This document shows positions 1-64,000 of a DNA stretch of 64,000 nucleotides, in pieces. The stretch spans positions 1,113,868 to 1,177,867 of the forward strand of contig NZ_CP066744.1 of NCBI RefSeq assembly GCF_016458825.1. The letters are read 5' to 3'. Each line of letters begins with the position of its first letter. The first letter of the stretch is position 1. Below the pieces are notes generated by a model. The model was not told where the DNA came from, searched no databases, and was given only the letters and a program-made list of their open reading frames with translations. The position numbers and the translations under genes were made by a program. Source of the DNA: Miniphocaeibacter halophilus. Lineage in GTDB: Bacteria; Bacillota; Clostridia; Tissierellales; Peptoniphilaceae.

Positions 1-199
1 TGAGGTTAAAGATCAATTAGGAATTGATGTTGGAGGTACTACATCGGATTTAAACTTTTCAATACAAGCAACTCGTTGTATAGGTGCTTGTGGACTTGCT
101 CCAGTAATGACTATTTCCGGTGATGTTTATGGTAAGTTAAAAACAGAGGATATAAAGGAAATATTGGATTCTTATAGAAACGAAGAGGTGAAAAAATAA
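1..199 (+). CDS. NuoE-like [2Fe-2S] subunit, C-terminal part
   Basis: An open frame enters from the left edge (first full codon at base 2) and ends with TAA at 197-199. It encodes the last 65 residues of a thioredoxin-like [2Fe-2S] protein of the NuoE/HydA-gamma family. The visible motif CIGACGLAPVM carries the last two of the four cluster cysteines. Its stop overlaps the ATG of the next gene (TAATG), so the two are translationally coupled. NuoE-type subunits pass electrons between the NADH-oxidising flavoprotein and the other iron-sulfur subunits, which fits the operon here. The N-terminal part with the first two cysteines lies outside the window. Confidence 0.88.
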   Translation, partial: EVKDQLGIDVGGTTSDLNFSIQATRCIGACGLAPVMTISGDVYGKLKTEDIKEILDSYRNEEVKK

Positions 200-2070
200 T
201 GGATTTACAAATGCTTAAGGAAATTAAAAATAAAACTTTACCTCAAATGGCTTTAAGGGACAATCGTTTCGCTAATATAAACAGTTTATATAATAAACAG
301 GTTTTAATTTGTGGAGATACAGGATGTAGATCATCTAAGTCCGATGAGATGGAAGAAGAAATTAGGGAAGCTTTAAAGGAAGCTAATGCTGAGGAAAAAA
401 TAGATGTAGTAAGAGTTGGCTGTTTTGGTTTGTGTGAAGCAGGTCCTATTGCTGTTGTTTATCCCGGAGGTAAATTTTATGCCTATTTAAAGGAAGGCGA
501 CGGTAGGAGAATAGTTAAGGAAGATCTTTTAGGAGATAAAACCATTGATGAATTAATATATCCTGAAAGCCTTTCCGATGATATTGTAAAGTCAATTTAT
601 GATGTATCTTTTTACACTAAGCAAAAGAAAATAGCTCATAAAAATTGTGGAGTTATTAATCCTGATTCTATTGAAGAATATATTGCTTTAGATGGATACT
701 TGGGATTACATAAAGCATTAAATGAAATGTCACCTCAAGAAGTTATAGATGAAATTAAGGAAAGTGGATTAAGGGGCCGTGGTGGCGGAGGATTTCCAAC
801 TGGATTGAAATGGCAATTTACTAAAGATGCAGAAGGAAGTCCAAAATATGTATTATGTAATGCTGATGAAGGAGACCCTGGTGCATTTATGGACAGGTCT
901 ATTTTAGAGGGAGATCCTTATTCTGTTATTGAAGCTATGACTATAGCCGGTTATGCAATAAATGCAAACTATGGCTTTATATATATTAGAGCAGAATATC
1001 CTTCAGCTGTAGAAAAATTAGAATCAAGTATAAAAAAGGCAAAAGAGTTAGGATTACTCGGTAACAATATTATGGGAACGGATTTTTCTTTTGATTTAGA
1101 GTTAAGATTAGGTGCCGGTGCCTTTGTTTGTGGTGAGGAAATGGCCCTTATTGAATCCATAGAAGGAAAAAGAGGTATTCCTAGAAATAAACCACCTTTC
1201 CCAGCAAATGAAGGATTATGGGGTAAACCTACTTTAATTAATAATGTTGAAACCTATGCAAATATTGCGCAGATAATATATAAAGGCTCAGATTGGTTTT
1301 CAAGTATTGGTACTGAAAAATCCCATGGAACTAAGGTATTTACTCTTGGAGGAAATATAAAGAGAACAGGAATTATAGAAGTTCCTATGGGAACTACCTT
1401 AAGGGATATTATCTACGAAATAGGTGGAGGAATTATTGGAGATAAGGAATTTAAGGCAGTTCAAACAGGTGGTCCATCTGGTGGATGTATTACTAAGGAT
1501 TACTTAGATACTCCAATTGACTATGATAATTTAACTGCACTAGGCTCTATGATGGGTTCCGGTGGAATGATAGTTATGGATGACTCTACCTGTATGGTTG
1601 ATATTGCAAGATTTTTCCTAGAGTTTACAGTTGATGAATCCTGTGGTAAATGTACACCATGTCGTGAAGGTACTAAGAGAATGCTTGAAATTCTTGAAAA
1701 AATTGTTGCAGGAAAAGGCACTTTAGAAGATATTGACACTCTTGAAAATCTAGGCAATATGATTAAAATCAGTTCCCTTTGCGGTTTAGGTCAATCAGCA
1801 CCTAATCCTGTATTATCAACACTTAGATACTTTAGGGATGAATATGAAGCTCATGTTGTAGACAAAAAATGTCCGGCAGGACATTGTAAAGCATTACTTG
1901 AATACTATATAGACGATACATGTATAGGATGTAGAAAATGTGCTAGAAATTGTCCGGTAAATTGTATTTCAGGAAAGCCTAAGGAAGTACATGTTATTGA
2001 TACAGAGGCTTGTATTAAATGTGGAAACTGTATGGAAGTTTGTCCTACTAACTCTGTTCATTTACGTTAG
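199..2070 (+). CDS. NuoF/HydB-like NADH-binding flavoprotein subunit
   Basis: This 623-residue cytoplasmic subunit is expected to oxidise or reduce NAD(H) at FMN. An N-terminal thioredoxin-like [2Fe-2S] domain has C38, C43, C75 and C79. The NuoF core carries the glycine-rich NADH/FMN motif GRGGGGFPTGLKW at 193-205, and the [4Fe-4S] set is C482, C485, C488 (motif SCGKCTPCREG) and C528. The C-terminus adds two ferredoxin-type clusters, C574/C577/C581/C585 and C605/C608/C611/C615. This domain order is that of HydB in NAD-dependent or electron-bifurcating hydrogenases and formate dehydrogenases. No hydrogenase catalytic subunit lies downstream; an FdhF does. The partner is therefore inferred to be formate dehydrogenase. 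The start overlaps the stop of the NuoE-like gene. Confidence 0.93.
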   Translation: MDLQMLKEIKNKTLPQMALRDNRFANINSLYNKQVLICGDTGCRSSKSDEMEEEIREALKEANAEEKIDVVRVGCFGLCEAGPIAVVYPGGKFYAYLKEGDGRRIVKEDLLGDKTIDELIYPESLSDDIVKSIYDVSFYTKQKKIAHKNCGVINPDSIEEYIALDGYLGLHKALNEMSPQEVIDEIKESGLRGRGGGGFPTGLKWQFTKDAEGSPKYVLCNADEGDPGAFMDRSILEGDPYSVIEAMTIAGYAINANYGFIYIRAEYPSAVEKLESSIKKAKELGLLGNNIMGTDFSFDLELRLGAGAFVCGEEMALIESIEGKRGIPRNKPPFPANEGLWGKPTLINNVETYANIAQIIYKGSDWFSSIGTEKSHGTKVFTLGGNIKRTGIIEVPMGTTLRDIIYEIGGGIIGDKEFKAVQTGGPSGGCITKDYLDTPIDYDNLTALGSMMGSGGMIVMDDSTCMVDIARFFLEFTVDESCGKCTPCREGTKRMLEILEKIVAGKGTLEDIDTLENLGNMIKISSLCGLGQSAPNPVLSTLRYFRDEYEAHVVDKKCPAGHCKALLEYYIDDTCIGCRKCARNCPVNCISGKPKEVHVIDTEACIKCGNCMEVCPTNSVHLR

Positions 2071-2079
2071 GAGGTAAAA

Positions 2080-3033
2080 ATGGACTTTATAACCTTAACA
2101 ATAGACGGAAAGAAAGTTACAGTTCCAAAAGGGTTGAATTTAGTTGAAGCTGCTAAAAGAGCAGGTATTGAAATTCCTACATTTTGTTACGACAAAGACC
2201 TACCTGTTGTTTCCTCTTGTAGAATTTGTGTAGTTGAAATAGAGGGTTTTAATAAACCTGTTACAGCTTGTTCAACTCCGGCCCAAGAAGGAATGGTAGT
2301 TTATACTGAATCGGAACAAGTTGTTAATATTAGAAAAACAATTTTAAGACTTATGTTGGACAACCATCCAAGTGATTGTTTAACCTGTAGTAAAAACGGC
2401 AGTTGTAAATTACAGGACTATGCTTATAGATACGATGTACAGTTTAGAATTCATGATGGTGCAAGACGTGGTTCAGAAATAGCAGGTTTTACAGATACTT
2501 CCAGCCCTTATATCTTAAGAGATGAGAGTAAATGTATACTTTGTGGTAAATGTGTAAGAACTTGTGCAGTTGTACCTGATAGAAATATTTTAAACTTTGG
2601 TGGAAGAGGGTTCGATACAAAGGTTGTAGCGGATTCAGATACTTCCCTAGAAGCTTCAAACTGCGTTTCATGCAATAGATGCGTTGTTGCATGTCCCGTT
2701 GGTGCTTTGGTAGATAGAAGGACCTATAGAGCAGGTAGGGTTTGGGAATTAGAAACCAAACAAGTTAAATGTAAATCCTGTGACTATGGTTGCAATATGG
2801 AAGTACAGAAAAAAGATGGTAAAGTTGTAGCCGTTAATGCTTTACATCCAGAAAATGGAAGACCTTTATGTTTAAAGGGACGTTTATTAACGGAATTAGA
2901 ATATGTTGAAGAACCGGCTAAACCATTTAAAAAAGTTTATGGAGAAAACAAAAATGAATTTATAGAATCAAGTTGGGGAGAAGTTCTTGAACTTGACGGT
3001 GTTTTAGATAAATTAATAAAACTTGATGAATAG
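2080..3033 (+). CDS. FdhF/NuoG-like iron-sulfur relay protein lacking the molybdenum domain
   Basis: This 317-residue protein starts 9 bases after the NuoF-like gene. In order it has a [2Fe-2S] plant-type domain (C36, C47, C50, C64), a His-Cys3 [4Fe-4S] site (H96, C100, C103, C109), two [4Fe-4S] clusters (C152/155/158/162 and C195/198/201/205), and the [4Fe-4S] entry domain of molybdopterin oxidoreductases (C231, C234, C238, C264). It stops about 50 residues later, so the molybdopterin-binding catalytic domains are absent. The FdhF two genes downstream has the same N-terminal layout with close local matches such as CRICVVE and QEGMVV, so the two are paralogues. It probably acts as an electron wire in the complex. 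The truncation is clean and in frame, with no remnant of the missing domain before the next gene. Confidence 0.88.
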   Translation: MDFITLTIDGKKVTVPKGLNLVEAAKRAGIEIPTFCYDKDLPVVSSCRICVVEIEGFNKPVTACSTPAQEGMVVYTESEQVVNIRKTILRLMLDNHPSDCLTCSKNGSCKLQDYAYRYDVQFRIHDGARRGSEIAGFTDTSSPYILRDESKCILCGKCVRTCAVVPDRNILNFGGRGFDTKVVADSDTSLEASNCVSCNRCVVACPVGALVDRRTYRAGRVWELETKQVKCKSCDYGCNMEVQKKDGKVVAVNALHPENGRPLCLKGRLLTELEYVEEPAKPFKKVYGENKNEFIESSWGEVLELDGVLDKLIKLDE

Positions 3034-3041
3034 GAGAGCTT

Positions 3042-3497
3042 ATGAATAGGTCAGAATTTAATGAGATTATTGATTACGCTATAAATGAAGAAGTAATGTC
3101 CTATGAATTTTATACAGATGCTGCTAATAAAATAAAAGATGAAACCTTAAAAGAAACTTTTACAGATTTAGCAAAGGAAGAATTAGAACATAAGAAATTT
3201 TTAGAGGATTTTAAAGAATCTCATTGTGAAACTATAGACTTAGAAGAGTCAATAGATTATAAAATAGCAGATACTATAGATAAACCTGAATTAACTACAG
3301 ATATGAATTTTCAAGACGCAATAGCCTTGGCTATTAAAAGAGAAGAGGAAGCCATGGATATGTATCAGGCCTTAGCTGATGCAGCAACTGAAAACGATAA
3401 AAAATCTGTATTTGTTGGTTTAAGAAATATGGAGCAAATGCATAAAACAAGATTAGAAGATATTTATATAAATGTTGGATATAGAGAAGTTTGGTAA
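3042..3497 (+). CDS. Rubrerythrin-like ferritin-fold diiron protein
   Basis: This 151-residue protein is a four-helix ferritin-like domain. Candidate diiron ligands are the Glu/His pairs in helices of the type EELEH and EREEEAMDMY and the MEQMH segment near the C-terminus. There is no C-terminal rubredoxin domain, so it is an erythrin-type short form. In anaerobes such proteins reduce peroxide or handle iron. It lies 8 bases after the iron-sulfur relay gene and 10 bases before the fdhF ATG, inside the formate dehydrogenase operon. That position suggests protection or iron supply for the cluster-rich, oxygen-sensitive complex (inference). Confidence 0.8.
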   Translation: MNRSEFNEIIDYAINEEVMSYEFYTDAANKIKDETLKETFTDLAKEELEHKKFLEDFKESHCETIDLEESIDYKIADTIDKPELTTDMNFQDAIALAIKREEEAMDMYQALADAATENDKKSVFVGLRNMEQMHKTRLEDIYINVGYREVW

Positions 3498-3507
3498 AGG
3501 TGATAAT

Positions 3508-6243
3508 ATGATTAATCTTAATATTGACGGAATGGAAGTTTCCGTTAAAGAAGGAACGCTTTTAGTAGATGCCTGTAGACAAGTGGGCATAAAAATACCA
3601 ACACTTTGCCATGATGATAGTTTAAAACCATTTGGTGGTTGTAGAATTTGTGTAGTTGAAGTTGAAGGATTTAGAAACTTAGTGGCCTCCTGCTCAACTA
3701 AAGTTCAAGAAGGAATGGTAGTTAGAACTAATACCGATACTGTAATAAATACAAGAAAAATGGTTTTAGACCTTTTATTATCAAATCATCCAGTTGAGGA
3801 TTGTTTAACATGTGATAAAACAGGAAGTTGTGATTTACAAAATCTTGCTTATGAATATGATGTTAGACCTAGTTTTCATGGAGCAAAAAAAGATTATGAA
3901 ATAGAGGCAAGAAATCCTGTACTTATTAGAGATCAATCTAAGTGTATATTATGTGGTAAATGTGTAAGGGTATGTAAAGAAGTTCAAGTAACAACAGCTA
4001 TAGATTTTGTTGGTAGGGGTTTTGAATCAAAAATTGCCGCAGGCTTTGATTTACCATTATCTGATGAAAATTGCCGTCTATGTGGACAATGTATTTCCGT
4101 TTGTCCAACAGGAGCAATAATGAATAAACAGCTAGTTGGTGTTAGGCCTTGGGAGGTTAAAAAAGTTAGAACTACTTGTCCTTTCTGTGGTACAGGTTGT
4201 AATTTTGATTTAAATGTTCACAAGGGTAAGGTCATTGGTGTAACTCCAGCAGAAGATGCTGTTGTTAATGGGAAATCTTTATGTGTTAAGGGAAGAAGTC
4301 ATACGGACTTAATTAACAGTCCAAATAGACTGAAGAAACCCTTAAAGAAAGTTAATGGGGAATTTGTTGAAATTTCTTGGGATGAAGCTATTAGTACAGT
4401 AGCTGAAAAATTTACAGAAATAAAAGATGAGTTTGGACCAGATGCAATTGCAGGACTAAGTTCAGCTAGAACAACAAATGAGGACAACTATACCTTCCAA
4501 AAATTTATGAGGGTAGCAATTGGAACTAACAATGTTGACCATTGTGCTAGGACCTGACATGCTCCTACAGTTGCAGGTCTTGCAACTACACTAGGAAGTG
4601 GAGCTATGACTAACTCCATTGGAGAAATAGAAGGTGCAGATGTAATCTTCTTAATAGGTTCAAATGCTACAGAAGCTCATCCTATTATTGGAAATAAGAT
4701 GAAGCGAACAGTTAAGTACAATGGAACTAAATTAATTGTAGTAGATCCAAGAAAAACTGAATTAGCAAATATGGCAGATATATGGATGCCGTTAAATCCT
4801 GGTTCTGATGTGGCTTTAATAAATGGTTTAATGAATATAATCATTGAAGAAGGCTTAACAGATGACGAATATATAGAAAAAAGAGTAGAGGGGTTTGAAG
4901 AATTAAAAGAAGTAGTTAAAAAATATACACCAGATGTAGTTGAAGAAATTACAGGAATTGGAAAAGATATGTTATATGAATCTGCTAAAATGTATTGTTC
5001 TTCTAAAAAAGCCGGAATATTCTATACTTTGGGAATAACAGAACATACCACAGGTACTGAAAATGTAATGTCCTTAGCTAACCTAGCTATGATTACAGGC
5101 CATTTAGGTCATGAATCAGCAGGAATTAACCCTATGAGAGGACAGAACAATGTACAGGGAGCTTGTGATATGGCTGCCTTACCAAATAATTTCCCGGGAT
5201 ATCAAAATGCGTATGATGAAAAGACAATTCAAAGATACGAAGAACTATGGAATACTAAATTAACAAGAAACAAGGGCCTAAGAATACCGGAAATGTTAGA
5301 TGCAGCCCATGAAGGTAAAGTAAAAGCAATGTATGTAATGGGAGAAGATCCGGTTTTATCAGATCCTAATGCAAATCATGTAAAAGCATCCCTTGATAAT
5401 TTAGATTTCTTTGTAGTACAAGATATATTCTTAACAGAAACAGCTAAATTTGCAGATATTATTTTACCGGCAACTTGCTATGCTGAAAAAGAAGGTACAT
5501 TTACAAATACTGAAAGAAGAGTTCAAAGAGTTAGAAAAGCAACAAATCCTCCAGGAGAGGCTAGACTTGACTGGGAGATTATATCTTCAATTGCTAAAGC
5601 AATGGGTGTAGATGGATTTGACTTTAAAGACTCCAGAGAAGTATTTGAAGACATTAGAAAAACTACAGCAAGTTATAAGGGTATAACATATGAAAGAATA
5701 GATAAAGTTGGAATTCAATGGCCGTGTCCAACAGAAACACATCCGGGAACTAAATTCCTACACAAAGGTGTATTTGCCCGAGGAAAAGGACTGTTGAAAC
5801 CGGCAGAATATAAACCGCCTGCTGAATTAACTGACAAAGAGTATCCAATGTTACTTTCAACAGGAAGAATGTTGTATCATTACAACATAATGACTAGACA
5901 ATCTGAAGCCTTAAATAACATTAGGCCTTGTGAATTAGCGGAAATTAATCCGGCTGATGCTGTGAAACTAGGTTTAAAGGAATATGATGCAATAGAAGTA
6001 AAATCTAGAAGGGGTAAAGTCAACACGAGAATTACAATAACAGACAGGGTTAAACCAGGTGTTATATTTATGACCTTACATTATTGGGAGTCTCCAGTAA
6101 ATGAATTAACAAATGACGCCCTTGACCCTATAACCTTAACTGCAGAATATAAAGTTTCAGCAGTAAGCATTAAAAAATTAGATGTAATTCCGGAAAACTT
6201 AACACTGCCAACATATTTAGATGATGTAGAAATGGCTAAATAA
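3508..6243 (+). CDS. fdhF: Selenocysteine-containing formate dehydrogenase, catalytic subunit
   Basis: One gene is split in appearance by an in-frame UGA at 4555-4557, which is read as selenocysteine 350. Residues around it, CART-Sec-HAPTVAGLATT, are the classic active-site sequence of molybdenum/tungsten formate dehydrogenases. The full product is 911 residues: N-terminal [2Fe-2S], His-Cys3 and two [4Fe-4S] domains, then the CPFCGTGC [4Fe-4S] motif and the bis-pterin catalytic domains, ending in a molybdopterin dinucleotide-binding domain. It interconverts formate and CO2 in the cytoplasm. The start at 3508 has AAAGGTGAT just upstream; the in-frame ATG at 3472 lies inside the previous gene and lacks such a site. 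A SECIS hairpin follows the UGA. The neighbours suggest NAD(H), and possibly ferredoxin, as electron carrier. Confidence 0.95.
4558..4604 (+). promoter_or_regulatory. SECIS element for selenocysteine insertion
   Basis: Directly after the UGA an apical hairpin forms at 4569-4587: AGTTGCA, loop GGTCT, TGCAACT, with seven perfect pairs. The lower part can be closed by GCTCC (4561-4565) with GGAGC (4600-4604). Bacterial SECIS elements lie in the coding region just 3' of the UGA. The GGUCU loop is also that of the well-known Escherichia coli fdhF element, recognised by SelB. Confidence 0.9.
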
Positions 6244-6246
6244 AAT

Positions 6247-6277
6247 AAACCAGTAGGTACTTAGTACTTACTGGTTT
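6247..6277. terminator. Bidirectional terminator after fdhF and the vanZ-like gene
   Basis: Arms AAACCAGTAGGTACT (6247-6261) and AGTACTTACTGGTTT (6263-6277) pair almost perfectly, with one G-T wobble. The hairpin lies between the converging fdhF and VanZ-like genes and has A-rich and T-rich flanks suited to both directions. Confidence 0.8.
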
Positions 6278-6287
6278 TAAATATCTA

Positions 6288-7064
6288 TTATTGGAAATCG
6301 TAAAACAAGTTTAATAAACCCATGGAGTTAAATAGAAGAAATTTTCCTAGAAACATTGCACCAATATAAATGGCTGGGCTAGGTTTGGAATTCATAGTTC
6401 TTGTATTGCTTCTAGATTTAACCTTACAATACATTTTAAAAATAATAAATCCTACTATGCCACCAAGAGTATTCATTAATAAATCATCTACATCAGTAGC
6501 TCTTACATTTAAAAGTTGGCTTAATTCTATTACAAGAGAGAAGAAAAAACTATATATTGTAACAGCCATCAAGTTATTGGTCTTTTTCCATAGATAAGGT
6601 AGAAGAAAACCAAAAGGGATAAACATAACTATATTTAAGCTATGTCCAACAATACTTCCTCCCTTAACTAAGGTGAAAAGAACTCCTAAAAATAAAAGAA
6701 ATAAATAGGCAATTCCTAAACCCAAATTAAATTTTCTGCTTTTTGTTTTCATAAAATACAGGCATAAAAAACCAATAGGTATAGGTAATATAAGTCCTAT
6801 AATACCGAAAAGGGAAATATCGCTTTGTGAAAACAGTATTAGATTTATTTGCTTTGAAGAAATTTCGAAATTTCTTCGTATTCCCTCGTAAATGGCACCA
6901 GATCCGGTTACATTTAGAACCTTATATATGTAAATTATAAAAACCAAATAGGGTATAAAAGCTTTTATACTTTTCTTTCTATTTCTATTAAAAATAAAAT
7001 AAATTAATAAGAATGGCAAAGTTACTGTTATTATTTCATAAGCCTTAATTATTAAATCAACCAT
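6288..7064 (-). CDS. VanZ-family membrane protein
   Basis: This 258-residue integral membrane protein has about six hydrophobic segments. The segments GHSLNIVMFIPFG and DVDDLLMNTLGG are the typical VanZ signatures. VanZ relatives are linked to teicoplanin or lipoglycopeptide tolerance in some hosts, but most chromosomal copies have no known function. AGGAGGG precedes the ATG by 8 bases. It is monocistronic and convergent with fdhF. No vancomycin-resistance genes lie nearby, so a resistance role should not be assumed. Confidence 0.85.
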   Translation of the reverse strand: MVDLIIKAYEIITVTLPFLLIYFIFNRNRKKSIKAFIPYLVFIIYIYKVLNVTGSGAIYEGIRRNFEISSKQINLILFSQSDISLFGIIGLILPIPIGFLCLYFMKTKSRKFNLGLGIAYLFLLFLGVLFTLVKGGSIVGHSLNIVMFIPFGFLLPYLWKKTNNLMAVTIYSFFFSLVIELSQLLNVRATDVDDLLMNTLGGIVGFIIFKMYCKVKSRSNTRTMNSKPSPAIYIGAMFLGKFLLFNSMGLLNLFYDFQ

Positions 7065-7217
7065 ACAACATCCCTCCTAATAATATATTAGCAATAAATA
7101 ATTACATAATTATTAAGATAAAGTTACATCTTTACTAAGATTAAGGATGATTGATTATTTTTAGTTTTTTTATATTAAGTTCTTATATTTGTAAAGAATT
7201 ATTTATAGTATTTTATT

Positions 7218-7508
7218 TTAAATCTTTTTCTTGTTAAATTTTCCATGATGAAGTCTATAGGCTTCTTTCTTATCTCTTTTTGTAATGTATCTTGTAGCAA
7301 TTTGTTCTTTACAGTTGGGACAAAACAAGGCCCCATGGTATTTTGAAAAATCGATATTACCTTCAATAATTCTTTCATTGTACATTTTAATTAAACCGCT
7401 ATTTCCTACTTTTTGGTATTTAGCAATTGGGTACTTACAGTAGCCACAAGAAACTAAAAGGATGTGTGAACCCCTAATTTTTTTCATATTGGGATTTTTA
7501 TATCTCAT
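7218..7508 (-). CDS. Small zinc-ribbon protein of unknown function
   Basis: This 96-residue basic protein has two CxxC knuckles, C21/C24 (CGYC) and C63/C66 (CPNC), which should form one zinc ribbon. The lysine-rich C-terminus (KKDKKEAY, KFNKKK) could touch nucleic acid. AGGTGAT lies just before the ATG. I do not recognise a named family. It sits 30 bases downstream of the GNAT gene on the same strand and may be co-transcribed with it. Confidence 0.7.
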   Translation of the reverse strand: MRYKNPNMKKIRGSHILLVSCGYCKYPIAKYQKVGNSGLIKMYNERIIEGNIDFSKYHGALFCPNCKEQIATRYITKRDKKEAYRLHHGKFNKKKI

Positions 7509-7538
7509 AATATCACCTACTATTAGTATAGCGTAAAA

Positions 7539-7997
7539 CTACTTTGTCGACATTATTAAAACTTGACAAGGGTTCCATTTGTCCCAAAGGGTTGGAAAAA
7601 TTTCTAATTCCTTAAAGCCTAATGATTTATAGAAAAGATTTGTTGTATCATATTCCTTATAAAATCCCTTGGCTACTGTTTTTACCTGAATAAAGTCGTA
7701 GTTCTTATTTTTAGCAAATCTAAAAAATTCTTCAAATAACTTTTTACCAATACCCTGCTTATGATATTTTTTTAAAATTCCCATAACATAAATTTCTGCT
7801 GTACTAGTGCTGGTTTTCTTAAGAGCTATGAAACCTACAGGGGAATTATTTATATAATATGCCCAAAAATCCATTTCTGAACTTTTCTCAATATATTCCT
7901 TAGTACTTTCGGGTAAGCCAAACCAGGTAGGTAAATCATTTAATATATAGCTTGATATTTTAATTTTTGTATTTATATCTTCAATTTTTTTAATCAT
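7539..7997 (-). CDS. GNAT-family N-acetyltransferase
   Basis: This 152-residue protein has the GNAT fold. The acetyl-CoA binding loop reads KKYHKQGIGKKLFEEF, matching the Q/RxxGxG/A pattern, with a following SLGF segment typical of motif B. Substrate is unknown. GGAG precedes the ATG. The small zinc-ribbon gene follows 30 bases downstream on the same strand. Confidence 0.85.
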   Translation of the reverse strand: MIKKIEDINTKIKISSYILNDLPTWFGLPESTKEYIEKSSEMDFWAYYINNSPVGFIALKKTSTSTAEIYVMGILKKYHKQGIGKKLFEEFFRFAKNKNYDFIQVKTVAKGFYKEYDTTNLFYKSLGFKELEIFPTLWDKWNPCQVLIMSTK

Positions 7998-8098
7998 AGT
8001 ATCTCCAATAGTAATATTTGTCGTATATATTTTTTACATATAGTTATTAATAATGAAATCCTATTATAATAATACCAATAATTATGGCTTAATAAATT

Positions 8099-8166
8099 AA
8101 ATATTTGATATACTATTTTGGTTATTAGTTTCATCTATTATAGTAATTATAAATATTTGATATACT
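8099..8166 (+). repeat. 16-base direct repeat upstream of a membrane-protein gene
   Basis: AAATATTTGATATACT occurs at 8099-8114 and again identically at 8151-8166, 52 bases apart, in the leader of the gene at 8201. It could be a pair of regulator sites or a small duplication. No known family of operator was recognised. Confidence 0.5.
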
Positions 8167-8200
8167 CTATTAGCATACATATATATTCTAGGAGAAAAGC

Positions 8201-8551
8201 ATGAAAATAATTGGCTTAATACTATATATAATAATATTGTCTACTATTTCCAAAATATTTATGGCTATATTTATATTAGCTCCTTTTGCTATTGGAAAAT
8301 TATTGGATAAGAAATTGGATTTTAACAATTATATGAGAAATTTCATAAAGGAAGAAAATTACTATAGGCTTATTATTTTAGATTTCTTATCTTTGGCTGC
8401 AACAATACTTATAAGTTATTTTATTTTTACAAATATTTATGATAAGTATAAACTTCCCTTAACTATTTTTATTGTTGTATTACTTTTTATTAAGTTTATT
8501 GTTGCTCAAACATTAAAAAAGAAGAAGGTCTTAGAAAAATTCTTTAAATAA
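8201..8551 (+). CDS. Small membrane protein of unknown function
   Basis: This 116-residue protein has about three hydrophobic segments (near 3-27, 52-76 and 84-104) and a lysine-rich C-terminus (LKKKKVLEKFFK), so the tail is probably cytoplasmic. AGGAG lies 7 bases before the ATG. No conserved family was recognised. A direct repeat lies in its leader. Confidence 0.6.
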   Translation: MKIIGLILYIIILSTISKIFMAIFILAPFAIGKLLDKKLDFNNYMRNFIKEENYYRLIILDFLSLAATILISYFIFTNIYDKYKLPLTIFIVVLLFIKFIVAQTLKKKKVLEKFFK

Positions 8552-8553
8552 AA

Positions 8554-8581
8554 AAGCTAAATCACAAATTGGATTTAGCTT
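8554..8581 (-). terminator. Terminator hairpin between converging genes
   Basis: AAGCTAAATC (8554-8563) pairs with GATTTAGCTT (8572-8581). Read on the minus strand it is followed by a run of T, so it ends transcription of the broken lipoprotein gene, whose stop codon lies within it. Confidence 0.7.
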
Positions 8582-9077
8582 GCCAGTTCTATTAGATAAT
8601 CATAATCTTCTTGGGATATTTTTAAATTTGATTCAAAAGTATCCAAAATTTTCATACTTATGTAGGGACTGTCCTTGTATAAAATAACATTCTTAGTGTT
8701 TAGCATTTTGTCATCATTTTTGCCTAAAACTGTTTCTGTTTTACTTTGGTAAAATTTAAATTCTAAATATTCTGTTGAACCTTCCGGTATTTTTGAAGGA
8801 GAAAAAGCATCCTTTACTGAATCTATATCTTCTTCCAAAGATTCATACTCCTCTTCATTAATAGCATCTTTTAATTTTTCGAAAAATATTGTTATTTTTG
8901 AAAAGTCCTTATCTTCTTCTCTGATTTCCTTAATAACTCTATTATTTAAAAGATCAACTATTTTAATTTTCTTCTTTTTTAGCTGGTTTTTCTGAGCTTG
9001 TATTATTGTTTTTTGAATTGCAACTAGAAAAAACAAATAAACCAATGGCCATGATTAAAATTAAAAAATTCTTTTTT
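8575..9077 (-). pseudogene. Frameshifted lipoprotein gene
   Basis: The open frame at 8575-9045 (156 residues from a TTG) encodes the body of a charged protein. Its first residues are the wrong frame of a lipoprotein signal. In the adjacent frame, bases about 9077-8968 read FLILIMAIGLFVFSSC followed by NSKNNNTSSEKPAKKEE and a stop, which is a hydrophobic signal and lipobox (FSSC). The switch between frames falls in an A-run near 8965-8980, where one base has been gained or lost. The signal frame also lacks a good start: an in-frame TAA precedes KKNFL. It is either a decaying exported lipoprotein or a homopolymer sequencing error. Function is unknown. Confidence 0.65.
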
Positions 9078-9100
9078 TATATATACGACTTTTTATTTTA

Positions 9101-9262
9101 TTATTCTAATGTATAAGCAGCATTTTCATCTAGAGTATTTTCAGCAATTGTATTTTCCAATCCAAATTCATTAAAATCTCCAGTATAAGCAGTAATGACC
9201 AAGGCAATTAAAATTATTGAAAACAAGACAATAGTTTTCTTAAATTCCTTTATTTTTATCAT
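9101..9262 (-). CDS. 53-residue exported or membrane-anchored peptide
   Basis: A short gene starts at ATG 9262 with AAGGAG eight bases upstream and ends at TAA 9101-9103. The product begins MIKIKEFKKT, continues with a 15-residue hydrophobic stretch (IVLFSIILIALVITA) and ends in an acidic tail rich in D, E and N. It is either a single-pass membrane peptide with an outside tail or a secreted peptide cleaved near the AYT segment. The codon pattern and ribosome site support it as real. It lies just upstream of the broken lipoprotein gene on the same strand, so the two may form one transcript. Function is unknown. Confidence 0.65.
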   Translation of the reverse strand: MIKIKEFKKTIVLFSIILIALVITAYTGDFNEFGLENTIAENTLDENAAYTLE

Positions 9263-9334
9263 GTTTCACACTCCTTAATTATTAATGTACTAATAGAATA
9301 ACACAATAGTTGGGTTTTGGCAAATTTACTAAAA

Positions 9335-9378
9335 AAGATGTACCTATAAAGCGAAATCTCTGATTTATAGTACATCTT
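9335..9378. repeat. Intergenic inverted repeat
   Basis: AAGATGTACCTATAAA (9335-9350) pairs with TTTATAGTACATCTT (9364-9378) apart from one bulged C, with a 13-base loop. No T-run follows on either strand, so it is not a standard terminator. It lies in the leader region of the 53-residue peptide gene and may be a regulatory hairpin. Confidence 0.5.
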
Positions 9379-9472
9379 AAGTGTAAGTATTAACTTTTTG
9401 TATTTTATTTTTAATTTTCCAATTATAGTATCTTAATAATAAGATATGAATATAGGTACTAATAACTATATT

Positions 9473-9913
9473 TTAGGTATCAATTCTAATAAGTTCTGAA
9501 ATTAATTTATTTCTATAAATTATATCTTTCCTAGAAGTAAAGCCTTGTTTTTCCCAGAAAGTATTACCAATTTTATTTTTAGAGAATACTACAAGGGCAA
9601 CCTTATTTATTTCTTCTTTTCCCAAAGCGTCTAAAGCGGCTTTTAGCAATAATCCTCCTATGCCCTTATTCCTTTCGTTAGGGATTACAGCAGTATGATA
9701 TATATATCCTCTTCTACCATCATGTCCTGAGATAATTACACCGATAACATCATTATTTTTTTATGCCACAAAACAAGTTGTAGGATTTCTTTTAAGAAAT
9801 TTATTAATACCTTCTTTAGAATCATCTATATTGTTAAGTCCCATACCTGGGGTATTTATCCATAGATTGTAGATTTTTTCATAGTCATCAATAGACATTG
9901 TTCTTATTTTCAT
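9473..9913 (-). pseudogene. GNAT acetyltransferase with an in-frame stop
   Basis: A GNAT gene starts at ATG 9913 with GGGAGG seven bases upstream and runs 146 codons to 9473, but codon 51 is TAA (bases 9761-9763, reading CFVA-stop-KNNDVIG). The rest of the frame is intact and includes the acetyl-CoA loop NERNKGIGGLLLKAAL and the C-terminal GNTFWEKQGF motif. A single G-to-T change from GAA would give this stop. It is a recent nonsense mutation, or an error in the sequence. No known recoding signal is visible. Confidence 0.8.
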
Positions 9914-10017
9914 ACTAAGCCTCCCTTTGATTTTTAGCATATTATATCATATGGTAATATATTTATTATTATAATATAGTAAAAACAAATTATGGCAATT
10001 TTATCTGATAAATATAA

Positions 10018-10059
10018 AAAACACATATCTATAATTATTTAAATATAAATATGTGTTTT
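10018..10059 (-). terminator. Terminator of the NAD(P)-binding protein gene
   Basis: AAAACACATAT pairs with ATATGTGTTTT across an AT-rich loop. On the minus strand the hairpin is followed by TTTTTTAT, just downstream of the stop at 10078. Confidence 0.7.
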
Positions 10060-10077
10060 AATAGTATACTATTTTAA

Positions 10078-10707
10078 CTATTTGGCCAATACAGATATTC
10101 TTTCTTGAATATGGTTTCCATTAACTGCTTCGTCAATCATTGCTATAGCATAATCGGCATAGCTTATTAGGCTTTCATTATTAGCGTTTGTAGTATATTC
10201 TTCACCTGCTAGTAAATATTCTCCGGTTCTTTTTCCATCTGCTTGAAAATCAGCAGCCGGACTAATATATGTCCATTTAACGTCATCTCTTTTTCTTAAT
10301 TCATCTAGAGCTTTCCCCATAGCTGTTGCTAAAGGCATAAAGGCTTCAGGAAAATCAGGTGTATCCATCAGTCTTGTTTTATGTTCCTTGTCTATGTAAA
10401 GGCTACCTGCACCACCAACTACCAATAATCTATTGTCTTTTCCACTTAAAATATCTGCTAGATGTCTTAAGCTTGTAGAGTGCATAGGAAAAGTTTCATT
10501 AGACCAAGTTCCAAAGGCGTCGATTATTACATCAAAATCCTTTAAATCATCGTAGGTTAAATCAAAGATGTCCTTTGTAATTACTTTACTTGCCTCTGTC
10601 TTATTTTCTCCTCTAACGATTGCCGTCACATCAAGCCCTCTACTTACTGCCTCTGCTGTTATAAGTTTTCCTGCCTTTCCATTAGCGGCTATTATTCCAA
10701 TTTTCAT
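10078..10707 (-). CDS. NAD(P)-binding Rossmann-fold oxidoreductase (NmrA/SDR-like)
   Basis: This 209-residue single-domain Rossmann protein has the nucleotide-binding loop IIAANGKAGKLI at the N-terminus, then acidic and VVGGAGSLY segments typical of atypical SDR/NAD(P)H-binding proteins. Such proteins are commonly paired with HxlR regulators and act in electrophile or quinone stress. AGGAGG precedes the ATG. The divergent neighbour is an HxlR-type regulator, which probably controls it through the shared 137-base intergenic region. Confidence 0.85.
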   Translation of the reverse strand: MKIGIIAANGKAGKLITAEAVSRGLDVTAIVRGENKTEASKVITKDIFDLTYDDLKDFDVIIDAFGTWSNETFPMHSTSLRHLADILSGKDNRLLVVGGAGSLYIDKEHKTRLMDTPDFPEAFMPLATAMGKALDELRKRDDVKWTYISPAADFQADGKRTGEYLLAGEEYTTNANNESLISYADYAIAMIDEAVNGNHIQERISVLAK

Positions 10708-10780
10708 AAGATTTCCTCCTTTTAGGCTCTTTTGCTTATTGAAATATCTTGTCTCTATCTTTATAATAATAGCTATAGTA

Positions 10781-10799
10781 GTATTTGTAAAGTAAATAC
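10781..10799. promoter_or_regulatory. Candidate HxlR operator between divergent genes
   Basis: GTATTT (10781-10786) and AAATAC (10794-10799) form an inverted repeat with 7-base spacing, between the regulator and the oxidoreductase gene. YodB/HypR-type sites are AT-rich dyads of about this size. The match is by form only. Confidence 0.45.
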
Positions 10800-10844
10800 A
10801 TTTTTGATACTTAGTATATTTTAGTAACTATTGGAGGTGATTTT

Positions 10845-11168
10845 ATGACTAATATGCCAGCCTGTCCGGTAGAAGTGACTTTGATGTTAATTTCTAACAA
10901 ATGGTCTGTTTTAATAATTAGGGATTTAATAGACGGTACTAAGAGATTTGGAGAATTAAAAAAATCCATAGGAACAATTTCTCAAAAGGTTTTAACGTCA
11001 AATTTAAGGAAAATGGAAGAAATGGGACTTTTAACAAGAAAGGTCTATGCTGAAGTACCACCTAAAGTAGAATATACATTAACAGAAATAGGCTATAGTT
11101 TAAAACCTGTTTTAGATGCTCTTCATATTTGGGGAGAAAATTACAAAAAGCAAATTGAAGAAAAATAG
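10845..11168 (+). CDS. HxlR-family winged-helix regulator, likely thiol-based
   Basis: This 107-residue winged helix has the HxlR pattern: NKWSVLIIRDLI, RFGELKKSIGTISQKVLTSNLRKM and a wing ending VEYTLTEIG. Cys7 sits at the N-terminal position used for redox sensing in YodB, HypR and QorR. GGAGGTGAT precedes the ATG. The divergent NAD(P)-binding protein is the obvious target, so an electrophile or disulfide stress switch is inferred. Confidence 0.88.
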   Translation: MTNMPACPVEVTLMLISNKWSVLIIRDLIDGTKRFGELKKSIGTISQKVLTSNLRKMEEMGLLTRKVYAEVPPKVEYTLTEIGYSLKPVLDALHIWGENYKKQIEEK

Positions 11169-11201
11169 CAGAATAGAATATATTTTCTACTCTGCTATTT
11201 T
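11162..11201. terminator. Bidirectional terminator
   Basis: AAAATAGCAGAATAGAA (11162-11178) pairs with TTCTACTCTGCTATTTT (11185-11201) with one mismatch. It lies between the converging HxlR and aminotransferase genes. Confidence 0.8.
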
Positions 11202-12387
11202 ATGAATATACTTTTTCTAATGCCCTGTCTAAATGTTTTAAACATATTTTTAATTTATCAGTTGGAAGAGCTAAATTAACTCTTTCATAGCCTACTCCCT
11301 CTTCACCAAAAATATAACCTTCATCTGTAATAAAAAAGGCTTCCTTGTGCATAAAGTTTTCAAGTTGGTCTTTGTCCATGTTTAATACCTTAAAATTAAT
11401 CCATTGTAAATAGGTTCCTTCCATATTGGTAACTGTTATTTTTGGATATTTTTCTTTAAAGAAGTTTTCTACTAAGTTTTTATTGATATTTATTAAATCT
11501 ATTAGTTCTTCTAACCAGTTCTCACATTTATTATAGGCTAGTTTACACCCTTCGTAGCCGAAGATATTTACCATTGTAGAACCTGATTTTTCCATTTCTT
11601 CTATAAATCTATTTCTTAAATCTTCATTTTTAATTATTATATTTGAACAAGCAAGTCCTGCTAAATTAAAGGATTTACTTGGTGCAGTACAGGTTATTGT
11701 CCTTTCAGCAATTTCATTTGATAGTGTTTGAAAAACCGTATGCTTATATCCAGGTAAAACTAAGTCATGGTGTATTTCATCAGAAATTATTATCATATTA
11801 TTCTCTAGTACGATTTTTTCTAATTTTTTCAGCTCTTCCTTTGTCCAAACTCTTCCAATAGGATTATGAGGTGAGCAAAAGAGTATTAGCTTATTTGATT
11901 CTTCTTTACATAATTTTTCTAAATTTTCAAAATCTATTTCATAATAATCATTTTTGTTTAATAATGGATTTTTAATTAATTTTCTTTTAGATTTTTCTAT
12001 GGAGCTATAAAATGGGTAATAGACAGGAGTCATAATAATAACGCCATCACCAATATTGGTATATGCTTTTACAGCGTTATAAAATGCCGTTACTACTCCG
12101 GATGTATTAACTATCCATTCCTTTTCTATATTAAAGTTATGCCTTCTTTTCATCCAAGATATTACAGCGTCGTAATAGTCATCTGTAGGTACTGTATAGC
12201 CATAAACAGCTTCCAGTGCAAACTTAGACAAACCTTCTTTTATTTCAGGAGGGTTATCCAGTTCCATATCAGCTACAGATAAAGGAACTATATCATCTGG
12301 AATATTAGGTGACCAGTTAAGCATTTGTTTCCATTTTGCAGAGCCCATCTTTCTTCTATCTGGACTTGTTGTAAAATCGTATTTCAT
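11200..12387 (-). CDS. MalY/PatB-type PLP aminotransferase or cystathionine beta-lyase
   Basis: This 395-residue fold-type I PLP enzyme shows the family motifs SPHNPIGRVW, SDEIHHDLV and the Schiff-base lysine segment APSKSFNLAG. The N-terminal PLSVADMELD is typical of the MalY/PatB group, which cleaves C-S bonds of cystathionine or cysteine conjugates. Length is normal for the family. AAAGGAGAT precedes the ATG. It is monocistronic. Exact substrate cannot be read from sequence. Confidence 0.9.
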   Translation of the reverse strand: MKYDFTTSPDRRKMGSAKWKQMLNWSPNIPDDIVPLSVADMELDNPPEIKEGLSKFALEAVYGYTVPTDDYYDAVISWMKRRHNFNIEKEWIVNTSGVVTAFYNAVKAYTNIGDGVIIMTPVYYPFYSSIEKSKRKLIKNPLLNKNDYYEIDFENLEKLCKEESNKLILFCSPHNPIGRVWTKEELKKLEKIVLENNMIIISDEIHHDLVLPGYKHTVFQTLSNEIAERTITCTAPSKSFNLAGLACSNIIIKNEDLRNRFIEEMEKSGSTMVNIFGYEGCKLAYNKCENWLEELIDLININKNLVENFFKEKYPKITVTNMEGTYLQWINFKVLNMDKDQLENFMHKEAFFITDEGYIFGEEGVGYERVNLALPTDKLKICLKHLDRALEKVYS

Positions 12388-12474
12388 AGAGTATCTCCTT
12401 TCACTTATCCTATAAATAGATTATAGTACTAATTATAATTAAAAACTAATTGATTTTTAATTGATTATATAAAA

Positions 12475-12509
12475 AATAGAAAAGAAACAATAATCATTTC
12501 TTTTCTATT
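12475..12509 (-). terminator. Terminator of the radical-SAM/DUF4130 pair
   Basis: AATAGAAAAGAAA (12475-12487) pairs with TTTCTTTTCTATT (12497-12509). On the minus strand it is followed by six T. The stop codon at 12494 lies in the loop. Confidence 0.75.
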
Positions 12510-13219
12510 AAATATTTCCAATATTTTTTTGGCATAAAGCTTACTTGTTGCTTTAAATTTTTCCTTTCCTTTATACTTATGGATTTAAAAAATATATTCC
12601 AAAGATTTTGATATTTTATTTCATCTTCAGAGTATTCAATATTTAACTTCTCAACATCAAAAAAATCTAAATTGTTTTTTTCATAAATAGCTACATAGTT
12701 TCTTTTTACATCATGTATTAAAAACTGTTGATTTTGCAACCTGTTAACAAAGTGACCTATTAACAAGGGTAGTATATTATTTTCCGGTTCAAAGGGAGCA
12801 TATAAAAATCCGTTTTGGATTTCTGAAAATCTTAAAAGCCCTTCAAATCTATGTTTTTCAAACAATACATTTCTTTCTATTCTATTAAATCTAAAAATAT
12901 TATTATTTGGAACATTTAAAACCCTATTACCGTATTTTCTTGCTAGGATAATTGTATTTAAAATAGTCATTTCCTTTTCCATGCTATTTGAAAGAAATAC
13001 ATTATATATGGAGTTTATTAAATCTTTATTAAAGTTTGAGCTTAAATAGTCAATTATAATATTAGATTTTTCTTCTTCACTTTCAATATACTTATACTTG
13101 GAGAAGATATTCATCTGTATATTGTTTTCTTGAATATTTTCCAAATCTTTATAATTTTTATAGCCATAATATATGCAGGTTAGGAAACCCATAAGGCTGT
13201 TATCATACAAATATATCAT
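12494..13219 (-). CDS. DUF4130 protein (radical-SAM-associated DNA metabolism protein)
   Basis: This 241-residue protein begins MIYLYDNSLMGFLTCIYYGY and ends with a VSFMPKKYWKYL segment, as in the DUF4130 family described as a probable DNA metabolism protein. It is encoded directly after its constant partner, the radical-SAM protein, with stop and start overlapping at 13219. The C-terminal part resembles the uracil-DNA-glycosylase-like region named in that family, although no catalytic motif is certain here. The pair is taken to act together in nucleic-acid repair or modification. Confidence 0.82.
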   Translation of the reverse strand: MIYLYDNSLMGFLTCIYYGYKNYKDLENIQENNIQMNIFSKYKYIESEEEKSNIIIDYLSSNFNKDLINSIYNVFLSNSMEKEMTILNTIILARKYGNRVLNVPNNNIFRFNRIERNVLFEKHRFEGLLRFSEIQNGFLYAPFEPENNILPLLIGHFVNRLQNQQFLIHDVKRNYVAIYEKNNLDFFDVEKLNIEYSEDEIKYQNLWNIFFKSISIKERKNLKQQVSFMPKKYWKYLIEKK

Positions 13220-14457
13220 TAGCTTATAAAACTCAATTGTTGTATATTACTTGTATCGGAAATAGCTAACATTTCTTTGATCTTAAGGCTATTGTCCTCT
13301 CTTAAACCTCTATATTCTCCATTTACCGTTATAAAATATTTAGCTCTTTTCAATACAACGCCTATTTTTTTCAAGTCGTCATATTTTAATTTCCCTAATT
13401 TTCTGTAAGAGATTATTCTTTTGGCAGATGTTGGTCCAAGTCCAGGTATACGTAGTAGTTGGTAGTAAGAAACCCTGTTTATTTCCATTGGAAATAGATG
13501 TAGGTTATTTAATGCCCAATTAGCCTTAGGGTCTAAATTCATATCAAAATTTGGGTTATTTTCATTTAGTATTTCATTGGATTTATAGTTATAAAATCTT
13601 AAAAGGAAATCAGCTTGATAAATCCTATGTTCCCTTCTTAAAGGTGGTTCAGTAATAGTTGCTAGAAGCTTAGATGATGAAACAGGAACAAAGGCAGAAT
13701 AATATACTCTTTTCATCTTCATGGACTTATAAAGTTCCTCGGATTTTTTTATTATTTCATAGTCTGTTTCCTTACTTGCTCCTATAATCATTTGAGTAGT
13801 TTGTCCTGCATTAATATAATTTGGAGTTTTTTTAAATTTTCTTTTATCGAATCGGTTTTCAATTATGCTGTTTTTTATAATACTCATAGGAGTAATTATT
13901 TTTTCATATTTTTTTTGAGGAGCATATATTTTAAGACTTTTTTCTGAAGGAAGTTCTATGTTTACGCTTACCCTGTCTATGTATTTGCCTAACTCTCTTA
14001 TTAATTCTTCAGAAGAGCCGGGAATTGCTTTCATATGTATATAACCGTTGAAATTTTCTTCTTCACGTAATTTTTTCCCAATGGAAATTAACAATTCCAT
14101 TGTATAGTCCGGGCTTTTATAAACACCGGAACTTAAGAAAAGGCCTTCAATATAATTTCTTTTGTAGAAGTTAATGGTAAGTTCGACTATTTCATCAATG
14201 GAAAAAATCTCCCTAGCAATATCGTTACTTGCTCTATTAATGCAATAATCACAATCATAAATACACTTATTAGTTAAAAGTATTTTTAAAAGAGAAATAC
14301 ATCTTCCGTCTTCGGACCAGGAGTGGCATATGCCGGAAATATTAGCGTTACCTAGGCCGTTTTTTGTGTTCCTCCTACTACTTCCACTGGAAGAACAGGA
14401 AACATCATATTTTGCAGCATCTGTAAGTATTTGAATTTTTTTTGATAAATCGCCCAT
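13219..14457 (-). CDS. Putative DNA repair/modification radical-SAM protein
   Basis: This protein has about 412 residues from the ATG at 14457, which AAAGGTGAT precedes; a longer frame to 14484 lacks such a site. The radical-SAM cluster motif is CIYDCDYC (CxxxCxxC), after a conserved SCSSSGSSRR stretch. The C-terminus carries a helix-hairpin-helix, LRIPGLGPTSAKRII, a DNA-binding module. This matches the family annotated as putative DNA modification/repair radical-SAM protein, always next to DUF4130. The 4Fe-4S cluster would make the enzyme oxygen-sensitive. Its reaction is not established. Confidence 0.88.
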   Translation of the reverse strand: MGDLSKKIQILTDAAKYDVSCSSSGSSRRNTKNGLGNANISGICHSWSEDGRCISLLKILLTNKCIYDCDYCINRASNDIAREIFSIDEIVELTINFYKRNYIEGLFLSSGVYKSPDYTMELLISIGKKLREEENFNGYIHMKAIPGSSEELIRELGKYIDRVSVNIELPSEKSLKIYAPQKKYEKIITPMSIIKNSIIENRFDKRKFKKTPNYINAGQTTQMIIGASKETDYEIIKKSEELYKSMKMKRVYYSAFVPVSSSKLLATITEPPLRREHRIYQADFLLRFYNYKSNEILNENNPNFDMNLDPKANWALNNLHLFPMEINRVSYYQLLRIPGLGPTSAKRIISYRKLGKLKYDDLKKIGVVLKRAKYFITVNGEYRGLREDNSLKIKEMLAISDTSNIQQLSFIS

Positions 14458-14540
14458 ATAATCACCTTTAAAAAATTTTACCATATAAAATCCTTAAAAG
14501 CAAACATATGTTCGGTAATAATAGTAATTTAAGTTAAAAA

Positions 14541-14571
14541 AAATAGTCCCAGAATTACTCTAGGACTATTT
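14541..14571 (-). terminator. Terminator of the ttcA-like/fprA operon
   Basis: AAATAGTCC (14541-14549) pairs with GGACTATTT (14563-14571). On the minus strand the hairpin is followed by a run of eight T, ten bases after the fprA stop. Confidence 0.85.
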
Positions 14572-14580
14572 GGATTATAT

Positions 14581-15780
14581 CTATTTTAATTTTTCAGCCA
14601 TTTCCTTAGCAAGTAAACGAAGTTGATCTTCTTCTTCTTTATGCATTGTACCTCGAGCTTCTACAACTGTTTCCAATACATCGTATTTTCCGGTTTCAGC
14701 AAAGGCTTTTAAATCCTTAACAGCTCCACCACTCCAGCCGTAGGAACCAAAAATTCCCAATACATGATTTTTAATTTTATTATATTTTAGAACATTTAAT
14801 AAATTATACATATTAGGATATACACTATTATCATAAGTAGCAGAACCTAGTATAAGGCCTTTGTATCTCCATATTTCATTTAAAATATATGAAGCATGAG
14901 TTTTAGAAACATCAAATACCTTTATGTTCTTTACTCCTTCTTTAGCAAGGAAAGTAGCTAAATGGTCAGCCATTCCCTCGGTATTGCCATACATTGAGCC
15001 ATAGACTATTACAACACCGTCTTCTACTTCATAATTAGCCCATTTTTCATAATCGTCAATAATTGTTTGTGGATTTTCCCTCCAAACAAAACCATGTACC
15101 GGGCAAATTATATTTATATCTAATTGCTTTACCTTTTCAATAGCTTTAACAGCCATCATTGAGTATTTACCTACTATATTGGAATAATATCTTCTTGTTT
15201 CAGACCTAAAAATATTATAATCTGCCTGATCATCAAATATAGCACCATCAACAGTACCAAAGCCACCAAATATATCTTGGGAGAAAAGTATTTTGTCATT
15301 TGGTTCATAACTTACCATAGACTCAGGCCAGTGAACCATTGGAGTCATTACAAATTGTAATTGTCTTTTCCCTAAGTCCAAAACATCACCATCTTTAACT
15401 TCTATGAATTTATCGTCATCAGGAGTTAATTCTAAAAAGTCATAAAGCATGGATTTTGTTTTCTTATTTCCTACGAAAATAAGATCCGGAAATAGATTTA
15501 AAATATCTGTTATACATCCGGAATGATCAGGTTCCATATGATGAATAACCAAATAATCTAATTTTCTTCCATCTAAAACCTCTAAAACCTTATTAATGAA
15601 ACCATCAACCTTATTAATTCTAACAGTATCAAGTAATGCGGTTTTTTCGTCCCTTATTAAATATGCATTATAGGACACTCCTTCAGGAAGTGGCCACATA
15701 TTTTCAAATAAAGCTGTCTGTCTGTCATTGGCACCAATGTAGTACAAATCGTCTAAAATTTTTGCATATAAGCAATTCAT
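14581..15780 (-). CDS. fprA: FprA-type flavodiiron protein
   Basis: This 399-residue A-type flavoprotein has an N-terminal metallo-beta-lactamase-like diiron domain with HHMEPDHSG and MVHWPESM ligands and the CPVHGFVWR segment, followed by a flavodoxin domain from about residue 255 (VVIVYGSMYGNTEGMA). These cytoplasmic enzymes reduce O2 to water, or NO to N2O, and protect anaerobes. GGAGG precedes the ATG. It follows the TtcA-like gene by 20 bases in the same operon. The rubredoxin or NADH reductase partner is not nearby. Confidence 0.93.
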   Translation of the reverse strand: MNCLYAKILDDLYYIGANDRQTALFENMWPLPEGVSYNAYLIRDEKTALLDTVRINKVDGFINKVLEVLDGRKLDYLVIHHMEPDHSGCITDILNLFPDLIFVGNKKTKSMLYDFLELTPDDDKFIEVKDGDVLDLGKRQLQFVMTPMVHWPESMVSYEPNDKILFSQDIFGGFGTVDGAIFDDQADYNIFRSETRRYYSNIVGKYSMMAVKAIEKVKQLDINIICPVHGFVWRENPQTIIDDYEKWANYEVEDGVVIVYGSMYGNTEGMADHLATFLAKEGVKNIKVFDVSKTHASYILNEIWRYKGLILGSATYDNSVYPNMYNLLNVLKYNKIKNHVLGIFGSYGWSGGAVKDLKAFAETGKYDVLETVVEARGTMHKEEEDQLRLLAKEMAEKLK

Positions 15781-15800
15781 ATAATACCTCCAAAATATTA

Positions 15801-16676
15801 TTAATAGTCATCTAAAAAATTATGATATTCTCCATTTTTAGAATAACCTAAAACTCGGTCTAATTCAACATTTTGTGCAGACCTAAAAATATTGATATCC
15901 ACATTTGTAAAACCATCTTTTTCCATATCTTCAATTAACTGTTTAATCTTCACCCTAGTAGAACCAATTTTTTTCGCTGATACCATACAAGCACAGTTCA
16001 ATGGCATTAAGCCGGTATAATTCATCCATCTTATAATATATTCTTCCTTTATTAAATATAAGGGTCTGATTATTTCCATATTTTCAAAGTTTTGAGCCTT
16101 AAGTTTAGGCATCATAGTCTTAAAATTACCTGCACATAAAATATTTAATAAATTCGTTTCAATTACATCATTAAAATGGTGGCCTAAAGCTAGTTTATTA
16201 CACCCTAGTTCCTGAGCTTTTGCATATAATGAACCTCTTCTCATTCTTGCACACATATAACATGGATACTTACCAGCAATTTTATCAGCTACTTCGAAAA
16301 TATCAGCATCATAAATATTAACGGGAATATTTAAGTAGTTACAATTATTTTCAAGTAATTTTCTAATATCCTTATGATAACCTGGATCCATTGCTATAAA
16401 TTCAACTTCAAAATTATTTTTTCCATTTTTTTTAAGTTCTTGAAATAATTTTGCCAGTAGCAAACTATCCTTTCCTCCGGAAATAGCAACGGCTATTTTA
16501 TCACCATCTTGTATTAACTCATATTCTTTAATAGCTTTAATGAATTTGGACCAAATGTTTTTTCTGTATCTTTTTATAATTGATTTTTCAATAGCTTGTA
16601 AATCTTTTAATTCTTCACTTACATTAAAAGTTTCACAACTATTATTAGCTAAATTATTTGTCAAAACATACCTCAT
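15801..16676 (-). CDS. TtcA/TilS-like ATP-pyrophosphatase (tRNA thiolation)
   Basis: This 291-residue PP-loop protein has the loop AVAISGGKDSLLLAKLF and the family motifs CYMCARMRRG and LALGHHFNDVIETNLL. Cysteines C-x2-C here, and a later CAC, match TtcA-type enzymes that use an iron-sulfur cluster to thiolate tRNA cytidine 32. Other members of the group act on different tRNA positions, so the target base is uncertain. The ATG at 16676 has no clear ribosome site; a TTG at 16664 with GAGGT five bases upstream is an alternative. It is first in the operon with fprA. Confidence 0.82.
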   Translation of the reverse strand: MRYVLTNNLANNSCETFNVSEELKDLQAIEKSIIKRYRKNIWSKFIKAIKEYELIQDGDKIAVAISGGKDSLLLAKLFQELKKNGKNNFEVEFIAMDPGYHKDIRKLLENNCNYLNIPVNIYDADIFEVADKIAGKYPCYMCARMRRGSLYAKAQELGCNKLALGHHFNDVIETNLLNILCAGNFKTMMPKLKAQNFENMEIIRPLYLIKEEYIIRWMNYTGLMPLNCACMVSAKKIGSTRVKIKQLIEDMEKDGFTNVDINIFRSAQNVELDRVLGYSKNGEYHNFLDDY

Positions 16677-17048
16677 AAACTAATAATTGTTTTATTACAT
16701 AACTAAGTTGATTATATCATAGAGAATATTCAAATAATAGGACATAGGACTTATTTGCTTAATTAAAGAAAAAATTTACCTTACAATACTTAATTTAATA
16801 CATATAGTTAAATATCTTAAGAGAATAAAAACTGTTTAGCAATTTATTTTTTAATAATGGAAATATAGTTTTAAATGTAAGTTAGATTACAGTACTGGAT
16901 TTTAATTTTACTATTAGAGATAAAAAAATAACAATCTAGCCTTTTAAATGTTGAAAAATAGGGCTTTGGCTTTAAAATGAGTTTTAAGGTCTTTAAAATA
17001 AATATTAATACTAATCTATAGCTATAATAAATCGGTTTTTTGGAAAAT
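16677..17048. other. Intergenic stretch without recognised features
   Basis: This AT-rich stretch upstream of the TtcA-like gene contains no open frame with a ribosome site. A minus-strand promoter for the ttcA-like/fprA operon must lie in its first 60 bases, but no strong -35/-10 pair stands out. Confidence 0.5.
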
Positions 17049-17086
17049 AAAAGATATTTTGTTTCACGTGAAACAAAATATCTTTT
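17049..17086. promoter_or_regulatory. parS site 1 in a 38-base perfect palindrome
   Basis: The core TGTTTCACGTGAAACA at 17060-17075 matches the ParB/Spo0J binding site consensus of Firmicutes, which allows TGTTNCACGTGAAACA. The symmetry continues with AAAAGATATTT on the left and its complement on the right, so the whole 17049-17086 segment is its own reverse complement. ParB loads here to spread on DNA and recruit condensin near the origin. A T-run follows on the plus strand. Confidence 0.85.
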
Positions 17087-17119
17087 TACATTAAAAACAA
17101 TGACTCCTATAATAAAATT

Positions 17120-17159
17120 TAATTCAAGAAATGTTTCACGTGAAACATTTCTTGAATTA
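17120..17159. promoter_or_regulatory. parS site 2 in a 40-base perfect palindrome
   Basis: The same core, TGTTTCACGTGAAACA, lies at 17132-17147, flanked by TAATTCAAGAAA and its exact complement. The right arm overlaps the stop codon of the ABC-2 permease gene (17157-17159). Read on the minus strand a T-rich stretch follows, so this palindrome may also end transcription of that operon. Confidence 0.85.
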
Positions 17160-17804
17160 TCTCCTTGATAATTTAAAGCTAAGTAATTTTGTAGAAATAA
17201 AAAAAGAAATAAGTAATAAAGACAAATATATGATTATTCCGGTAGTTATATAAAAGTAATTAGGTAGATTACTTATCCAATATAAAATACTTTCCATTTG
17301 GAAGTTACTTAAAATTAAATATAAAATTAAAACAAAAACAGAAACTATAAATAAATTAATTAAATGGCTTTTATTGGAAAAATTACTGATTAATCCTAAT
17401 GATAACAAAAGAATTCCTGTAACTATTGTTATTAAATAGGGATATAAATAAAGCTTTACAGTTCCATTTACAATTATTGCTAAGATTATACCAATTCCAA
17501 ATATTAAAGAATAAATACTTAAATACAAAAAAGCAGCTAAATACCTACTAAGAACTATTTTGCTTGTACTAATAGGAAAGGTTAAGGTACGCATAAAACT
17601 ATCTGTTTCTGAATTATCTTCAAACAAAGCCATAGGAATATAGGCAATTAAACTAAGTAAATATGCATTAATCAGCAGTGATGTAAAGGTTCCTTGAATA
17701 AAAAACACACTTAATGTTATAGTAAATATTATTGATGTTAATATGGATTTATTTAAAAGTTTTTTATTAACTGATAAATAATCATATAGTATTAATCCTT
17801 TCAT
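17157..17804 (-). CDS. ABC-2-type transporter permease
   Basis: This 215-residue protein has six hydrophobic segments. It begins MKGLILYDYLSV, like the short ABC-2 permeases that pair with GntR/YtrA-controlled ATPases in Firmicutes. Its ATG overlaps the end of the ATPase gene by 4 bases. It is expected to form the membrane channel of an exporter. Substrate is unknown; relatives are induced by cell-wall antibiotics or peptides. Confidence 0.85.
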   Translation of the reverse strand: MKGLILYDYLSVNKKLLNKSILTSIIFTITLSVFFIQGTFTSLLINAYLLSLIAYIPMALFEDNSETDSFMRTLTFPISTSKIVLSRYLAAFLYLSIYSLIFGIGIILAIIVNGTVKLYLYPYLITIVTGILLLSLGLISNFSNKSHLINLFIVSVFVLILYLILSNFQMESILYWISNLPNYFYITTGIIIYLSLLLISFFISTKLLSFKLSRR

Positions 17805-18661
17805 AAAACAATCCCCTTTCCAATAATTTTTATTATATCTTCAAAATAGGCTTTCTCAACTTTCATATCTGGAAAGTCCACAAGTAAATTTTCTTTTTTA
17901 TCTATAAGAAGTTTAAATTCAAATTTATATTCTTTATATGCTAGACAATAAGGTAGATAAGTATTTAATTCATTAATATCACAATAGGCTATAGCATATT
18001 GTTTATCGATATTATAGGTCATTTCATCTAAAAATACCTTTCCCTTGTGCAAAAAAATTAACTTATCTGCAATTTTATCTAAGTCTGAAATAATATGTGA
18101 TGAAATTAATACAGTATTGGTTTCGTCTTGAACAAATTCTAATAACAGGTTTAAAATATCATCTCTAATTAAGGGATCTAAGCCAGAAGTTGCCTCATCA
18201 AGCAAAAGTATTTTAGGTTTTGTAGCTAAAGCTAAAGCGAAATTTACCTTTACCTTCATTCCTTTTGAAAATGTATTAATTTGTTTGTTTTTAGGTAGCT
18301 TGAAATCATTTATTAATTTATAATAATAATTATTATCCCAATTACAATATAACCTTCCATAAACTTTACCATATTGCTCAATTGTTAATTTTTCATTTAA
18401 GTTAATACTATCGTAAATAATGTAAATAAAATTAAATAATTTATAGTTTCTAGGATTAATTATTTTTTCATTAATATAAATCTCTCCACTATCAGAATTG
18501 ATTAATTGCATAATTATTTTTAATAATGTTGTTTTTCCAGCTCCATTTTCTCCAATTATACCTGTTATATATCCTTTAGGTATATTTAGTGAAATAGAGT
18601 CTAAAGAAAAATCTTCATAATTTTTGTTAATATTTTTTAATTGGATTACATTATCCATCAA
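17801..18661 (-). CDS. ABC transporter ATP-binding protein
   Basis: This 286-residue ATPase has Walker A GENGAGKTT, signature FSKGMKVKVNFALALA, Walker B ILLLDEATSG and the H-loop SSHIISDLDKIAD. The signature reads SKGMK rather than SGGQ, as in the YtrB/BcrA exporter group. About 70 residues follow the nucleotide domain. The gene overlaps both the GntR gene and the permease gene. Confidence 0.9.
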   Translation of the reverse strand: MMDNVIQLKNINKNYEDFSLDSISLNIPKGYITGIIGENGAGKTTLLKIIMQLINSDSGEIYINEKIINPRNYKLFNFIYIIYDSINLNEKLTIEQYGKVYGRLYCNWDNNYYYKLINDFKLPKNKQINTFSKGMKVKVNFALALATKPKILLLDEATSGLDPLIRDDILNLLLEFVQDETNTVLISSHIISDLDKIADKLIFLHKGKVFLDEMTYNIDKQYAIAYCDINELNTYLPYCLAYKEYKFEFKLLIDKKENLLVDFPDMKVEKAYFEDIIKIIGKGIVL

Positions 18662-19037
18662 TATCTTCTCCTCTATAAAACTCTTTAACTAATTGTATTA
18701 AATATTCTTCTTTTATTTTGTATTGTTTTGCAAGTCTAACAGTTTCTTCCATTTTATCCTCCAATTCTTTATATTGTTCATCTAAAATAAAAGAAGTGTT
18801 GCTTTTTTTTACAAAAGTTCCTTTACCTACTATTGTTTCAATATGATTATCTTCTAATAGTTCTTCATATGCTTTTTGTGTTGTTATTACACTAACCTGT
18901 AATATTTTGGCTAATTCACGCATAGAAGGTAATTTATCTCCGGGTTTTAATTTATTATTGAGTATTAAATTTTTTATTTGTGAAGAAATCTGTTCATATA
19001 TAGGTTTAGGGGAATGCTTACTAATATGTATTTTCAT
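18651..19037 (-). CDS. GntR-family (YtrA-type) regulator
   Basis: From the ATG at 19037 (AGGAGG six bases upstream) the product is 128 residues: an N-terminal winged helix (KPIYEQISSQIKNLIL, LPSMRELAKILQVS, GKGTFV) and a short C-terminal dimerisation tail of about 50 residues. This length is the YtrA subfamily, which represses its own ABC exporter operon. A longer frame to 19091 has no ribosome site. It overlaps the ATPase gene by 11 bases. Confidence 0.9.
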   Translation of the reverse strand: MKIHISKHSPKPIYEQISSQIKNLILNNKLKPGDKLPSMRELAKILQVSVITTQKAYEELLEDNHIETIVGKGTFVKKSNTSFILDEQYKELEDKMEETVRLAKQYKIKEEYLIQLVKEFYRGEDIDG

Positions 19038-19069
19038 TTTTCCTCCTAGCAAACTACAAGTGTACTTAA

Positions 19070-19092
19070 GTGTATATGTCAGTATATACATT
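19070..19092 (-). promoter_or_regulatory. Candidate YtrA-type operator
   Basis: On the minus strand TGTATAT and ATATACA form an inverted repeat with a 6-base centre, about 40 bases before the GntR start. The position and dyad form suit autoregulation of the exporter operon. Confidence 0.45.
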
Positions 19093-19174
19093 ATAATATT
19101 TTAAAATTTTTTGTCAATATTAATATTTTCTAGGTATAAAATTATTCATTACTGCTAGTTATAAAAAATAAAAA

Positions 19175-19212
19175 ACCGGAATAAAATAGAAAGATTCCTA
19201 TTTTATTCCGGT
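19175..19212 (-). terminator. Terminator of the OpuC/EgtU-type operon
   Basis: ACCGGAATAAAATAG (19175-19189) pairs exactly with CTATTTTATTCCGGT (19198-19212). On the minus strand a T-run follows. Confidence 0.88.
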
Positions 19213-19266
19213 AATAATTATTGTTTTAATATACATTAAATAACAAGTCACATATGTTTTATTTAT

Positions 19267-20013
19267 TTATTCAAAATCTATATATTCGCCTAATAAATCT
19301 TTAATATATGAATTTTGCTGATTTTCTTTAATTTTTTCTGGTGTATCGTATTGTACAATATCTCCTTCTTGTAATATCATGATTTTAGTTCCTAGGCTTA
19401 AAGCTTCTCTTATATCATGTGTTACAAATACAATAGTTATACCTGTTTCATTATGAATTCTTTTTATTTCCTCTTGTAGCTGTTTTCTTGTTATTTCATC
19501 AACAGCACCAAAGGGTTCATCCATTAGTAAAATATCGGGATTTGCTGCTAAAGATCTAGCAATTCCTACTCTTTGTTGTTGACCTCCTGAAAGTTCATCA
19601 GGATATCTAGATAGCATATCTTTTTCTAGTCCTACAATATCCATCCATTTTTTTACAGTTTTCCTAGTTCTTTCCTTATCTCCTTTATTTAATAAGTTAG
19701 GAACATAGGATATATTCTTTTCAACTGTCATATGTGGAAAAAGTACAGAGCCTTGAATAGCATAGCCAATATTTCTCCTTAGCATTATCATATTTTCATT
19801 TGCAATATTTTTATTGTTTATGAAAATTTCACCGGAGTTTATAGGTATTAAACCATTTATCATCTTTAAAATAGTTGTTTTACCAGAACCAGAGCTACCT
19901 ATTAAGGTTACAAATTCACCTTTTTCTATACAGAAATTTAAATCTTGTATAAGTTTGTTTTCACCATAGAATTTATCTACATGTTTAAATTGAATATGGC
20001 AATTTTGTTCCAT
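19267..20013 (-). CDS. Quaternary-amine/betaine-type ABC importer ATPase
   Basis: This 248-residue ATPase has Walker A GSSGSGKTT, signature LSGGQQQRVGIARSLA, Walker B ILLMDEPFGAVD and FVTHDIREAL. The DEPFGAVDEITRK stretch is typical of OpuCA/ProV/OsmV. The CBS domains found at the C-terminus of OpuCA and ProV are missing, since the protein ends about 15 residues after the nucleotide domain. It lies 20 bases after the permease-binding-protein fusion. Confidence 0.88.
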   Translation of the reverse strand: MEQNCHIQFKHVDKFYGENKLIQDLNFCIEKGEFVTLIGSSGSGKTTILKMINGLIPINSGEIFINNKNIANENMIMLRRNIGYAIQGSVLFPHMTVEKNISYVPNLLNKGDKERTRKTVKKWMDIVGLEKDMLSRYPDELSGGQQQRVGIARSLAANPDILLMDEPFGAVDEITRKQLQEEIKRIHNETGITIVFVTHDIREALSLGTKIMILQEGDIVQYDTPEKIKENQQNSYIKDLLGEYIDFE

Positions 20014-20033
20014 TATATTAACCTTTCTATTAT

Positions 20034-21560
20034 TTATTTAAGTAATCCCTTTTCTTCCAAAAATGTTTTAGCCACTACTTTTGGATCCTGTCCTTCGCTT
20101 TCAACAAGATAATTTAAGTTTGCCATTTCGGCTTCACTTATTAAATTATCGGTTTTAGATATAATATCCTTAAGTTCAGGATGTTTTTCTAAAACTTCAT
20201 TTCTTACAACATTACCGCATATATATGAAGGATAGAAACCCTTATCATCTTCAAGGACTACAACATTAGCCTTACTTAGTTGCCCGTCAGTAGTGAATAT
20301 ATTCATTACATTGATTTCCTTTTGTTCCATTGCTTTGTGTTTTAATCCAATGTCAATATCTACTACTTTTTCGAAATTAAATCCATATAATTCGCTTAAA
20401 GCATCGTAGCCATCTTCTCTTTCAAAGAAATCATACTCTGCTCCAAAAACTAAATCAGGTGTATACTTTGCTAAATCAGAATAGGTTTTAATATTATGTT
20501 CTTCAGCAATATCCTTATCTACTACAAGGCCAAAAGTATTGTTGAAGCCATACATTCCCAACCATTGCATATTGAATTTATCATTATATTCCTTTTGCAT
20601 TTCTTCAAACATACTTTCGTCATAAATTCCATCTTGTTTCAGTACAACATTCCATCCAGTTCCTGTATATTCCGGATAAATATCAAATTCTCCAGCTTCC
20701 ATAGCCGGTTGAATATTTGAAGTTCCTCCTCCAACTCCATGGGTAATATCCACTTCTAAATTGGATTCATCTTCAATTAAGTATTTAAGCATTTCACCCA
20801 TTATCTGTTGTTCGGTCATTGGTTTTGTTGCAACATGAATTTTTTCTTTTTTCATAGGAAAAGCTACTAAAGTAACTAAAGTTACAATACCAATAGCTAA
20901 TACTGCTAAAACAGGTACAAGTTTTTTCCTACTTCTATTATTTACATATTTCTCCAATCTACCTAGTATAAAATCTAAAACAAAGGCTAAAATAGCAATT
21001 AGTAAACTTCCAGCTATGGTCATAGCCATATTGTTTGTAGTTATACCCCTATAAATAGCAACACCTAATCCACCTGCTCCAATGAAAGATGCAATACCCG
21101 TTAAGGCTATGGTCATAATAACCATATTTCTTAATCCTGACATTATTACAGGAAAAGCAAGGGGCAATTGTATCTTATAAAGTATTTGAAAATCTGTACT
21201 TCCCATGCCTCTTGCAGCTTCAATTATATTATCGTCTATATTGGTTATTCCTGTATGGGTACTTCTAACCATCGGTAGTAAAGCATACACTATTAAAGCA
21301 ATAATAGCTGTTTTATTACCTATTCCTGAAAAAGGAATTAATAATCCCAACAAGGATATTGATGGAATAGTATATATAATATTAATAAACATTAAGACGA
21401 ATTCAGATGCTCCTTTGTATTCGCTTATTAAAATTCCTATTATTAAACCTATAAGACCGGCTATTAATATAGCAATAATAGAAATTGTTAAATGTTCTAA
21501 TATTAGTTCAATATAAAAATCTGAGCGAGTCATTAATGACTCCCACACTTGAGAAATCAA
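20034..21560 (-). CDS. Fused ABC permease and substrate-binding protein (OpuC/EgtU type)
   Basis: The 508-residue product has two parts. Residues 1-210 are a MetI/OpuCB-like permease with five or six helices and the EAARGMGSTDFQI coupling loop. Residues about 235-508 are an OpuAC-like binding domain (GVGGGTSNIQPAMEAGEFDIYPEYTGTGW) joined through a further helix, so the binding domain faces outside. Such fusions transport betaine, choline or carnitine; in streptococci a similar fused protein, EgtU, takes up ergothioneine. The start is a TTG with AAGGAGG five bases upstream. Substrate cannot be decided here. Confidence 0.9.
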   Translation of the reverse strand: MISQVWESLMTRSDFYIELILEHLTISIIAILIAGLIGLIIGILISEYKGASEFVLMFINIIYTIPSISLLGLLIPFSGIGNKTAIIALIVYALLPMVRSTHTGITNIDDNIIEAARGMGSTDFQILYKIQLPLAFPVIMSGLRNMVIMTIALTGIASFIGAGGLGVAIYRGITTNNMAMTIAGSLLIAILAFVLDFILGRLEKYVNNRSRKKLVPVLAVLAIGIVTLVTLVAFPMKKEKIHVATKPMTEQQIMGEMLKYLIEDESNLEVDITHGVGGGTSNIQPAMEAGEFDIYPEYTGTGWNVVLKQDGIYDESMFEEMQKEYNDKFNMQWLGMYGFNNTFGLVVDKDIAEEHNIKTYSDLAKYTPDLVFGAEYDFFEREDGYDALSELYGFNFEKVVDIDIGLKHKAMEQKEINVMNIFTTDGQLSKANVVVLEDDKGFYPSYICGNVVRNEVLEKHPELKDIISKTDNLISEAEMANLNYLVESEGQDPKVVAKTFLEEKGLLK

Positions 21561-21691
21561 TACAACCTCCTTTTACATATATTGTGTTATAATTAATGTA
21601 TATTAATAATATAGATATATATAAATTTAATTTATACATATTATTAATATATATACCATAAAATAATATAATAAATCAATGAGGTGATTAT

Positions 21692-22600
21692 ATGAAAAAG
21701 TTACAAAAGTATAGTAGTTGGAGAGATACCAATATTACCATGCACATGATTCTACAAATGATGGGAAAAACGAAGTTGGAAAAAATGTCCCCACAACCGG
21801 AATGGAATCAATCTTTACTTAATATTACAGCCGTAGGTTTTACAACAGGCCTTATTAATGATCATGGCTATAGTTTTGAAGTTCAACTTAACTTACACGA
21901 AGGAAGTGTTAAGGCAATTTGTACAAGTGGAAAAACAGCTAAATTTCTATTAAGGGATAATGCTTCAGTTGCAGATTATTATGAGGATTATTTAAAAATT
22001 CTAGATAGTATAGGACATCCTGTTAAAATTTATCCAGTACCTCAAGAAGTATTTTTTACAACACCTTTCAATGAGCAAACAAATAAAATAGATTTTGACA
22101 GACGAAGCGCCTTAAATTATTTTGAAATATGTGTCTTAGTAAGAAATGCACTTTTAGATTTTGCGTCTGCATATAGAGGTAAAAAAATATTACCTGCCTT
22201 GTTCTGGGGAACATTTGATATGACTACGGTTTTATTTGCAGGTGAAGAAAAACCGTTTACAGGAGAAGGAATCATAGAAAAAGTTGCATTTAATGAACAA
22301 TTTGTAGAATTTGGTTTCTGGCCAGGAGATGAGAGTTTCGATGATCCTAGTCTGTTTATTCTTGCTTATCCATTCTTGGAAAAAGATATTAGCGACCTAC
22401 CAATAGAACCAAAAGAAGCATATTATAGTCCTGAAAAAGCTGAGTATTTCTTATTATTAGAGGACATACTAAAATATGATGATCCATCAAAAGTAATAGT
22501 GGAGTTCTGTATAAAAGCTTTACAAAATATAGCAGAAGTTGAAAATTGGCCAAATAAAGAATGGCTTTTAACTCCTTTTGATATAGAAAAATTCAAATAA
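21692..22600 (+). CDS. DUF5996 family protein
   Basis: This 302-residue soluble protein matches DUF5996 by its opening (WRDTNITMHMILQMMGKTKL), the TAVGFTTGLI strand, the VADYYEDYLKIL segment and a late FWGTFDMTTVLF motif. Function of the family is unknown. GAGGTGAT precedes the ATG. It diverges from the OpuC/EgtU-type operon across 130 AT-rich bases and has its own terminator. Confidence 0.78.
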   Translation: MKKLQKYSSWRDTNITMHMILQMMGKTKLEKMSPQPEWNQSLLNITAVGFTTGLINDHGYSFEVQLNLHEGSVKAICTSGKTAKFLLRDNASVADYYEDYLKILDSIGHPVKIYPVPQEVFFTTPFNEQTNKIDFDRRSALNYFEICVLVRNALLDFASAYRGKKILPALFWGTFDMTTVLFAGEEKPFTGEGIIEKVAFNEQFVEFGFWPGDESFDDPSLFILAYPFLEKDISDLPIEPKEAYYSPEKAEYFLLLEDILKYDDPSKVIVEFCIKALQNIAEVENWPNKEWLLTPFDIEKFK

Positions 22601-22622
22601 GAGATTAATTAGTAAGAAAACT

Positions 22623-22663
22623 AAAATCATCTAAGGTTATTGTTAATAACTTTAGATGATTTT
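22623..22663 (+). terminator. Terminator of the DUF5996 gene
   Basis: Arms 22623-22641 and 22645-22663 (AAATCATCTAAGG with its complement) pair with one wobble and are followed by a T-rich run. Confidence 0.85.
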
Positions 22664-23070
22664 TTATTTTGTCTTTAAAAAAACAACTATAATGATAATA
22701 TATTTTATTAAAAACACTTTTTATTTAGCTATTTGAAGAATAGGATACTAAAAGATTTTATATAATTAGTGATTTAATAACTTTCAGTTATTGTAATTAG
22801 AAAAGTAATAGTTTAAGAATCGGATTGATTGTTAATTAATTAACTATTTAACCAAGAAAGTAACTAGATGAAGATAAATAGTATAAGTAATAATATACTC
22901 AGACTTAATCTATTTTTTAATAAAGATTAATTTACAACAAAATAGAATTTTTTGACTAGGATTTATAGAAAAACTTGAATAAATATTGAAATTATAAATA
23001 TAAATATTATAATATTATAGGGGAGTTGTATTTACAACATTTTAATTTAGGATAATTAATAAAAAGGAGA
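22664..23070. other. Intergenic stretch without recognised genes
   Basis: About 400 AT-rich bases with stops in all frames. Several TATAAT-like boxes occur near 23000-23030 and probably include the promoter of the next gene. Nothing else is recognisable. Confidence 0.5.
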
Positions 23071-23076
23071 ATGTAT

Positions 23077-23637
23077 ATGAAAAAATTTAATGAATTTGAT
23101 TTAGGAGAAAAAATTGTAATAATATCATCGATTATAGGTGTAATATCTTTATTTATGCCTTGGGTAGATATGGGATTTGCCAAAACCAGTGGTTTTCAAC
23201 AACAGGGTTTTATATTTCTTATATTTTTTATCTACCCAGTTTATAAAATTCTTAAGGGAGAAAAATATAATAAGATTATAGGTATTACCCTAGGAATACT
23301 TAGCATTGTTCTATCTATTATGTATAATAAGAGCAAAACCGTTGATTTTTTTGGTGAATCAGCAAACTTTTCAGGTACAGGAATGTATATTTTTATATTT
23401 TCAGCTATAGGATTTACCATAGGTAATGCATTAGTTAAGGGAACCATTAAAAAAGAAGAATTAAATAAGGATTTTGAAGAAGTTAAGTCCTATGTTAAAA
23501 AAGCCGGTGATAAAATAGGTGAGGAAGTAAGTAAATTAAAAGAAGAACAAACTACAAAGGAAGAAGATAAAATAGAAAAAGATAATTTAAATGAAAATAA
23601 ACAAGAAAAAGATAATTCAGATAATACAGATGAATAG
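23077..23637 (+). CDS. Membrane protein with acidic/basic coiled tail
   Basis: From the ATG at 23077 (AAGGAG seven bases upstream; the ATG at 23071 is too close to that site) the product is 186 residues. It has four hydrophobic segments in the first 125 residues and a long charged tail rich in K, E, D and N (EEVKSYVKKAGDKIGEEV onward) that looks helical. No family was recognised. It may be an envelope stress protein by form, but this is a guess. Confidence 0.65.
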   Translation: MKKFNEFDLGEKIVIISSIIGVISLFMPWVDMGFAKTSGFQQQGFIFLIFFIYPVYKILKGEKYNKIIGITLGILSIVLSIMYNKSKTVDFFGESANFSGTGMYIFIFSAIGFTIGNALVKGTIKKEELNKDFEEVKSYVKKAGDKIGEEVSKLKEEQTTKEEDKIEKDNLNENKQEKDNSDNTDE

Positions 23638-23653
23638 AATATTATGATTAATA

Positions 23654-23703
23654 AAAAACCTAGTATGCAATATATAATTAATAAAACAACATACTAGGTT
23701 TTT
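23654..23703 (+). terminator. Terminator hairpin
   Basis: AAAAACCTAGTATG (23654-23667) pairs with CATACTAGGTTTTT (23690-23703) across a 22-base AT-rich loop, ending the upstream membrane-protein gene. Confidence 0.8.
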
Positions 23704-23898
23704 AGATTTAAATGTTGATTGGCATCATTAAAGATTAATATACAATAATATATGAAGTTGCTTATTTTTTAAAATAGCTTGTTAATTACAATAGATCATA
23801 TTTCAGAATAATTCTTATTAGAATATTAATATAGTCAATACATTATTAAGCAAGAAAGAAATACAGTTCAAGCTCAGAGTTTTGAACCATGTTTTTTA

Positions 23899-25155
23899 CT
23901 ATTTTCTTTTTAAAAAAACATCTTCCTCATATTTCTTTATTATATTAAGCCATTCTGACTCTAATGGAACATTTGAAATATGACAATAATAATTCCATAC
24001 ATCGCCAAAAGGAAATGTTTTCAACTCTTCCATAATTGCTAATCTACTGGTAAAATCTTTTTTTTCTTCAAGCTCTACAAGGTAATCATTAGGCATAAGT
24101 AAAGCAAGTAATAAAGATTTTAACATATTTCTTGTTCCTATAACCAAAGCTGCAACCCTATTAATACTAGCATCAAAGAAATCTAAACCTATCAATACCT
24201 TGTCAATGGCATTATTTCTAACTATTTCTTTAGAAATTTCGTTTAGTTCATCATTTAAGATTATTACATGATCACTATCCCATCTAACAGGTCTGCTAAC
24301 ATGGAGAGCAAGCTTATCCTTAAATAAAAGCATGGATGAGATTTTGTCTGAAATATATTCAGTAGGATGGAAATGACCAGCATCTAATAAATATAATACA
24401 CTCTTCCCATTGGTATAATTCATATAAAATTCATGAGAACCTACTGTATAGGATTCAAGACCTATACCAAACAACTTAGATTCTACAGAATCAATAATAT
24501 ATTTAGGATTAAGATTTATAGAAAAAATTTCATCTAAAGATTTCTTCAATCTTTTTCTTGGTCCTAATCTATCAGCGGGAATATCTTTAGAGCCATCAGG
24601 TATCCAAATATTTGTAAGACATTGATCGTTTAGTTTTTTTCCTATATATTCACCTATTTTTCTACATGATATACAATGCTCTATCCAAAAATCTCTAATG
24701 GAGTTATCAATACTAGATAATGTACCATTATCAGCTAAGGGGTGAGAAAATAGTGTTGGATTAAAATCTAAACCTAAATTATTTGATTTTGCCCAATTTA
24801 TCCAATTATCAAAAAGTTCTGGTACTATTTTATTTCTTTCAATTTTTTCTCCATTGCTTTCAGCATAAATTGCATGTAAGTTAATTTTATGATTACCAGG
24901 TATTTGTTTCAAGGCTACCTCAAGATCACTTCGCAATTCTTCCGGATTTCTAGGTACTCCGGGATAGTTTCCAGTTACATCTATTCCTCCACTTAAATTA
25001 TTGCCATTATTTTCAAAACCTCTTATATCATCACCTTGCCAACAATTAATAGATATTCTAATTTTTTTTAATTTTTTTAAACAAGACTCTAAATCTATAT
25101 TATATTTACTATAACAAACTTTAGCTTCTTCATATCTTTGTAAAACATTATTCAT
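23899..25155 (-). CDS. rhaA: L-rhamnose isomerase
   Basis: This 418-residue protein converts L-rhamnose to L-rhamnulose. Family signatures include [51 protein letters not shown] and [10 protein letters not shown], the last with metal ligands. Length is normal. It diverges from the rest of the rhamnose genes across 262 bases that hold CG-centred palindromes. Its ATG lies downstream of one of these (25225-25238), so the shared LacI-type regulator probably controls it. Confidence 0.95.
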
Positions 25156-25224
25156 ACTTTATCTCCTGAAAATTTATTATTTAGAATTATAGTAATTTAA
25201 TAATACAATATTTATGCAAAAATG

Positions 25225-25238
25225 TAAAATCGATTTTA
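25225..25238. promoter_or_regulatory. Candidate LacI-type operator for rhaA
   Basis: TAAAATCGATTTTA is a perfect 14-base palindrome with a central CG, the usual centre of LacI-family operators. It lies 70 bases before rhaA and shares AAATCGATTT with the operator at 25353. Confidence 0.6.
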
Positions 25239-25315
25239 TAAAATGTAAGTATATTCAATGATTACAAATAATAAAGATTAAATAGATAAACTGTAAATAT
25301 AAATAATGGTATCGC

Positions 25316-25344
25316 TTGACAAATTTTAAAATAAAAGTTAAAAT
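25316..25344 (+). promoter_or_regulatory. Sigma-A promoter of the rhamnose operon
   Basis: TTGACA (25316-25321), a 17-base spacer and TAAAAT (25339-25344) form a near-consensus promoter. An inverted repeat follows immediately downstream, where a bound repressor would block transcription. Confidence 0.75.
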
Positions 25345-25352
25345 CTAATTAA

Positions 25353-25378
25353 ATCGATTTCATTAAAATGAAATCGAT
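25353..25378. promoter_or_regulatory. Operator of the rhamnose operon
   Basis: ATCGATTTCATT (25353-25364) and AATGAAATCGAT (25367-25378) form a perfect inverted repeat with a 2-base centre, just after the -10 box. Each half also contains ATCGAT, and AAATCGATTT at 25351-25360 repeats the motif found before rhaA. The LacI-type gene of this locus is the likely ligand-responsive binder. Confidence 0.65.
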
Positions 25379-25417
25379 GCTTAGGATTATAGTAAATAAC
25401 AATTTTGGAGGAGTAGA

Positions 25418-26872
25418 ATGAAAAAAAATATTACATTAGGTAAACAGTTTACTGCTGTAGGAATATTTTTATTAGTAATAATATTGGGTTTGTTTTTACC
25501 AATATTAAAAGGAAATCCAGATGCGGCTTTAGATATTGAAACTATAATGTTCATATCTGCCTCATGTATTTCTGTGTTTATTTTATTAACTACAAATATT
25601 TCATGGGATGAATTATTTAAATCTATGACAAAATCTATAAGTGATGCTTTACCCGGTTTATTAATACTTATAGTAATAGGACCATTGATAGCAGGATTTA
25701 TAATGAGTGGTCTAATGCCTATGTTGGTTTATTATGGAATAAAGATTATAGATCCAAAATTTATTTATGCTATTTCTTTGATCTTAGCAGCGTTGTTTTC
25801 CATATTTACTGGTACTTCATGGGGGTCGGCTGCAACAATTGGAGTTGTGGCAATGGGAATAGGGAATGCTATTGGAGCTAGGCCAGAAATTGTGGCAGGT
25901 GCAGTAATAGGCGGTGCTTATTTCGGAGATAAATTATCACCTTTATCTGATACTACTAATATGGCTGCTATAGCTTCGAAAGTCGATCTTTATGATCATG
26001 TAGGTTCTATGTTATGGACGACAGTACCCTCAACAATTATTTCGTTAATTGTATTTACCATAGCCGGGTTTGTGTTTCCTGCAACGGCTGGAAGTATCAA
26101 TGATCCAAGGGTTACAACTATACTTAATGATTTAAGCGGAATGTTCAATTTTAATATTTTATTGATAATACCATTACTGATTGTATTAATTGGTTCTGCA
26201 ATGAGAAAGCCAGTTTTACCTGTTATGGTTGTAGGTGCTTTTATATCTTTTGTATTTGCATTTATATTTCAGAACTTTACTTTTACTAATATTTTAGATG
26301 GTTTACATAGTGGGTTTAAACTAGAAATGGTAGACTGGTTTAAATATTCATTGCCTGTTAAAGGTGAAGCATATATTATAGGTTTTTTTGAAAAAGGTGG
26401 ATTTTGGGAGTTGGGAAATCTAATACCGATCTCAACATCTATTCTAGCAACAGTAGGGACTCTTAATTCTATAAACGCAATGCCAGCAGTGGCAAATGTA
26501 ATCTTTGGCAAGGTTAAAACAAGAGCTGCAATAATAATATCTTCTCTAGTTACAGCAATTGCCATGATTGGTATTACTTCAAATGGAATAGCATGCAGTT
26601 TTGTAACAGCTGATATTTTTGGAGAAAAATATGATGAAAATGGAATTAGTCGAAAGGTTTTATCAAGAACAACCGAGGATGCAGGTACTATGTTAGAGGT
26701 TTTATTCCCATGGACTCCAGCAGCAATATTTTTTGTTCAGACTTTAGGCATAAGTACAATAGATTATATTCCTTGGGCAATACTAAATTGGATTACTCCT
26801 GTAGTGGCAATATTTTTAGCTGTATCAGGAATCGGGACATATAAAAATGAAAAAAAGAAAATTAACAAATAA
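25418..26872 (+). CDS. NhaC-family transporter in the rhamnose locus
   Basis: This 484-residue membrane protein has 11 or 12 hydrophobic segments and NhaC signatures such as FTGTSWGSAATIGVVAMG and GGAYFGDKLSPLSDTTN. The family is annotated as Na+/H+ antiporters, but members near catabolic genes may carry the substrate, as malate-lactate antiporters do. No other sugar transporter lies in this locus. It is the first gene after the operator, so rhamnose or rhamnoside import is a fair inference. TTTTGGAGGAG precedes the ATG. Confidence 0.85.
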   Translation: MKKNITLGKQFTAVGIFLLVIILGLFLPILKGNPDAALDIETIMFISASCISVFILLTTNISWDELFKSMTKSISDALPGLLILIVIGPLIAGFIMSGLMPMLVYYGIKIIDPKFIYAISLILAALFSIFTGTSWGSAATIGVVAMGIGNAIGARPEIVAGAVIGGAYFGDKLSPLSDTTNMAAIASKVDLYDHVGSMLWTTVPSTIISLIVFTIAGFVFPATAGSINDPRVTTILNDLSGMFNFNILLIIPLLIVLIGSAMRKPVLPVMVVGAFISFVFAFIFQNFTFTNILDGLHSGFKLEMVDWFKYSLPVKGEAYIIGFFEKGGFWELGNLIPISTSILATVGTLNSINAMPAVANVIFGKVKTRAAIIISSLVTAIAMIGITSNGIACSFVTADIFGEKYDENGISRKVLSRTTEDAGTMLEVLFPWTPAAIFFVQTLGISTIDYIPWAILNWITPVVAIFLAVSGIGTYKNEKKKINK

Positions 26873-26931
26873 TAGTTCATATTAGTTTGATATAATAACA
26901 TGTGAACAACTAATTAGTGGAGGTAATATCA

Positions 26932-27951
26932 TTGAAAAAGAAAGTAACGATTCAAGATGTTGCAAATAAAGCCGGTGTCTCTAAATCAACAGTATCACAT
27001 GTTATGAACAATACCGCTAAAATTTCTAAAGAAACAAGAACTATAGTAGAAAAAGCTATTAAAGAATTAAAATATAGACCCAATAGAGTTGCGAGTAGTT
27101 TAAGAACTGCTAAAAGCGACTCTGTTGGACTCATTGTTCCCGATTTATCAAATGAATATTATGCAAATGTAATAAAGGGAGTTTCTGATATAGCTTTAAA
27201 AGAAAACTATTCTATAATGATCAGTAATACAGAATATAATGAAGTTAGTGAAAAAAAAGCTATAAATAATTTTTTAGAAAACAACATTGATGGAATAATA
27301 TTTATTGGTGGAAATCCAGATAGACAAAAACTAACAAGTATTAGAGAAAATAATATACCTGTTGTGGTTATAGACGTTACTATTGAAGATTTGGACGTAT
27401 CTTCAATAGTATCAGATGATATAAACTCTATGAAAAAATGTGTTAACTATCTAGTGGAAAAAGGGCATAAAAAAATTGGATTCGTTGCAGAATTTCTTAA
27501 TTTATCAAATGTTGAAAATAGATATTTAGGTTATAGACTAGGGCTTGAAATTAATAAAATATCTTTTGATGAGAATTGGCTATTTATTGAAGAAAGTTTA
27601 AAAACTGAAAAATTAATTAATTCATATCTATATATGAAGAAGATTTTAAAGGATCATAATATAGAAGACTTACCAACAGCTTTTATTTGTACTTCCGATT
27701 TAGTTGCTTTAGGATTTATTAGAGCTATTAAAGAAGCGGGGTTTACCATTGCTAAAGATTTTTCGATAATCGGATATGATGATATTTCAATATCTGATTT
27801 TTCTGAACCAAGACTTAGTACAATAAGACAAAACAAGTATGAGATCGGGAAAAAAGCTATGGAATTAATAAAAGAAAAAATTGAAAACCCCTCTAAAAAA
27901 TCTGAAAAAATCACATTTCCTACTAAATTAATAATTAGAGAATCAGCATAA
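26932..27951 (+). CDS. LacI-family regulator of rhamnose use
   Basis: This regulator starts at TTG 26932 with GGAGGT seven bases upstream (a GTG at 26917 overlaps that site), giving 339 residues. The N-terminal helix-turn-helix KVTIQDVANKAGVSKSTVSH and hinge YRPNRVASSLR are canonical. The periplasmic-binding-like core follows (VGLIVPDLSNEYYANV to GYDDISISDFSEPRLSTI). It lies inside the rhamnose operon, and the CG-centred palindromes at 25225 and 25353 suit it. The effector is inferred to be rhamnose or a derivative. Confidence 0.9.
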   Translation: MKKKVTIQDVANKAGVSKSTVSHVMNNTAKISKETRTIVEKAIKELKYRPNRVASSLRTAKSDSVGLIVPDLSNEYYANVIKGVSDIALKENYSIMISNTEYNEVSEKKAINNFLENNIDGIIFIGGNPDRQKLTSIRENNIPVVVIDVTIEDLDVSSIVSDDINSMKKCVNYLVEKGHKKIGFVAEFLNLSNVENRYLGYRLGLEINKISFDENWLFIEESLKTEKLINSYLYMKKILKDHNIEDLPTAFICTSDLVALGFIRAIKEAGFTIAKDFSIIGYDDISISDFSEPRLSTIRQNKYEIGKKAMELIKEKIENPSKKSEKITFPTKLIIRESA

Positions 27952-27987
27952 TAGGTATTCACCTTATTAAATTAAGAGGAGTTTAAA

Positions 27988-30603
27988 ATGAGTAATTTAA
28001 ACAAACCATATACTAGAATGTGGCTATATGGTCTAAATATTACAAAAGATGAAATAGATTATAATATAGAACAAGTTAAAAACAAAGGTATAGGAGGAAT
28101 AGAATTACAGTTTATATATCCTATAGAAGAAAAGGGGAATAAACAATTTTATTCTTCAGAATTTTTTGACGATTTAAATTATTTTATAAATAGATGTCAC
28201 AAAGAGAATATAGATGTTGATTTAACACTAGGCTCCGGATGGCCTTTAGGTGGTAAATTTATAGATAAAAGTATGGCTCCGGATATATTGATACCTTATC
28301 AGGTTAATTTATGTGGTCCAACTAACTATAATTATGATTTTACTGGAGTTTTATCTGGTAAAATAGTGAAGGCTACGTTAGCGAAAATTGATAATGGAAA
28401 AATTATCAAGGATACTCTAAGAGATGTAACAACTCATGTAAAAACAGAATATATCGAAGTATGGCCTTGGGGGGAATCCATTAAAGATTTAAATATCCCT
28501 GAAGGAGAACATAGACTATATGTATTTGTTTCAAATGAATATAGACAATTAGTGGGGAAGGCTGCTCCAAACATGGAGGGGTACGCTATGGACCATTGTA
28601 GAAAAGATGTTACAAAGTTATATCTTGAACAATTAGGAGATGTCTTATTAGATAATATCGATGTAACAAAAATAAGATCAGTCTTTTGTGACTCGATTGA
28701 ACTGACAGCTTCAAATTGGACTAAGTATCTACTAGATGATTTTATTAGAGAACGTGGATATGATCTAACTCCATATCTACCAGCTCTCTGGGATAATATA
28801 GATGATTTATCCCCATATATAAGATGTGATTATTATAGAACATATGGTGAGGCTACTGTAAATAATTATTTTAAAGAAATTAAGAAATGGGCTGTAAAAA
28901 AAGGGGTACAATTTCGATTACAAGCACATGGTACATGGGGAGACATTATAAATGCTTACAGTGCATCTCATATTCCAGAAGGAGAAACTTTTGGATATGG
29001 AGATAAGTTGAATGTAAATATTAATCATAGAAGACTTGCTGTTAGCTCAGGTATGAATATTAATGCCCCGATAGTATCGAATGAAACTTATACATGGTTA
29101 AGAAAACCAAGGTTTCTAGTAACTTTAGAAATGATGAAAAAAGCTACGGATGCTTGTTTTGTTGATGGAATCAATCACATTATAAACCATGGATATTCAT
29201 TTTATAAAGGAAATAATCTCGATAATATATTTTATGCTTCCACAGTAATATCTCCTCATAATACATGGTGGAAGTATTATAATAATTTATCAGAATATAT
29301 TTCTAATACTTGTAGATATTTACAATCATCAAAGATAAAGACTAACTTAGCAATCTTAACACCAACTACAGATATATGGGCTAAAAACACTATGGCTGAA
29401 TTACATATGTCTTTAAAAATAGAAAAACATATTGGAAATAATATATTGAACAAACTTTCGAATTTAGGATATTGGACGGCATTTGTAAACGATGATAGGA
29501 TACAAAAATCAGAAAATGTTCTGAAATTAGAAACAAATGAAATAGATACATTGATAGTTCCAAGTATGGATTATATAGACCTATATACTTTAAGAAAAAT
29601 AGAGCAACTATCCAATACTACTAATATTATATTTTTAAATAAATATCCTATTTTTGGTCATACCTACTTAAATTATGTAGCTGTAAATTATGAAATACAA
29701 GACATAATAAAAAGAATTTCAAGTAAAAAGGGAGTTTATTTATTAAATGAAATTGAATTATTTGATAATATAGGAAAAATCATAGATCCTATTATTAAAA
29801 TAGAGAATAATGATAACGTTGGATTTATAATAAGAGAAGATTCTAAACATAATAAGATTATTTTTATTGCTAATATTAGTGATGAATATAAGGAAATTTC
29901 TATTGACTTTCAATTCAATAATTATTTTGAAATATATGATCCTATGGAAAATAATATATATTTAAATTATGATGTAAAAGGAAATAAAATTCTACTTGAT
30001 TTAGAGCCGAATCAATCATTGATAATCAAGGAAAGTAATAATCTTAGAGAAAATTTGGGAATATCAAAATATGAAATATATAAAAGGTTTGAGATTAAGC
30101 CTAAATATTTAAATATCGGTATGGACAACAAAATCATAGATTCTTTTATAACATGGGAAACCATAGATGATTTTAAATACTATAGTGGAATAGGAATATA
30201 TTCATCTGAATTTGAAATATCTAATGAATTGATAAATTTAAACGCTTTTTTAGAAATAGATAGTCTTTTTGAAATATGTGATGTTTATATTAATGATAAA
30301 TTTGTTGGAAATATATGGAAAAAACCATATAAATTAAATATAACTGATAAATTACACTTGGGTAAAAACAGTATTAAATTTGAAGTAACAAACTTATTGT
30401 TTAATAGTGCTCTTAACAATATTACAGAAAATCCTAGAACAAAGTTGTCAAAAGAATGGCCATATCTAAATGAAATAATAGTACAAAACAGAATAGATAA
30501 GGTTGATACTTTTAGAGAAAGAGAAGAAAATCTGGGTATACAAAAATCTGGAATAGAAGGTAAAGTATATTTGAATTTTTTTAAAGGAAAGACTGTAAGA
30601 TGA
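27988..30603 (+). CDS. GH106-like alpha-L-rhamnosidase
   Basis: This 871-residue protein has no signal peptide, so it should act in the cytoplasm. The N-terminal region contains VDLTLGSGWPLGG, a hallmark of GH106 glycosidases, and the catalytic domain continues with FCDSIELTASNW and QAHGTWGDIINAYS. The C-terminal part from about residue 690 is a beta-sandwich with jelly-roll-like IDSLFEICDVYINDKF segments. GH106 members remove terminal alpha-L-rhamnose from plant or glycan oligosaccharides. AGGAG precedes the ATG. The rhamnulokinase gene overlaps the stop by 4 bases. Released rhamnose would feed rhaA and rhaB. Confidence 0.82.
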   Translation: MSNLNKPYTRMWLYGLNITKDEIDYNIEQVKNKGIGGIELQFIYPIEEKGNKQFYSSEFFDDLNYFINRCHKENIDVDLTLGSGWPLGGKFIDKSMAPDILIPYQVNLCGPTNYNYDFTGVLSGKIVKATLAKIDNGKIIKDTLRDVTTHVKTEYIEVWPWGESIKDLNIPEGEHRLYVFVSNEYRQLVGKAAPNMEGYAMDHCRKDVTKLYLEQLGDVLLDNIDVTKIRSVFCDSIELTASNWTKYLLDDFIRERGYDLTPYLPALWDNIDDLSPYIRCDYYRTYGEATVNNYFKEIKKWAVKKGVQFRLQAHGTWGDIINAYSASHIPEGETFGYGDKLNVNINHRRLAVSSGMNINAPIVSNETYTWLRKPRFLVTLEMMKKATDACFVDGINHIINHGYSFYKGNNLDNIFYASTVISPHNTWWKYYNNLSEYISNTCRYLQSSKIKTNLAILTPTTDIWAKNTMAELHMSLKIEKHIGNNILNKLSNLGYWTAFVNDDRIQKSENVLKLETNEIDTLIVPSMDYIDLYTLRKIEQLSNTTNIIFLNKYPIFGHTYLNYVAVNYEIQDIIKRISSKKGVYLLNEIELFDNIGKIIDPIIKIENNDNVGFIIREDSKHNKIIFIANISDEYKEISIDFQFNNYFEIYDPMENNIYLNYDVKGNKILLDLEPNQSLIIKESNNLRENLGISKYEIYKRFEIKPKYLNIGMDNKIIDSFITWETIDDFKYYSGIGIYSSEFEISNELINLNAFLEIDSLFEICDVYINDKFVGNIWKKPYKLNITDKLHLGKNSIKFEVTNLLFNSALNNITENPRTKLSKEWPYLNEIIVQNRIDKVDTFREREENLGIQKSGIEGKVYLNFFKGKTVR

Positions 30604-32039
30604 AAAATGTAAGTATAGCCATAGATATAGGTGCTTCTAATGGAAGGATAATAGCAGGATATTTAGAAAATAATAGATTGCTACTAGAGGAAATTTCAAG
30701 ATTCGATAGTTTACCTGTTAAAATGAACGATAGACTATATATAAACATACTATCCATTTGGAAAAACATAGTAAAAGGGCTAAAAAAGTTAAAACTAAAT
30801 AATTACAATATAGAGAGTATTGGAATCGATACATGGGCTGTTGATTATGGTCATTTTGATAAAAATGGCAATCTTTTACAAAATCCATATCATTACAGAG
30901 ATGGTAGAGGGATTGGAAAACTGAAAAAAATAGAAGATAATCTAGGAGTCTCCTTAAAGTATATATATAAGAGAACTGGAATTCAATTTATGGACATAAA
31001 TTCCATTTATCAATATTATGATGATTATATGAATTCTGAATTTTTAAATATAAGTACAAATATTTTATTTCTCCCCGATATTTTAATATATGCATTAACT
31101 GGAAAAATGTTTAATGAATATACGAATGCAACAACATCTCAAATGTTAAATATCAATTCTCAAAGTTGGGATTTAGAATTATTAAACAAATTACACTTAC
31201 CTAATAAATTTGTTGAAATAATTAAGCCAGGTAGCATAGTTGGAAAAATAAAACCCAAATTAGCAAAAGAAATTGGATTGACAGATACAAAAGTGATCTC
31301 AGTTGCTAGTCATGATACAGCTTCTGCAATTTTGGGTACGCCTTTAAATGGAAATACATCAGCGTATTTAAGTTGTGGAACATGGTCTTTGTTAGGTGCT
31401 GAAATTGATAAACCGATTATAAATGAAAAAAGCTTTAAATATAATTTCACGAATGAAGGTGGTGCTTATGATACTATAAGATTTTTGAAAAACATCACTG
31501 GATTATGGATAATTCAAGAATTGTATAGAAAATGGAATCCATTATTCGGATTGGGATATTTAGAAATAAGCAATTTAGCTAGAGAATCTGTCATAGATAT
31601 AGCTATAGATACCGATGATGATCGCTTTAAAAAACCTATAGATATGGAAGAAGCAATAATATCCTATTGTAATGAAAAATATGGAGAAAATTTAAAAGAA
31701 AAAAAGGATATTGTGAGAGTAGCTTACAATGGAATAGTTAATAAATACAAGAAAGCGATTGGTGAGCTTGAAGAGTTACTAGGTTATAAAATAGAAGTTT
31801 TAAATATGATTGGTGGTGGGATACGGGATGAACTGCTTTGTGAGTTAACATCTAAACACATCAATAAAAAATTAATAGCAGGTCCTATAGAAGCTTCTGT
31901 TATAGGAAATTTAATAGTTCAACTCATATCGCTATATAAAATTGACAATATTGATATTGCAAGAGAAATAATAAGAAATTCAATTAGTGTAAAAGTATAT
32001 AAAAACGGAGAAATATTAAATGAAAGAACAAGAAATTAA
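30600..32039 (+). CDS. rhaB: Rhamnulokinase
   Basis: This 479-residue FGGY-family kinase opens with the ATP phosphate motif VSIAIDIGASNGR and has GIDTWAVDYGHFD, NPYHYRDGR, SHDTASAILGTP and MIGGGIRDELLCELT. It phosphorylates L-rhamnulose at position 1. Length matches RhaB. It overlaps the GH106 gene by 4 bases and the aldolase gene by 20 bases, so the three are translated as a unit. Confidence 0.93.
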   Translation: MKNVSIAIDIGASNGRIIAGYLENNRLLLEEISRFDSLPVKMNDRLYINILSIWKNIVKGLKKLKLNNYNIESIGIDTWAVDYGHFDKNGNLLQNPYHYRDGRGIGKLKKIEDNLGVSLKYIYKRTGIQFMDINSIYQYYDDYMNSEFLNISTNILFLPDILIYALTGKMFNEYTNATTSQMLNINSQSWDLELLNKLHLPNKFVEIIKPGSIVGKIKPKLAKEIGLTDTKVISVASHDTASAILGTPLNGNTSAYLSCGTWSLLGAEIDKPIINEKSFKYNFTNEGGAYDTIRFLKNITGLWIIQELYRKWNPLFGLGYLEISNLARESVIDIAIDTDDDRFKKPIDMEEAIISYCNEKYGENLKEKKDIVRVAYNGIVNKYKKAIGELEELLGYKIEVLNMIGGGIRDELLCELTSKHINKKLIAGPIEASVIGNLIVQLISLYKIDNIDIAREIIRNSISVKVYKNGEILNERTRN

Positions 32040-32700
32040 AAAATTTATATGTGAAATAGGCAAAAGGGTGTGGGAAAGAAATATGGTCGCCGCCAATGAT
32101 GGGAATTTTTCTGTAAAATTAGAAAATGGTGATATTCTGTGTACTCCAACTGGTGTTAGTAAGGGCTTTATGACACCGGATATGATTTGTAAGATTAATT
32201 CTTCAGGAGAGTTGTTGGAAAGTGATAAAATTCATAAACCTTCTTCTGAAATAAAAATGCATTTACGTGTATATAAAAGAAGGAGTGACGTTAAAGCAGT
32301 TGTACATGCACATCCGATGTATGCTACTAGCCATGCTATTTCAGGTGTTCCTTTAAATAAACAAATCATACCTGAATCAACAATTCTATTAGGAGAGGTT
32401 CCATTGGCAAAATACGGTTTACCTTCTACTAATGAAATACCTAATTCGATAGAACCATTCTTAGATGATTATGATGCTGTTTTATTAGAAAATCATGGTG
32501 CATTAACATGGGGTACAAGTTTAAATGATGCTTATTTTAAACTTGAAGGGCTGGAATTCTATGCGCAATTAAACTTTGTCTCCTCTATACTAGGGAATGG
32601 CGAAGTAAATGAATTGTCTAATTATGAAGTGAATAGATTAATGGAAATTAGAACACAGATGAATATACTTGGAAGACACCCTTTTATAAAAAACAAATAA
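32020..32700 (+). CDS. Class II aldolase (rhamnulose-/fuculose-1-phosphate aldolase type)
   Basis: This 226-residue zinc aldolase has the phosphate-binding NDGNFSVKL, SKGFMTPDM, the metal site HAHPMYATSHA and a second histidine in LLENHGALTWG. The fold is the FucA/AraD type. In this operon it should split rhamnulose-1-phosphate to dihydroxyacetone phosphate and lactaldehyde. It ends the operon and a strong terminator follows. Confidence 0.9.
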   Translation: MKEQEIKKFICEIGKRVWERNMVAANDGNFSVKLENGDILCTPTGVSKGFMTPDMICKINSSGELLESDKIHKPSSEIKMHLRVYKRRSDVKAVVHAHPMYATSHAISGVPLNKQIIPESTILLGEVPLAKYGLPSTNEIPNSIEPFLDDYDAVLLENHGALTWGTSLNDAYFKLEGLEFYAQLNFVSSILGNGEVNELSNYEVNRLMEIRTQMNILGRHPFIKNK

Positions 32701-32759
32701 CTATATTAGAAATGTTTTTAACAAAATATTTCTAAAGCTTCTCAAATCACGATAAAAAA

Positions 32760-32813
32760 CATAATCAGTAAGTCTTCCTCGTTTACTAAGAAGATTTACT
32801 GATTATGTTTTTT
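32760..32813 (+). terminator. Terminator of the rhamnose operon
   Basis: Arms 32760-32777 and 32790-32807 (CATAATCAGTAA with its complement) pair with one wobble. Six T follow. Confidence 0.9.
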
Positions 32814-33251
32814 GTTTATTACATAACGGATATTTATAATTTTCTTTTTTTAAAATTTTAAAATCTTCAGATTAATCAAATTTGAAATTCAAAGATAGAT
32901 TGTTAGAATATTTATTGTTAATTAATAAAAATGGCATTTTGAACTTTAAATCAATTATTCACATACTTTTTTATAGTATTGATTTTTCCTTTAAAAAACC
33001 GCATCACTTATGATACGGTTCTCCGTATCGGTTTGATATGCGATTTTTTAGTAATAAATCAAACTTGAGATTTAACTCTAAGGTTTGTAGCTGATTGAAA
33101 ACATATAATGATAATGAAGTTAAAATAATATCTGATATTATATTGTGTAAAATAAATATAGAATATATAATAAAGACATTGAAATTTTAAGGAACTTATA
33201 GGTATGTGATAAAATATAAAATAAATACTTATTTAATTTTGATTAAACAAA
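32814..33251. other. Intergenic junction between chromosome and island
   Basis: No gene is visible. The stretch holds the distal attachment-site copy (32993-33021), a nested hairpin CCGTATC/GATACGG around it, and the AT-rich leader of the restriction-modification gene. The chromosome side lies before 32993, the island side after 33021. Confidence 0.6.
32993..33021 (-). repeat. Distal attachment site, degenerate rlmH 3' end
   Basis: On the plus strand the site opens with AAAAAACCGCAT and closes with TTATGATACGGTTC. The rlmH-proximal copy at 50505-50534 shares the first 12 bases exactly and 13 of the last 14; only 3-4 bases between differ. On the minus strand it reads GGAGAACCGTATCATAAGTG, which encodes the RlmH C-terminal GEPYHK and stop. 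It is close to the recalled staphylococcal core GAAGCATATCATAA. Confidence 0.8.
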
Positions 33252-35123
33252 TTGAAAGATATTATAGAGTATAGAAATCATTTTAAGAAGAGGATTGAAA
33301 AAATAATGGATCGATATGAGATTATAAATAGAATTGGAGCAGAATTTTTAAAAAGTAATATAGAAAATGGGGAGTTTAGTTATGCTAAGGCTTTAAAAAA
33401 TATTGGGAAAAATCACATTGATTATATGTCTGATGACGCAAAAAGAAAATATAAAGATATTGATTTAAGGTTTGTTGAAGGCAATTTAACAATATTGGTA
33501 GAAACAAAACAACATATAACAAATGGAAATTTATTAGGAGATATGGAACAATTGCAACATTATGTTTATTTTGAGAAAGAACTAACAGGTAATAAAGTAA
33601 TTGCAATTTTAGCTGCTACCCAAACAAATGAAATAATGGTTTGGCAAGATGGTTCTGATATTATCGATGATGTTCATTATGATAGGTCTCAAAGAGTTAT
33701 CAAGTCAATGGAAGAGTATAAGAACATACATTTTGGCACAAGGAATGATAAAATTTCTCTGGTAGAAAATACCAATGAACTAAATGAACTTTTACACCAA
33801 TATGGAATTAATGAAGGAATCCGAAGTCAATTTGTTGGAACCTGTTTGCTAGCTCTAAAGTATGATTTAGCATATGATTATCCTAGGGTAACTAGTGGGC
33901 AAATTAGAGAGGGAATACAAGAAATTTTAGAGGATTTATTAGATGGTGATCTAAATAAAGCAAGAAAACTTGTGATTTTAAAAGATAATGTTATAGATTC
34001 CCAAGATGTGAGAGATTTAAAAGTGGATGAATTTCAGCATATTTTAAGAGATATTGAAAATAAAATTATACCTTACATTAATGAGAAAAGCACCATGGGT
34101 CAGGACTTATTAAATTTATTCTTCACTACTTTTAATAAGTATGTTGGTAAGGCAGATAAAAATCAAGCCTTCACTCCAGATCATATTGTTCATTTCATGT
34201 GCAATGTGATTGGCATAAACAGACATTCCATTGTACTTGATCCATGCTGTGGTAGTGGAGCTTTTTTAGTTAGAGCTATGACAGAGGCAATGGATGATTG
34301 CGATACTGATGAAGAAAGAGAGAATATAAAGAAGAATCAGATTTTTGGAATTGAATTTGAAGAGAAAGCATATGGTTTATCAACAACAAATATGCTCATA
34401 CATGGGGATGGTAATTCAAATGTATTGCAAGGTAGTTGTTTTGATTTATTAGATGATGTGGTTGAAAAAACAAAAATAAATACTATATTAATGAATCCAC
34501 CATATAATGCTCAAAGAAAACATAGCAATCCTAAATATGTAGAAACATGGAAAACGACCACTAAACAAGATCCTTCAAAAGGATTTCATTTTGTATATGA
34601 AGCTGCAAAAAAAATAAAGACTGGGAAATTAGCAGTTTTGTTACCAACGCAATGTGCTATAGGAAATTCTGGAGATGTTAAACTTTTTAAAAGAAAAATG
34701 TTAGAAGAACATACTTTGGATGCCGTTTTTTCATTGCCGATTGATATCTTTCATCCTGGAGCGAGTGCATCTGCTTGCTGCATGATTTTTAATCTGGGAA
34801 TGAGACATGAAAATTCACCTATTAAGGAAACTTTTTTTGGTTATTTTAAAGATGATGGGTATGAAAAAAGAAAGAATTTGGGACGAATGGAAAGAGAAGA
34901 TGGTTTATGGCGGAAAATTGAAGAAGAATGGCTAACATTATATTTTAATAGAGAAAGTAAAGCTGGAATGTCAGTTACTAAAAAAGTTAAAGCAAATGAT
35001 GAATGGTTAGCTGAAGCATATATGCAGACTGACTATGATAAACTAAGTTACAATGATTTTCAAAAAAATATAAATAATTATCTTTCATATTTAGTTAAAA
35101 TAGGTGAGATTTATGAAGAATAA
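33252..35123 (+). CDS. BcgI-like restriction-methylation subunit (nuclease fused to N6-adenine methyltransferase)
   Basis: The 623-residue product has an N-terminal nuclease-like segment with DIDLRF and, 11 residues later, VETKQ, a PD-(D/E)xK layout. A helical region follows, then an N6-adenine methyltransferase with motif I DPCCGSGAFL and motif IV NPPY. BcgI's A subunit has the same architecture and about the same size (near 637 residues). With the B-like partner it should cut and methylate DNA at a bipartite site. The TTG start at 33252 lacks a good ribosome site; ATG 33306, with AGAGG upstream, is an alternative. It overlaps the next gene by 20 bases. Confidence 0.85.
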   Translation: MKDIIEYRNHFKKRIEKIMDRYEIINRIGAEFLKSNIENGEFSYAKALKNIGKNHIDYMSDDAKRKYKDIDLRFVEGNLTILVETKQHITNGNLLGDMEQLQHYVYFEKELTGNKVIAILAATQTNEIMVWQDGSDIIDDVHYDRSQRVIKSMEEYKNIHFGTRNDKISLVENTNELNELLHQYGINEGIRSQFVGTCLLALKYDLAYDYPRVTSGQIREGIQEILEDLLDGDLNKARKLVILKDNVIDSQDVRDLKVDEFQHILRDIENKIIPYINEKSTMGQDLLNLFFTTFNKYVGKADKNQAFTPDHIVHFMCNVIGINRHSIVLDPCCGSGAFLVRAMTEAMDDCDTDEERENIKKNQIFGIEFEEKAYGLSTTNMLIHGDGNSNVLQGSCFDLLDDVVEKTKINTILMNPPYNAQRKHSNPKYVETWKTTTKQDPSKGFHFVYEAAKKIKTGKLAVLLPTQCAIGNSGDVKLFKRKMLEEHTLDAVFSLPIDIFHPGASASACCMIFNLGMRHENSPIKETFFGYFKDDGYEKRKNLGRMEREDGLWRKIEEEWLTLYFNRESKAGMSVTKKVKANDEWLAEAYMQTDYDKLSYNDFQKNINNYLSYLVKIGEIYEE

Positions 35124-36117
35124 AACTATTAAAGTAGGTAAATTTTGGGCACCAATATTGCTGAACGATTATTTTGATATAAAAGCAGGAAAGTATTATT
35201 ATCCTCATGAATATGGACATGGAGATACACCATATATTTCAGCAACTGTAGCTAATAATGGAGTGTCTGAATATATAGACTTAGATCCAGATTTCAAGGG
35301 TAATTGCATAACTACTGAAAAAATTTCTTGCCAAGCATTTTATCAAAAGTATGATTTCTGTGCAACAAGTGATATTAATGTTTTTATTCCTAAATTTGAA
35401 AATTTCAATGAATACATTGGTATTTTTATTGCTACCCTAATTAATTATGACCAAAATTATAGATGGAATTATGGTAGACAATGTCGTGTCGGTGATAGCA
35501 AAAAGATAAATGTCATGATGCCTATTACGAGTAATGGAAATCCAAACTGGCAGTTTATGGAAAACTATATTAAGACGTTAAATTACAAAAGAATAACTAC
35601 TAAAAATAAATATGACTTTGATAAAATTTACAGTAAAAAATATAAAAAATTTAAGTTAAAAGATTTATTTAGTAATATATATAAAGGTTATCCACATGTA
35701 AAAGTGGGTTTAGTAAAAAAAATGTTGAATAGTAAAAATGCAATACCATTAGTTACAAGGACAGCTGAAAATAATGGTGTTGACTGTTATGTCAGCATTG
35801 ATCAAGCAGAGAAAATAGAGAGTGGTAATGCAATAACTATTGGAGATACAACAGCAACATTATTTTATCAGCCAAAACAATTTATAACAGGAGACCATAT
35901 GGTGGTGTGTAGAGCTGATTGGTTAAATCAGTTTACAGGAATTTATATAAAAACTCTAATTGATTTAGAGAAATACAGATATAGTTATGGAAGGGCATTT
36001 AAACTAAAATTAATAAAAAACACAGAAGTAATTTTACCCGTGGATGATAAAGGTGCCCCTGATTGGATTTTTATTGAGAGCTATATTAAATCCATTCCCT
36101 ATGGAGATAGAATTTAA
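35104..36117 (+). CDS. BcgI-B/HsdS-like DNA specificity subunit
   Basis: This 337-residue protein is an internal duplication of two target-recognition domains: VGKFWAPILLNDYFDIKAG... and KYKKFKLKDLFSNIYKG..., each followed by segments such as NNGVSEYI or NNGVDCYV and ending in paired MENYIKT/IESYIKS helices. BcgI-B is about 341 residues with the same plan. It supplies sequence recognition for the nuclease-methyltransferase encoded just upstream, with which it overlaps by 20 bases. A terminator follows. Confidence 0.85.
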   Translation: MRFMKNKTIKVGKFWAPILLNDYFDIKAGKYYYPHEYGHGDTPYISATVANNGVSEYIDLDPDFKGNCITTEKISCQAFYQKYDFCATSDINVFIPKFENFNEYIGIFIATLINYDQNYRWNYGRQCRVGDSKKINVMMPITSNGNPNWQFMENYIKTLNYKRITTKNKYDFDKIYSKKYKKFKLKDLFSNIYKGYPHVKVGLVKKMLNSKNAIPLVTRTAENNGVDCYVSIDQAEKIESGNAITIGDTTATLFYQPKQFITGDHMVVCRADWLNQFTGIYIKTLIDLEKYRYSYGRAFKLKLIKNTEVILPVDDKGAPDWIFIESYIKSIPYGDRI

Positions 36118-36185
36118 ATAAGAAATCAACAAGAAATTGAAATATTTTCGCAATTGTTTGTTAAAAGACCAAAAGGTAAAAAAAT

Positions 36186-36234
36186 AAAAAGTCTATTTTT
36201 CATATCAATATAATTGATTGCTAAATAGACTTTT
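36186..36234 (+). terminator. Terminator of the restriction-modification operon
   Basis: AAAAAGTCTATTT (36186-36198) pairs with AAATAGACTTTT (36223-36234), flanked by A-rich and T-rich sequence. Confidence 0.7.
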
Positions 36235-36271
36235 AATTAAAACTTTATTTTTTATCTCCATCATTATTGAT

Positions 36272-36640
36272 TTAAGCCTCATCTTGGTTGCTAACTTTTT
36301 TATCAAACTTCCATATTTTTTTCAAGAATTGTATTTGTTCGGAAGTAGTCATATAATCAAGATTATCTGATTTTCGTCTTAAATTTTCCTTAATGGTTAA
36401 ATATATCGTTCTAATAACAAAATATAAAACACCAACTATTATTATTAATCCTAAAATTGTCCCTATACCAGCTAAAGCAAACCCAAATATTCCACCTATT
36501 ATTAAAGAGATAATATAGCCAAAAAACTGTGCTATTAAAAATTCTCTAAAAATTGAGCTTCCTAAATTTCCAAAATAATATACTCGAAATATTTTATGGT
36601 ATAGTATAAACAATATAATCCCTAATATAAATCCTAACAT
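36272..36640 (-). CDS. Small membrane protein next to a WYL regulator
   Basis: This 122-residue protein has a hydrophobic N-terminal segment, a glycine-rich double membrane stretch (IGGIFGFALAGIGTILGLIIIVG) and a charged C-terminus ending KKVSNQDEA. AGGAGG precedes the ATG. It starts 13 bases after the WYL regulator gene, so the two form an operon. Glycine-rich membrane stretches of this sort are known in small effectors that disturb membranes, but no family match is certain. Confidence 0.6.
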   Translation of the reverse strand: MLGFILGIILFILYHKIFRVYYFGNLGSSIFREFLIAQFFGYIISLIIGGIFGFALAGIGTILGLIIIVGVLYFVIRTIYLTIKENLRRKSDNLDYMTTSEQIQFLKKIWKFDKKVSNQDEA

Positions 36641-36653
36641 TTTTTCCTCCTAA

Positions 36654-37394
36654 TTATTTAATGTTTTTTAAAAGTTTTCTTCTGTATTCACTATTACTAA
36701 ATTTATTTGAATATGGAATATAGAATTTTTCACCGATTAGCCTTACCTCTTCTATATAGTCGATTCTAAAGATTTGTAATTCTTCCTTATCCTCTACAAT
36801 AGTATAGGCAATTAAATAAAAATGGTAATTTCTAAATAGTATTGAAACAGGCTTCACAATATTATATATATTATTTTCAAATAATTTATATTTAAATGAA
36901 ATAATTTCTCTGTTTGTGATATATTCTGTTAATTTCCATATTGATTGCAGCATTTTTCCATTGGATATAAAAGAGATATATTTGTCAAAATCATCGCTTA
37001 TAATATTTTCTATGTGTTTTTTATTATAATAAGTGATATGTTTTTTTAATTTATTTATTAAAGAAGTAATTTCATTTTTTGCCAAAGAATGACTACCTAA
37101 AAGAATCAAGGATATAATTAGAACCTCTTCCTTTGTTAACCAGTCAATTTCAGATCTTTTTAAGTAGTATCCATTTAATTTTCTGTCATATTTAATAATT
37201 GTTTCTATTTCAAAAGGATATATTTCCCTTAGATAAATCCTAAGTTCATTAAAATCTCTTTGTATAGTTTTTAAAGAAACGTTGAATTCTTTAGATAAAG
37301 AATCCTTATTTAAAACCTCACCTTTATTCATTCTTTCGTATATAAGTAGTAATCTAAAACCCTTATTACCTTTTAAATTTATAGATTTTCTCAA
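36654..37394 (-). CDS. WYL-domain transcriptional regulator
   Basis: This 246-residue protein has an N-terminal HTH_11-type winged helix (LLLIYERMNKGEVLNKDSLSKEFNVSLKTIQRDFNEL) and a WYL domain in which the fingerprint aligns around ISFKYKLFENN, VKPVSILFRNYHFYLIAYTI and IFRIDYIEEVRL. The usual C-terminal WCX extension is short or missing (family members are often near 300 residues). WYL regulators commonly sense ligands or nucleic acid and control phage-defence islands. It may regulate the adjacent membrane protein or the restriction genes. An IS3-family insertion lies just upstream of its start. Confidence 0.85.
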   Translation of the reverse strand: MRKSINLKGNKGFRLLLIYERMNKGEVLNKDSLSKEFNVSLKTIQRDFNELRIYLREIYPFEIETIIKYDRKLNGYYLKRSEIDWLTKEEVLIISLILLGSHSLAKNEITSLINKLKKHITYYNKKHIENIISDDFDKYISFISNGKMLQSIWKLTEYITNREIISFKYKLFENNIYNIVKPVSILFRNYHFYLIAYTIVEDKEELQIFRIDYIEEVRLIGEKFYIPYSNKFSNSEYRRKLLKNIK

Positions 37395-37539
37395 TAATGC
37401 AAACCTCCAAGCTACATTAAAATAATAATAACTTTTAACATGGACACATAATGGGCTTCTTATCGTTTAAAATACTTCTTTATAAAAATAAAAAGAGATA
37501 GATTTTTAAATAAGGTGACCCCAAAAAGTTGGACTTTTT

Positions 37540-37568
37540 CCAGAGCAGATTTTTTGCTCTGGTTTTTT
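37540..37568 (+). terminator. Hairpin with T-run at the IS left end
   Basis: CCAGAGCA (37540-37547) pairs with TGCTCTGG (37555-37562), followed by six T on the plus strand. Many IS elements carry such a terminator inside the end to block outside transcription. Confidence 0.7.
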
Positions 37569-37576
37569 ATATTATA

Positions 37577-37682
37577 CTGTAGCTAATTTTATTTAATTAT
37601 TTTGAAAGACTTATGTCAAGAACAAAAGCGAAGCGACTCTTGACCTATGGCTTTCAAAATAATACCATAGCTATGCTACAGA
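37577..37682. repeat. Nested inverted repeats downstream of the IS transposase
   Basis: Three pairs nest inside each other: CTGTAGC/GCTACAG (37577-37583, 37676-37682), ATTTTGAAAG/CTTTCAAAAT (37599-37608, 37651-37660) and GTCAAGA/TCTTGAC (37615-37621, 37638-37644). Together they form a long stem at the 3' end of OrfB. The structure may be an RNA stabiliser or terminator for the IS. Confidence 0.55.
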
Positions 37683-38510
37683 TAATTGTTTTCTATATTC
37701 TACTGGACTCAACCATCCAAATCTTTCTTTTATCCTTAGTTCATTATAGTATTTTATATATTTTCTTATTGCTGTTTCCAATTCCTTATAACTATAATAT
37801 ATTTTTCCATAATACATTTCTTGCTTCATTATTCCAAAGAAATTTTCTATTGGTGAGTTGTCTAAACAATTACCTTTTCTAGACATACTTTGTATTATTC
37901 CATTTCCCCTTAGCTCTTTTACATAGGCTTTCATCTGATACGCCCAACCTTGATCTGAATGAAATGTTCTTCTATATTTACAATCAGACGTTATTTTAAT
38001 AGTTTCTTTTAAGGAAGCCATTATACTCTCTGCTGATGGTTTTTCAGATATTCCATAACTTAATATTTCCAGGTTACATAAATCCATAAATGGATCAAAA
38101 TACAACTTTTTAATTTGAAGATTGCCATTTTTATCACGCTCATAGTATTTAAATTCCGTTGTATCTGTTGTGATTTTTTGATGTATTACACTGGTGTTAA
38201 ATCGTCTATTTAGTTTGTTTTTTGCTATTTTACCAACTTTACCTTTGTATGAACTATATTTTCTACTTTTTCTAGTAAATGACATTACTTGAAGTTTAAG
38301 TTTTTGTACAAGTTTTTGTACAAGTCTTTGCACCTTCTTCTTATTTATCTTAAATCCTAATTTTTTAAGTTCACCATAAATTCTTCTATATCCAAAGTTT
38401 TCATGGTCTTCTCTTATCTTTAAGATTTCTTCTTCTATTTTTTTATCCGGATTATCTCTATTAAATCTTTTTTGCCAATACATATATGTTGATTTGGGAA
38501 ATTTAAGCAC
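37671..38510 (-). CDS. IS3-family transposase OrfB (DDE integrase)
   Basis: The 279-residue frame from its first ATG contains the DDE catalytic core of IS3 OrfB: TTDTTEF, FHSDQGWAYQ and the glutamate region NSPIENFFGIMKQEMY. The frame is open further upstream through EQIARIIHNLRGSFKLKDIL and joins OrfA by a -1 shift at the A AAA AAG heptamer (about 38573-38580). The working product is therefore the OrfAB fusion. Confidence 0.9.
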   Translation of the reverse strand: MLKFPKSTYMYWQKRFNRDNPDKKIEEEILKIREDHENFGYRRIYGELKKLGFKINKKKVQRLVQKLVQKLKLQVMSFTRKSRKYSSYKGKVGKIAKNKLNRRFNTSVIHQKITTDTTEFKYYERDKNGNLQIKKLYFDPFMDLCNLEILSYGISEKPSAESIMASLKETIKITSDCKYRRTFHSDQGWAYQMKAYVKELRGNGIIQSMSRKGNCLDNSPIENFFGIMKQEMYYGKIYYSYKELETAIRKYIKYYNELRIKERFGWLSPVEYRKQLSVA

Positions 38511-38554
38511 TGCAAGAATATCTTTTAATTTAAATGATCCTCGGAGATTGTGTA

Positions 38555-39091
38555 TTATTCTTGCGATTTGTTCTTTTTTTGACTTTCCTTTAGACGCAAT
38601 CTCCTCAATTCTTTTAAATATTCATTCTCTATTTTCAGAGCTAAAACTTGTTGTTCTAGTTCTTTGATTCTGTCAGCATCATTTTTACTTATCTGAGAAT
38701 TTTTATTGTTTTTATTGTCTTTAGCTTTCATTTTAGAGGGTCTCCCTTGTTGTTTTACGAGACCTTCTTTTCCCAATTTTCTAAACTTTGATACCCACCC
38801 TGCTATTAATGATGGATTATTTATTCCGAAATTGGTTGCTAGTTCATGATAAGAGGTCTCTGTAGTTAGGTAAGACTCTATCATATTTAATTTAAAATCT
38901 AAAGTATATTTATCATTTTGTCGTTTTCTTAATAACCCTGTTTCTCCAAATTCTTTATATGCTTGTATCCAGGTACATACTGTCGTAAAACTTGGAATAT
39001 TATATTTTTTAGCTAGATACCGATATCCTCCCAAGCCATCTAAATATTCCTCTACTACTTTTAGTTTAAATTCAAAACTATATTTCGCCAT
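38555..39091 (-). CDS. IS3-family transposase OrfA
   Basis: This 178-residue protein has two helix-turn-helix repeats (MAKYSFEFKLKVVEEYL... and ...KYTLDFKLNMIESYL) that bind IS ends, then a leucine-zipper-like coiled coil (LEQQVLALKIENEYLKEL). The stop follows a run of A where -1 frameshifting to OrfB is expected. Confidence 0.88.
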   Translation of the reverse strand: MAKYSFEFKLKVVEEYLDGLGGYRYLAKKYNIPSFTTVCTWIQAYKEFGETGLLRKRQNDKYTLDFKLNMIESYLTTETSYHELATNFGINNPSLIAGWVSKFRKLGKEGLVKQQGRPSKMKAKDNKNNKNSQISKNDADRIKELEQQVLALKIENEYLKELRRLRLKESQKKNKSQE

Positions 39092-39185
39092 TGAAAAACC
39101 GACCTCCTAATCGTTAGATTTTTGGTCTAACTTTTGGGGGTCGGTACATAAATTCCTATCTCTTTTATTAAAAGTTAGTTTATAT

Positions 39186-39692
39186 TTAATTAGTATATTT
39201 CTCTAAAACCCAGTTATTTCTAATCTTAGGATTTAGAGGATGATACATTTTTTCTTTCTTTTTATCTGTTAAATAGTAGATATCTGATTTTATATTTTCA
39301 AATAGTTTAATAATTTCCAAAGTTCTACTTCTTACAGTTCTATTTGTCTCGGACAAAGTACCCCAAGCAAAGATTATTTTAGAACATAACTTAGCTTGTT
39401 CTACTAAAATATTGTCATTTTCATTGAAGGCTTCTTTACTTATATTTTTTATATCATTACTAGGGTATAGATTCGTATATATAATAGAGCCAACTTCATA
39501 CTTGGCAAGTTCATTAAATATGATCCTAGTAGTCATATCCTCATTTAAGATAGAGCTGTTACTTGGATATAGGGTAATAACCATATATTTATCCTTTTTA
39601 TCATTCCAAGTTTTGCTAAGCAGATACCTGTATTTGTTATTTTTACTTTTAAATATTTCTGTTTGAATATTAATATTTTCTGTAACAATCAT
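39186..39692 (-). CDS. DUF1643 family protein of the SCC-like core
   Basis: This 168-residue protein matches DUF1643 by YRYLLSKTWND, MVITLYPSNSS, IIYTNLYPSND and IIFAWGTLSE. The family's function is unknown, but DUF1643 proteins of about this length (near 167 residues) lie downstream of ccr genes in staphylococcal cassette chromosomes. Here it is second after the recombinase. AAGGAG precedes the ATG. Confidence 0.85.
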   Translation of the reverse strand: MIVTENINIQTEIFKSKNNKYRYLLSKTWNDKKDKYMVITLYPSNSSILNEDMTTRIIFNELAKYEVGSIIYTNLYPSNDIKNISKEAFNENDNILVEQAKLCSKIIFAWGTLSETNRTVRSRTLEIIKLFENIKSDIYYLTDKKKEKMYHPLNPKIRNNWVLEKYTN

Positions 39693-39758
39693 TTTTTATT
39701 CTCCTTAATTAAAATATTTAGAATAGCAACAACACATTTTATTAGAGTTTTTAAATTA

Positions 39759-40052
39759 CTATTCATTATAGGAATCTCCAAATTTGTAATAGACTAAATC
39801 CCAGTCTTTTAATAGATCCATTAGCATTACTTCGTTTGTTTCGATGGTATTAATATAGTAAAGATAGTATTCTCCATATAAATAGGCATGAGTCATAACC
39901 TTAGTTGGCAAAACTATATTTTTTGGAAATAACTCTTCATCTAATTCATTAGACTCAAACTCTATTGATTCACAGGCAATATATTCAATATCTATGTTCA
40001 TTTTTAAGTATTCTTCTAAAAAATTATGTGCTGTTTTTAAATCGTATTTCAT
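39759..40052 (-). CDS. Candidate SaUGI-like uracil-DNA-glycosylase inhibitor
   Basis: This 97-residue, strongly acidic protein has CESIE at residues 27-31. As I recall them, the staphylococcal inhibitor SaUGI (DUF950) has CESIE near residue 25 and the phage inhibitor UGI has an essential ESI in its first edge strand. A THAY segment about 24 residues later corresponds to TYTYY in SaUGI and HTAY in UGI, and NEVMLM resembles ENVMLL in UGI. In SCC elements SaUGI is encoded right after ccr, exactly as here. UDG inhibitors mimic DNA and block uracil removal during replication. GGAGGT precedes the ATG. The call rests on motif, size, charge and position, not on a database search. Confidence 0.5.
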   Translation of the reverse strand: MKYDLKTAHNFLEEYLKMNIDIEYIACESIEFESNELDEELFPKNIVLPTKVMTHAYLYGEYYLYYINTIETNEVMLMDLLKDWDLVYYKFGDSYNE

Positions 40053-40124
40053 AACTTTACCTCCGAGTATAATTATTAAAACTTATATGCAAAAATTGAA
40101 TTTAAAAATTGTATTGTCATTATA

Positions 40125-41735
40125 TTAGGGCATTAAAAAAGAAGCATCTTTTTTAGATGCTCCCTTTTTAATATCTAGATAATTTAATAGTTCATCGTTA
40201 ATTACTATATTTATAGAGTCGATCTCTCTATTTTTGTTAATAGTAATTTCTGAGATCAAAAGATGAATCAGTTTCTTTTGTTGTCTTATATCATTACTTT
40301 TTAATAGCAACTCTCCAAAATGCTCAATTATATTTTGTATATATTTATATGAAATTTCTTTAACTTTTCTATTGGATACTATTTTTAGCAATTTAGATTT
40401 TTCTTTTTCTAGTTCGAATTTACTAGGTGAATATTTCTCTTTTCGTAGCTTAAATTCTTCATTAGAGATGAAACCATCTTCTAATGCATTAAATAGATTA
40501 TCTAGTTTGTTGTTAAGATTTTTTATTTTCAAATCCACATTTTCAAGTCTTTCTATTAAAGGTTCCATGTTTGCATTTTGTTCAGAATTTATATTTTCGA
40601 CAATATCCTTTATTATTTTAGGTTTGTTTATTAGAGATTCTATTTTTTTAAACACACATCTATTAGCTATATCAACTCTTATCCCATTTGAGTTACAAAC
40701 AGTAGTTCCTTTGTTCTTCCAATTACCACATACATAGTAGTCTGTTTTCTTTTTAGTACCATCCTTTAGTTTATTAATAGTTCTGGACATTACCATACCA
40801 GCACCACATACAGGACATTTCAATACACCAGTAAGAGCAAATTTCCCATCATATATTCTAGCAGGTTTTCCTCTTCTATTTTTATTAATGGTTTGTACTT
40901 TATCCCACGTGTCTATATCAATGATAGCTTCATGTTTTCCGTCTACTATAATAGGATCTGGATTTATATTCCTACGTCTTTTTTCAGACCAGTTTTGCAA
41001 GACGTTGTATCGGATTTTACCGATATATAGAGGATTTAATATAATATCTTTTATGGAATTAACTCCAAACGCATTACCTCTTTTAGTTTTATAGCGTAAC
41101 CTATTTAACTTGTTACAGATGGCCTTGTATCCTTTGCCATTAGCATATTCCTTAAATATGAGCCTTACTATATTCGCTTCATCTTCATTGATTACAAGTT
41201 TGGTTTTCCCTTTAGGATTATTAGGATCAACTGGTACTATATCATATCCTAAAACCCTTCCACCACACCATTCACCGTTTTCAGCTTTGGCTAGCATGCC
41301 CATCTTAATGTTCTCAGCTATAGTGTCCCTCTCAAACTCACCAATTGTGGCAATCATATGGAGTAACATTTTTCCAGTAGGAGTATTATTTTCAAAATTT
41401 TCAGTTAGTGATTTAAAATAGATGTTAAAATCTTCTAGGATATCTACAATCCTTATAAGATCGGCTAATTTTCTACTAATCCTATTGACTTGCCAAACAA
41501 CAACCATATCAAACTTTTTATTTTTCGCATCAATTAATAACTTATTTAAGGCTGGTCTATCCTTAATATTTTTACCACTAATACCCCTGTCAGAATAGCA
41601 TTCATATATTTCGTAGCCATTCTCCTTACACCATTGTATTAATAACCTTTCTTGCTCATCTATGCTGTAACCTTCTTCAGCCTGTTCATTAGTACTTACT
41701 CTACAATATATTGCAATTCTTTTATTTAAATTCAT
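40125..41735 (-). CDS. Ccr-like large serine recombinase
   Basis: This 536-residue large serine recombinase has an N-terminal catalytic domain AIYCRVSTNEQAEEGYSI (nucleophile in VSTNEQ) with YSDRGISGK and IGEFERDTIAENI, a recombinase domain (NPLYIGKIRYN), a zinc ribbon (LKCPVCGAGMVMS... YYVCGNWKNKGTTVC) and a coiled C-terminal region. Long stretches recall staphylococcal CcrB/CcrC: WSEKRRRNINPDPIIVDGKH against WSEKRRKGLNDKPIIAEGKH, and KLKDGTKKKTDYYVC. Length fits CcrB (about 542) or CcrC (about 558). It should catalyse insertion at rlmH. A single recombinase without partner is the CcrC arrangement. AAGGAGG precedes the ATG. Confidence 0.92.
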   Translation of the reverse strand: MNLNKRIAIYCRVSTNEQAEEGYSIDEQERLLIQWCKENGYEIYECYSDRGISGKNIKDRPALNKLLIDAKNKKFDMVVVWQVNRISRKLADLIRIVDILEDFNIYFKSLTENFENNTPTGKMLLHMIATIGEFERDTIAENIKMGMLAKAENGEWCGGRVLGYDIVPVDPNNPKGKTKLVINEDEANIVRLIFKEYANGKGYKAICNKLNRLRYKTKRGNAFGVNSIKDIILNPLYIGKIRYNVLQNWSEKRRRNINPDPIIVDGKHEAIIDIDTWDKVQTINKNRRGKPARIYDGKFALTGVLKCPVCGAGMVMSRTINKLKDGTKKKTDYYVCGNWKNKGTTVCNSNGIRVDIANRCVFKKIESLINKPKIIKDIVENINSEQNANMEPLIERLENVDLKIKNLNNKLDNLFNALEDGFISNEEFKLRKEKYSPSKFELEKEKSKLLKIVSNRKVKEISYKYIQNIIEHFGELLLKSNDIRQQKKLIHLLISEITINKNREIDSINIVINDELLNYLDIKKGASKKDASFLMP

Positions 41736-41798
41736 TATATCCTCCTTTTAAGCATATACTATGGTCAAAACTATAATATATGCTTATTTTTAACTTAT

Positions 41799-41870
41799 TT
41801 ACATTTCTTCTGTGTTCTTTATTTCATACTCTAAAATTATTTCAGATAGTGTTTTGATTAGTTCATTCAT
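41799..41870 (-). CDS. 23-residue ORF between primase-helicase and recombinase
   Basis: An ATG at 41870 with AAAGAGGT eleven bases upstream opens a 23-codon frame (MNELIKTLSEIILEYEIKNT, then EEM) ending at 41799. It would be an amphipathic helix. In staphylococcal cassettes a small protein (LP1413/DUF1413) occupies the same place, but that protein is about 100 residues. It could be a leader peptide for the recombinase. Confidence 0.35.
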   Translation of the reverse strand: MNELIKTLSEIILEYEIKNTEEM

Positions 41871-41892
41871 ATTGTTTTATTACCTCTTTATT

Positions 41893-42885
41893 TTAAGCTG
41901 CAAGATCATCGTTGTTATCGTTGTTTTTTGGATTATAACTTATAGTTATATTACGGCTACGATTTTTGTAATTATGCTCTATTTCAATTCCTATGCTTCT
42001 AAAACTATTTGACAATCTATTTAAAACTCTAGTTAGTTTATTTGGGGTTTTTGGTAAATCTCCAAGGTTTGTTAAGTTATTTTTAGCAGTAAATTGTCCT
42101 AATTCTTCCAATAGTCTAGTGGCAGTACCTTCAAAATGTTTTTTTGTTTGTATAAACTTTATAAATACCGGCACTATTGCATTTTCTTCAAGAGAATAAG
42201 TTTTCATTTTATCTATATTGTTTTTGTATATTCGATCAAATTCTTTTTCTCCTATTCCTAATGTTTTAGCTATAATACAACCCCAAATGTAAAAATCAGC
42301 CATTCTTGGTGTTTCAAATAATTTATAATCTTGATTTTCATAGGTTTCAAGACAATAAGACAACGTTATAAAAATTTCCGATAAAATGGTAGGTTTTAGT
42401 TTTTCAAAATTAGAATCTAACTCAGATATAGGAATTCTATCTTTGGCTTTTATTCTTCCTAAAGTATAAACAATGGATCTATCAAGTAAATCGGCTCTAG
42501 ATGATGCTATATTTATTCCATTTATATATATTATTGAAGAAATATCCATAATATATTCTTCATTATCTGTATAAAGTTTACGTTTCTTGTAGGTCCCACT
42601 AGTAGAAGACATACACAGTATGTTAGCAGCATCCTTTCCAACATAATCTAAATTGTCTAAGCACGTGACATAATTATTAGCTAATGATAATAACAAGCTA
42701 TCGTTATTTAAAACTGTAGTAAGAAGATCATTGGAGGGATCTATTAAGCTTTTTGCATATTTCATTATTGTTGATTTACTACCACCTTGCTCACCAGATA
42801 GTATTTCGATGGTGTGGTTAATATTAGGAATAAACTTGCTAACTAAGCTGATTATAAATAACTTAAATTCGTCTTCATATTTAAA
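41893..42885 (-). CDS. Primase-helicase, helicase half (out of frame with the primase half)
   Basis: The frame is open from 42885, just after a TAA at 42886-42888, to 41893. The first ATG is at 42765, but coding sequence clearly starts earlier: YEDEFKLFIISLVSKF and then the Walker A motif SGEQGGSKST lie upstream of it. Further on come CLDNLDYVG (Walker B-like) and DLLDRSIVYTLGRI, the arginine-finger region of phage and plasmid SF3/D5-like helicases. A C-terminal winged-helix-like part ends the protein. It should unwind island DNA. Without a frameshift correction it is not fused to the primase and may not be translated. Confidence 0.75.
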   Translation of the reverse strand, partial: FKYEDEFKLFIISLVSKFIPNINHTIEILSGEQGGSKSTIMKYAKSLIDPSNDLLTTVLNNDSLLLSLANNYVTCLDNLDYVGKDAANILCMSSTSGTYKKRKLYTDNEEYIMDISSIIYINGINIASSRADLLDRSIVYTLGRIKAKDRIPISELDSNFEKLKPTILSEIFITLSYCLETYENQDYKLFETPRMADFYIWGCIIAKTLGIGEKEFDRIYKNNIDKMKTYSLEENAIVPVFIKFIQTKKHFEGTATRLLEELGQFTAKNNLTNLGDLPKTPNKLTRVLNRLSNSFRSIGIEIEHNYKNRSRNITISYNPKNNDNNDDLAA

Positions 42886-44354
42886 TTAAAAAATGGTCTA
42901 AGTAATTCCATTAAATCAGTTTTAGAATCTTCACTACTTGGTGCTACTTGTTCTCCTATATTACTACGATTAAAAAGTATTTCTTTGTCTGAAGAAGGTT
43001 TAATATGAAATCCATCCTTACTAATTATTACAATTTCTTTATTGGAGTTACCTAAGTCATAATATATAGCATCATTACTAACACATATACGTTTCTTTAA
43101 ACTATACTGATTTTCATAGCAAAAAGCAGAAAAGTGATCTTGTATTGACGAAATAGTATATGAGTTAGGAGATTTACCAAATTTATTGTAGATGATTCTT
43201 ATAATAGCTTTTTTTAATTGTGAGCTATAAATAGGAAAAACTTCATTAATATCATCAGTACTAATAAACATATATTCACTATTAAAATCATCAACAAAGC
43301 ATTTAGAATGTTCTTTAATATGTTGAATATATTCATTAAGGGTTCCAGTTTTTTCCTTTAAGCTACTTCTATTAAAACTAAGAATTTTATAATCCTTAAA
43401 ATCTAATGATTTAAATAGGGTGATAATGTTCTCCATGCTACATTTATCGTGGTGACATCCTGCACTTATAGAACCATCAGGGTAACTTATTAAATAAGAG
43501 CCATTGTCAATATCATGTCCATTATTCCATGGACATTGGGAAAGTACATAAACTTTCCCATAATCCATTTCTTTTATACTACTAACGTCTACATTATAGT
43601 TAGCAATAAAATCATCAATATTACCATTAGTAAACCTAGCTTTTTTAGTAGAAACAGCTTTAATATCAACTTTTTTAGAATTGATATAATCATCTATAGT
43701 TTCAATGTCCAATATTTTAATATTTTCAGGTATCTTATCTAAAAAAGACTCCCGATGAGGTCTTTCCTTTGTATTTTTACCTTTATGATTTACAGTTCCA
43801 TAAAGTCGGCAAATCCTAGATGGATTATATACACTGGTATCTACTGTTACCTTAGAATTACTGTATTCTTCATCAAGTACAGACAATAAAGATTTAACTC
43901 TAGTTACATTTGCAGTATTGTTTTTAAAATTGACTTTGTATAATAAATGGTAACCGTTACCGCTACACGCTACTATAGGTGAAGGAAAGCCAAATAATGA
44001 CAATCCTTCTTCTATTTTATTAGCTAATTTTTTGCTACTCTCTAACTCTTCATCAGTACTAGAGGTAGTGCTAGTTCTTATAGGATCTAAATCCACCAAA
44101 ATCCAGTTATAAAACAAAATATCCTTATCAGAAATAGTAGATTTACATCCTTCAAGCTTATTTGTCACGTTAATATTATTTTCATTGATGCTCTGTAGCG
44201 AAAAATACACGTTCTTATCTAGAAGGGGAGAAAGTTCCTCTTCTAGAATTCTCATATCGTTAAATACACCTGATAATATTATTTCTCCTAAAATCCTTAT
44301 TGCTATTAATTTGCTTTTTCCTAATACTTTTAAATTTTCAATTATTGTTTTCAT
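42852..44354 (-). CDS. Primase-helicase, archaeo-eukaryotic-type primase half
   Basis: The 500-residue frame has the three primase-polymerase motifs: LVDLDPIR (D88, D90), SGNGYHLLYK (H136) and TVDTSVYNPSRICRLYG (D172). A zinc-binding module follows with C274, H280, C300 and C305 (CHHDKC). The reading frame ends at 42852 in residues that no longer fit (NMKTNLSYL) because the helicase domain continues in another frame. The intact gene would cover 44354-41893 and about 820 residues. In SCC elements the analogous gene, cch, encodes a self-loading MCM-like helicase at the same position. Confidence 0.8.
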   Translation of the reverse strand: MKTIIENLKVLGKSKLIAIRILGEIILSGVFNDMRILEEELSPLLDKNVYFSLQSINENNINVTNKLEGCKSTISDKDILFYNWILVDLDPIRTSTTSSTDEELESSKKLANKIEEGLSLFGFPSPIVACSGNGYHLLYKVNFKNNTANVTRVKSLLSVLDEEYSNSKVTVDTSVYNPSRICRLYGTVNHKGKNTKERPHRESFLDKIPENIKILDIETIDDYINSKKVDIKAVSTKKARFTNGNIDDFIANYNVDVSSIKEMDYGKVYVLSQCPWNNGHDIDNGSYLISYPDGSISAGCHHDKCSMENIITLFKSLDFKDYKILSFNRSSLKEKTGTLNEYIQHIKEHSKCFVDDFNSEYMFISTDDINEVFPIYSSQLKKAIIRIIYNKFGKSPNSYTISSIQDHFSAFCYENQYSLKKRICVSNDAIYYDLGNSNKEIVIISKDGFHIKPSSDKEILFNRSNIGEQVAPSSEDSKTDLMELLRPFFNLNMKTNLSYL

Positions 44355-44412
44355 AATTTTTATCCCTTCTTTTTATTGTTATTCCATTGTGTTGAAAAAT
44401 TGATCAGATTTT

Positions 44413-44640
44413 GCAACGCTAGCAACGATTCTTTCCTATTTAATAAAATTTTATTTTTAAGCGCTCAATTTCAAGAAAATTAATTTTCTATGATTAATAA
44501 TAGCACCCATGAATTAAATTTTTTAGCTAAAAAATAAGGGTTTTACACGTGTAGTATATATAGAGAGGTTGGAAAATAGCCATAAATTAATAGACCTATA
44601 ATATTCTAATTAAATTAGAGTATTATAGGTCTATTAATTT
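44413..44640. other. Palindrome-rich region upstream of the primase-helicase gene
   Basis: This non-coding stretch holds a tandem GCAACG pair (44413-44418, 44422-44427), palindromes GAAAATTAATTTTC (44475-44488) and TACACGTGTA (44544-44553), and a 57-base inverted repeat (44584-44640). The last has 28-base arms with one wobble, and no T-run follows it on either strand. It may combine the primase-helicase promoter, a terminator of the gene at 44647, and an origin for the excised island. Confidence 0.5.
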
Positions 44641-44646
44641 AAATAT

Positions 44647-45504
44647 TCAATTGGGATGATTTAGAAACAAAAATTTTAAAAATTCAGAAACTATGGTTGG
44701 CTTACAATATTCGATGTTAGCACGATAAATACTGGTTTTCAAACTTTTATGAAATTCATTATAATCGTCATAATCTTTTTTTGAGAAATCACTTTTGATT
44801 TTAAATTGATTAACAAATGAAGTTTTATTATGTAGATATATCATTGGAAAAAATTCTAATTCTTCTAATATATCAGAATTGGTTATTTCATTATTATTTT
44901 CAAGGAATTCTAATATAGTCAAAAGTCTATCAATGAAAACATATACTATCCCAAGTATATCTAGGAAATCTTTAACTTTATTAGTTTTTAAAAATTCAAT
45001 ATAAATTTTACATAATGGTTCATAAAGCTTTATATCTTTAATTTCTGTTATTCTGTATAATATTTTTAATCTGTTGTGGTTATCTAAGGTACAATTGTGA
45101 ATTTCTTTACTTTCATTTAAAGTTGTTAATATAAGTTTTTTAGTTTCAAATTGCATTGATCGTTCTAAATTATAAAATCTGAAATTTTTAATTTTGCTAG
45201 GTCTATTTTCTATCTTCGTATAAAAAAATTGCATTAAATTTTTTTCGTTTTTGAAATTTAAGTTTTTCATAGAGGTTTTCTTGCTTTTAATTAAGGTAAG
45301 TGCTTGATAGATGCTATTAAATTTTTTATCATCAGATAGAATTTTCAATTCAAATAAATCCTTGGCTTCATTTATATTGTGTAAAGGTATCTTATTAAAT
45401 TTTGCGATTGAAAATTTGTGAATAGAAGTTTCTAACCATTCTTCATAGCCAGGGTTATTATTTGTTGCTAGATTACTATAGATTTTTCTACTATCACGAT
45501 ATAC
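44647..45504 (-). pseudogene. C-terminal part of an unknown gene beyond an in-frame stop
   Basis: The frame of the next entry continues after a TAA at 45505-45507 without any shift: VYRDSRKIYSNL, then NPGYEEWLETSIHKF, and on to 44647. The first ATG after the stop is at 45348 (233 residues), with no convincing ribosome site. The two parts would make one protein of about 447 residues. The sequence is lysine-, asparagine- and leucine-rich and largely helical. No family was recognised. It lies divergent to a HEPN protein gene, so a defence role is possible. Confidence 0.65.
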
Positions 45505-45990
45505 TTAACTTGTATTGGTACTAAGTTCTTTTTTTAAGTATTGTATTATTTCTTTATTAAATGAATATTCGTCTCGCATATTATTAATGTAGTCTGCTAA
45601 TTTGTTTCTTTCATTGTCAAAATTATCTTGAATAGAGCTTAAATTAGAGTTTAATAGTTTTATTAAATGTTTATCTTTTATGATATTTTTTAATAAATTA
45701 TAATAACTAGTAGAATGTTTTATACCAACGTAATTAATTTTTTTAGATATATGTTTGAATCTGATATATTCAATCATGTTTTCTTTATTGATTAATTGCA
45801 TTATTATCTCATAAATATGAATAGGGGCGTTAATTTCATCAAATAATAAATCGAAAAATGCATCTAATAATATATATATTTTCGAATTATTTTTATTTTG
45901 AATAAGTCTTTTTTCAGTACTAGTATATATTTTTCTATCAGATTTAATCAAATCAATAATTTTTTCTTCTATATCCGACTTTATATGCAT
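45505..45990 (-). CDS. N-terminal part of an unknown gene, stopped early
   Basis: This 161-residue frame starts at ATG 45990 with GGAGG upstream (from AATTTGGAGGATATTTAA) and ends at TAA 45505-45507. Since the same frame stays open for 285 more codons, this is most likely the N-terminal third of a gene broken by a nonsense mutation. The product is helical and charged; I recognise no domain. It diverges from the HEPN gene across 188 AT-rich bases, a usual layout for two-gene defence or toxin modules. Confidence 0.6.
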   Translation of the reverse strand: MHIKSDIEEKIIDLIKSDRKIYTSTEKRLIQNKNNSKIYILLDAFFDLLFDEINAPIHIYEIIMQLINKENMIEYIRFKHISKKINYVGIKHSTSYYNLLKNIIKDKHLIKLLNSNLSSIQDNFDNERNKLADYINNMRDEYSFNKEIIQYLKKELSTNTS

Positions 45991-46178
45991 TTAAATATCC
46001 TCCAAATTAATTAAATAACTTAAATATATTATATATTCAAATGATGAATAAAGTATAAGATAATGATATATTATTAAGGATGAAAAAATATTTAAGATAT
46101 TTTAAGTTATTTTTCAAAAATTAAGCTAAAAAATAAGTGAAATTTAACTTGGACATTTATTATATAATAGGAGAAAAC

Positions 46179-47702
46179 ATGGAAAGTAAAAATATTAAAA
46201 ACCCATTAGATAAAAGGATTTTAAAATTACAAAAAGATTTTGATAATGCTTTTGATAATAAAGATAAGAAAAAAATAAATGAGTTAATAAATAAAGCTAC
46301 AAATTCATTTAAAGATAAAGACTTAAATGAACTATCGGAAGCTTCACTTTATTATTCTATTGCTAATGGTTATAATGATTTAATTACACTATCTAATAGT
46401 GAAATTGATGAAAAAATTATAGAAAAAATTTTGTATTTTCATAGAATGAGTATAAACATTATAGATGAATATAATTATATAGATGAGGAAGAACCGTATT
46501 TTATAGGATTGATGCGAAGTCTATACACTAACTATGCAAATATATTAAGTACTATAGGTAGAATAATAGAAGCGATAAAATATTTTAAAATAGTACTTAC
46601 GCTAGATGATAATTTTGCTATGGCTATGGGGAATTTAGGAATATCATACATGACTTATTCTAATATTATATGTGATAAAGGACATAAAAATATTCTTAAT
46701 TATTTTTCATACCATTACCTTAAAAATTCAATTAAAAATATAAATGAGGAAGTAGACAAAGGTGCAAAGGAGATATTCATGTATTATTTAGCCTTATATA
46801 ATACTGAATATATTGAAAAGTTTTTAAGTCAAAAACTAGATATACCAAGATATTCATTAGGAAGGTCTAATGAAGAAAAAAATTATCGAAACTGGTGTTT
46901 AGAAAATAACTTGTTTTTAAATCCTATGAATGACTTACCAATAAAAGAAAATTTTATTGCCAGGGACATAGTACATTTACCAGACATTACTATGCCAGTA
47001 AAGGAAAATATCAATTATAAGTTTCATATAATGTATAATAATTTAAAGGAAGAATTTATAAGCTCAAGATTTTTATATTATGAAGCTTTGGAGCCTAACT
47101 ATAAAACTCATTATTCAGATAGGGATGTTTATCTAATCAACAATTGGAATAATGCTATATATTCAGTACGGATAGAAAAATTAAAAAACTCATTTAAGTT
47201 ACTATACTCTATTCTTGATAAATCAGCTTTTTTTCTAAATGAGTATTATAATCTTAATATTAATGAAAATGAAATTACATTTAGAAATTTATGGGAGAAC
47301 AGTAAAGAAGGCAGTCTAAATATATTACCATATAGAAACAATTATGGATTGAATGCTATTAGATGGTTGTACAAAGACATTTTTGTTAATTTACATAAAT
47401 CTCCTAACCCACATTCTAAAACATTACATACATTAAGAAATGCTTTAGAGCATAAATATATAGTCGTTACGATTAGTAACTTAACTTTAAGTGAAGATTT
47501 AGAGAAAAAGGAAAATATATGGTATATATCTGAAAGAAAACTTCAGAACTACACATTACAATTATTACATATGGTTAGAGAATTACTTATTTATTTAGTA
47601 ATTAGTGTAAATATCACTGAAAATGAAAAAAAGGAAATTTACAAAAGTGAATTTATACCATTAATTAACGCAGATAATTATGACGATGAATGGAAAATAT
47701 AA
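46179..47702 (+). CDS. TPR and LA2681-like HEPN-domain protein
   Basis: From ATG 46179 (AGGAG seven bases upstream; the frame opens at 46137 without such a site) the product has 507 residues. The N-terminal half is made of helical repeats (ANILSTIGRIIEAIKYFKIV, MGNLGISYMTYSN), as in TPRs. The C-terminal half resembles the LA2681-like HEPN family: FLYYEALEPNYKTHYSDRDV, IEKLKNSFKLLYSILDKSAFFLNEYYNL and finally LRNALEHKY, the RxxxxH motif of HEPN ribonucleases. It probably cleaves RNA when triggered, as in abortive-infection systems. The divergent neighbour is broken. Confidence 0.78.
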   Translation: MESKNIKNPLDKRILKLQKDFDNAFDNKDKKKINELINKATNSFKDKDLNELSEASLYYSIANGYNDLITLSNSEIDEKIIEKILYFHRMSINIIDEYNYIDEEEPYFIGLMRSLYTNYANILSTIGRIIEAIKYFKIVLTLDDNFAMAMGNLGISYMTYSNIICDKGHKNILNYFSYHYLKNSIKNINEEVDKGAKEIFMYYLALYNTEYIEKFLSQKLDIPRYSLGRSNEEKNYRNWCLENNLFLNPMNDLPIKENFIARDIVHLPDITMPVKENINYKFHIMYNNLKEEFISSRFLYYEALEPNYKTHYSDRDVYLINNWNNAIYSVRIEKLKNSFKLLYSILDKSAFFLNEYYNLNINENEITFRNLWENSKEGSLNILPYRNNYGLNAIRWLYKDIFVNLHKSPNPHSKTLHTLRNALEHKYIVVTISNLTLSEDLEKKENIWYISERKLQNYTLQLLHMVRELLIYLVISVNITENEKKEIYKSEFIPLINADNYDDEWKI

Positions 47703-48047
47703 TATTGATAAAAATATAAAGAATTTGTATGTAGTGGGGGAGTTTATTAAAAATATAAGTATGGGCGGGGAGATTATTCATACGTATGGTTTAGTTATCA
47801 TAGCATTTCTCTAAGATTAGAAAATGATGTAGCAATTGCGAGGGACTTGTATATATGATTTTGGCCTTTGAAGATGAAAATTTAAATAAAAGTTTGAATA
47901 CAACTCTAAATCATGATATTAAAGTTGTATATTATGCCGCGCAAAAGAGGAAAATGTTAAAAATATTAACTATTTAAATGAGATTGGGTATTGAATAGTA
48001 GAAAGAAACTTTAAAAGATAAATATATGGACTAGAAGGGAATAGAAA
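47703..48047. other. Intergenic stretch with a possible decayed frame
   Basis: No intact gene. A short stretch near 47795-47860 reads SYHSISLRLENDVAIARDLY before a stop, and another short frame follows with MILAFEDENLNKSLNTTLN. They may be remnants of a small protein, but neither has a clear ribosome site. Confidence 0.35.
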
Positions 48048-48746
48048 ATGGAAGAAAATCAATTTATGATTGAAAATATACCTATAAAACTTTGGGGAGA
48101 ATCTAAAAATAAAGTTTTTCTTTATATACATGGGAAACAGGGTTATAAAGAAGAAGCAAAAAGTTTTGCTGAAATTGTATGTAAAAAAGGCTGGCAAGTT
48201 TTAAGTATAGATTTACCAGAACATGGAGATAGAAAAAAAGAAAAAGATAAATTTAATCCATGGATAATTGTTCCAGAATTAAAAACTATTATGAAATACT
48301 TAAATGAAAAATGGGATACTATTGGACTCAGAGCTACTAGCATCGGAGCTTGGTTTAGTATGATTGCTTTTCAAGATTATATTTTTGAAAGATGTTTGTT
48401 AGTATCACCTGTTATAGATATGAGAGAACTAATTTTTAAAATGATGAGTTGGGAATCTGTAACATTAGAAAAATTGAAAGCAGAAGGAGAAATACCAACT
48501 AGTTTTGGAGAAACTCTTTCATGGAAATATTTAAAATATACTATAGATAACCCAATTGAAAAATGGGAATCTCCAACATCTATTTTATATCCTGAATTTG
48601 ATAATATGACAAATTTAGAAAGCGTAGTAAATTTCTCTAAGAATTTCAAGATAGATTTAACTATTTTAGAGAAATCAGAACATTATATCCACAAGCCGAA
48701 AGAACTAGAATATTTAAAGGAATGGACAATAAAAAGCATTATTTAA
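48048..48746 (+). CDS. Alpha/beta hydrolase
   Basis: This 232-residue serine hydrolase has the oxyanion-region motif YIHGKQGY, a DLPEHGD strand end, the nucleophile elbow ATSIGAW and a likely catalytic histidine in SEHYIH. The elbow has A in place of the first G of GxSxG. Substrate is unknown. No signal peptide is seen. It is monocistronic within the island with a terminator right after its stop. Confidence 0.82.
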   Translation: MEENQFMIENIPIKLWGESKNKVFLYIHGKQGYKEEAKSFAEIVCKKGWQVLSIDLPEHGDRKKEKDKFNPWIIVPELKTIMKYLNEKWDTIGLRATSIGAWFSMIAFQDYIFERCLLVSPVIDMRELIFKMMSWESVTLEKLKAEGEIPTSFGETLSWKYLKYTIDNPIEKWESPTSILYPEFDNMTNLESVVNFSKNFKIDLTILEKSEHYIHKPKELEYLKEWTIKSII

Positions 48747-48773
48747 GACAGTATAAATCTACTGTCTTTTTTT
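48746..48773 (+). terminator. Terminator of the hydrolase gene
   Basis: AGACAGTA (48746-48753) pairs with TACTGTCT (48760-48767), followed by a T-run; it begins at the stop codon. Confidence 0.88.
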
Positions 48774-48899
48774 ATATTTTAAGCATGGGGTAGAAGTATG
48801 GGAAATTTTACAGGTATGGTCCGTAGAAGCTTAAAATAAAGTTTATCATATTTTTTAGGATTACATTTTTTAAGATTATTAATCTGATATAACATATAC

Positions 48900-48945
48900 A
48901 GCAACTAGTTACTTAATTGACATAATGGTAACTAGTTGCTATTAT
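48900..48945 (+). promoter_or_regulatory. Promoter wrapped in a perfect operator (MarR gene)
   Basis: TTGACA (48917-48922), 17 bases, TATTAT (48940-48945) form a near-consensus promoter. AGCAACTAGTTAC (48900-48912) and GTAACTAGTTGCT (48928-48940) are perfect inverted 13-base repeats around it. The -35 box lies in the loop and the right arm fills the spacer, so the bound MarR protein would block its own promoter. Confidence 0.8.
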
Positions 48946-48975
48946 ATTGGTATATTACAATAGGAGGCGTTTTTC

Positions 48976-49452
48976 TTGGATATTAAAAAAGCTTTTACAA
49001 GTCGAGATAATAACAGAGAAGAAAGAATGTATGGAATTTTTGCAAGTCTCTTTGTTTTTCAGAATAGGCTACAAACTTTATTTGATAATTTTGATTCAAG
49101 CATTACCTTAAAACAATTTATGCTTCTTATTTTGATAAAGATGTCGAAGCCCAATGAAACCTTTACTAATTATGGGAAGATGTTAGGATGTTCAAGACAG
49201 AATATTAAGAAGTTAGTTAACTTATTAGAAAAGAATAATTATATAGAACTTAGAATTGATGACTTGGATAAAAGGAAGAATTCAATTAAAATTACTAAAA
49301 AGACAGAGGATTTTTTTCTTAATAATTCTGACCTACACTTAGAAAAACTAGAGTTGTTATTTAAAGATTACACGGATGAAGAAATTAAACAATTTTATTC
49401 AATGATGGGAAAATTATATGATGGAATTGAGAGATTAGAAGGAACGAAATGA
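48976..49452 (+). CDS. MarR-family transcriptional regulator
   Basis: This 158-residue winged-helix protein has the recognition region LGCSRQNIKKLVNLLEKNNYIEL and the wing DDLDKRKNSIKIT, with the characteristic DxDxR pattern. The start is a TTG with AGGAGG eight bases upstream. It overlaps the next gene by 4 bases. A perfect dyad surrounds its promoter, so autoregulation is likely. Confidence 0.9.
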   Translation: MDIKKAFTSRDNNREERMYGIFASLFVFQNRLQTLFDNFDSSITLKQFMLLILIKMSKPNETFTNYGKMLGCSRQNIKKLVNLLEKNNYIELRIDDLDKRKNSIKITKKTEDFFLNNSDLHLEKLELLFKDYTDEEIKQFYSMMGKLYDGIERLEGTK

Positions 49453-50306
49453 GAAAGAGGTTGATGGGTACTGTGGGAATAATAATCGGGTGTGTATTAA
49501 TAATTCTAGCTAGTGTTATAGTTTATTTTTATATTCCATATTCTCCTCTTAATTCTGAATATAAGGATATTTGTCAGAAAATCGAAGAGGGAAAAAGACA
49601 AAATAGTGAAGTGTTATTGAATGATAATATTGAATCACTGCCAAGTTTGATTCAAAAGTATATTGTTACAAATGGATATATTGGAAGTCCAATAGTTAAT
49701 TCAATGCAAATTGAATTTTTAGATGCTGATTTTATATTAAACAGGGGAGATTCTCCAATTAAGATTAATTACTATCAAATTAATGAAGCTTCGGAACCAA
49801 ATAGGATTGCATTAATAGACACCTCCATGTATGGAATCCCATTTCAAGGTTTAGATAAATATATGTATGGAGATGGAACAATGAGAGGAGTTTTAGCAAA
49901 AAATATAACATTGTTTAACCAGGGGGGAAAAGAGTTTAATATTTCTAGTTTGATAACTTATTTATCCGAGTCAATATTAATGCCATCAATCTTGATAAAT
50001 GAAAGTTTCCAATGGGAAGAAATTGATGATTATAATGTAAAGGTTTCATTAAAATATTATGATGAAGAAGTATCTGGAGTTTTTACATTTGATGATTCTT
50101 GGAAAGTTATTTCTTTTAAAACAAATCAAAGAACTATGATATCAACAGATGGAGAAATAAACAAAATACCTTGGGAAGTTAAATACTTGAATTATAAAAA
50201 AGACAAGAGTATCATTAAACCAACAGAAATACAGGCAATATGGCATTATAATGATCAAAGTTCTATATATTTTGATGGAATCATTAATGATATGATATAT
50301 AATTAA
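49449..50306 (+). CDS. DUF6544-like membrane-anchored protein
   Basis: This 285-residue protein has one N-terminal membrane helix (GTVGIIIGCVLIILASVIVY) and an outside domain. LPSLIQKYIVTNGYIGSP, MYGIPFQGLDKYMYGDG and the late FDDSWKVISFKTN stretch fit the DUF6544 family, whose function is unknown. It overlaps the MarR gene by 4 bases and is presumably its target. It is the last cargo gene before the rlmH junction. Confidence 0.65.
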   Translation: MRKRLMGTVGIIIGCVLIILASVIVYFYIPYSPLNSEYKDICQKIEEGKRQNSEVLLNDNIESLPSLIQKYIVTNGYIGSPIVNSMQIEFLDADFILNRGDSPIKINYYQINEASEPNRIALIDTSMYGIPFQGLDKYMYGDGTMRGVLAKNITLFNQGGKEFNISSLITYLSESILMPSILINESFQWEEIDDYNVKVSLKYYDEEVSGVFTFDDSWKVISFKTNQRTMISTDGEINKIPWEVKYLNYKKDKSIIKPTEIQAIWHYNDQSSIYFDGIINDMIYN

Positions 50307-50450
50307 TAAACTAAAGGAGAAAAATAGTAGTGACGAATATTAGATTTTAAATTGTAGTAGTGAGAGAGGTTAAGTTAGTGGAGATAGCGGAGATAAAAAA
50401 GTTAAAACCTTTTTATGAATATTATGCTGAATGAAAAAGAGATAAATTAG

Positions 50451-50476
50451 AAGCGGACTGTTTAAGTCCGCTTTTC
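50451..50476 (+). terminator. Terminator of the MarR/DUF6544 operon
   Basis: AAGCGGACT (50451-50459) pairs with AGTCCGCTT (50465-50473); TTT follows. It lies just inside the island, next to rlmH. Confidence 0.8.
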
Positions 50477-50504
50477 TTAAATTCATAGTTGTTAAATAAA
50501 AAAC

Positions 50505-50534
50505 AAAAAACCGCATTTATTTATGGTACGGTTC
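50505..50534 (-). repeat. rlmH-proximal attachment site
   Basis: The site covers the last codons of rlmH (EPYHK, stop TAA) and runs into TGCGGTTTTTT outside the gene. It is the direct-repeat partner of 32993-33021. Together they define an insertion of about 17.5 kb that keeps rlmH intact. Confidence 0.8.
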
Positions 50535-50993
50535 ATTGTTTGCTATTTTAAAAGAGCGGTATATTTGCTCCAATAATATTAATCTCATCAACTGATGAGG
50601 AAAGGTCATTTTTGAAAAGGATAGTTTCATATTGGACAATGATTTTATTTCACTGGATAGGCCATGGGAAGACCCTATTATAAAGGTAAAGGAATTGTAG
50701 CCCTTTGACTTTTCTAATTCTAGTTTTTGACTAAATTCAGTACTGGTAAGATTTTTGCCTTCTATTTCCAAGGTTATAACAAAATCCTTCTGTCCGATTT
50801 TATTTTTTATTTTTTCCCCTTCTTCTTTTAAAGCTTTTTCTATTATTTTTTTAGAGTTTTCATTTACTTTAATTTCTGGTATTTCAATTATTTGTACTTT
50901 TGCGTATTTTTGTATTCTTTTTATATATTCTGCTATTCCATCTTTTAAATATTTTTCTTTAATGTTTCCTACTGAAATTATATTTATATTCAT
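50517..50993 (-). CDS. rlmH: 23S rRNA (pseudouridine-1915-N3)-methyltransferase RlmH
   Basis: This 158-residue SPOUT methyltransferase has FIIGSSHGLS and SFSKMTFPHQLMRLILLEQIYR and ends NEPYHK, the invariant tail that binds RNA and SAM. It methylates pseudouridine 1915 in 23S rRNA. Its start overlaps the yycJ stop. The 3' end of the gene is the attachment site of the SCC-like island, yet the reading frame is complete. Staphylococcal cassettes use the same gene (orfX). Confidence 0.96.
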   Translation of the reverse strand: MNINIISVGNIKEKYLKDGIAEYIKRIQKYAKVQIIEIPEIKVNENSKKIIEKALKEEGEKIKNKIGQKDFVITLEIEGKNLTSTEFSQKLELEKSKGYNSFTFIIGSSHGLSSEIKSLSNMKLSFSKMTFPHQLMRLILLEQIYRSFKIANNEPYHK

Positions 50994-51793
50994 TATGGCA
51001 CCAGAATAATTTCGTTACTTACATTATATCTATTGGCCAATGTTAAATTAATATCTCTACTTGTATCTAAACCTAGGGATTGTAAATATTTGTTAACTGT
51101 GGAGAACGCCAGTTCTTCTGTATTATTTTCTTCACTTAAGTGAGCTAGGATTACATTTTCTTGATTTCCCGTTAATATTTCACCTAAAGTAAAGGCACAG
51201 TCCTCATTTGAAAGATGACCTTTTACTGAAAGTATTCTTTTTTTAAGATTGTAGGAATAACTACCGTTTTTTAGCATATCAACATCATGATTAGCCTCTA
51301 TTAAATAAACATCTGAACCTGCAATTAGTTTTTTCATTCTTTCATTTACTATTCCGGTATCAGTTAGAATTGTTATTTTTTTATTATCCTTATTAATTAT
51401 ATATCCACAACTATTTGCAGAGTCATGGTAAGTACTAAAAGGATGGATATCAATATCCCTTAAGGAAAAATCAATATCATTTTTAAATACTATTAAATTT
51501 TCTTCTTTTATTTTGCCTACTTTTTTTAGCATAGCTAGCCAGGTTTTTTCATTTGCAAGTATTGGTATGTTATACCTTCTACTAAGAATACCAGCACCTT
51601 TAATATGGTCTGTGTGTTCATGTGTAATTAATATTGCATCTATTGAGTCCGGTAATACATTAGCATTCATCAACAATTTTTCTAATTGCTTACCGCTAAA
51701 ACCTGCGTCTATTAGCAAACGTGTCTTTTCTGTTTCTACATACATTGCATTGCCTGAAGATCCACTAGACAAAGAACAAAACTTTATACTCAT
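50993..51793 (-). CDS. YycJ/WalJ-type metallo-beta-lactamase-fold hydrolase
   Basis: From ATG 51793 (GGAG six bases upstream) the product has 266 residues. It has the metal-binding motif THEHTDHIKG and other MBL signatures (DAGFSGKQLEKLL, SCGYIINKDNKKITILTDTG, GHLSNEDC, LAHLSEENN). YycJ is an exonuclease-like MBL protein linked to DNA repair and division in Firmicutes. Pairing with rlmH near the origin is common. The longer frame to 51805 starts in the ribosome site region. Confidence 0.9.
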   Translation of the reverse strand: MSIKFCSLSSGSSGNAMYVETEKTRLLIDAGFSGKQLEKLLMNANVLPDSIDAILITHEHTDHIKGAGILSRRYNIPILANEKTWLAMLKKVGKIKEENLIVFKNDIDFSLRDIDIHPFSTYHDSANSCGYIINKDNKKITILTDTGIVNERMKKLIAGSDVYLIEANHDVDMLKNGSYSYNLKKRILSVKGHLSNEDCAFTLGEILTGNQENVILAHLSEENNTEELAFSTVNKYLQSLGLDTSRDINLTLANRYNVSNEIILVP

Positions 51794-51933
51794 AACCCTC
51801 TCCATTTCTATCAGTACTCAATTATATACTATATGAAAAATTTTTTAAAGTCCGGCAGATTAATTTTAATTTATTAGATACAGATTATTTGATAAAATAT
51901 ACAATAACAATATATATTAAGGAAGGAAATAAA

Positions 51934-52464
51934 ATGATAATAGAAAAGTCTTTTTGTGTGGAAAAAAATTTAAAAAAAATTCTCAATATGGATTACCATA
52001 ATATTGAAAAATCTTTAGTGAGTATATTAATTAAAAATAATATAAGAATTTCCACTGCAGAATCTATAACAGGTGGTTTAATTGCCAGTCGTATTGTAAA
52101 TATTGCAGGTGCAAGTGATATTTTTGAAGAAGGTTATGTTACCTATAGTGACAGGATAAAAAATAGAGTTCTGGGAGTAAAAAAAGAAACTTTAAATAAA
52201 TACACTGCAGTTAGTGAAGAAGTATGTTATGAAATGTTAATTAATTTAAAAAATATTACTAAAGCCGACTCTATAATTGTAACTACAGGATATGCAGGAC
52301 CAGGAGAAAATGCTGGACTGGCATTTGTAGGAATAAACCTTTTCAATTTTTTTATTATCAAAAAGATAAATGTAAGAGGAAATAGAAATGAAATTAGAAA
52401 AAAAATAGCAAATATTGCTTTAAATGAACTATATATAAGGTGTAGAAATCAACATAATATATAA
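51934..52464 (+). CDS. CinA C-terminal-domain protein (nicotinamide-nucleotide amidase-like)
   Basis: From ATG 51934 (AAGGAAGG upstream) the product has 176 residues. The last 150 are the CinA/PncC domain: ISTAESITGGLIASRIVNIAGAS, GYVTYSDRIKNRVLGV, AVSEEVCYEM, TTGYAGPG. This domain deamidates nicotinamide mononucleotide to nicotinate mononucleotide. The N-terminal MoCF domain of full CinA is absent. The N-terminal 25 residues are not part of the domain. The C-terminus looks slightly diverged. Confidence 0.87.
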   Translation: MIIEKSFCVEKNLKKILNMDYHNIEKSLVSILIKNNIRISTAESITGGLIASRIVNIAGASDIFEEGYVTYSDRIKNRVLGVKKETLNKYTAVSEEVCYEMLINLKNITKADSIIVTTGYAGPGENAGLAFVGINLFNFFIIKKINVRGNRNEIRKKIANIALNELYIRCRNQHNI

Positions 52465-52472
52465 ATGTTTTT

Positions 52473-52518
52473 AAGTAAAAAATAATAGAAAAATTTTATC
52501 TTATTTTTTACTTTTTTT
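52473..52518 (+). terminator. Terminator of the CinA-like gene
   Basis: AAGTAAAAAATAA (52473-52485) pairs with TTATTTTTTACTT (52501-52513), then a T-run follows. Confidence 0.75.
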
Positions 52519-52762
52519 CAAATTTTGTAAAAAATATGGTGAAAACGTAATCATAAAATGTTGAAATTTCAAGTTTCAAGAAAAGGCACTAGAAAAATAT
52601 TTAAAAATATTATTTGAAATGATTATTTTTTCATTAAAAAATTAAGTGTTTTCACAAACAATAGTTATAACAATAATGGAAACTTTGAATATATTTAAAT
52701 TATTTACTGGAAATTTAAATATATATAGTTAAAAGATACACAATAAATTAACGAAATGGTCA

Positions 52763-52791
52763 TTTACCTAAAAGTTATAATGTAGTATAAT
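52763..52791 (+). promoter_or_regulatory. Promoter of the first opp operon
   Basis: TTTACC (52763-52768), 17 bases and TATAAT (52786-52791) lie 60 bases before oppA. The remaining leader (52519-52762) is AT-rich, and I see no riboswitch or T-box in it. Confidence 0.6.
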
Positions 52792-52850
52792 AGTTTACAG
52801 TACATAAAATTATATGTATAAATATAAATTTTATAGGGGGAAAATATTGT

Positions 52851-54506
52851 ATGAAGAAAAAATTTAGAATAGTAGCCTTGCTACTTGCTCTAACATTTGC
52901 TCTTACTGCATGTGGTGGAGGTAAGACAAATGATAAAGAAACAGGAGGCGCCGGTGGTACGACTGCTAGTACAGAAGGAAAGTTTTTAAGAACTAATAAT
53001 ACTTCAGAGCCAGGGTCATTAGATCCAGCTTTAGCACAAGGTACTCATGAGTCATGGGTATTACAACATACCTTTGAAGGTTTAATGACCTATGACGAAG
53101 AAGGAAACGTTGTACCGGGAGCTGCAGAAGCTGAACCTGAAATTTCTGAAGACGGTTTGAATTATACTTTCAAACTTAAGGAAGGTTTAAAATGGTCAAA
53201 TGGTGAACCGGTAACAGCTAAGGATTTTGAATTTTCATGGAAAAGACTTTTAGATCCTGACCTAGCAGCTGACTATGCTCATCAAGGTTATTATTTAAAA
53301 AATGGTGAAGCTTTTAATAAAGGGAAAGTTGCTGTTGATGAAGTTGGAGTAAAGGCTGTAGATGATTTAACATTAGAAGTTACCTTAGAAAATCCAACTC
53401 CTTTCTTTACTGAATTAACAGCTTTCTATTCATTATTCCCAGTATCTGAAAAAGTTGTTACTGAAAACCCTGATTGGGCAAAAGATGCAAAAACCCATGT
53501 ATCTAATGGACCTTTTAAATTAACAACATGGGAACATAGGGCAGAAATTATAATTGAAAAAAATGAAAATTACCAAAATGCCGATGCAGTAAAAATAGAC
53601 GGAATTCATTTTGATATTCTTGAAGATAAAAATACTGAGTGGCAAAATTATGATTCAGACCAATATGATATTATTGTAACTCCTCAAGCTGACGTTGTTG
53701 CACAAAAACAAGCTGAGGGAAGCGAAGAGTTAGTTATAGGTACAGATGTTGCAGTATATTACTATAATGTAAACAATGAAACAAAACCTTTCACTAACCC
53801 TAAAGTAAGACAGGCCTTGTCTATGGCACTAGACAGAAAGACCTTAGTTGAAAATGTTTCACAAAGTGGTGAGGTACCGGCAGAAGGTGTTGTACCATTT
53901 GGAATGAAAGATGAAAACAACAAGGAATACAGAGATGCTGTAGGTAATTTAATTACTGAGGATGTTGAACAAGCTAAAACACTATTTGAAGAGGGATTGA
54001 AAGAAGAAGGCATGACTTTAGATGAATTTAATGCCGCTAAATTTAATATTCTTTACAATACAGATGATAAACATCAAAAAATGGCAGAAGCTGTTCAAGA
54101 TATGTGGAATAAGAATTTAGGAATTAGTATAGGATTAAAAAATACAGAATTCCAAGTTAAATTAAATGATGAAAAAGCTGGAAATTATGATGTTTCAAGA
54201 GCTGGTTGGATAGGAGACTATGCAGACCCATTGACTTTCTTGGAGTTATGGGAAACAGAAGGCTCATTTAACGATGCCAACTATGCTAATGAAGAATATG
54301 ACAATTTAGTTCAAATAGCAAAAACATCAAACGATGCAGCTGAAAGATTTGAAGCTATGAGAAAAGCTGAAAAAATAGTTGTAGAAGATATGGCTGTTAT
54401 ACCAATTTACTTCTATACTCAACCATATATGGTTAAACCAAATGTTAAGGGAATATATAAAACATTATTAAATTACCCTACTATGACTTTTGCAGAAATT
54501 GAATAG
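52851..54506 (+). CDS. oppA: Oligopeptide ABC transporter substrate-binding lipoprotein
   Basis: This 551-residue family 5 binding protein has a lipoprotein signal (KKKFRIVALLLALTFALTAC, lipobox LTAC, Cys24), a glycine/threonine linker and the SBP_bac_5 domain (EPGSLDPALAQGTHE, LKEGLKWSNGEPVTAKDFEF, YYNVNNETKPFTNPKVRQAL). It is anchored to the outer face of the membrane and delivers peptides to OppBC. GGGGG lies 7-10 bases before the ATG. A strong hairpin separates it from oppB, which would raise its level relative to the other subunits. Confidence 0.93.
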   Translation: MKKKFRIVALLLALTFALTACGGGKTNDKETGGAGGTTASTEGKFLRTNNTSEPGSLDPALAQGTHESWVLQHTFEGLMTYDEEGNVVPGAAEAEPEISEDGLNYTFKLKEGLKWSNGEPVTAKDFEFSWKRLLDPDLAADYAHQGYYLKNGEAFNKGKVAVDEVGVKAVDDLTLEVTLENPTPFFTELTAFYSLFPVSEKVVTENPDWAKDAKTHVSNGPFKLTTWEHRAEIIIEKNENYQNADAVKIDGIHFDILEDKNTEWQNYDSDQYDIIVTPQADVVAQKQAEGSEELVIGTDVAVYYYNVNNETKPFTNPKVRQALSMALDRKTLVENVSQSGEVPAEGVVPFGMKDENNKEYRDAVGNLITEDVEQAKTLFEEGLKEEGMTLDEFNAAKFNILYNTDDKHQKMAEAVQDMWNKNLGISIGLKNTEFQVKLNDEKAGNYDVSRAGWIGDYADPLTFLELWETEGSFNDANYANEEYDNLVQIAKTSNDAAERFEAMRKAEKIVVEDMAVIPIYFYTQPYMVKPNVKGIYKTLLNYPTMTFAEIE

Positions 54507-54529
54507 TCAATTTTAAAAATTAACAATTG

Positions 54530-54569
54530 AATAAAAGATAGAGAATGTGTACATTCTCTATCTTTTATT
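54530..54569 (+). terminator. Attenuating hairpin between oppA and oppB
   Basis: Arms 54530-54548 and 54551-54569 (AATAAAAGATAGAG with its complement) are 19 bases each and perfectly paired, with a 2-base loop. It follows the oppA stop by 24 bases and probably ends part of the transcription or protects the oppA mRNA. Confidence 0.8.
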
Positions 54570-54595
54570 TAGATTAAATTAAAAAGGGGAAAAAA

Positions 54596-55525
54596 ATGGC
54601 TAAATTTATAGGAAAAAGAATCGCCATGGGTTTTGCTACATTATTTATTATTATTACAGTAACATTTTTCTTAATGCATGCTGTACCTGGTAATCCTTTT
54701 GCCAAGGAAGGTAAAATGCCAGAAACGGTATATAATAATCTACAAGCAAAATACGGTTTAGATAAACCTAAATCTGAACAATATGTAATTTACTTAAAAA
54801 ATCTCTTAAAGGGAGATTTTGGCGAGTCTATGAAATCAAATGCAGAAACAGTAAATGAAATGATAAAAAGAGGAGCTCCGGTTTCTGCAAAACTAGGTGG
54901 ACAAGCCTTTATATTGTCAATGTTCTTTGGTGTTGTACTGGGGGCTGCTGCAGCACTTTATCAAAACAAGGCTCCGGATTATTTTATGATGATAATTGCT
55001 TTAATAGGAATTTCTGTCCCTAGTTTTGTTATGGCCAGTCTTTTTATTCAATTTATTGCTAAGGGTTCTGGATTTTTACCAACTTCTGGTTGGGGTACCT
55101 TTGCTCATACAATACTGCCGACAATAGCCTTATCGCTTATGCCTATGGCATCAACAGCAAGGCTTATGAGGTCATCAATGTTGGAAGTTTTAGGACAGGA
55201 TTATATTAAGACAGCTCAATCTAAGGGTTTAAAAAAATTAAAAGTAATAATGAACCATGCTATTAGAAATGCAATTTTACCAGTTGTTTCTCAAATGGGT
55301 ACTACTTTATCGAATTTATTAGTTGGTTCTTTTGTTATAGAAAAAATCTTTGGAATAGCTGGTTTAGGAACATTTTTTGTTACTTCAATAAGTAATAGGG
55401 ATTACACACTAATAATGGGTACTACTGTTTTCTATGCTGTTGTATTAGTTGCTATTTTAGTTATAGTTGATATTTTATATGTAGTAATAGACCCAAGGAT
55501 TAAATTAACTAAGGGGGATAAGTAA
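54596..55525 (+). CDS. oppB: Oligopeptide ABC transporter permease OppB
   Basis: This 309-residue permease has six membrane helices. MAKFIGKRIAMGFATLFIII opens the protein, and DYIKTAQSKGLKK is the EAA coupling loop that docks on the ATPases. The length is typical. GGGG lies close before the ATG. The stop overlaps the oppC start (TAATG). Confidence 0.92.
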   Translation: MAKFIGKRIAMGFATLFIIITVTFFLMHAVPGNPFAKEGKMPETVYNNLQAKYGLDKPKSEQYVIYLKNLLKGDFGESMKSNAETVNEMIKRGAPVSAKLGGQAFILSMFFGVVLGAAAALYQNKAPDYFMMIIALIGISVPSFVMASLFIQFIAKGSGFLPTSGWGTFAHTILPTIALSLMPMASTARLMRSSMLEVLGQDYIKTAQSKGLKKLKVIMNHAIRNAILPVVSQMGTTLSNLLVGSFVIEKIFGIAGLGTFFVTSISNRDYTLIMGTTVFYAVVLVAILVIVDILYVVIDPRIKLTKGDK

Positions 55526-56457
55526 TGGATAATTATAAAAAATACCCTCAAGAGTTATTTGAACCGGCAAAAAAAGATTTAAATAAAGATAGAATAACAA
55601 GACCGACTATTTCATATTGGAAGGACGTCTTTAGAAGATTAAAACAAAACAAACTAGCTATGTTTGGACTATTCCTACTTGTAGCATCTTTATTATTAGC
55701 TATTATTGGACCAATAATAAGTAAATTTGATTATCAAACTACTAATCCAGCTATGAAAAACCTAAGACCTAATAGTGAACATTGGTTTGGAACCGATCCA
55801 TTAGGTAGGGATATTTTTGCTAGAGTGTGTTTTGGTATTAAATATTCTCTTTTAATTGGTGTTTTAGCAGCTGCCTTCGATTTTCTTATAGGTGTATCCT
55901 ATGGCGGAATTGCAGGAATGGCAAGAGGAAGAGTGGACTCAATAATGATGAGTATAGCCGAAGTATTATATGCTATTCCATATATGTTAGTTGTAATTTT
56001 AATTTCCGTAACTTTTTCAAGTGATAGCGGAGTTGATTTATTTACTATAGTTTTAGCTATGAGTATTACCGGTTGGATACCTATGGCAATACTAGTAAGG
56101 GGTCAAGTGTTACAAATAAAAGAACATGAATATGTAATGGCTTCAACTTCATTAGGGGCTTCTAACGGATATTTATTAAAAAAACATATTATTCCTAATT
56201 CAATAGGGCCTATAATCGTTAATATTACTTTAGCAATACCAAGGGCTATTTTTGCTGAGGCTACACTAAGCTTTTTAGGATTAGGGGCACAACAACCGAG
56301 TTTGGGAAAATTAATTAGTGAAGGACTAGGACTAATGGGAATTAATATTTTCTATCAACTGGCTTTTCCAGCATTCTTTATATCTATAATTATGTTTGGA
56401 TTTAATGTACTTGGTGATGGTTTAAGAGATGCCTTAGATCCTAGGTTAAGGAAGTAG
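55525..56457 (+). CDS. oppC: Oligopeptide ABC transporter permease OppC
   Basis: This 310-residue permease has the OppC_N domain (FRRLKQNKLAMFGLFLLVAS), the HWFGTDPLGRDIFARV motif of OppC proteins and the coupling loop YVMASTSLGASNGYLL. It pairs with OppB in the membrane. Its start overlaps the oppB stop and oppD follows 7 bases later. Confidence 0.93.
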   Translation: MDNYKKYPQELFEPAKKDLNKDRITRPTISYWKDVFRRLKQNKLAMFGLFLLVASLLLAIIGPIISKFDYQTTNPAMKNLRPNSEHWFGTDPLGRDIFARVCFGIKYSLLIGVLAAAFDFLIGVSYGGIAGMARGRVDSIMMSIAEVLYAIPYMLVVILISVTFSSDSGVDLFTIVLAMSITGWIPMAILVRGQVLQIKEHEYVMASTSLGASNGYLLKKHIIPNSIGPIIVNITLAIPRAIFAEATLSFLGLGAQQPSLGKLISEGLGLMGINIFYQLAFPAFFISIIMFGFNVLGDGLRDALDPRLRK

Positions 56458-56464
56458 GTGGAAA

Positions 56465-57466
56465 ATGGATAATATATTAGAAGTAAAAAACTTAGCAGTT
56501 TCCTTTCAAACTTTTTTTGGAGAAGTTGAAGCTGTTAGAAATATATCCTTTAATGTAGAAAGAGGAAAAACATTAGCAATAGTAGGAGAGTCAGGTTGCG
56601 GAAAGTCCGTAACAGCAAATTCTATTATACAATTATTGCCAAAACCGCCTGCACTATATAAAAATGGGGAAGTAATTTTTAATGGAGAAGATCTTCTGAA
56701 AAAATCAGAAAAAGAAATGACCTCTATTAGGGGAAATAATATATCTATGGTTTTTCAAGATCCAATGACCTCTTTAAACCCAACTATGAAGGTTGGTAAT
56801 CAAATAGTTGAAGGTGTAAGAAAACATAAAAAAATTTCAAGAGATGAAGGAAAAAAACTGGCTATAGAAATGCTTAAAACAGTTTCTGTACCCCAACCTG
56901 AAAAAAGGGTAAATCAATATCCCCATGAGTTTTCAGGAGGGATGAGACAAAGGGTTATGATAGCTATTGCAATGGCATCAAAACCGGAGCTTTTAATAGC
57001 AGATGAGCCTACTACGGCTTTAGATGTTACAGTTCAAGCTCAAATATTGGACTTAATGAAAAAACTAAAAGATGAAATGAATACATCTATAATATTAATA
57101 ACTCATGACTTAGGAGTAGTTGCAGATATAGCTGATGAAATTGTAGTAATGTATGCAGGTCAAATTATAGAAAAAGGTAAACTAAACGATATTTACTATA
57201 ATACAAAACATCCGTACACAAGAAAGCTTTTAGCTTCCGTACCAAAATTAAATATGGATAAAAATGAAGAACTTCATTCAATTGAAGGTTCTCCACCGGA
57301 CTTGTATATGCCACCAAAAGGGTGTTCCTTCTACGATAGATGTGATAACGCAATGGTAATTTGTGAAGAACATATGCCGGAATTTGCTGACCATGGAAAT
57401 GGCCATTGTAGTTGTTGCTGGCTAAATCATCCTCAATGTTCTAAGAATAGAGAGGAGGCTTTGTAG
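56465..57466 (+). CDS. oppD: Oligopeptide ABC transporter ATPase OppD
   Basis: This 333-residue ATPase has Walker A GESGCGKS, signature FSGGMRQRVMIAIAMA and Walker B LLIADEPTTALD. Its C-terminal oligo_HPY extension carries cysteines (CSFYDRCDNAMVIC ... CCWLNHPQC), which in this family can bind a [4Fe-4S] cluster. The stop overlaps the GTG start of oppF. Confidence 0.93.
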   Translation: MDNILEVKNLAVSFQTFFGEVEAVRNISFNVERGKTLAIVGESGCGKSVTANSIIQLLPKPPALYKNGEVIFNGEDLLKKSEKEMTSIRGNNISMVFQDPMTSLNPTMKVGNQIVEGVRKHKKISRDEGKKLAIEMLKTVSVPQPEKRVNQYPHEFSGGMRQRVMIAIAMASKPELLIADEPTTALDVTVQAQILDLMKKLKDEMNTSIILITHDLGVVADIADEIVVMYAGQIIEKGKLNDIYYNTKHPYTRKLLASVPKLNMDKNEELHSIEGSPPDLYMPPKGCSFYDRCDNAMVICEEHMPEFADHGNGHCSCCWLNHPQCSKNREEAL

Positions 57467-58437
57467 TGGAAAAAGAAAAATTAGTTGAAGTTAATAATTT
57501 AAGTAAATACTTTAAAGTTTCAGGTGGCGATTTAAAAGCTGTTGATAATATTAGTTTCTATATCAACAAAGGAGAAACCTTTGGTTTAGTAGGAGAGTCC
57601 GGTTGTGGAAAATCTACAGCAGGTAGAACAATGCTAAGACTTTATGAGCCAACAGCAGGAGAAGTTATATTTAAGGGGAAAAATATTTGCGAATTTTCCG
57701 ACAAAGAAATGAAAGAAGTAAGAAAACACATGCAAATGATTTTCCAAGATCCTTATGCTTCATTAGACCCTAGAATGACAGTTGAGGAAATTGTAGGAGA
57801 GCCTTTTGAGATTTATGGAATATTAAAGGGAAAAGAAAGACAGGAAAAAGTAATAGAATTACTGGATATTGTTGGACTAAGTTCAGAGCATGCTCAAAGA
57901 TTTCCCCATGAATTCTCAGGTGGTCAAAGACAAAGAGTAGGGATTGCAAGAGCATTGGCATTAAATCCAGAATTTATTATTTGTGATGAGCCAATTTCGG
58001 CATTGGATGTTTCCATTCAAGCACAGGTTGTAAATCTTTTGAAGGATTTACAGGAGAATTTAGGACTTACGCTACTTTTTATAGCTCATGATTTGTCCAT
58101 GGTAAGATATATATCAGACAGAGTTGGCGTAATGTACTTAGGAAAACTAGTTGAACTTTCAAGTAGTGAAAAACTATATGAGCATCCTTTACATCCATAT
58201 ACAAAAGCTTTACTATCAGCTATACCAATAGCAGATCCCGATGCTCAAAAAGAAAGGGAAAGAATAGAATTAAAAGGTGAAGTGCCAAGCCCTATTAACC
58301 CTAAACCGGGATGTAGATTTGCAGACAGATGCGAATATGCAAAAGATATTTGTAGAAATACAGACCCTGTATTAGAGGAAATAGAAGAGGGTCATTATGT
58401 AGCATGTTTAAGAGTAAAAGAAATTAATAAAATTTAG
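57466..58437 (+). CDS. oppF: Oligopeptide ABC transporter ATPase OppF
   Basis: This 323-residue ATPase starts at GTG 57466, overlapping the oppD stop (TAGTG). It has Walker A GESGCGKST, signature FSGGQRQRVGIARALA, Walker B FIICDEPISALD and the oligo_HPY tail with cysteines (GCRFADRCEYAKDIC). It completes the first operon, and a terminator follows. Confidence 0.93.
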   Translation: MEKEKLVEVNNLSKYFKVSGGDLKAVDNISFYINKGETFGLVGESGCGKSTAGRTMLRLYEPTAGEVIFKGKNICEFSDKEMKEVRKHMQMIFQDPYASLDPRMTVEEIVGEPFEIYGILKGKERQEKVIELLDIVGLSSEHAQRFPHEFSGGQRQRVGIARALALNPEFIICDEPISALDVSIQAQVVNLLKDLQENLGLTLLFIAHDLSMVRYISDRVGVMYLGKLVELSSSEKLYEHPLHPYTKALLSAIPIADPDAQKERERIELKGEVPSPINPKPGCRFADRCEYAKDICRNTDPVLEEIEEGHYVACLRVKEINKI

Positions 58438-58441
58438 TATT

Positions 58442-58478
58442 CAGGCTCCTTCCAATTATGGAAAGGGGCTTTTTTTAT
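58442..58478 (+). terminator. Terminator of the oppABCDF operon
   Basis: GGCTCCTTCC pairs with GGAAAGGGGCT with wobbles, followed by seven T, directly after the oppF stop. Confidence 0.8.
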
Positions 58479-58746
58479 GAATTTAAATTCATTATTACTA
58501 ATTATTATATATGTAATTATTAAGATTAATAATAATTTAATATACAGTATCTATAATTTATGTTACTGCAAAGCGTTTATGTATGATTTAAAATAATTAT
58601 TTTTTTCTCATAAATCTATAACAAATAGACAATTATTAACAAAGTTTATATTATGTGAAAATACTTTACTTATATATTGTCAAAGTAAATGTGAATTTGG
58701 TATAATACACTTATGTAATTAATTTTAATAGAGAAGGAGGTATATT
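58479..58746 (+). promoter_or_regulatory. Promoter region of the second opp operon
   Basis: TTGTCA (58677-58682), 18 bases and TATAAT (58701-58706) form the promoter 41 bases before the start. The rest of the region is AT-rich with no open frame. Confidence 0.7.
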
Positions 58747-59754
58747 TTGAAAAGCTCAGAAAAGATTTTAGAAGTAAAAAACATGCACACAGCATTTAGA
58801 ATAAATGATAAGTATTATGATGCTGTTGATGATGTTTCCATAGATTTATATAGAAATGAAATTCTTGCCATAGTTGGAGAGTCGGGTTGTGGGAAAAGTA
58901 CTTTAGCAACAACAGTAATGGGTTTACATAATATGAACTACACAAAGGTAAGTGGTGAAGTTAATTATAAAGGTAAAAATTTACTAAAGCTAAAGGAAGA
59001 AGAATACAATAAGGTAAGAGGTGGAGATGTTGGAATGATATTCCAAGATCCACTTGCTGCACTAAATCCCCTTATGAGGATTGGTGAACAAATAGAAGAG
59101 GCCTTAGTATACCATACGGATTTAGACAAGGAAGGAAGAAAAAATAGGACCTTGGAAATCTTAAGGGAAGTTGGAATTACAAATGCGGAAAGAATATACA
59201 GGCAATTTCCACATCAACTTTCTGGAGGTATGAGACAAAGGGTAATTATTGCAATTGCACTTTCATGTAAGCCGGAAGTTTTAATAGCAGATGAGCCAAC
59301 AACAGCATTAGATGTTACAATTCAAGCTCAAATTCTAGACTTAATGGGGGATTTGCAAAATGAAATAAATGCGGGAATTATTTTAATAACCCACGATTTA
59401 GGAGTAGTATCTCAAATAGCAGATAGAGTTGCAGTAATGTATGCAGGCCAAATTGTAGAATTGGCACCTGTTATAGAATTGTTTGAAAATCCTAAACATC
59501 CATATACTAGAAGTTTACTTAACTCTATTCCTCAATTGGATAATGATGATGACGAATTACATGTAATACAAGGTGTTGTTCCTTCATTAAAAAATATGCC
59601 AAGAAAAGGATGCAGATTTTCCAGTAGAATTCCATGGATACCTGAAGAAGAACATGAGGAAAATCCAGTATTACATGATTTAGGCAATGGACATTATGTA
59701 AGATGTACATGTTGGAAAAACTTCTATTTTGAAGAAGATGAGGGGGAAAAATAA
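58747..59754 (+). CDS. Second oligopeptide ABC transporter ATPase, OppD-like
   Basis: This 335-residue ATPase starts at TTG 58747 with AAGGAGG six bases upstream. Walker A GESGCGKST, signature LSGGMRQRVIIAIALS and Walker B VLIADEPTTALD are intact. The C-terminal extension carries cysteines (GCRFSSRIPWIP ... CTCW). It is first in an operon with order D-F-B-C-A and overlaps the next gene (TAATG). Confidence 0.9.
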   Translation: MKSSEKILEVKNMHTAFRINDKYYDAVDDVSIDLYRNEILAIVGESGCGKSTLATTVMGLHNMNYTKVSGEVNYKGKNLLKLKEEEYNKVRGGDVGMIFQDPLAALNPLMRIGEQIEEALVYHTDLDKEGRKNRTLEILREVGITNAERIYRQFPHQLSGGMRQRVIIAIALSCKPEVLIADEPTTALDVTIQAQILDLMGDLQNEINAGIILITHDLGVVSQIADRVAVMYAGQIVELAPVIELFENPKHPYTRSLLNSIPQLDNDDDELHVIQGVVPSLKNMPRKGCRFSSRIPWIPEEEHEENPVLHDLGNGHYVRCTCWKNFYFEEDEGEK

Positions 59755-60695
59755 TGTCATTTTTAGAAATAAAAGACTTAAAAGTCCACTATCCTATTAG
59801 AGGAGGGTTTTTCAACACAATTCAAGACTATGTTTATGCTGTTGATGGAATAAGCATGAAAATTGAAGAAGGAAAAACATATGGTCTAATTGGAGAATCA
59901 GGATCTGGAAAATCAACAATAGGTAAAGCAATAGTAGGTTTGGAAAAAATCACATCTGGCCAAATTTTTTACAAGGGACAAGATGTTACAAGACCTAGAA
60001 GTAGGAAAAAAACAAATTACAATAAAGATATACAAATGATCTTTCAAGATTCTATGTCTAGTTTGGATCCTAAAAAAAGGGTAATAGATATAATAGCTGA
60101 ACCAATTAGAAATTATGAAGGATTGGATAAAGACAAAGAGAAGAGAAGGGTTTTTGATTTACTTGAAATAGTAGGTTTGCCAAAAGATGCAATATACAAA
60201 TATCCTTTTGAGTTTTCAGGAGGACAAAGACAAAGAATTGGTGTAGCTAGAGCAGTTGCTTGTAAACCAAGACTAATAATTGCAGACGAACCTGTATCTG
60301 CCTTAGACTTATCAGTTCAAGCACAGGTTTTAAACTATATGAAAGAAATTCAAAAAGCACTACAATTAAGTTATATTTTTATTTCTCATGACTTAGGAGT
60401 AGTAAAACATATGTGTGATTATATAAATATAATGCATAGAGGAAGGTTTGTTGAAACAGGGGATAGGGAAGAAATATATCAAAATCCTCAACACATATAT
60501 ACAAAGAGATTAATTGCAGCAATTCCAGAAATTGATCCAGCAAACAGAGACAAATTAAGAGAACATAGAATAAAAGAAGAAATTGAATTTGAAAACAAAG
60601 AAAAAGATTACTATGATGAAAAAGGAAAAGTATATGATCTTATACAACATGAAGGAACTCACTTTGTAGCTGGAAAGAAAGAGGTGACAGTATAA
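59754..60695 (+). CDS. Second oligopeptide ABC transporter ATPase, OppF-like
   Basis: This 313-residue ATPase has Walker A GESGSGKST, signature FSGGQRQRIGVARAVA and Walker B LIIADEPVSALD. The tail lacks the cysteine cluster of other OppF proteins and ends in a charged segment (KEEIEFENKEKDYYDEKG). The stop overlaps the start of the OppB-like gene. Confidence 0.9.
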   Translation: MSFLEIKDLKVHYPIRGGFFNTIQDYVYAVDGISMKIEEGKTYGLIGESGSGKSTIGKAIVGLEKITSGQIFYKGQDVTRPRSRKKTNYNKDIQMIFQDSMSSLDPKKRVIDIIAEPIRNYEGLDKDKEKRRVFDLLEIVGLPKDAIYKYPFEFSGGQRQRIGVARAVACKPRLIIADEPVSALDLSVQAQVLNYMKEIQKALQLSYIFISHDLGVVKHMCDYINIMHRGRFVETGDREEIYQNPQHIYTKRLIAAIPEIDPANRDKLREHRIKEEIEFENKEKDYYDEKGKVYDLIQHEGTHFVAGKKEVTV

Positions 60696-61654
60696 TGTGG
60701 AAAACTATTTTAAGAAGATTTTTAGTTATGATACCTCAATTATTTATTTTAAGTATAATGATATTCGTACTAGCTCAATTTATGCCAGGAGATCCCTTTA
60801 CAGGATTAATAACTCCCGACACCGATGCAGCAACAATAGAAAGACTTAGGGAAGAAGCTGGTCTTAACGATCCAGTACATATTCAATATATAAATTGGAT
60901 TAAAAATGCTGCTAAAGGCGATTTGGGTAGAAGTTACACCCAACAACTTCCAGTTACTAAAGTTATAGGTTCAAGAGTAGCAAATACATTTTCATTATCA
61001 TTACTATCTTTAGTTTTAATGTATGCTATAGCTTTACCACTGGGAATAATTGCAGGTAGGTACAACGGTAGTCGGATAGATAAGGTAATTACTTCCTATA
61101 ACTTTATAGCATTGGCCATACCAGGCTTTGTACTCTATTTGGTAATGCTATTAATATTTGGATATAGACTTGGTTGGTTCCCAACAAGTGGTACAGTATC
61201 AACAAGTGGATTAACCGGTATAACCTATATGCTTGACAGATTATACCATATGATATTACCGGCACTGTGTTATGCAGTACTAACAACTACTAGTACTATA
61301 CAGTATTTAAGAAATGAAATAGTTGATGCAAAAAGTCAAGACTATGTAAGAACAGCAAGAAGTAAAGGTGTGCCAATTAAAACAGTATACAATAAACATA
61401 TATTTAGAAATTCACTTTTACCAATAGCGGCGTTTTTTGGATTTCAAATAACAGGTCTTTTAGCAGGCTCAGTAATGATAGAAACCGTATTTGCTTATCC
61501 AGGAATGGGATCTCTTTTCATAGATTCAGTAACACAAAGGGATTATTCCGTTATGACAGCATTAGTTTTACTATATGGTTTACTTACTTTAATAGGTAGT
61601 TTAGTTTCAGATATTATTATGAGTATAGTAGATCCAAGAATAAGAATTGAGTAG
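60695..61654 (+). CDS. Second oligopeptide ABC transporter permease, OppB-like
   Basis: This 319-residue permease has six membrane helices, an N-terminal LRRFLVMIPQLFILSIMIF segment, the outside region QFMPGDPFTGLI and the coupling loop DYVRTARSKGVPI. It is closest to OppB/DppB. The OppC-like gene follows by 11 bases. Confidence 0.9.
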   Translation: MWKTILRRFLVMIPQLFILSIMIFVLAQFMPGDPFTGLITPDTDAATIERLREEAGLNDPVHIQYINWIKNAAKGDLGRSYTQQLPVTKVIGSRVANTFSLSLLSLVLMYAIALPLGIIAGRYNGSRIDKVITSYNFIALAIPGFVLYLVMLLIFGYRLGWFPTSGTVSTSGLTGITYMLDRLYHMILPALCYAVLTTTSTIQYLRNEIVDAKSQDYVRTARSKGVPIKTVYNKHIFRNSLLPIAAFFGFQITGLLAGSVMIETVFAYPGMGSLFIDSVTQRDYSVMTALVLLYGLLTLIGSLVSDIIMSIVDPRIRIE

Positions 61655-61665
61655 GAGGAAGTAGC

Positions 61666-62580
61666 ATGGAAAAACAATATGAAGTTGAAGAAGAAATGTT
61701 AGATAAAGCAGCTACTGAAAATCCTACAGGTTTTAAAGTTATAGTTAAAGAATTTAAAAAAGATAAATTAGCAATGGGTTCCTTGATTGTTTTAGCAGTA
61801 CTTTGGTTAGCTATTTTCATTGGAGCTGCTGTTTTAGACCAAGATGAAATAATGTATGTAGATATTTTATCTTCATATGCACGACCAGGTGAAAATGGAT
61901 TTTTGCTAGGAGCAGACTATGGTGGAAGGTCCATACTAGGTCAGTTGATAATAGGTGGTAGAAACTCTATATTAATTGGAGTTTCAGTAACGATTTTAAC
62001 TACGATAATTGGTATAGTAGTTGGATTAATAGCAGGATTTTATGGTGGAAAAATAGACAATGCTATTATGAGAATAATAGATTTTATTCAAGTTCTTCCA
62101 ACAATGATGATTATAATAGTTATTGTAACAATTATTCCTAAATATAATATGCTGACCTTTACTATGATAATGGTTGTGTTTTATTGGGTAGGAAATGCTC
62201 GGCTAGTTAGAAGTAAAGCCTTAACTGAAGCTAGACGGGATTATGTTAGTGCTTCAAAAACCATGGGAACTAAAAGTTGGAAAATTATGTTAGGTGGAAT
62301 ATTGCCAAATATAAGTTCAATAATAATAGTAGATGCTACCTTAAGTTTGGCTGCTAATATTGGTATAGAAACAGGGTTGTCATTCTTAGGATTCGGTTTA
62401 CCACCAGCAACACCAAGTTTAGGAACATTAATAGGATATGCAAGGTCACCGGAAGTAATAGCTGACAGATTATATATTTGGTTGCCAGCATCATTATTAA
62501 TATTAGTTATGATGTTATGTATAAACTATATTGGACAAGCATTAAGAAGGGCATCTGATGCTAAACAGAGATTAGGTTAG
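61666..62580 (+). CDS. Second oligopeptide ABC transporter permease, OppC-like
   Basis: This 304-residue permease has an acidic N-terminus, an OppC_N domain (FKKDKLAMGSLIVLAVLWLA), LLGADYGGRSILGQL in place of the usual GTDxxGRD motif, and the coupling loop DYVSASKTMGTKS. GGAGG precedes the ATG. The binding-protein gene follows after a hairpin. Confidence 0.9.
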   Translation: MEKQYEVEEEMLDKAATENPTGFKVIVKEFKKDKLAMGSLIVLAVLWLAIFIGAAVLDQDEIMYVDILSSYARPGENGFLLGADYGGRSILGQLIIGGRNSILIGVSVTILTTIIGIVVGLIAGFYGGKIDNAIMRIIDFIQVLPTMMIIIVIVTIIPKYNMLTFTMIMVVFYWVGNARLVRSKALTEARRDYVSASKTMGTKSWKIMLGGILPNISSIIIVDATLSLAANIGIETGLSFLGFGLPPATPSLGTLIGYARSPEVIADRLYIWLPASLLILVMMLCINYIGQALRRASDAKQRLG

Positions 62581-62587
62581 GATAATA

Positions 62588-62620
62588 GATGGTTCTTAAG
62601 AGAATTCTCTTAAGAACTAT
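62588..62620 (+). terminator. Intra-operon hairpin before the second binding-protein gene
   Basis: AGTTCTTAAGAGAA-type arms are formed by GGTTCTTAAGAGAA (near 62591-62604) and TTCTCTTAAGAACT (near 62605-62618). With almost no loop and an AT-rich downstream, it looks like a processing or attenuating hairpin, similar to the one between oppA and oppB. Confidence 0.55.
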
Positions 62621-62658
62621 TTATAAATAAATATAATAAGGAAAGAGGAGATTGGAAA

Positions 62659-64000
62659 ATGAAGAAACGTTTTAGAGTGCTGGCTTTGGCACTGACCTTA
62701 GTTATGACTCTAACAGCTTGTGGAGGCGGAGGCGCTGAAAAAGAAACCGGTTCTGCAGGTAAAGGAGAAAAAACAACAACAACTTCTGAAAGAAGTGCAA
62801 TAGCAAAACATGAAGGGGACCCTATAGAAGGTGGAGTTTTTAAAATTGGACTAGTAACAGATTCTCCATTTGTAGGTGTATTTTCTGAGATGCTATATCA
62901 AGATAATTTTGATTGGGAAATAATGGGAGATACAATGTATGCAACTTTTGAATCAGGAGCAGACCAAGAAATTAAAAGCTCAGGAGCTGTAGATATTGAA
63001 TTCGATGAAGAAACTAAAACCGTTACTATAGTAAACAAAGACGTTTTTAAATGGTCAGATGGTACTCCTGTAACAGCAGCAGACTGGGAATTTGTATATA
63101 AAGTAATAGGACATCCAGAATATACTGGTATTAGATACGACTCAGATTACATGAATGTTGTAGGAATGGACGAATACCATGCAGGGGAAACAGATGAAAT
63201 CTCTGGAATAGAAATGCCAGATGAAAAAACTATAAAAATTACATTTAAAGAATTTACTCCAGGTATATTATGGGGTGGAGGTATTCCATTTAACCCAGCA
63301 CCTAAACATCAACTAGAAAATATTCCTGTAAAGGATTTAGAAGGTGCACCAGAAGTAAGAGAAACGCCATTATCATCTGGACCTTTTGTAATATCAAAAG
63401 TAACACCAGGTCAAAAAGTAGAATTTGTTAAAAATGAACACTTTTGGAAAGGTGCTCCAAAAATAGATGGAGTAGAGGTTGAAGTTCTTCCTTCATCAAG
63501 TGCCTTAGCTTCTTTAAAATCATCAAAATATGATTATATAACTCCATTACCAGGAGATATTCAATTAGAAGATTTAGAAGATTTAGATGGATACACTATA
63601 TTAGAAAGAGATGAAGCTGCCTACACATATATTGGCTTTAAACTAGGTAAATGGAATGCAGAAAAAAATGAGGTAGAAGTAGATCCAAATGCTAAAATGG
63701 CAGACCCTAATTTAAGAAAAGCAATGGGTTATGCATTGGATAATGATTCAATAGGTGAAAAATTCTATCATGGCTTAAGAAGACAGGCCAATTCATTAAT
63801 AATACCTGTATTTTCTAATTTCCACGATGAGACACTTGAAGGATATAATTATGATCCAGAAAAAGCTAAAAAATTATTAGATGAAGCTGGATTTAAAGAT
63901 GTTGATGGAGACGGATATAGAGAAGACAAAGATGGAAATGAACTAGTAATTAATTTCGCTTCAATGTCTGGAGGAGATATAGCTGAACCTTTAGCAATGG
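62659..64000 (+). CDS. Second oligopeptide-binding lipoprotein, 3' end outside the window
   Basis: The frame opens at ATG 62659 (AAAGAGGAG upstream) and stays open to the right edge (447 codons). It has a lipoprotein signal (KKRFRVLALALTLVMTLTAC, lipobox LTAC) and the SBP_bac_5 domain: KWSDGTPVTAADWEFVY, LSSGPFVISKVTPGQKVEF, ADPNLRKAMGYALDNDSIG, NYDPEKAKKLLDEAGFKD. The N-terminal part after the signal is unlike OppA1 (PIEGGVFKIGLVTDSPFVG), so the two transporters probably prefer different peptides. Confidence 0.92.
   Translation, partial: MKKRFRVLALALTLVMTLTACGGGGAEKETGSAGKGEKTTTTSERSAIAKHEGDPIEGGVFKIGLVTDSPFVGVFSEMLYQDNFDWEIMGDTMYATFESGADQEIKSSGAVDIEFDEETKTVTIVNKDVFKWSDGTPVTAADWEFVYKVIGHPEYTGIRYDSDYMNVVGMDEYHAGETDEISGIEMPDEKTIKITFKEFTPGILWGGGIPFNPAPKHQLENIPVKDLEGAPEVRETPLSSGPFVISKVTPGQKVEFVKNEHFWKGAPKIDGVEVEVLPSSSALASLKSSKYDYITPLPGDIQLEDLEDLDGYTILERDEAAYTYIGFKLGKWNAEKNEVEVDPNAKMADPNLRKAMGYALDNDSIGEKFYHGLRRQANSLIIPVFSNFHDETLEGYNYDPEKAKKLLDEAGFKDVDGDGYREDKDGNELVINFASMSGGDIAEPLAM

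Follow-up and report, generated by a model that had tools for sequence, protein, structure and literature searches.

The analysed window is a 64,000-nucleotide stretch of the low-GC genome of Miniphocaeibacter halophilus (23-36% GC in window blocks). It contains an intact open reading frame on the minus strand (39759..40052) that starts with ATG, encodes a protein of 97 residues and occurs once in the genome. Upstream of this candidate gene, on the same strand, lies a gene for a large serine recombinase (40125..41735), whose stop is 73 bases from the candidate's start. The 536-aa recombinase is CcrB-like: it matches NCBIfam SCCmet_CcrB with 411.8 bits, under the cut-off of 900, and its best relative, at locus L114, shares 53% identity, followed by one from Caloramator (L115) with 46%. 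Downstream of the candidate lies a gene for a DUF1643 protein (39186..39692, minus; PF07799, 88.3 bits), which also occurs in SCC elements, as in a staphylococcal example. An insertion sequence with transposase ORFs (37671..39091, minus) adjoins the DUF1643 gene. The end of this insertion sequence (39100-39155) resembles sites on plasmids, mostly of Enterococcus, with 81-89% similarity among the matches inspected.

The SCC target gene rlmH is located at 50517..50993 (minus; PF02590, 187.5 bits). A repeat search found an att-like copy at its 3' end (50520..50537, minus; NEPYHK) and a second copy, the probable far end of a cassette, at 33007..33024 (minus; GEPYHK). A search with the att-like pattern gave three matches against 0.16 expected, the third being at 5162. 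An SCC-like element should have a ccr-type recombinase, sit at the rlmH 3' end and carry a copy of the last codons of that gene at its far end, and all of these are met. The stretch between rlmH and 33007-33024 is thus likely an SCC-like cassette of ~17.5 kb at the rlmH 3' end, its excision being inferred.

The cargo comprises an N6 DNA methylase with an HsdS-like specificity protein (33252..36117, plus; PF02384, PF01420) and an LA2681-like HEPN protein (46137..47702, plus; PF18733, 165.6 bits), the latter a possible cassette-borne defence gene. A probable cassette primase-helicase, assigned from frame reading and weak PHROGs matches, is spread over two ORFs in different frames (41893..44354, minus). 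Its upstream ORF weakly resembles the PHROGs DnaB helicase (E 0.0028) and primase (E 0.018) and stops before a P-loop-like GEQGGSKST, which sits in the second frame. The split may reflect real decay or a sequencing error, both being possible; the cassette as a whole appears partly decayed.

The genes that follow ccr in a staphylococcal SCC region are, in order, SAUGI, DUF960, DUF1643 and JAB; therefore, the candidate sits in the SAUGI/DUF960 slot. The placement expected of a SAUGI-type gene in a ccr complex is met by the order ccr, candidate, DUF1643, together with rlmH and the two att-like repeats. In a genome of the same genus (G088, locus L257), the counterpart of window 16.7-12.5 kb begins no more than ~900 bases after rlmH; the matches of this genome cover window 12501-16679 and 50516-53279, and a single short, weak match to 23 kb lies in between. 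Because rlmH lies so near the 16.7-12.5 kb equivalent in G088, the stretch from 16.7 to 50.5 kb appears to be an accretion zone larger than one cassette. In another relative (G089, locus L258, window 49261-51880), ~1.5 kb of other DNA lies between rlmH and the 50.4-49.3 kb segment.

The initial annotation, made from sequence alone, had described the product of this ORF as an acidic 97-residue protein behind a ccr recombinase, and as a probable SAUGI/UGI-type inhibitor whose low overall identity might escape standard searches. The ORF held, on the minus strand; so did the acidity (pI 4.28; 20 D/E vs 7 K/R) and the position, with the CcrB-like gene directly upstream on the same strand. The expected silence of standard searches held as well. 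No match at E<=1 was found in Pfam, NCBIfam or PHROGs, and the candidate alone found no relative in plasmids and phages (tblastn) or in viral contigs and genome contigs. Among 130 genomes of its family it matched only itself, and among 249 genomes of its order 16 matched at E<=0.05, namely its own and 15 weakly (best 9.9e-4). The host also encodes a presumable target, a 224-aa Ung with GQDPYH and HPSPLS. These two are motifs of family-1 Ung.

A family of small acidic proteins on related cassettes

Relatives were reached through a scan for relatives of the recombinase, from which the best 80 of 343 related loci were taken. Near one related recombinase, beside a RadC/JAB gene and near DUF960, a 102-aa Niallia nealsonii protein was spotted by eye, with ESTELYQDEIDE at the place of the candidate's ESIEFESNELDE. 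This protein was first picked for its resemblance to the candidate; when 6421 ORFs were ranked without bias by their match to the candidate, it took fifth place, which is not significant. As a pair, the two sequences found relatives in Mesobacillus (E 6e-20) and Oceanobacillus (E 2e-16) among 39 genomes searched. The three relatives from Niallia, Mesobacillus and Oceanobacillus, used as the query, gave 24 matches in 21 of the 193 genomes of a Bacillus-type family, including the two seed genomes (Mesobacillus and Niallia). We refer to this unannotated family of ~100-aa acidic proteins, carried on cassettes of Bacillus-type bacteria, as F. The candidate's genome belongs to the same phylum as the F-bearing Bacillus-type family and to another class; in that class an F match was found in 2 of 316 genomes, its own (in the query) and one more, where the preceding gene resembles a RadC/JAB protein by eye.

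Our results indicate that the candidate very likely belongs to F. An F profile of 21 sequences built without it (21 of the 24 matches; L220, L228 and L231 left out) found it with E 7.1e-8 in 6553 ORFs, and hhalign of the 21 sequences against the candidate gave a probability of 90.9% (E 1.1e-6). A second profile of 22 sequences, again without the candidate, consisted of the 21 relatives among the 22 rows of alignment A6 plus G1004, without Mesobacillus, L220 and L228; it returned E 6.8e-8 in 6553 ORFs. Removal of the Niallia protein and a close relative still left E 1.4e-7, and the candidate's F score was reached by none of 5000 shuffles. The match is significant only with the larger family. 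BLASTP aligned nothing between the candidate and the Niallia protein, and hhalign of the candidate with just the first three relatives reached 3.2%.

The candidate shares 15-29% identity with F members. In A6, every one of the 21 relatives has E28 and D38, and all but one (20 of 21) have E36; these three residues are all present in the candidate. It departs from the family at N35, a place held by D or E in all 22 relatives scanned, and at Tyr62, where all 21 A6 relatives have Trp. Existing libraries do not recognise F: the 22 A6 rows had no NCBIfam match at E<=0.01, and none of 10 F rows matched SAUGI in Pfam at E<=1, two of them matching unrelated families (best 0.0014, under the cut-off). 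F sequences and alignments found nothing in viral contigs, nor did tblastn of F proteins in plasmids and phages.

The gene neighbourhoods of F are those of cassettes. Of the 24 matches, 21 were examined for context, with L119 standing for Niallia and L231 lying within L246, together with the Oceanobacillus gene; L220 and L228 were excluded. Across 21 regions, RadC/JAB was found in 19, DUF960 in 12, ccr in 8, and DUF1643, DUF927 and rlmH in 5 each; in four regions JAB, DUF1643, F and DUF960 are consecutive. Each region spans at most 20 kb, so that a missing gene is no proof of absence; two come from one genome, and the Niallia region was picked via its ccr. The idea that the candidate is itself a DUF960 protein was rejected, DUF960 being a separate gene in F loci (12 of 21 regions). 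The Oceanobacillus copy (L199, L251) is frameshifted and lies beside a short JAB piece. JAB-DUF960 pairs also occur on ccr loci of Caloramator (L115, 3263-4019) and Clostridium (L116, 1098-1957), where neither the F nor the SAUGI profile picked up a member.

Predicted fold and sequence links to Ugi and SAUGI

A structure was predicted with AF2 from the candidate and the Niallia row, without Ugi or SAUGI rows or templates. The best model had a pLDDT of 81.6 and a pTM of 0.70 (five-model mean pLDDT 81.6, 79.8, 72.6, 46.8 and 44.7), with pLDDT >=70 in 81 of 97 residues and 69 for residues 41-50. It is predicted to contain a helix (2-15) and strands at 26-33, 51-59, 62-69, 75-82 and 85-91, the second helix being only 34-36. 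The Ugi/SAUGI fold, defined as helix, strand, helix and four antiparallel strands, is met by this model. A caveat is that AF2 training included Ugi/SAUGI structures.

Foldseek alone found nothing for this model at E<=0.001 in PDB or BFVD, and none of the 50 BFVD rows shown was named Ugi, many being nameless. In VIA, a second look at Foldseek's top 1000, rows 1-14 were all Ugi/SAUGI structures, with Z from 9.6 to 6.2 and six at Z 8 or more. The best row was 1udi_I (Z 9.6, rmsd 2.4, 79 aligned of 83), followed by 1lqm (9.5), 1ugh (9.0), 2j8x (8.7), 8aim (Ugi-2) and 6lyv (SAUGI) (both 8.2), 5ayr (7.2), 3wdg (7.1), 6lyj (7.0), 1eui and 1lqg (both 6.8), and 2kcd, a SAUGI relative, 8ain and 9iro (all 6.2). 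The first unrelated row was OspA (Z 6.1, 58 aligned). Rows 1-8 lie at least 1.0 Z above it, whereas rows 9-14 (Z 7.0-6.2) tie with it but align 67-92 residues. An earlier single-sequence model reached only pLDDT 54.5; with it Foldseek gave nothing significant, and VIA put Ugi 1udi_I at rank 8 (Z 3.9), tied with unrelated rows.

The predicted strands allow the proposed motif likenesses to be judged. The candidate carries CESIE at residues 27-31, THAY at 54-57 and NEVMLM at 73-78. The comparison of CESIE with ESI held, CESIE lying in predicted strand 1 (26-33; codons 39954..39977, minus, located from A6, column counts and DSSP of the model) like ESI in Ugi; the comparison of THAY with HTAY held too, THAY lying in predicted strand 2 (51-59) like HTAY in Ugi. 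The proposed counterpart of ENVMLL failed and NEVMLM was rejected for this part: it lies at predicted strand 4 (75-82), and ENVMLL of Ugi is strand 3, so that the likeness is probably coincidental. A fold unlike SAUGI/UGI would have refuted the initial annotation, and this test was passed by the VIA rows, Foldseek alone giving nothing significant. The Ugi/SAUGI-type identity it proposed is supported by cassette-family membership and the predicted fold, while Ung inhibition is inferred.

By profile, SAUGI is the closest outside family to F. In the F search of 6553 ORFs, the nine rows after the candidate were all staphylococcal SAUGIs (E 0.026-0.13), and SAUGIs made up 12 of the first 16 such rows; a search of 37830 six-frame stretches again placed nine SAUGIs right after the sole member. 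The SAUGI rows after the candidate all belong to the clade that has CEALE or a similar sequence at strand 1; being mutually close relatives, they count as few independent events. The nine SAUGI ORFs of the CESIE-type clade were not among the inspected rows of the F search. With hhalign, F against SAUGI scored 22.0, above the 21.1 that column shuffles reached at most; with the candidate added, these values were 24.0 and 17.9. In each case 0 of 150 shuffles reached the score, but the probability was only 9-17%. F against phage Ugi did not exceed shuffles (121 of 150 reached the score; 28 of 150 with the candidate added). Among PDB sequences, SeUGI came top for A6 (E 0.31) and fifth for A5 (E 0.62), neither significant alone.

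Direct links from the candidate are weaker. With hhalign it gave 0.4% against SAUGI and 0.3% against Ugi, hence no direct significant match. We do not file it as a member of PF06106, because it matches no Pfam family at E<=1 (a staphylococcal control scored 221.8 bits). PF06106 was over cut-off in 0 of 130 genomes of the candidate's family, with weak matches (E<=0.1, best 0.0013) in 21, and was found in 0 of 398 genomes of the phylum at E<=1e-4, where control genomes were silent too. A staphylococcal SAUGI profile ranked the candidate 14th of 6529 non-SAUGI ORFs, and 25th with MCUGI1 added, which is suggestive only. A phage Ugi profile alone listed neither the candidate nor the Niallia protein at E<=20, its first 12 rows holding no F member. 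A profile of the first three relatives placed the candidate fourth (E 0.13); addition of phage Ugi made it the best non-member (E 0.052), and further addition of SAUGI dropped it to row 82 (E 14).

The strand-1 Glu of the ESI motif is identical in Ugi, Ugi-2, SAUGI and MCUGI1 (PMC10303552, Figure 6 legend), and the candidate keeps it, as E28-S29-I30 in predicted strand 26-33. A Ugi signature derived from the phage proteins, E-x6-[ED][ED]-x-[ED][ED], extends from this Glu (PMC10303552). At the invariant Glu of F, 19 of 22 members carry the long signature, compared with 59 of 11000 shuffled F sequences, and 22 of 22 carry the short form E-x6-[ED][ED]. Among 1386 control ORFs of 80-130 aa, with the pattern at residues 15-35, the short form occurred in 20 and the long in none; 15 of 233 acidic controls had the short form. 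In the candidate, the acidic segment NELDEEL (residues 35-41; codons 39930..39950, minus) lies in the register of the motif according to A5/A6 and the pattern scan. E28-x6-N35-E36 half meets it, with N35 occupying one of the four acidic positions, and E31-x6-DE meets it. The motif is not strictly defining, because only 4 of 19 SAUGI rows (18 staphylococcal and MCUGI1) have the short form at the key Glu. Motifs alone are likewise insufficient as evidence, because two ESI-bearing proteins of phage phiR1-37, heuristically chosen, were without inhibition in assays (PMC10303552).

Proposed role, rival explanations and relation to known systems

Taken together, the cassette-borne family membership, the predicted Ugi/SAUGI fold, the shared strand-1 Glu, all from computation, and the host Ung suggest that the candidate is likely (probability about 0.83) a divergent DNA mimic of the Ugi/SAUGI type on an SCC-like cassette. 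The fold, predicted by a model, the family and the slot are computed; Ung binding, UDG inhibition and the role are inferred by analogy. In Ugi and SAUGI, the strand-1 Glu and the acids following it mimic DNA in the Ung cleft, and a pocket traps a leucine (PMC10303552). We propose that strand 1 (ESI) and the following acidic segment of the candidate would likewise enter the DNA cleft of Ung, and that a hydrophobic pocket of the sheet, itself inferred, would trap the minor-groove-reading, intercalating Leu. Ung would thus be blocked stoichiometrically during replication or transfer of the excised cassette, and because of this proposed block uracil in cassette DNA would not be converted into abasic sites and breaks. 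SaUGI has been proposed to shield newly made SCC DNA from the host UDG (PMC7581432), and by analogy protection of newly made cassette DNA is the most likely role of the candidate.

One alternative is that the protein is a DNA mimic with the Ugi/SAUGI fold and another target, which could be a different DNA-binding protein, for instance a defence enzyme of restriction or another kind, or a cassette protein like RadC/JAB. A fold does not prove a target, 19 of 21 F regions have a RadC/JAB gene, and the candidate's own cassette has methylase and HsdS genes. However, F keeps the Glu common to Ugi, Ugi-2, SAUGI and MCUGI1 (PMC10303552) with the acidic motif behind it, and we regard another target as unlikely. 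It is equally conceivable on paper that the candidate is a decayed, inactive Ugi-type protein in a disintegrating cassette: the primase-helicase is split over frames, an insertion sequence adjoins DUF1643, N35 replaces an acid and Tyr62 the Trp conserved in A6 relatives, and the Oceanobacillus relative is frameshifted. Against this, the ORF is intact, E28, E36, D38, L41 and the LP pair are kept, 81 of 97 model residues have a pLDDT of 70 or more, and verified SAUGI variants are also diverse (25-42% identity; PMC10303552), so decay seems improbable.

Least credible is a chance likeness, in which a small, acidic but unrelated protein, such as one resembling DUF960, fills the same slot. The low direct identity and the failure of motif-chosen proteins in assays (PMC10303552) speak for it, but it is largely refuted by the F E-value of 7e-8 with 0 of 5000 shuffles, by the first 14 structural rows, all Ugi/SAUGI, and by DUF960 having a gene of its own in 12 of the 21 F regions.

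Among known systems, the candidate shares with SAUGI (PF06106, formerly DUF950; staphylococcal SCC) the element type and the neighbours ccr, DUF960, DUF1643 and JAB, a similar predicted fold (6lyv_B, Z 8.2, 89 aligned) and an ESI-type strand 1. It differs in being unrecognised by PF06106, in its length (97 aa vs 112-117 in staphylococci), in a gap of some four residues that the alignment opens ahead of the acidic segment, and in its non-staphylococcal host. Ugi of Bacillus phages PBS1/AR9 and Ugi-2 of BpSp provide the best structural row (1udi_I), a similar length and E-S-I with acidic residues in the same ungapped register, but have no significant profile similarity and are phage genes, whereas the candidate is a cassette gene. 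The verified SAUGI variants SYUGI and JMUGI, from Salinicoccus and Jeotgalicoccus, lie beside radC, as do many F genes (PMC10303552). SCC-like Bacillota islands with Pol-SSB pairs, mostly downstream of rlmH, are the same kind of island (PMC10061031), and the Niallia nealsonii record NZ_PISE01000015 of that study is the contig holding the first F relative (L119); the study concerns primases, and its main text never mentions 'uracil' or 'UGI'.

The Ugi-fold inhibitors verified in PMC10303552 come from Bacillus jumbo phages and Staphylococcaceae SCC-type loci, and of the further inhibitors sought there by motif none worked. In the literature searched, with partial coverage of titles and abstract openings, we found no publication that describes a Ugi-type gene on cassettes of Bacillaceae or of other non-staphylococcal bacteria. 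F and the candidate would form a further sequence clade with a model-predicted Ugi/SAUGI fold, suggesting that UDG inhibition, here inferred, recurs on SCC-type cassettes beyond staphylococci. In a bolder reading, which we also consider likely, this unannotated clade spans SCC-type cassettes of Bacillus-type bacteria and of genomes in another class of Bacillota. If so, UDG inhibition would be an old core function of the whole element class, tied to replication after excision, and not a staphylococcal speciality.

F would support the idea that SCC elements replicate with DNA sensitive to uracil repair. Its occurrence on related cassettes in other bacteria offers many natural variants for testing, and additional sequences for uses in which UDG inhibition serves as a tool, for instance beside base editors. 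The analysis also illustrates that gene context and an alignment of two sequences can expose a fold missed by profile libraries. On the staphylococcal side, a 92-aa ORF upstream of ccr (L131, 3166-3444) and two alike are weak matches to the SAUGI profile (E 0.02-0.08).
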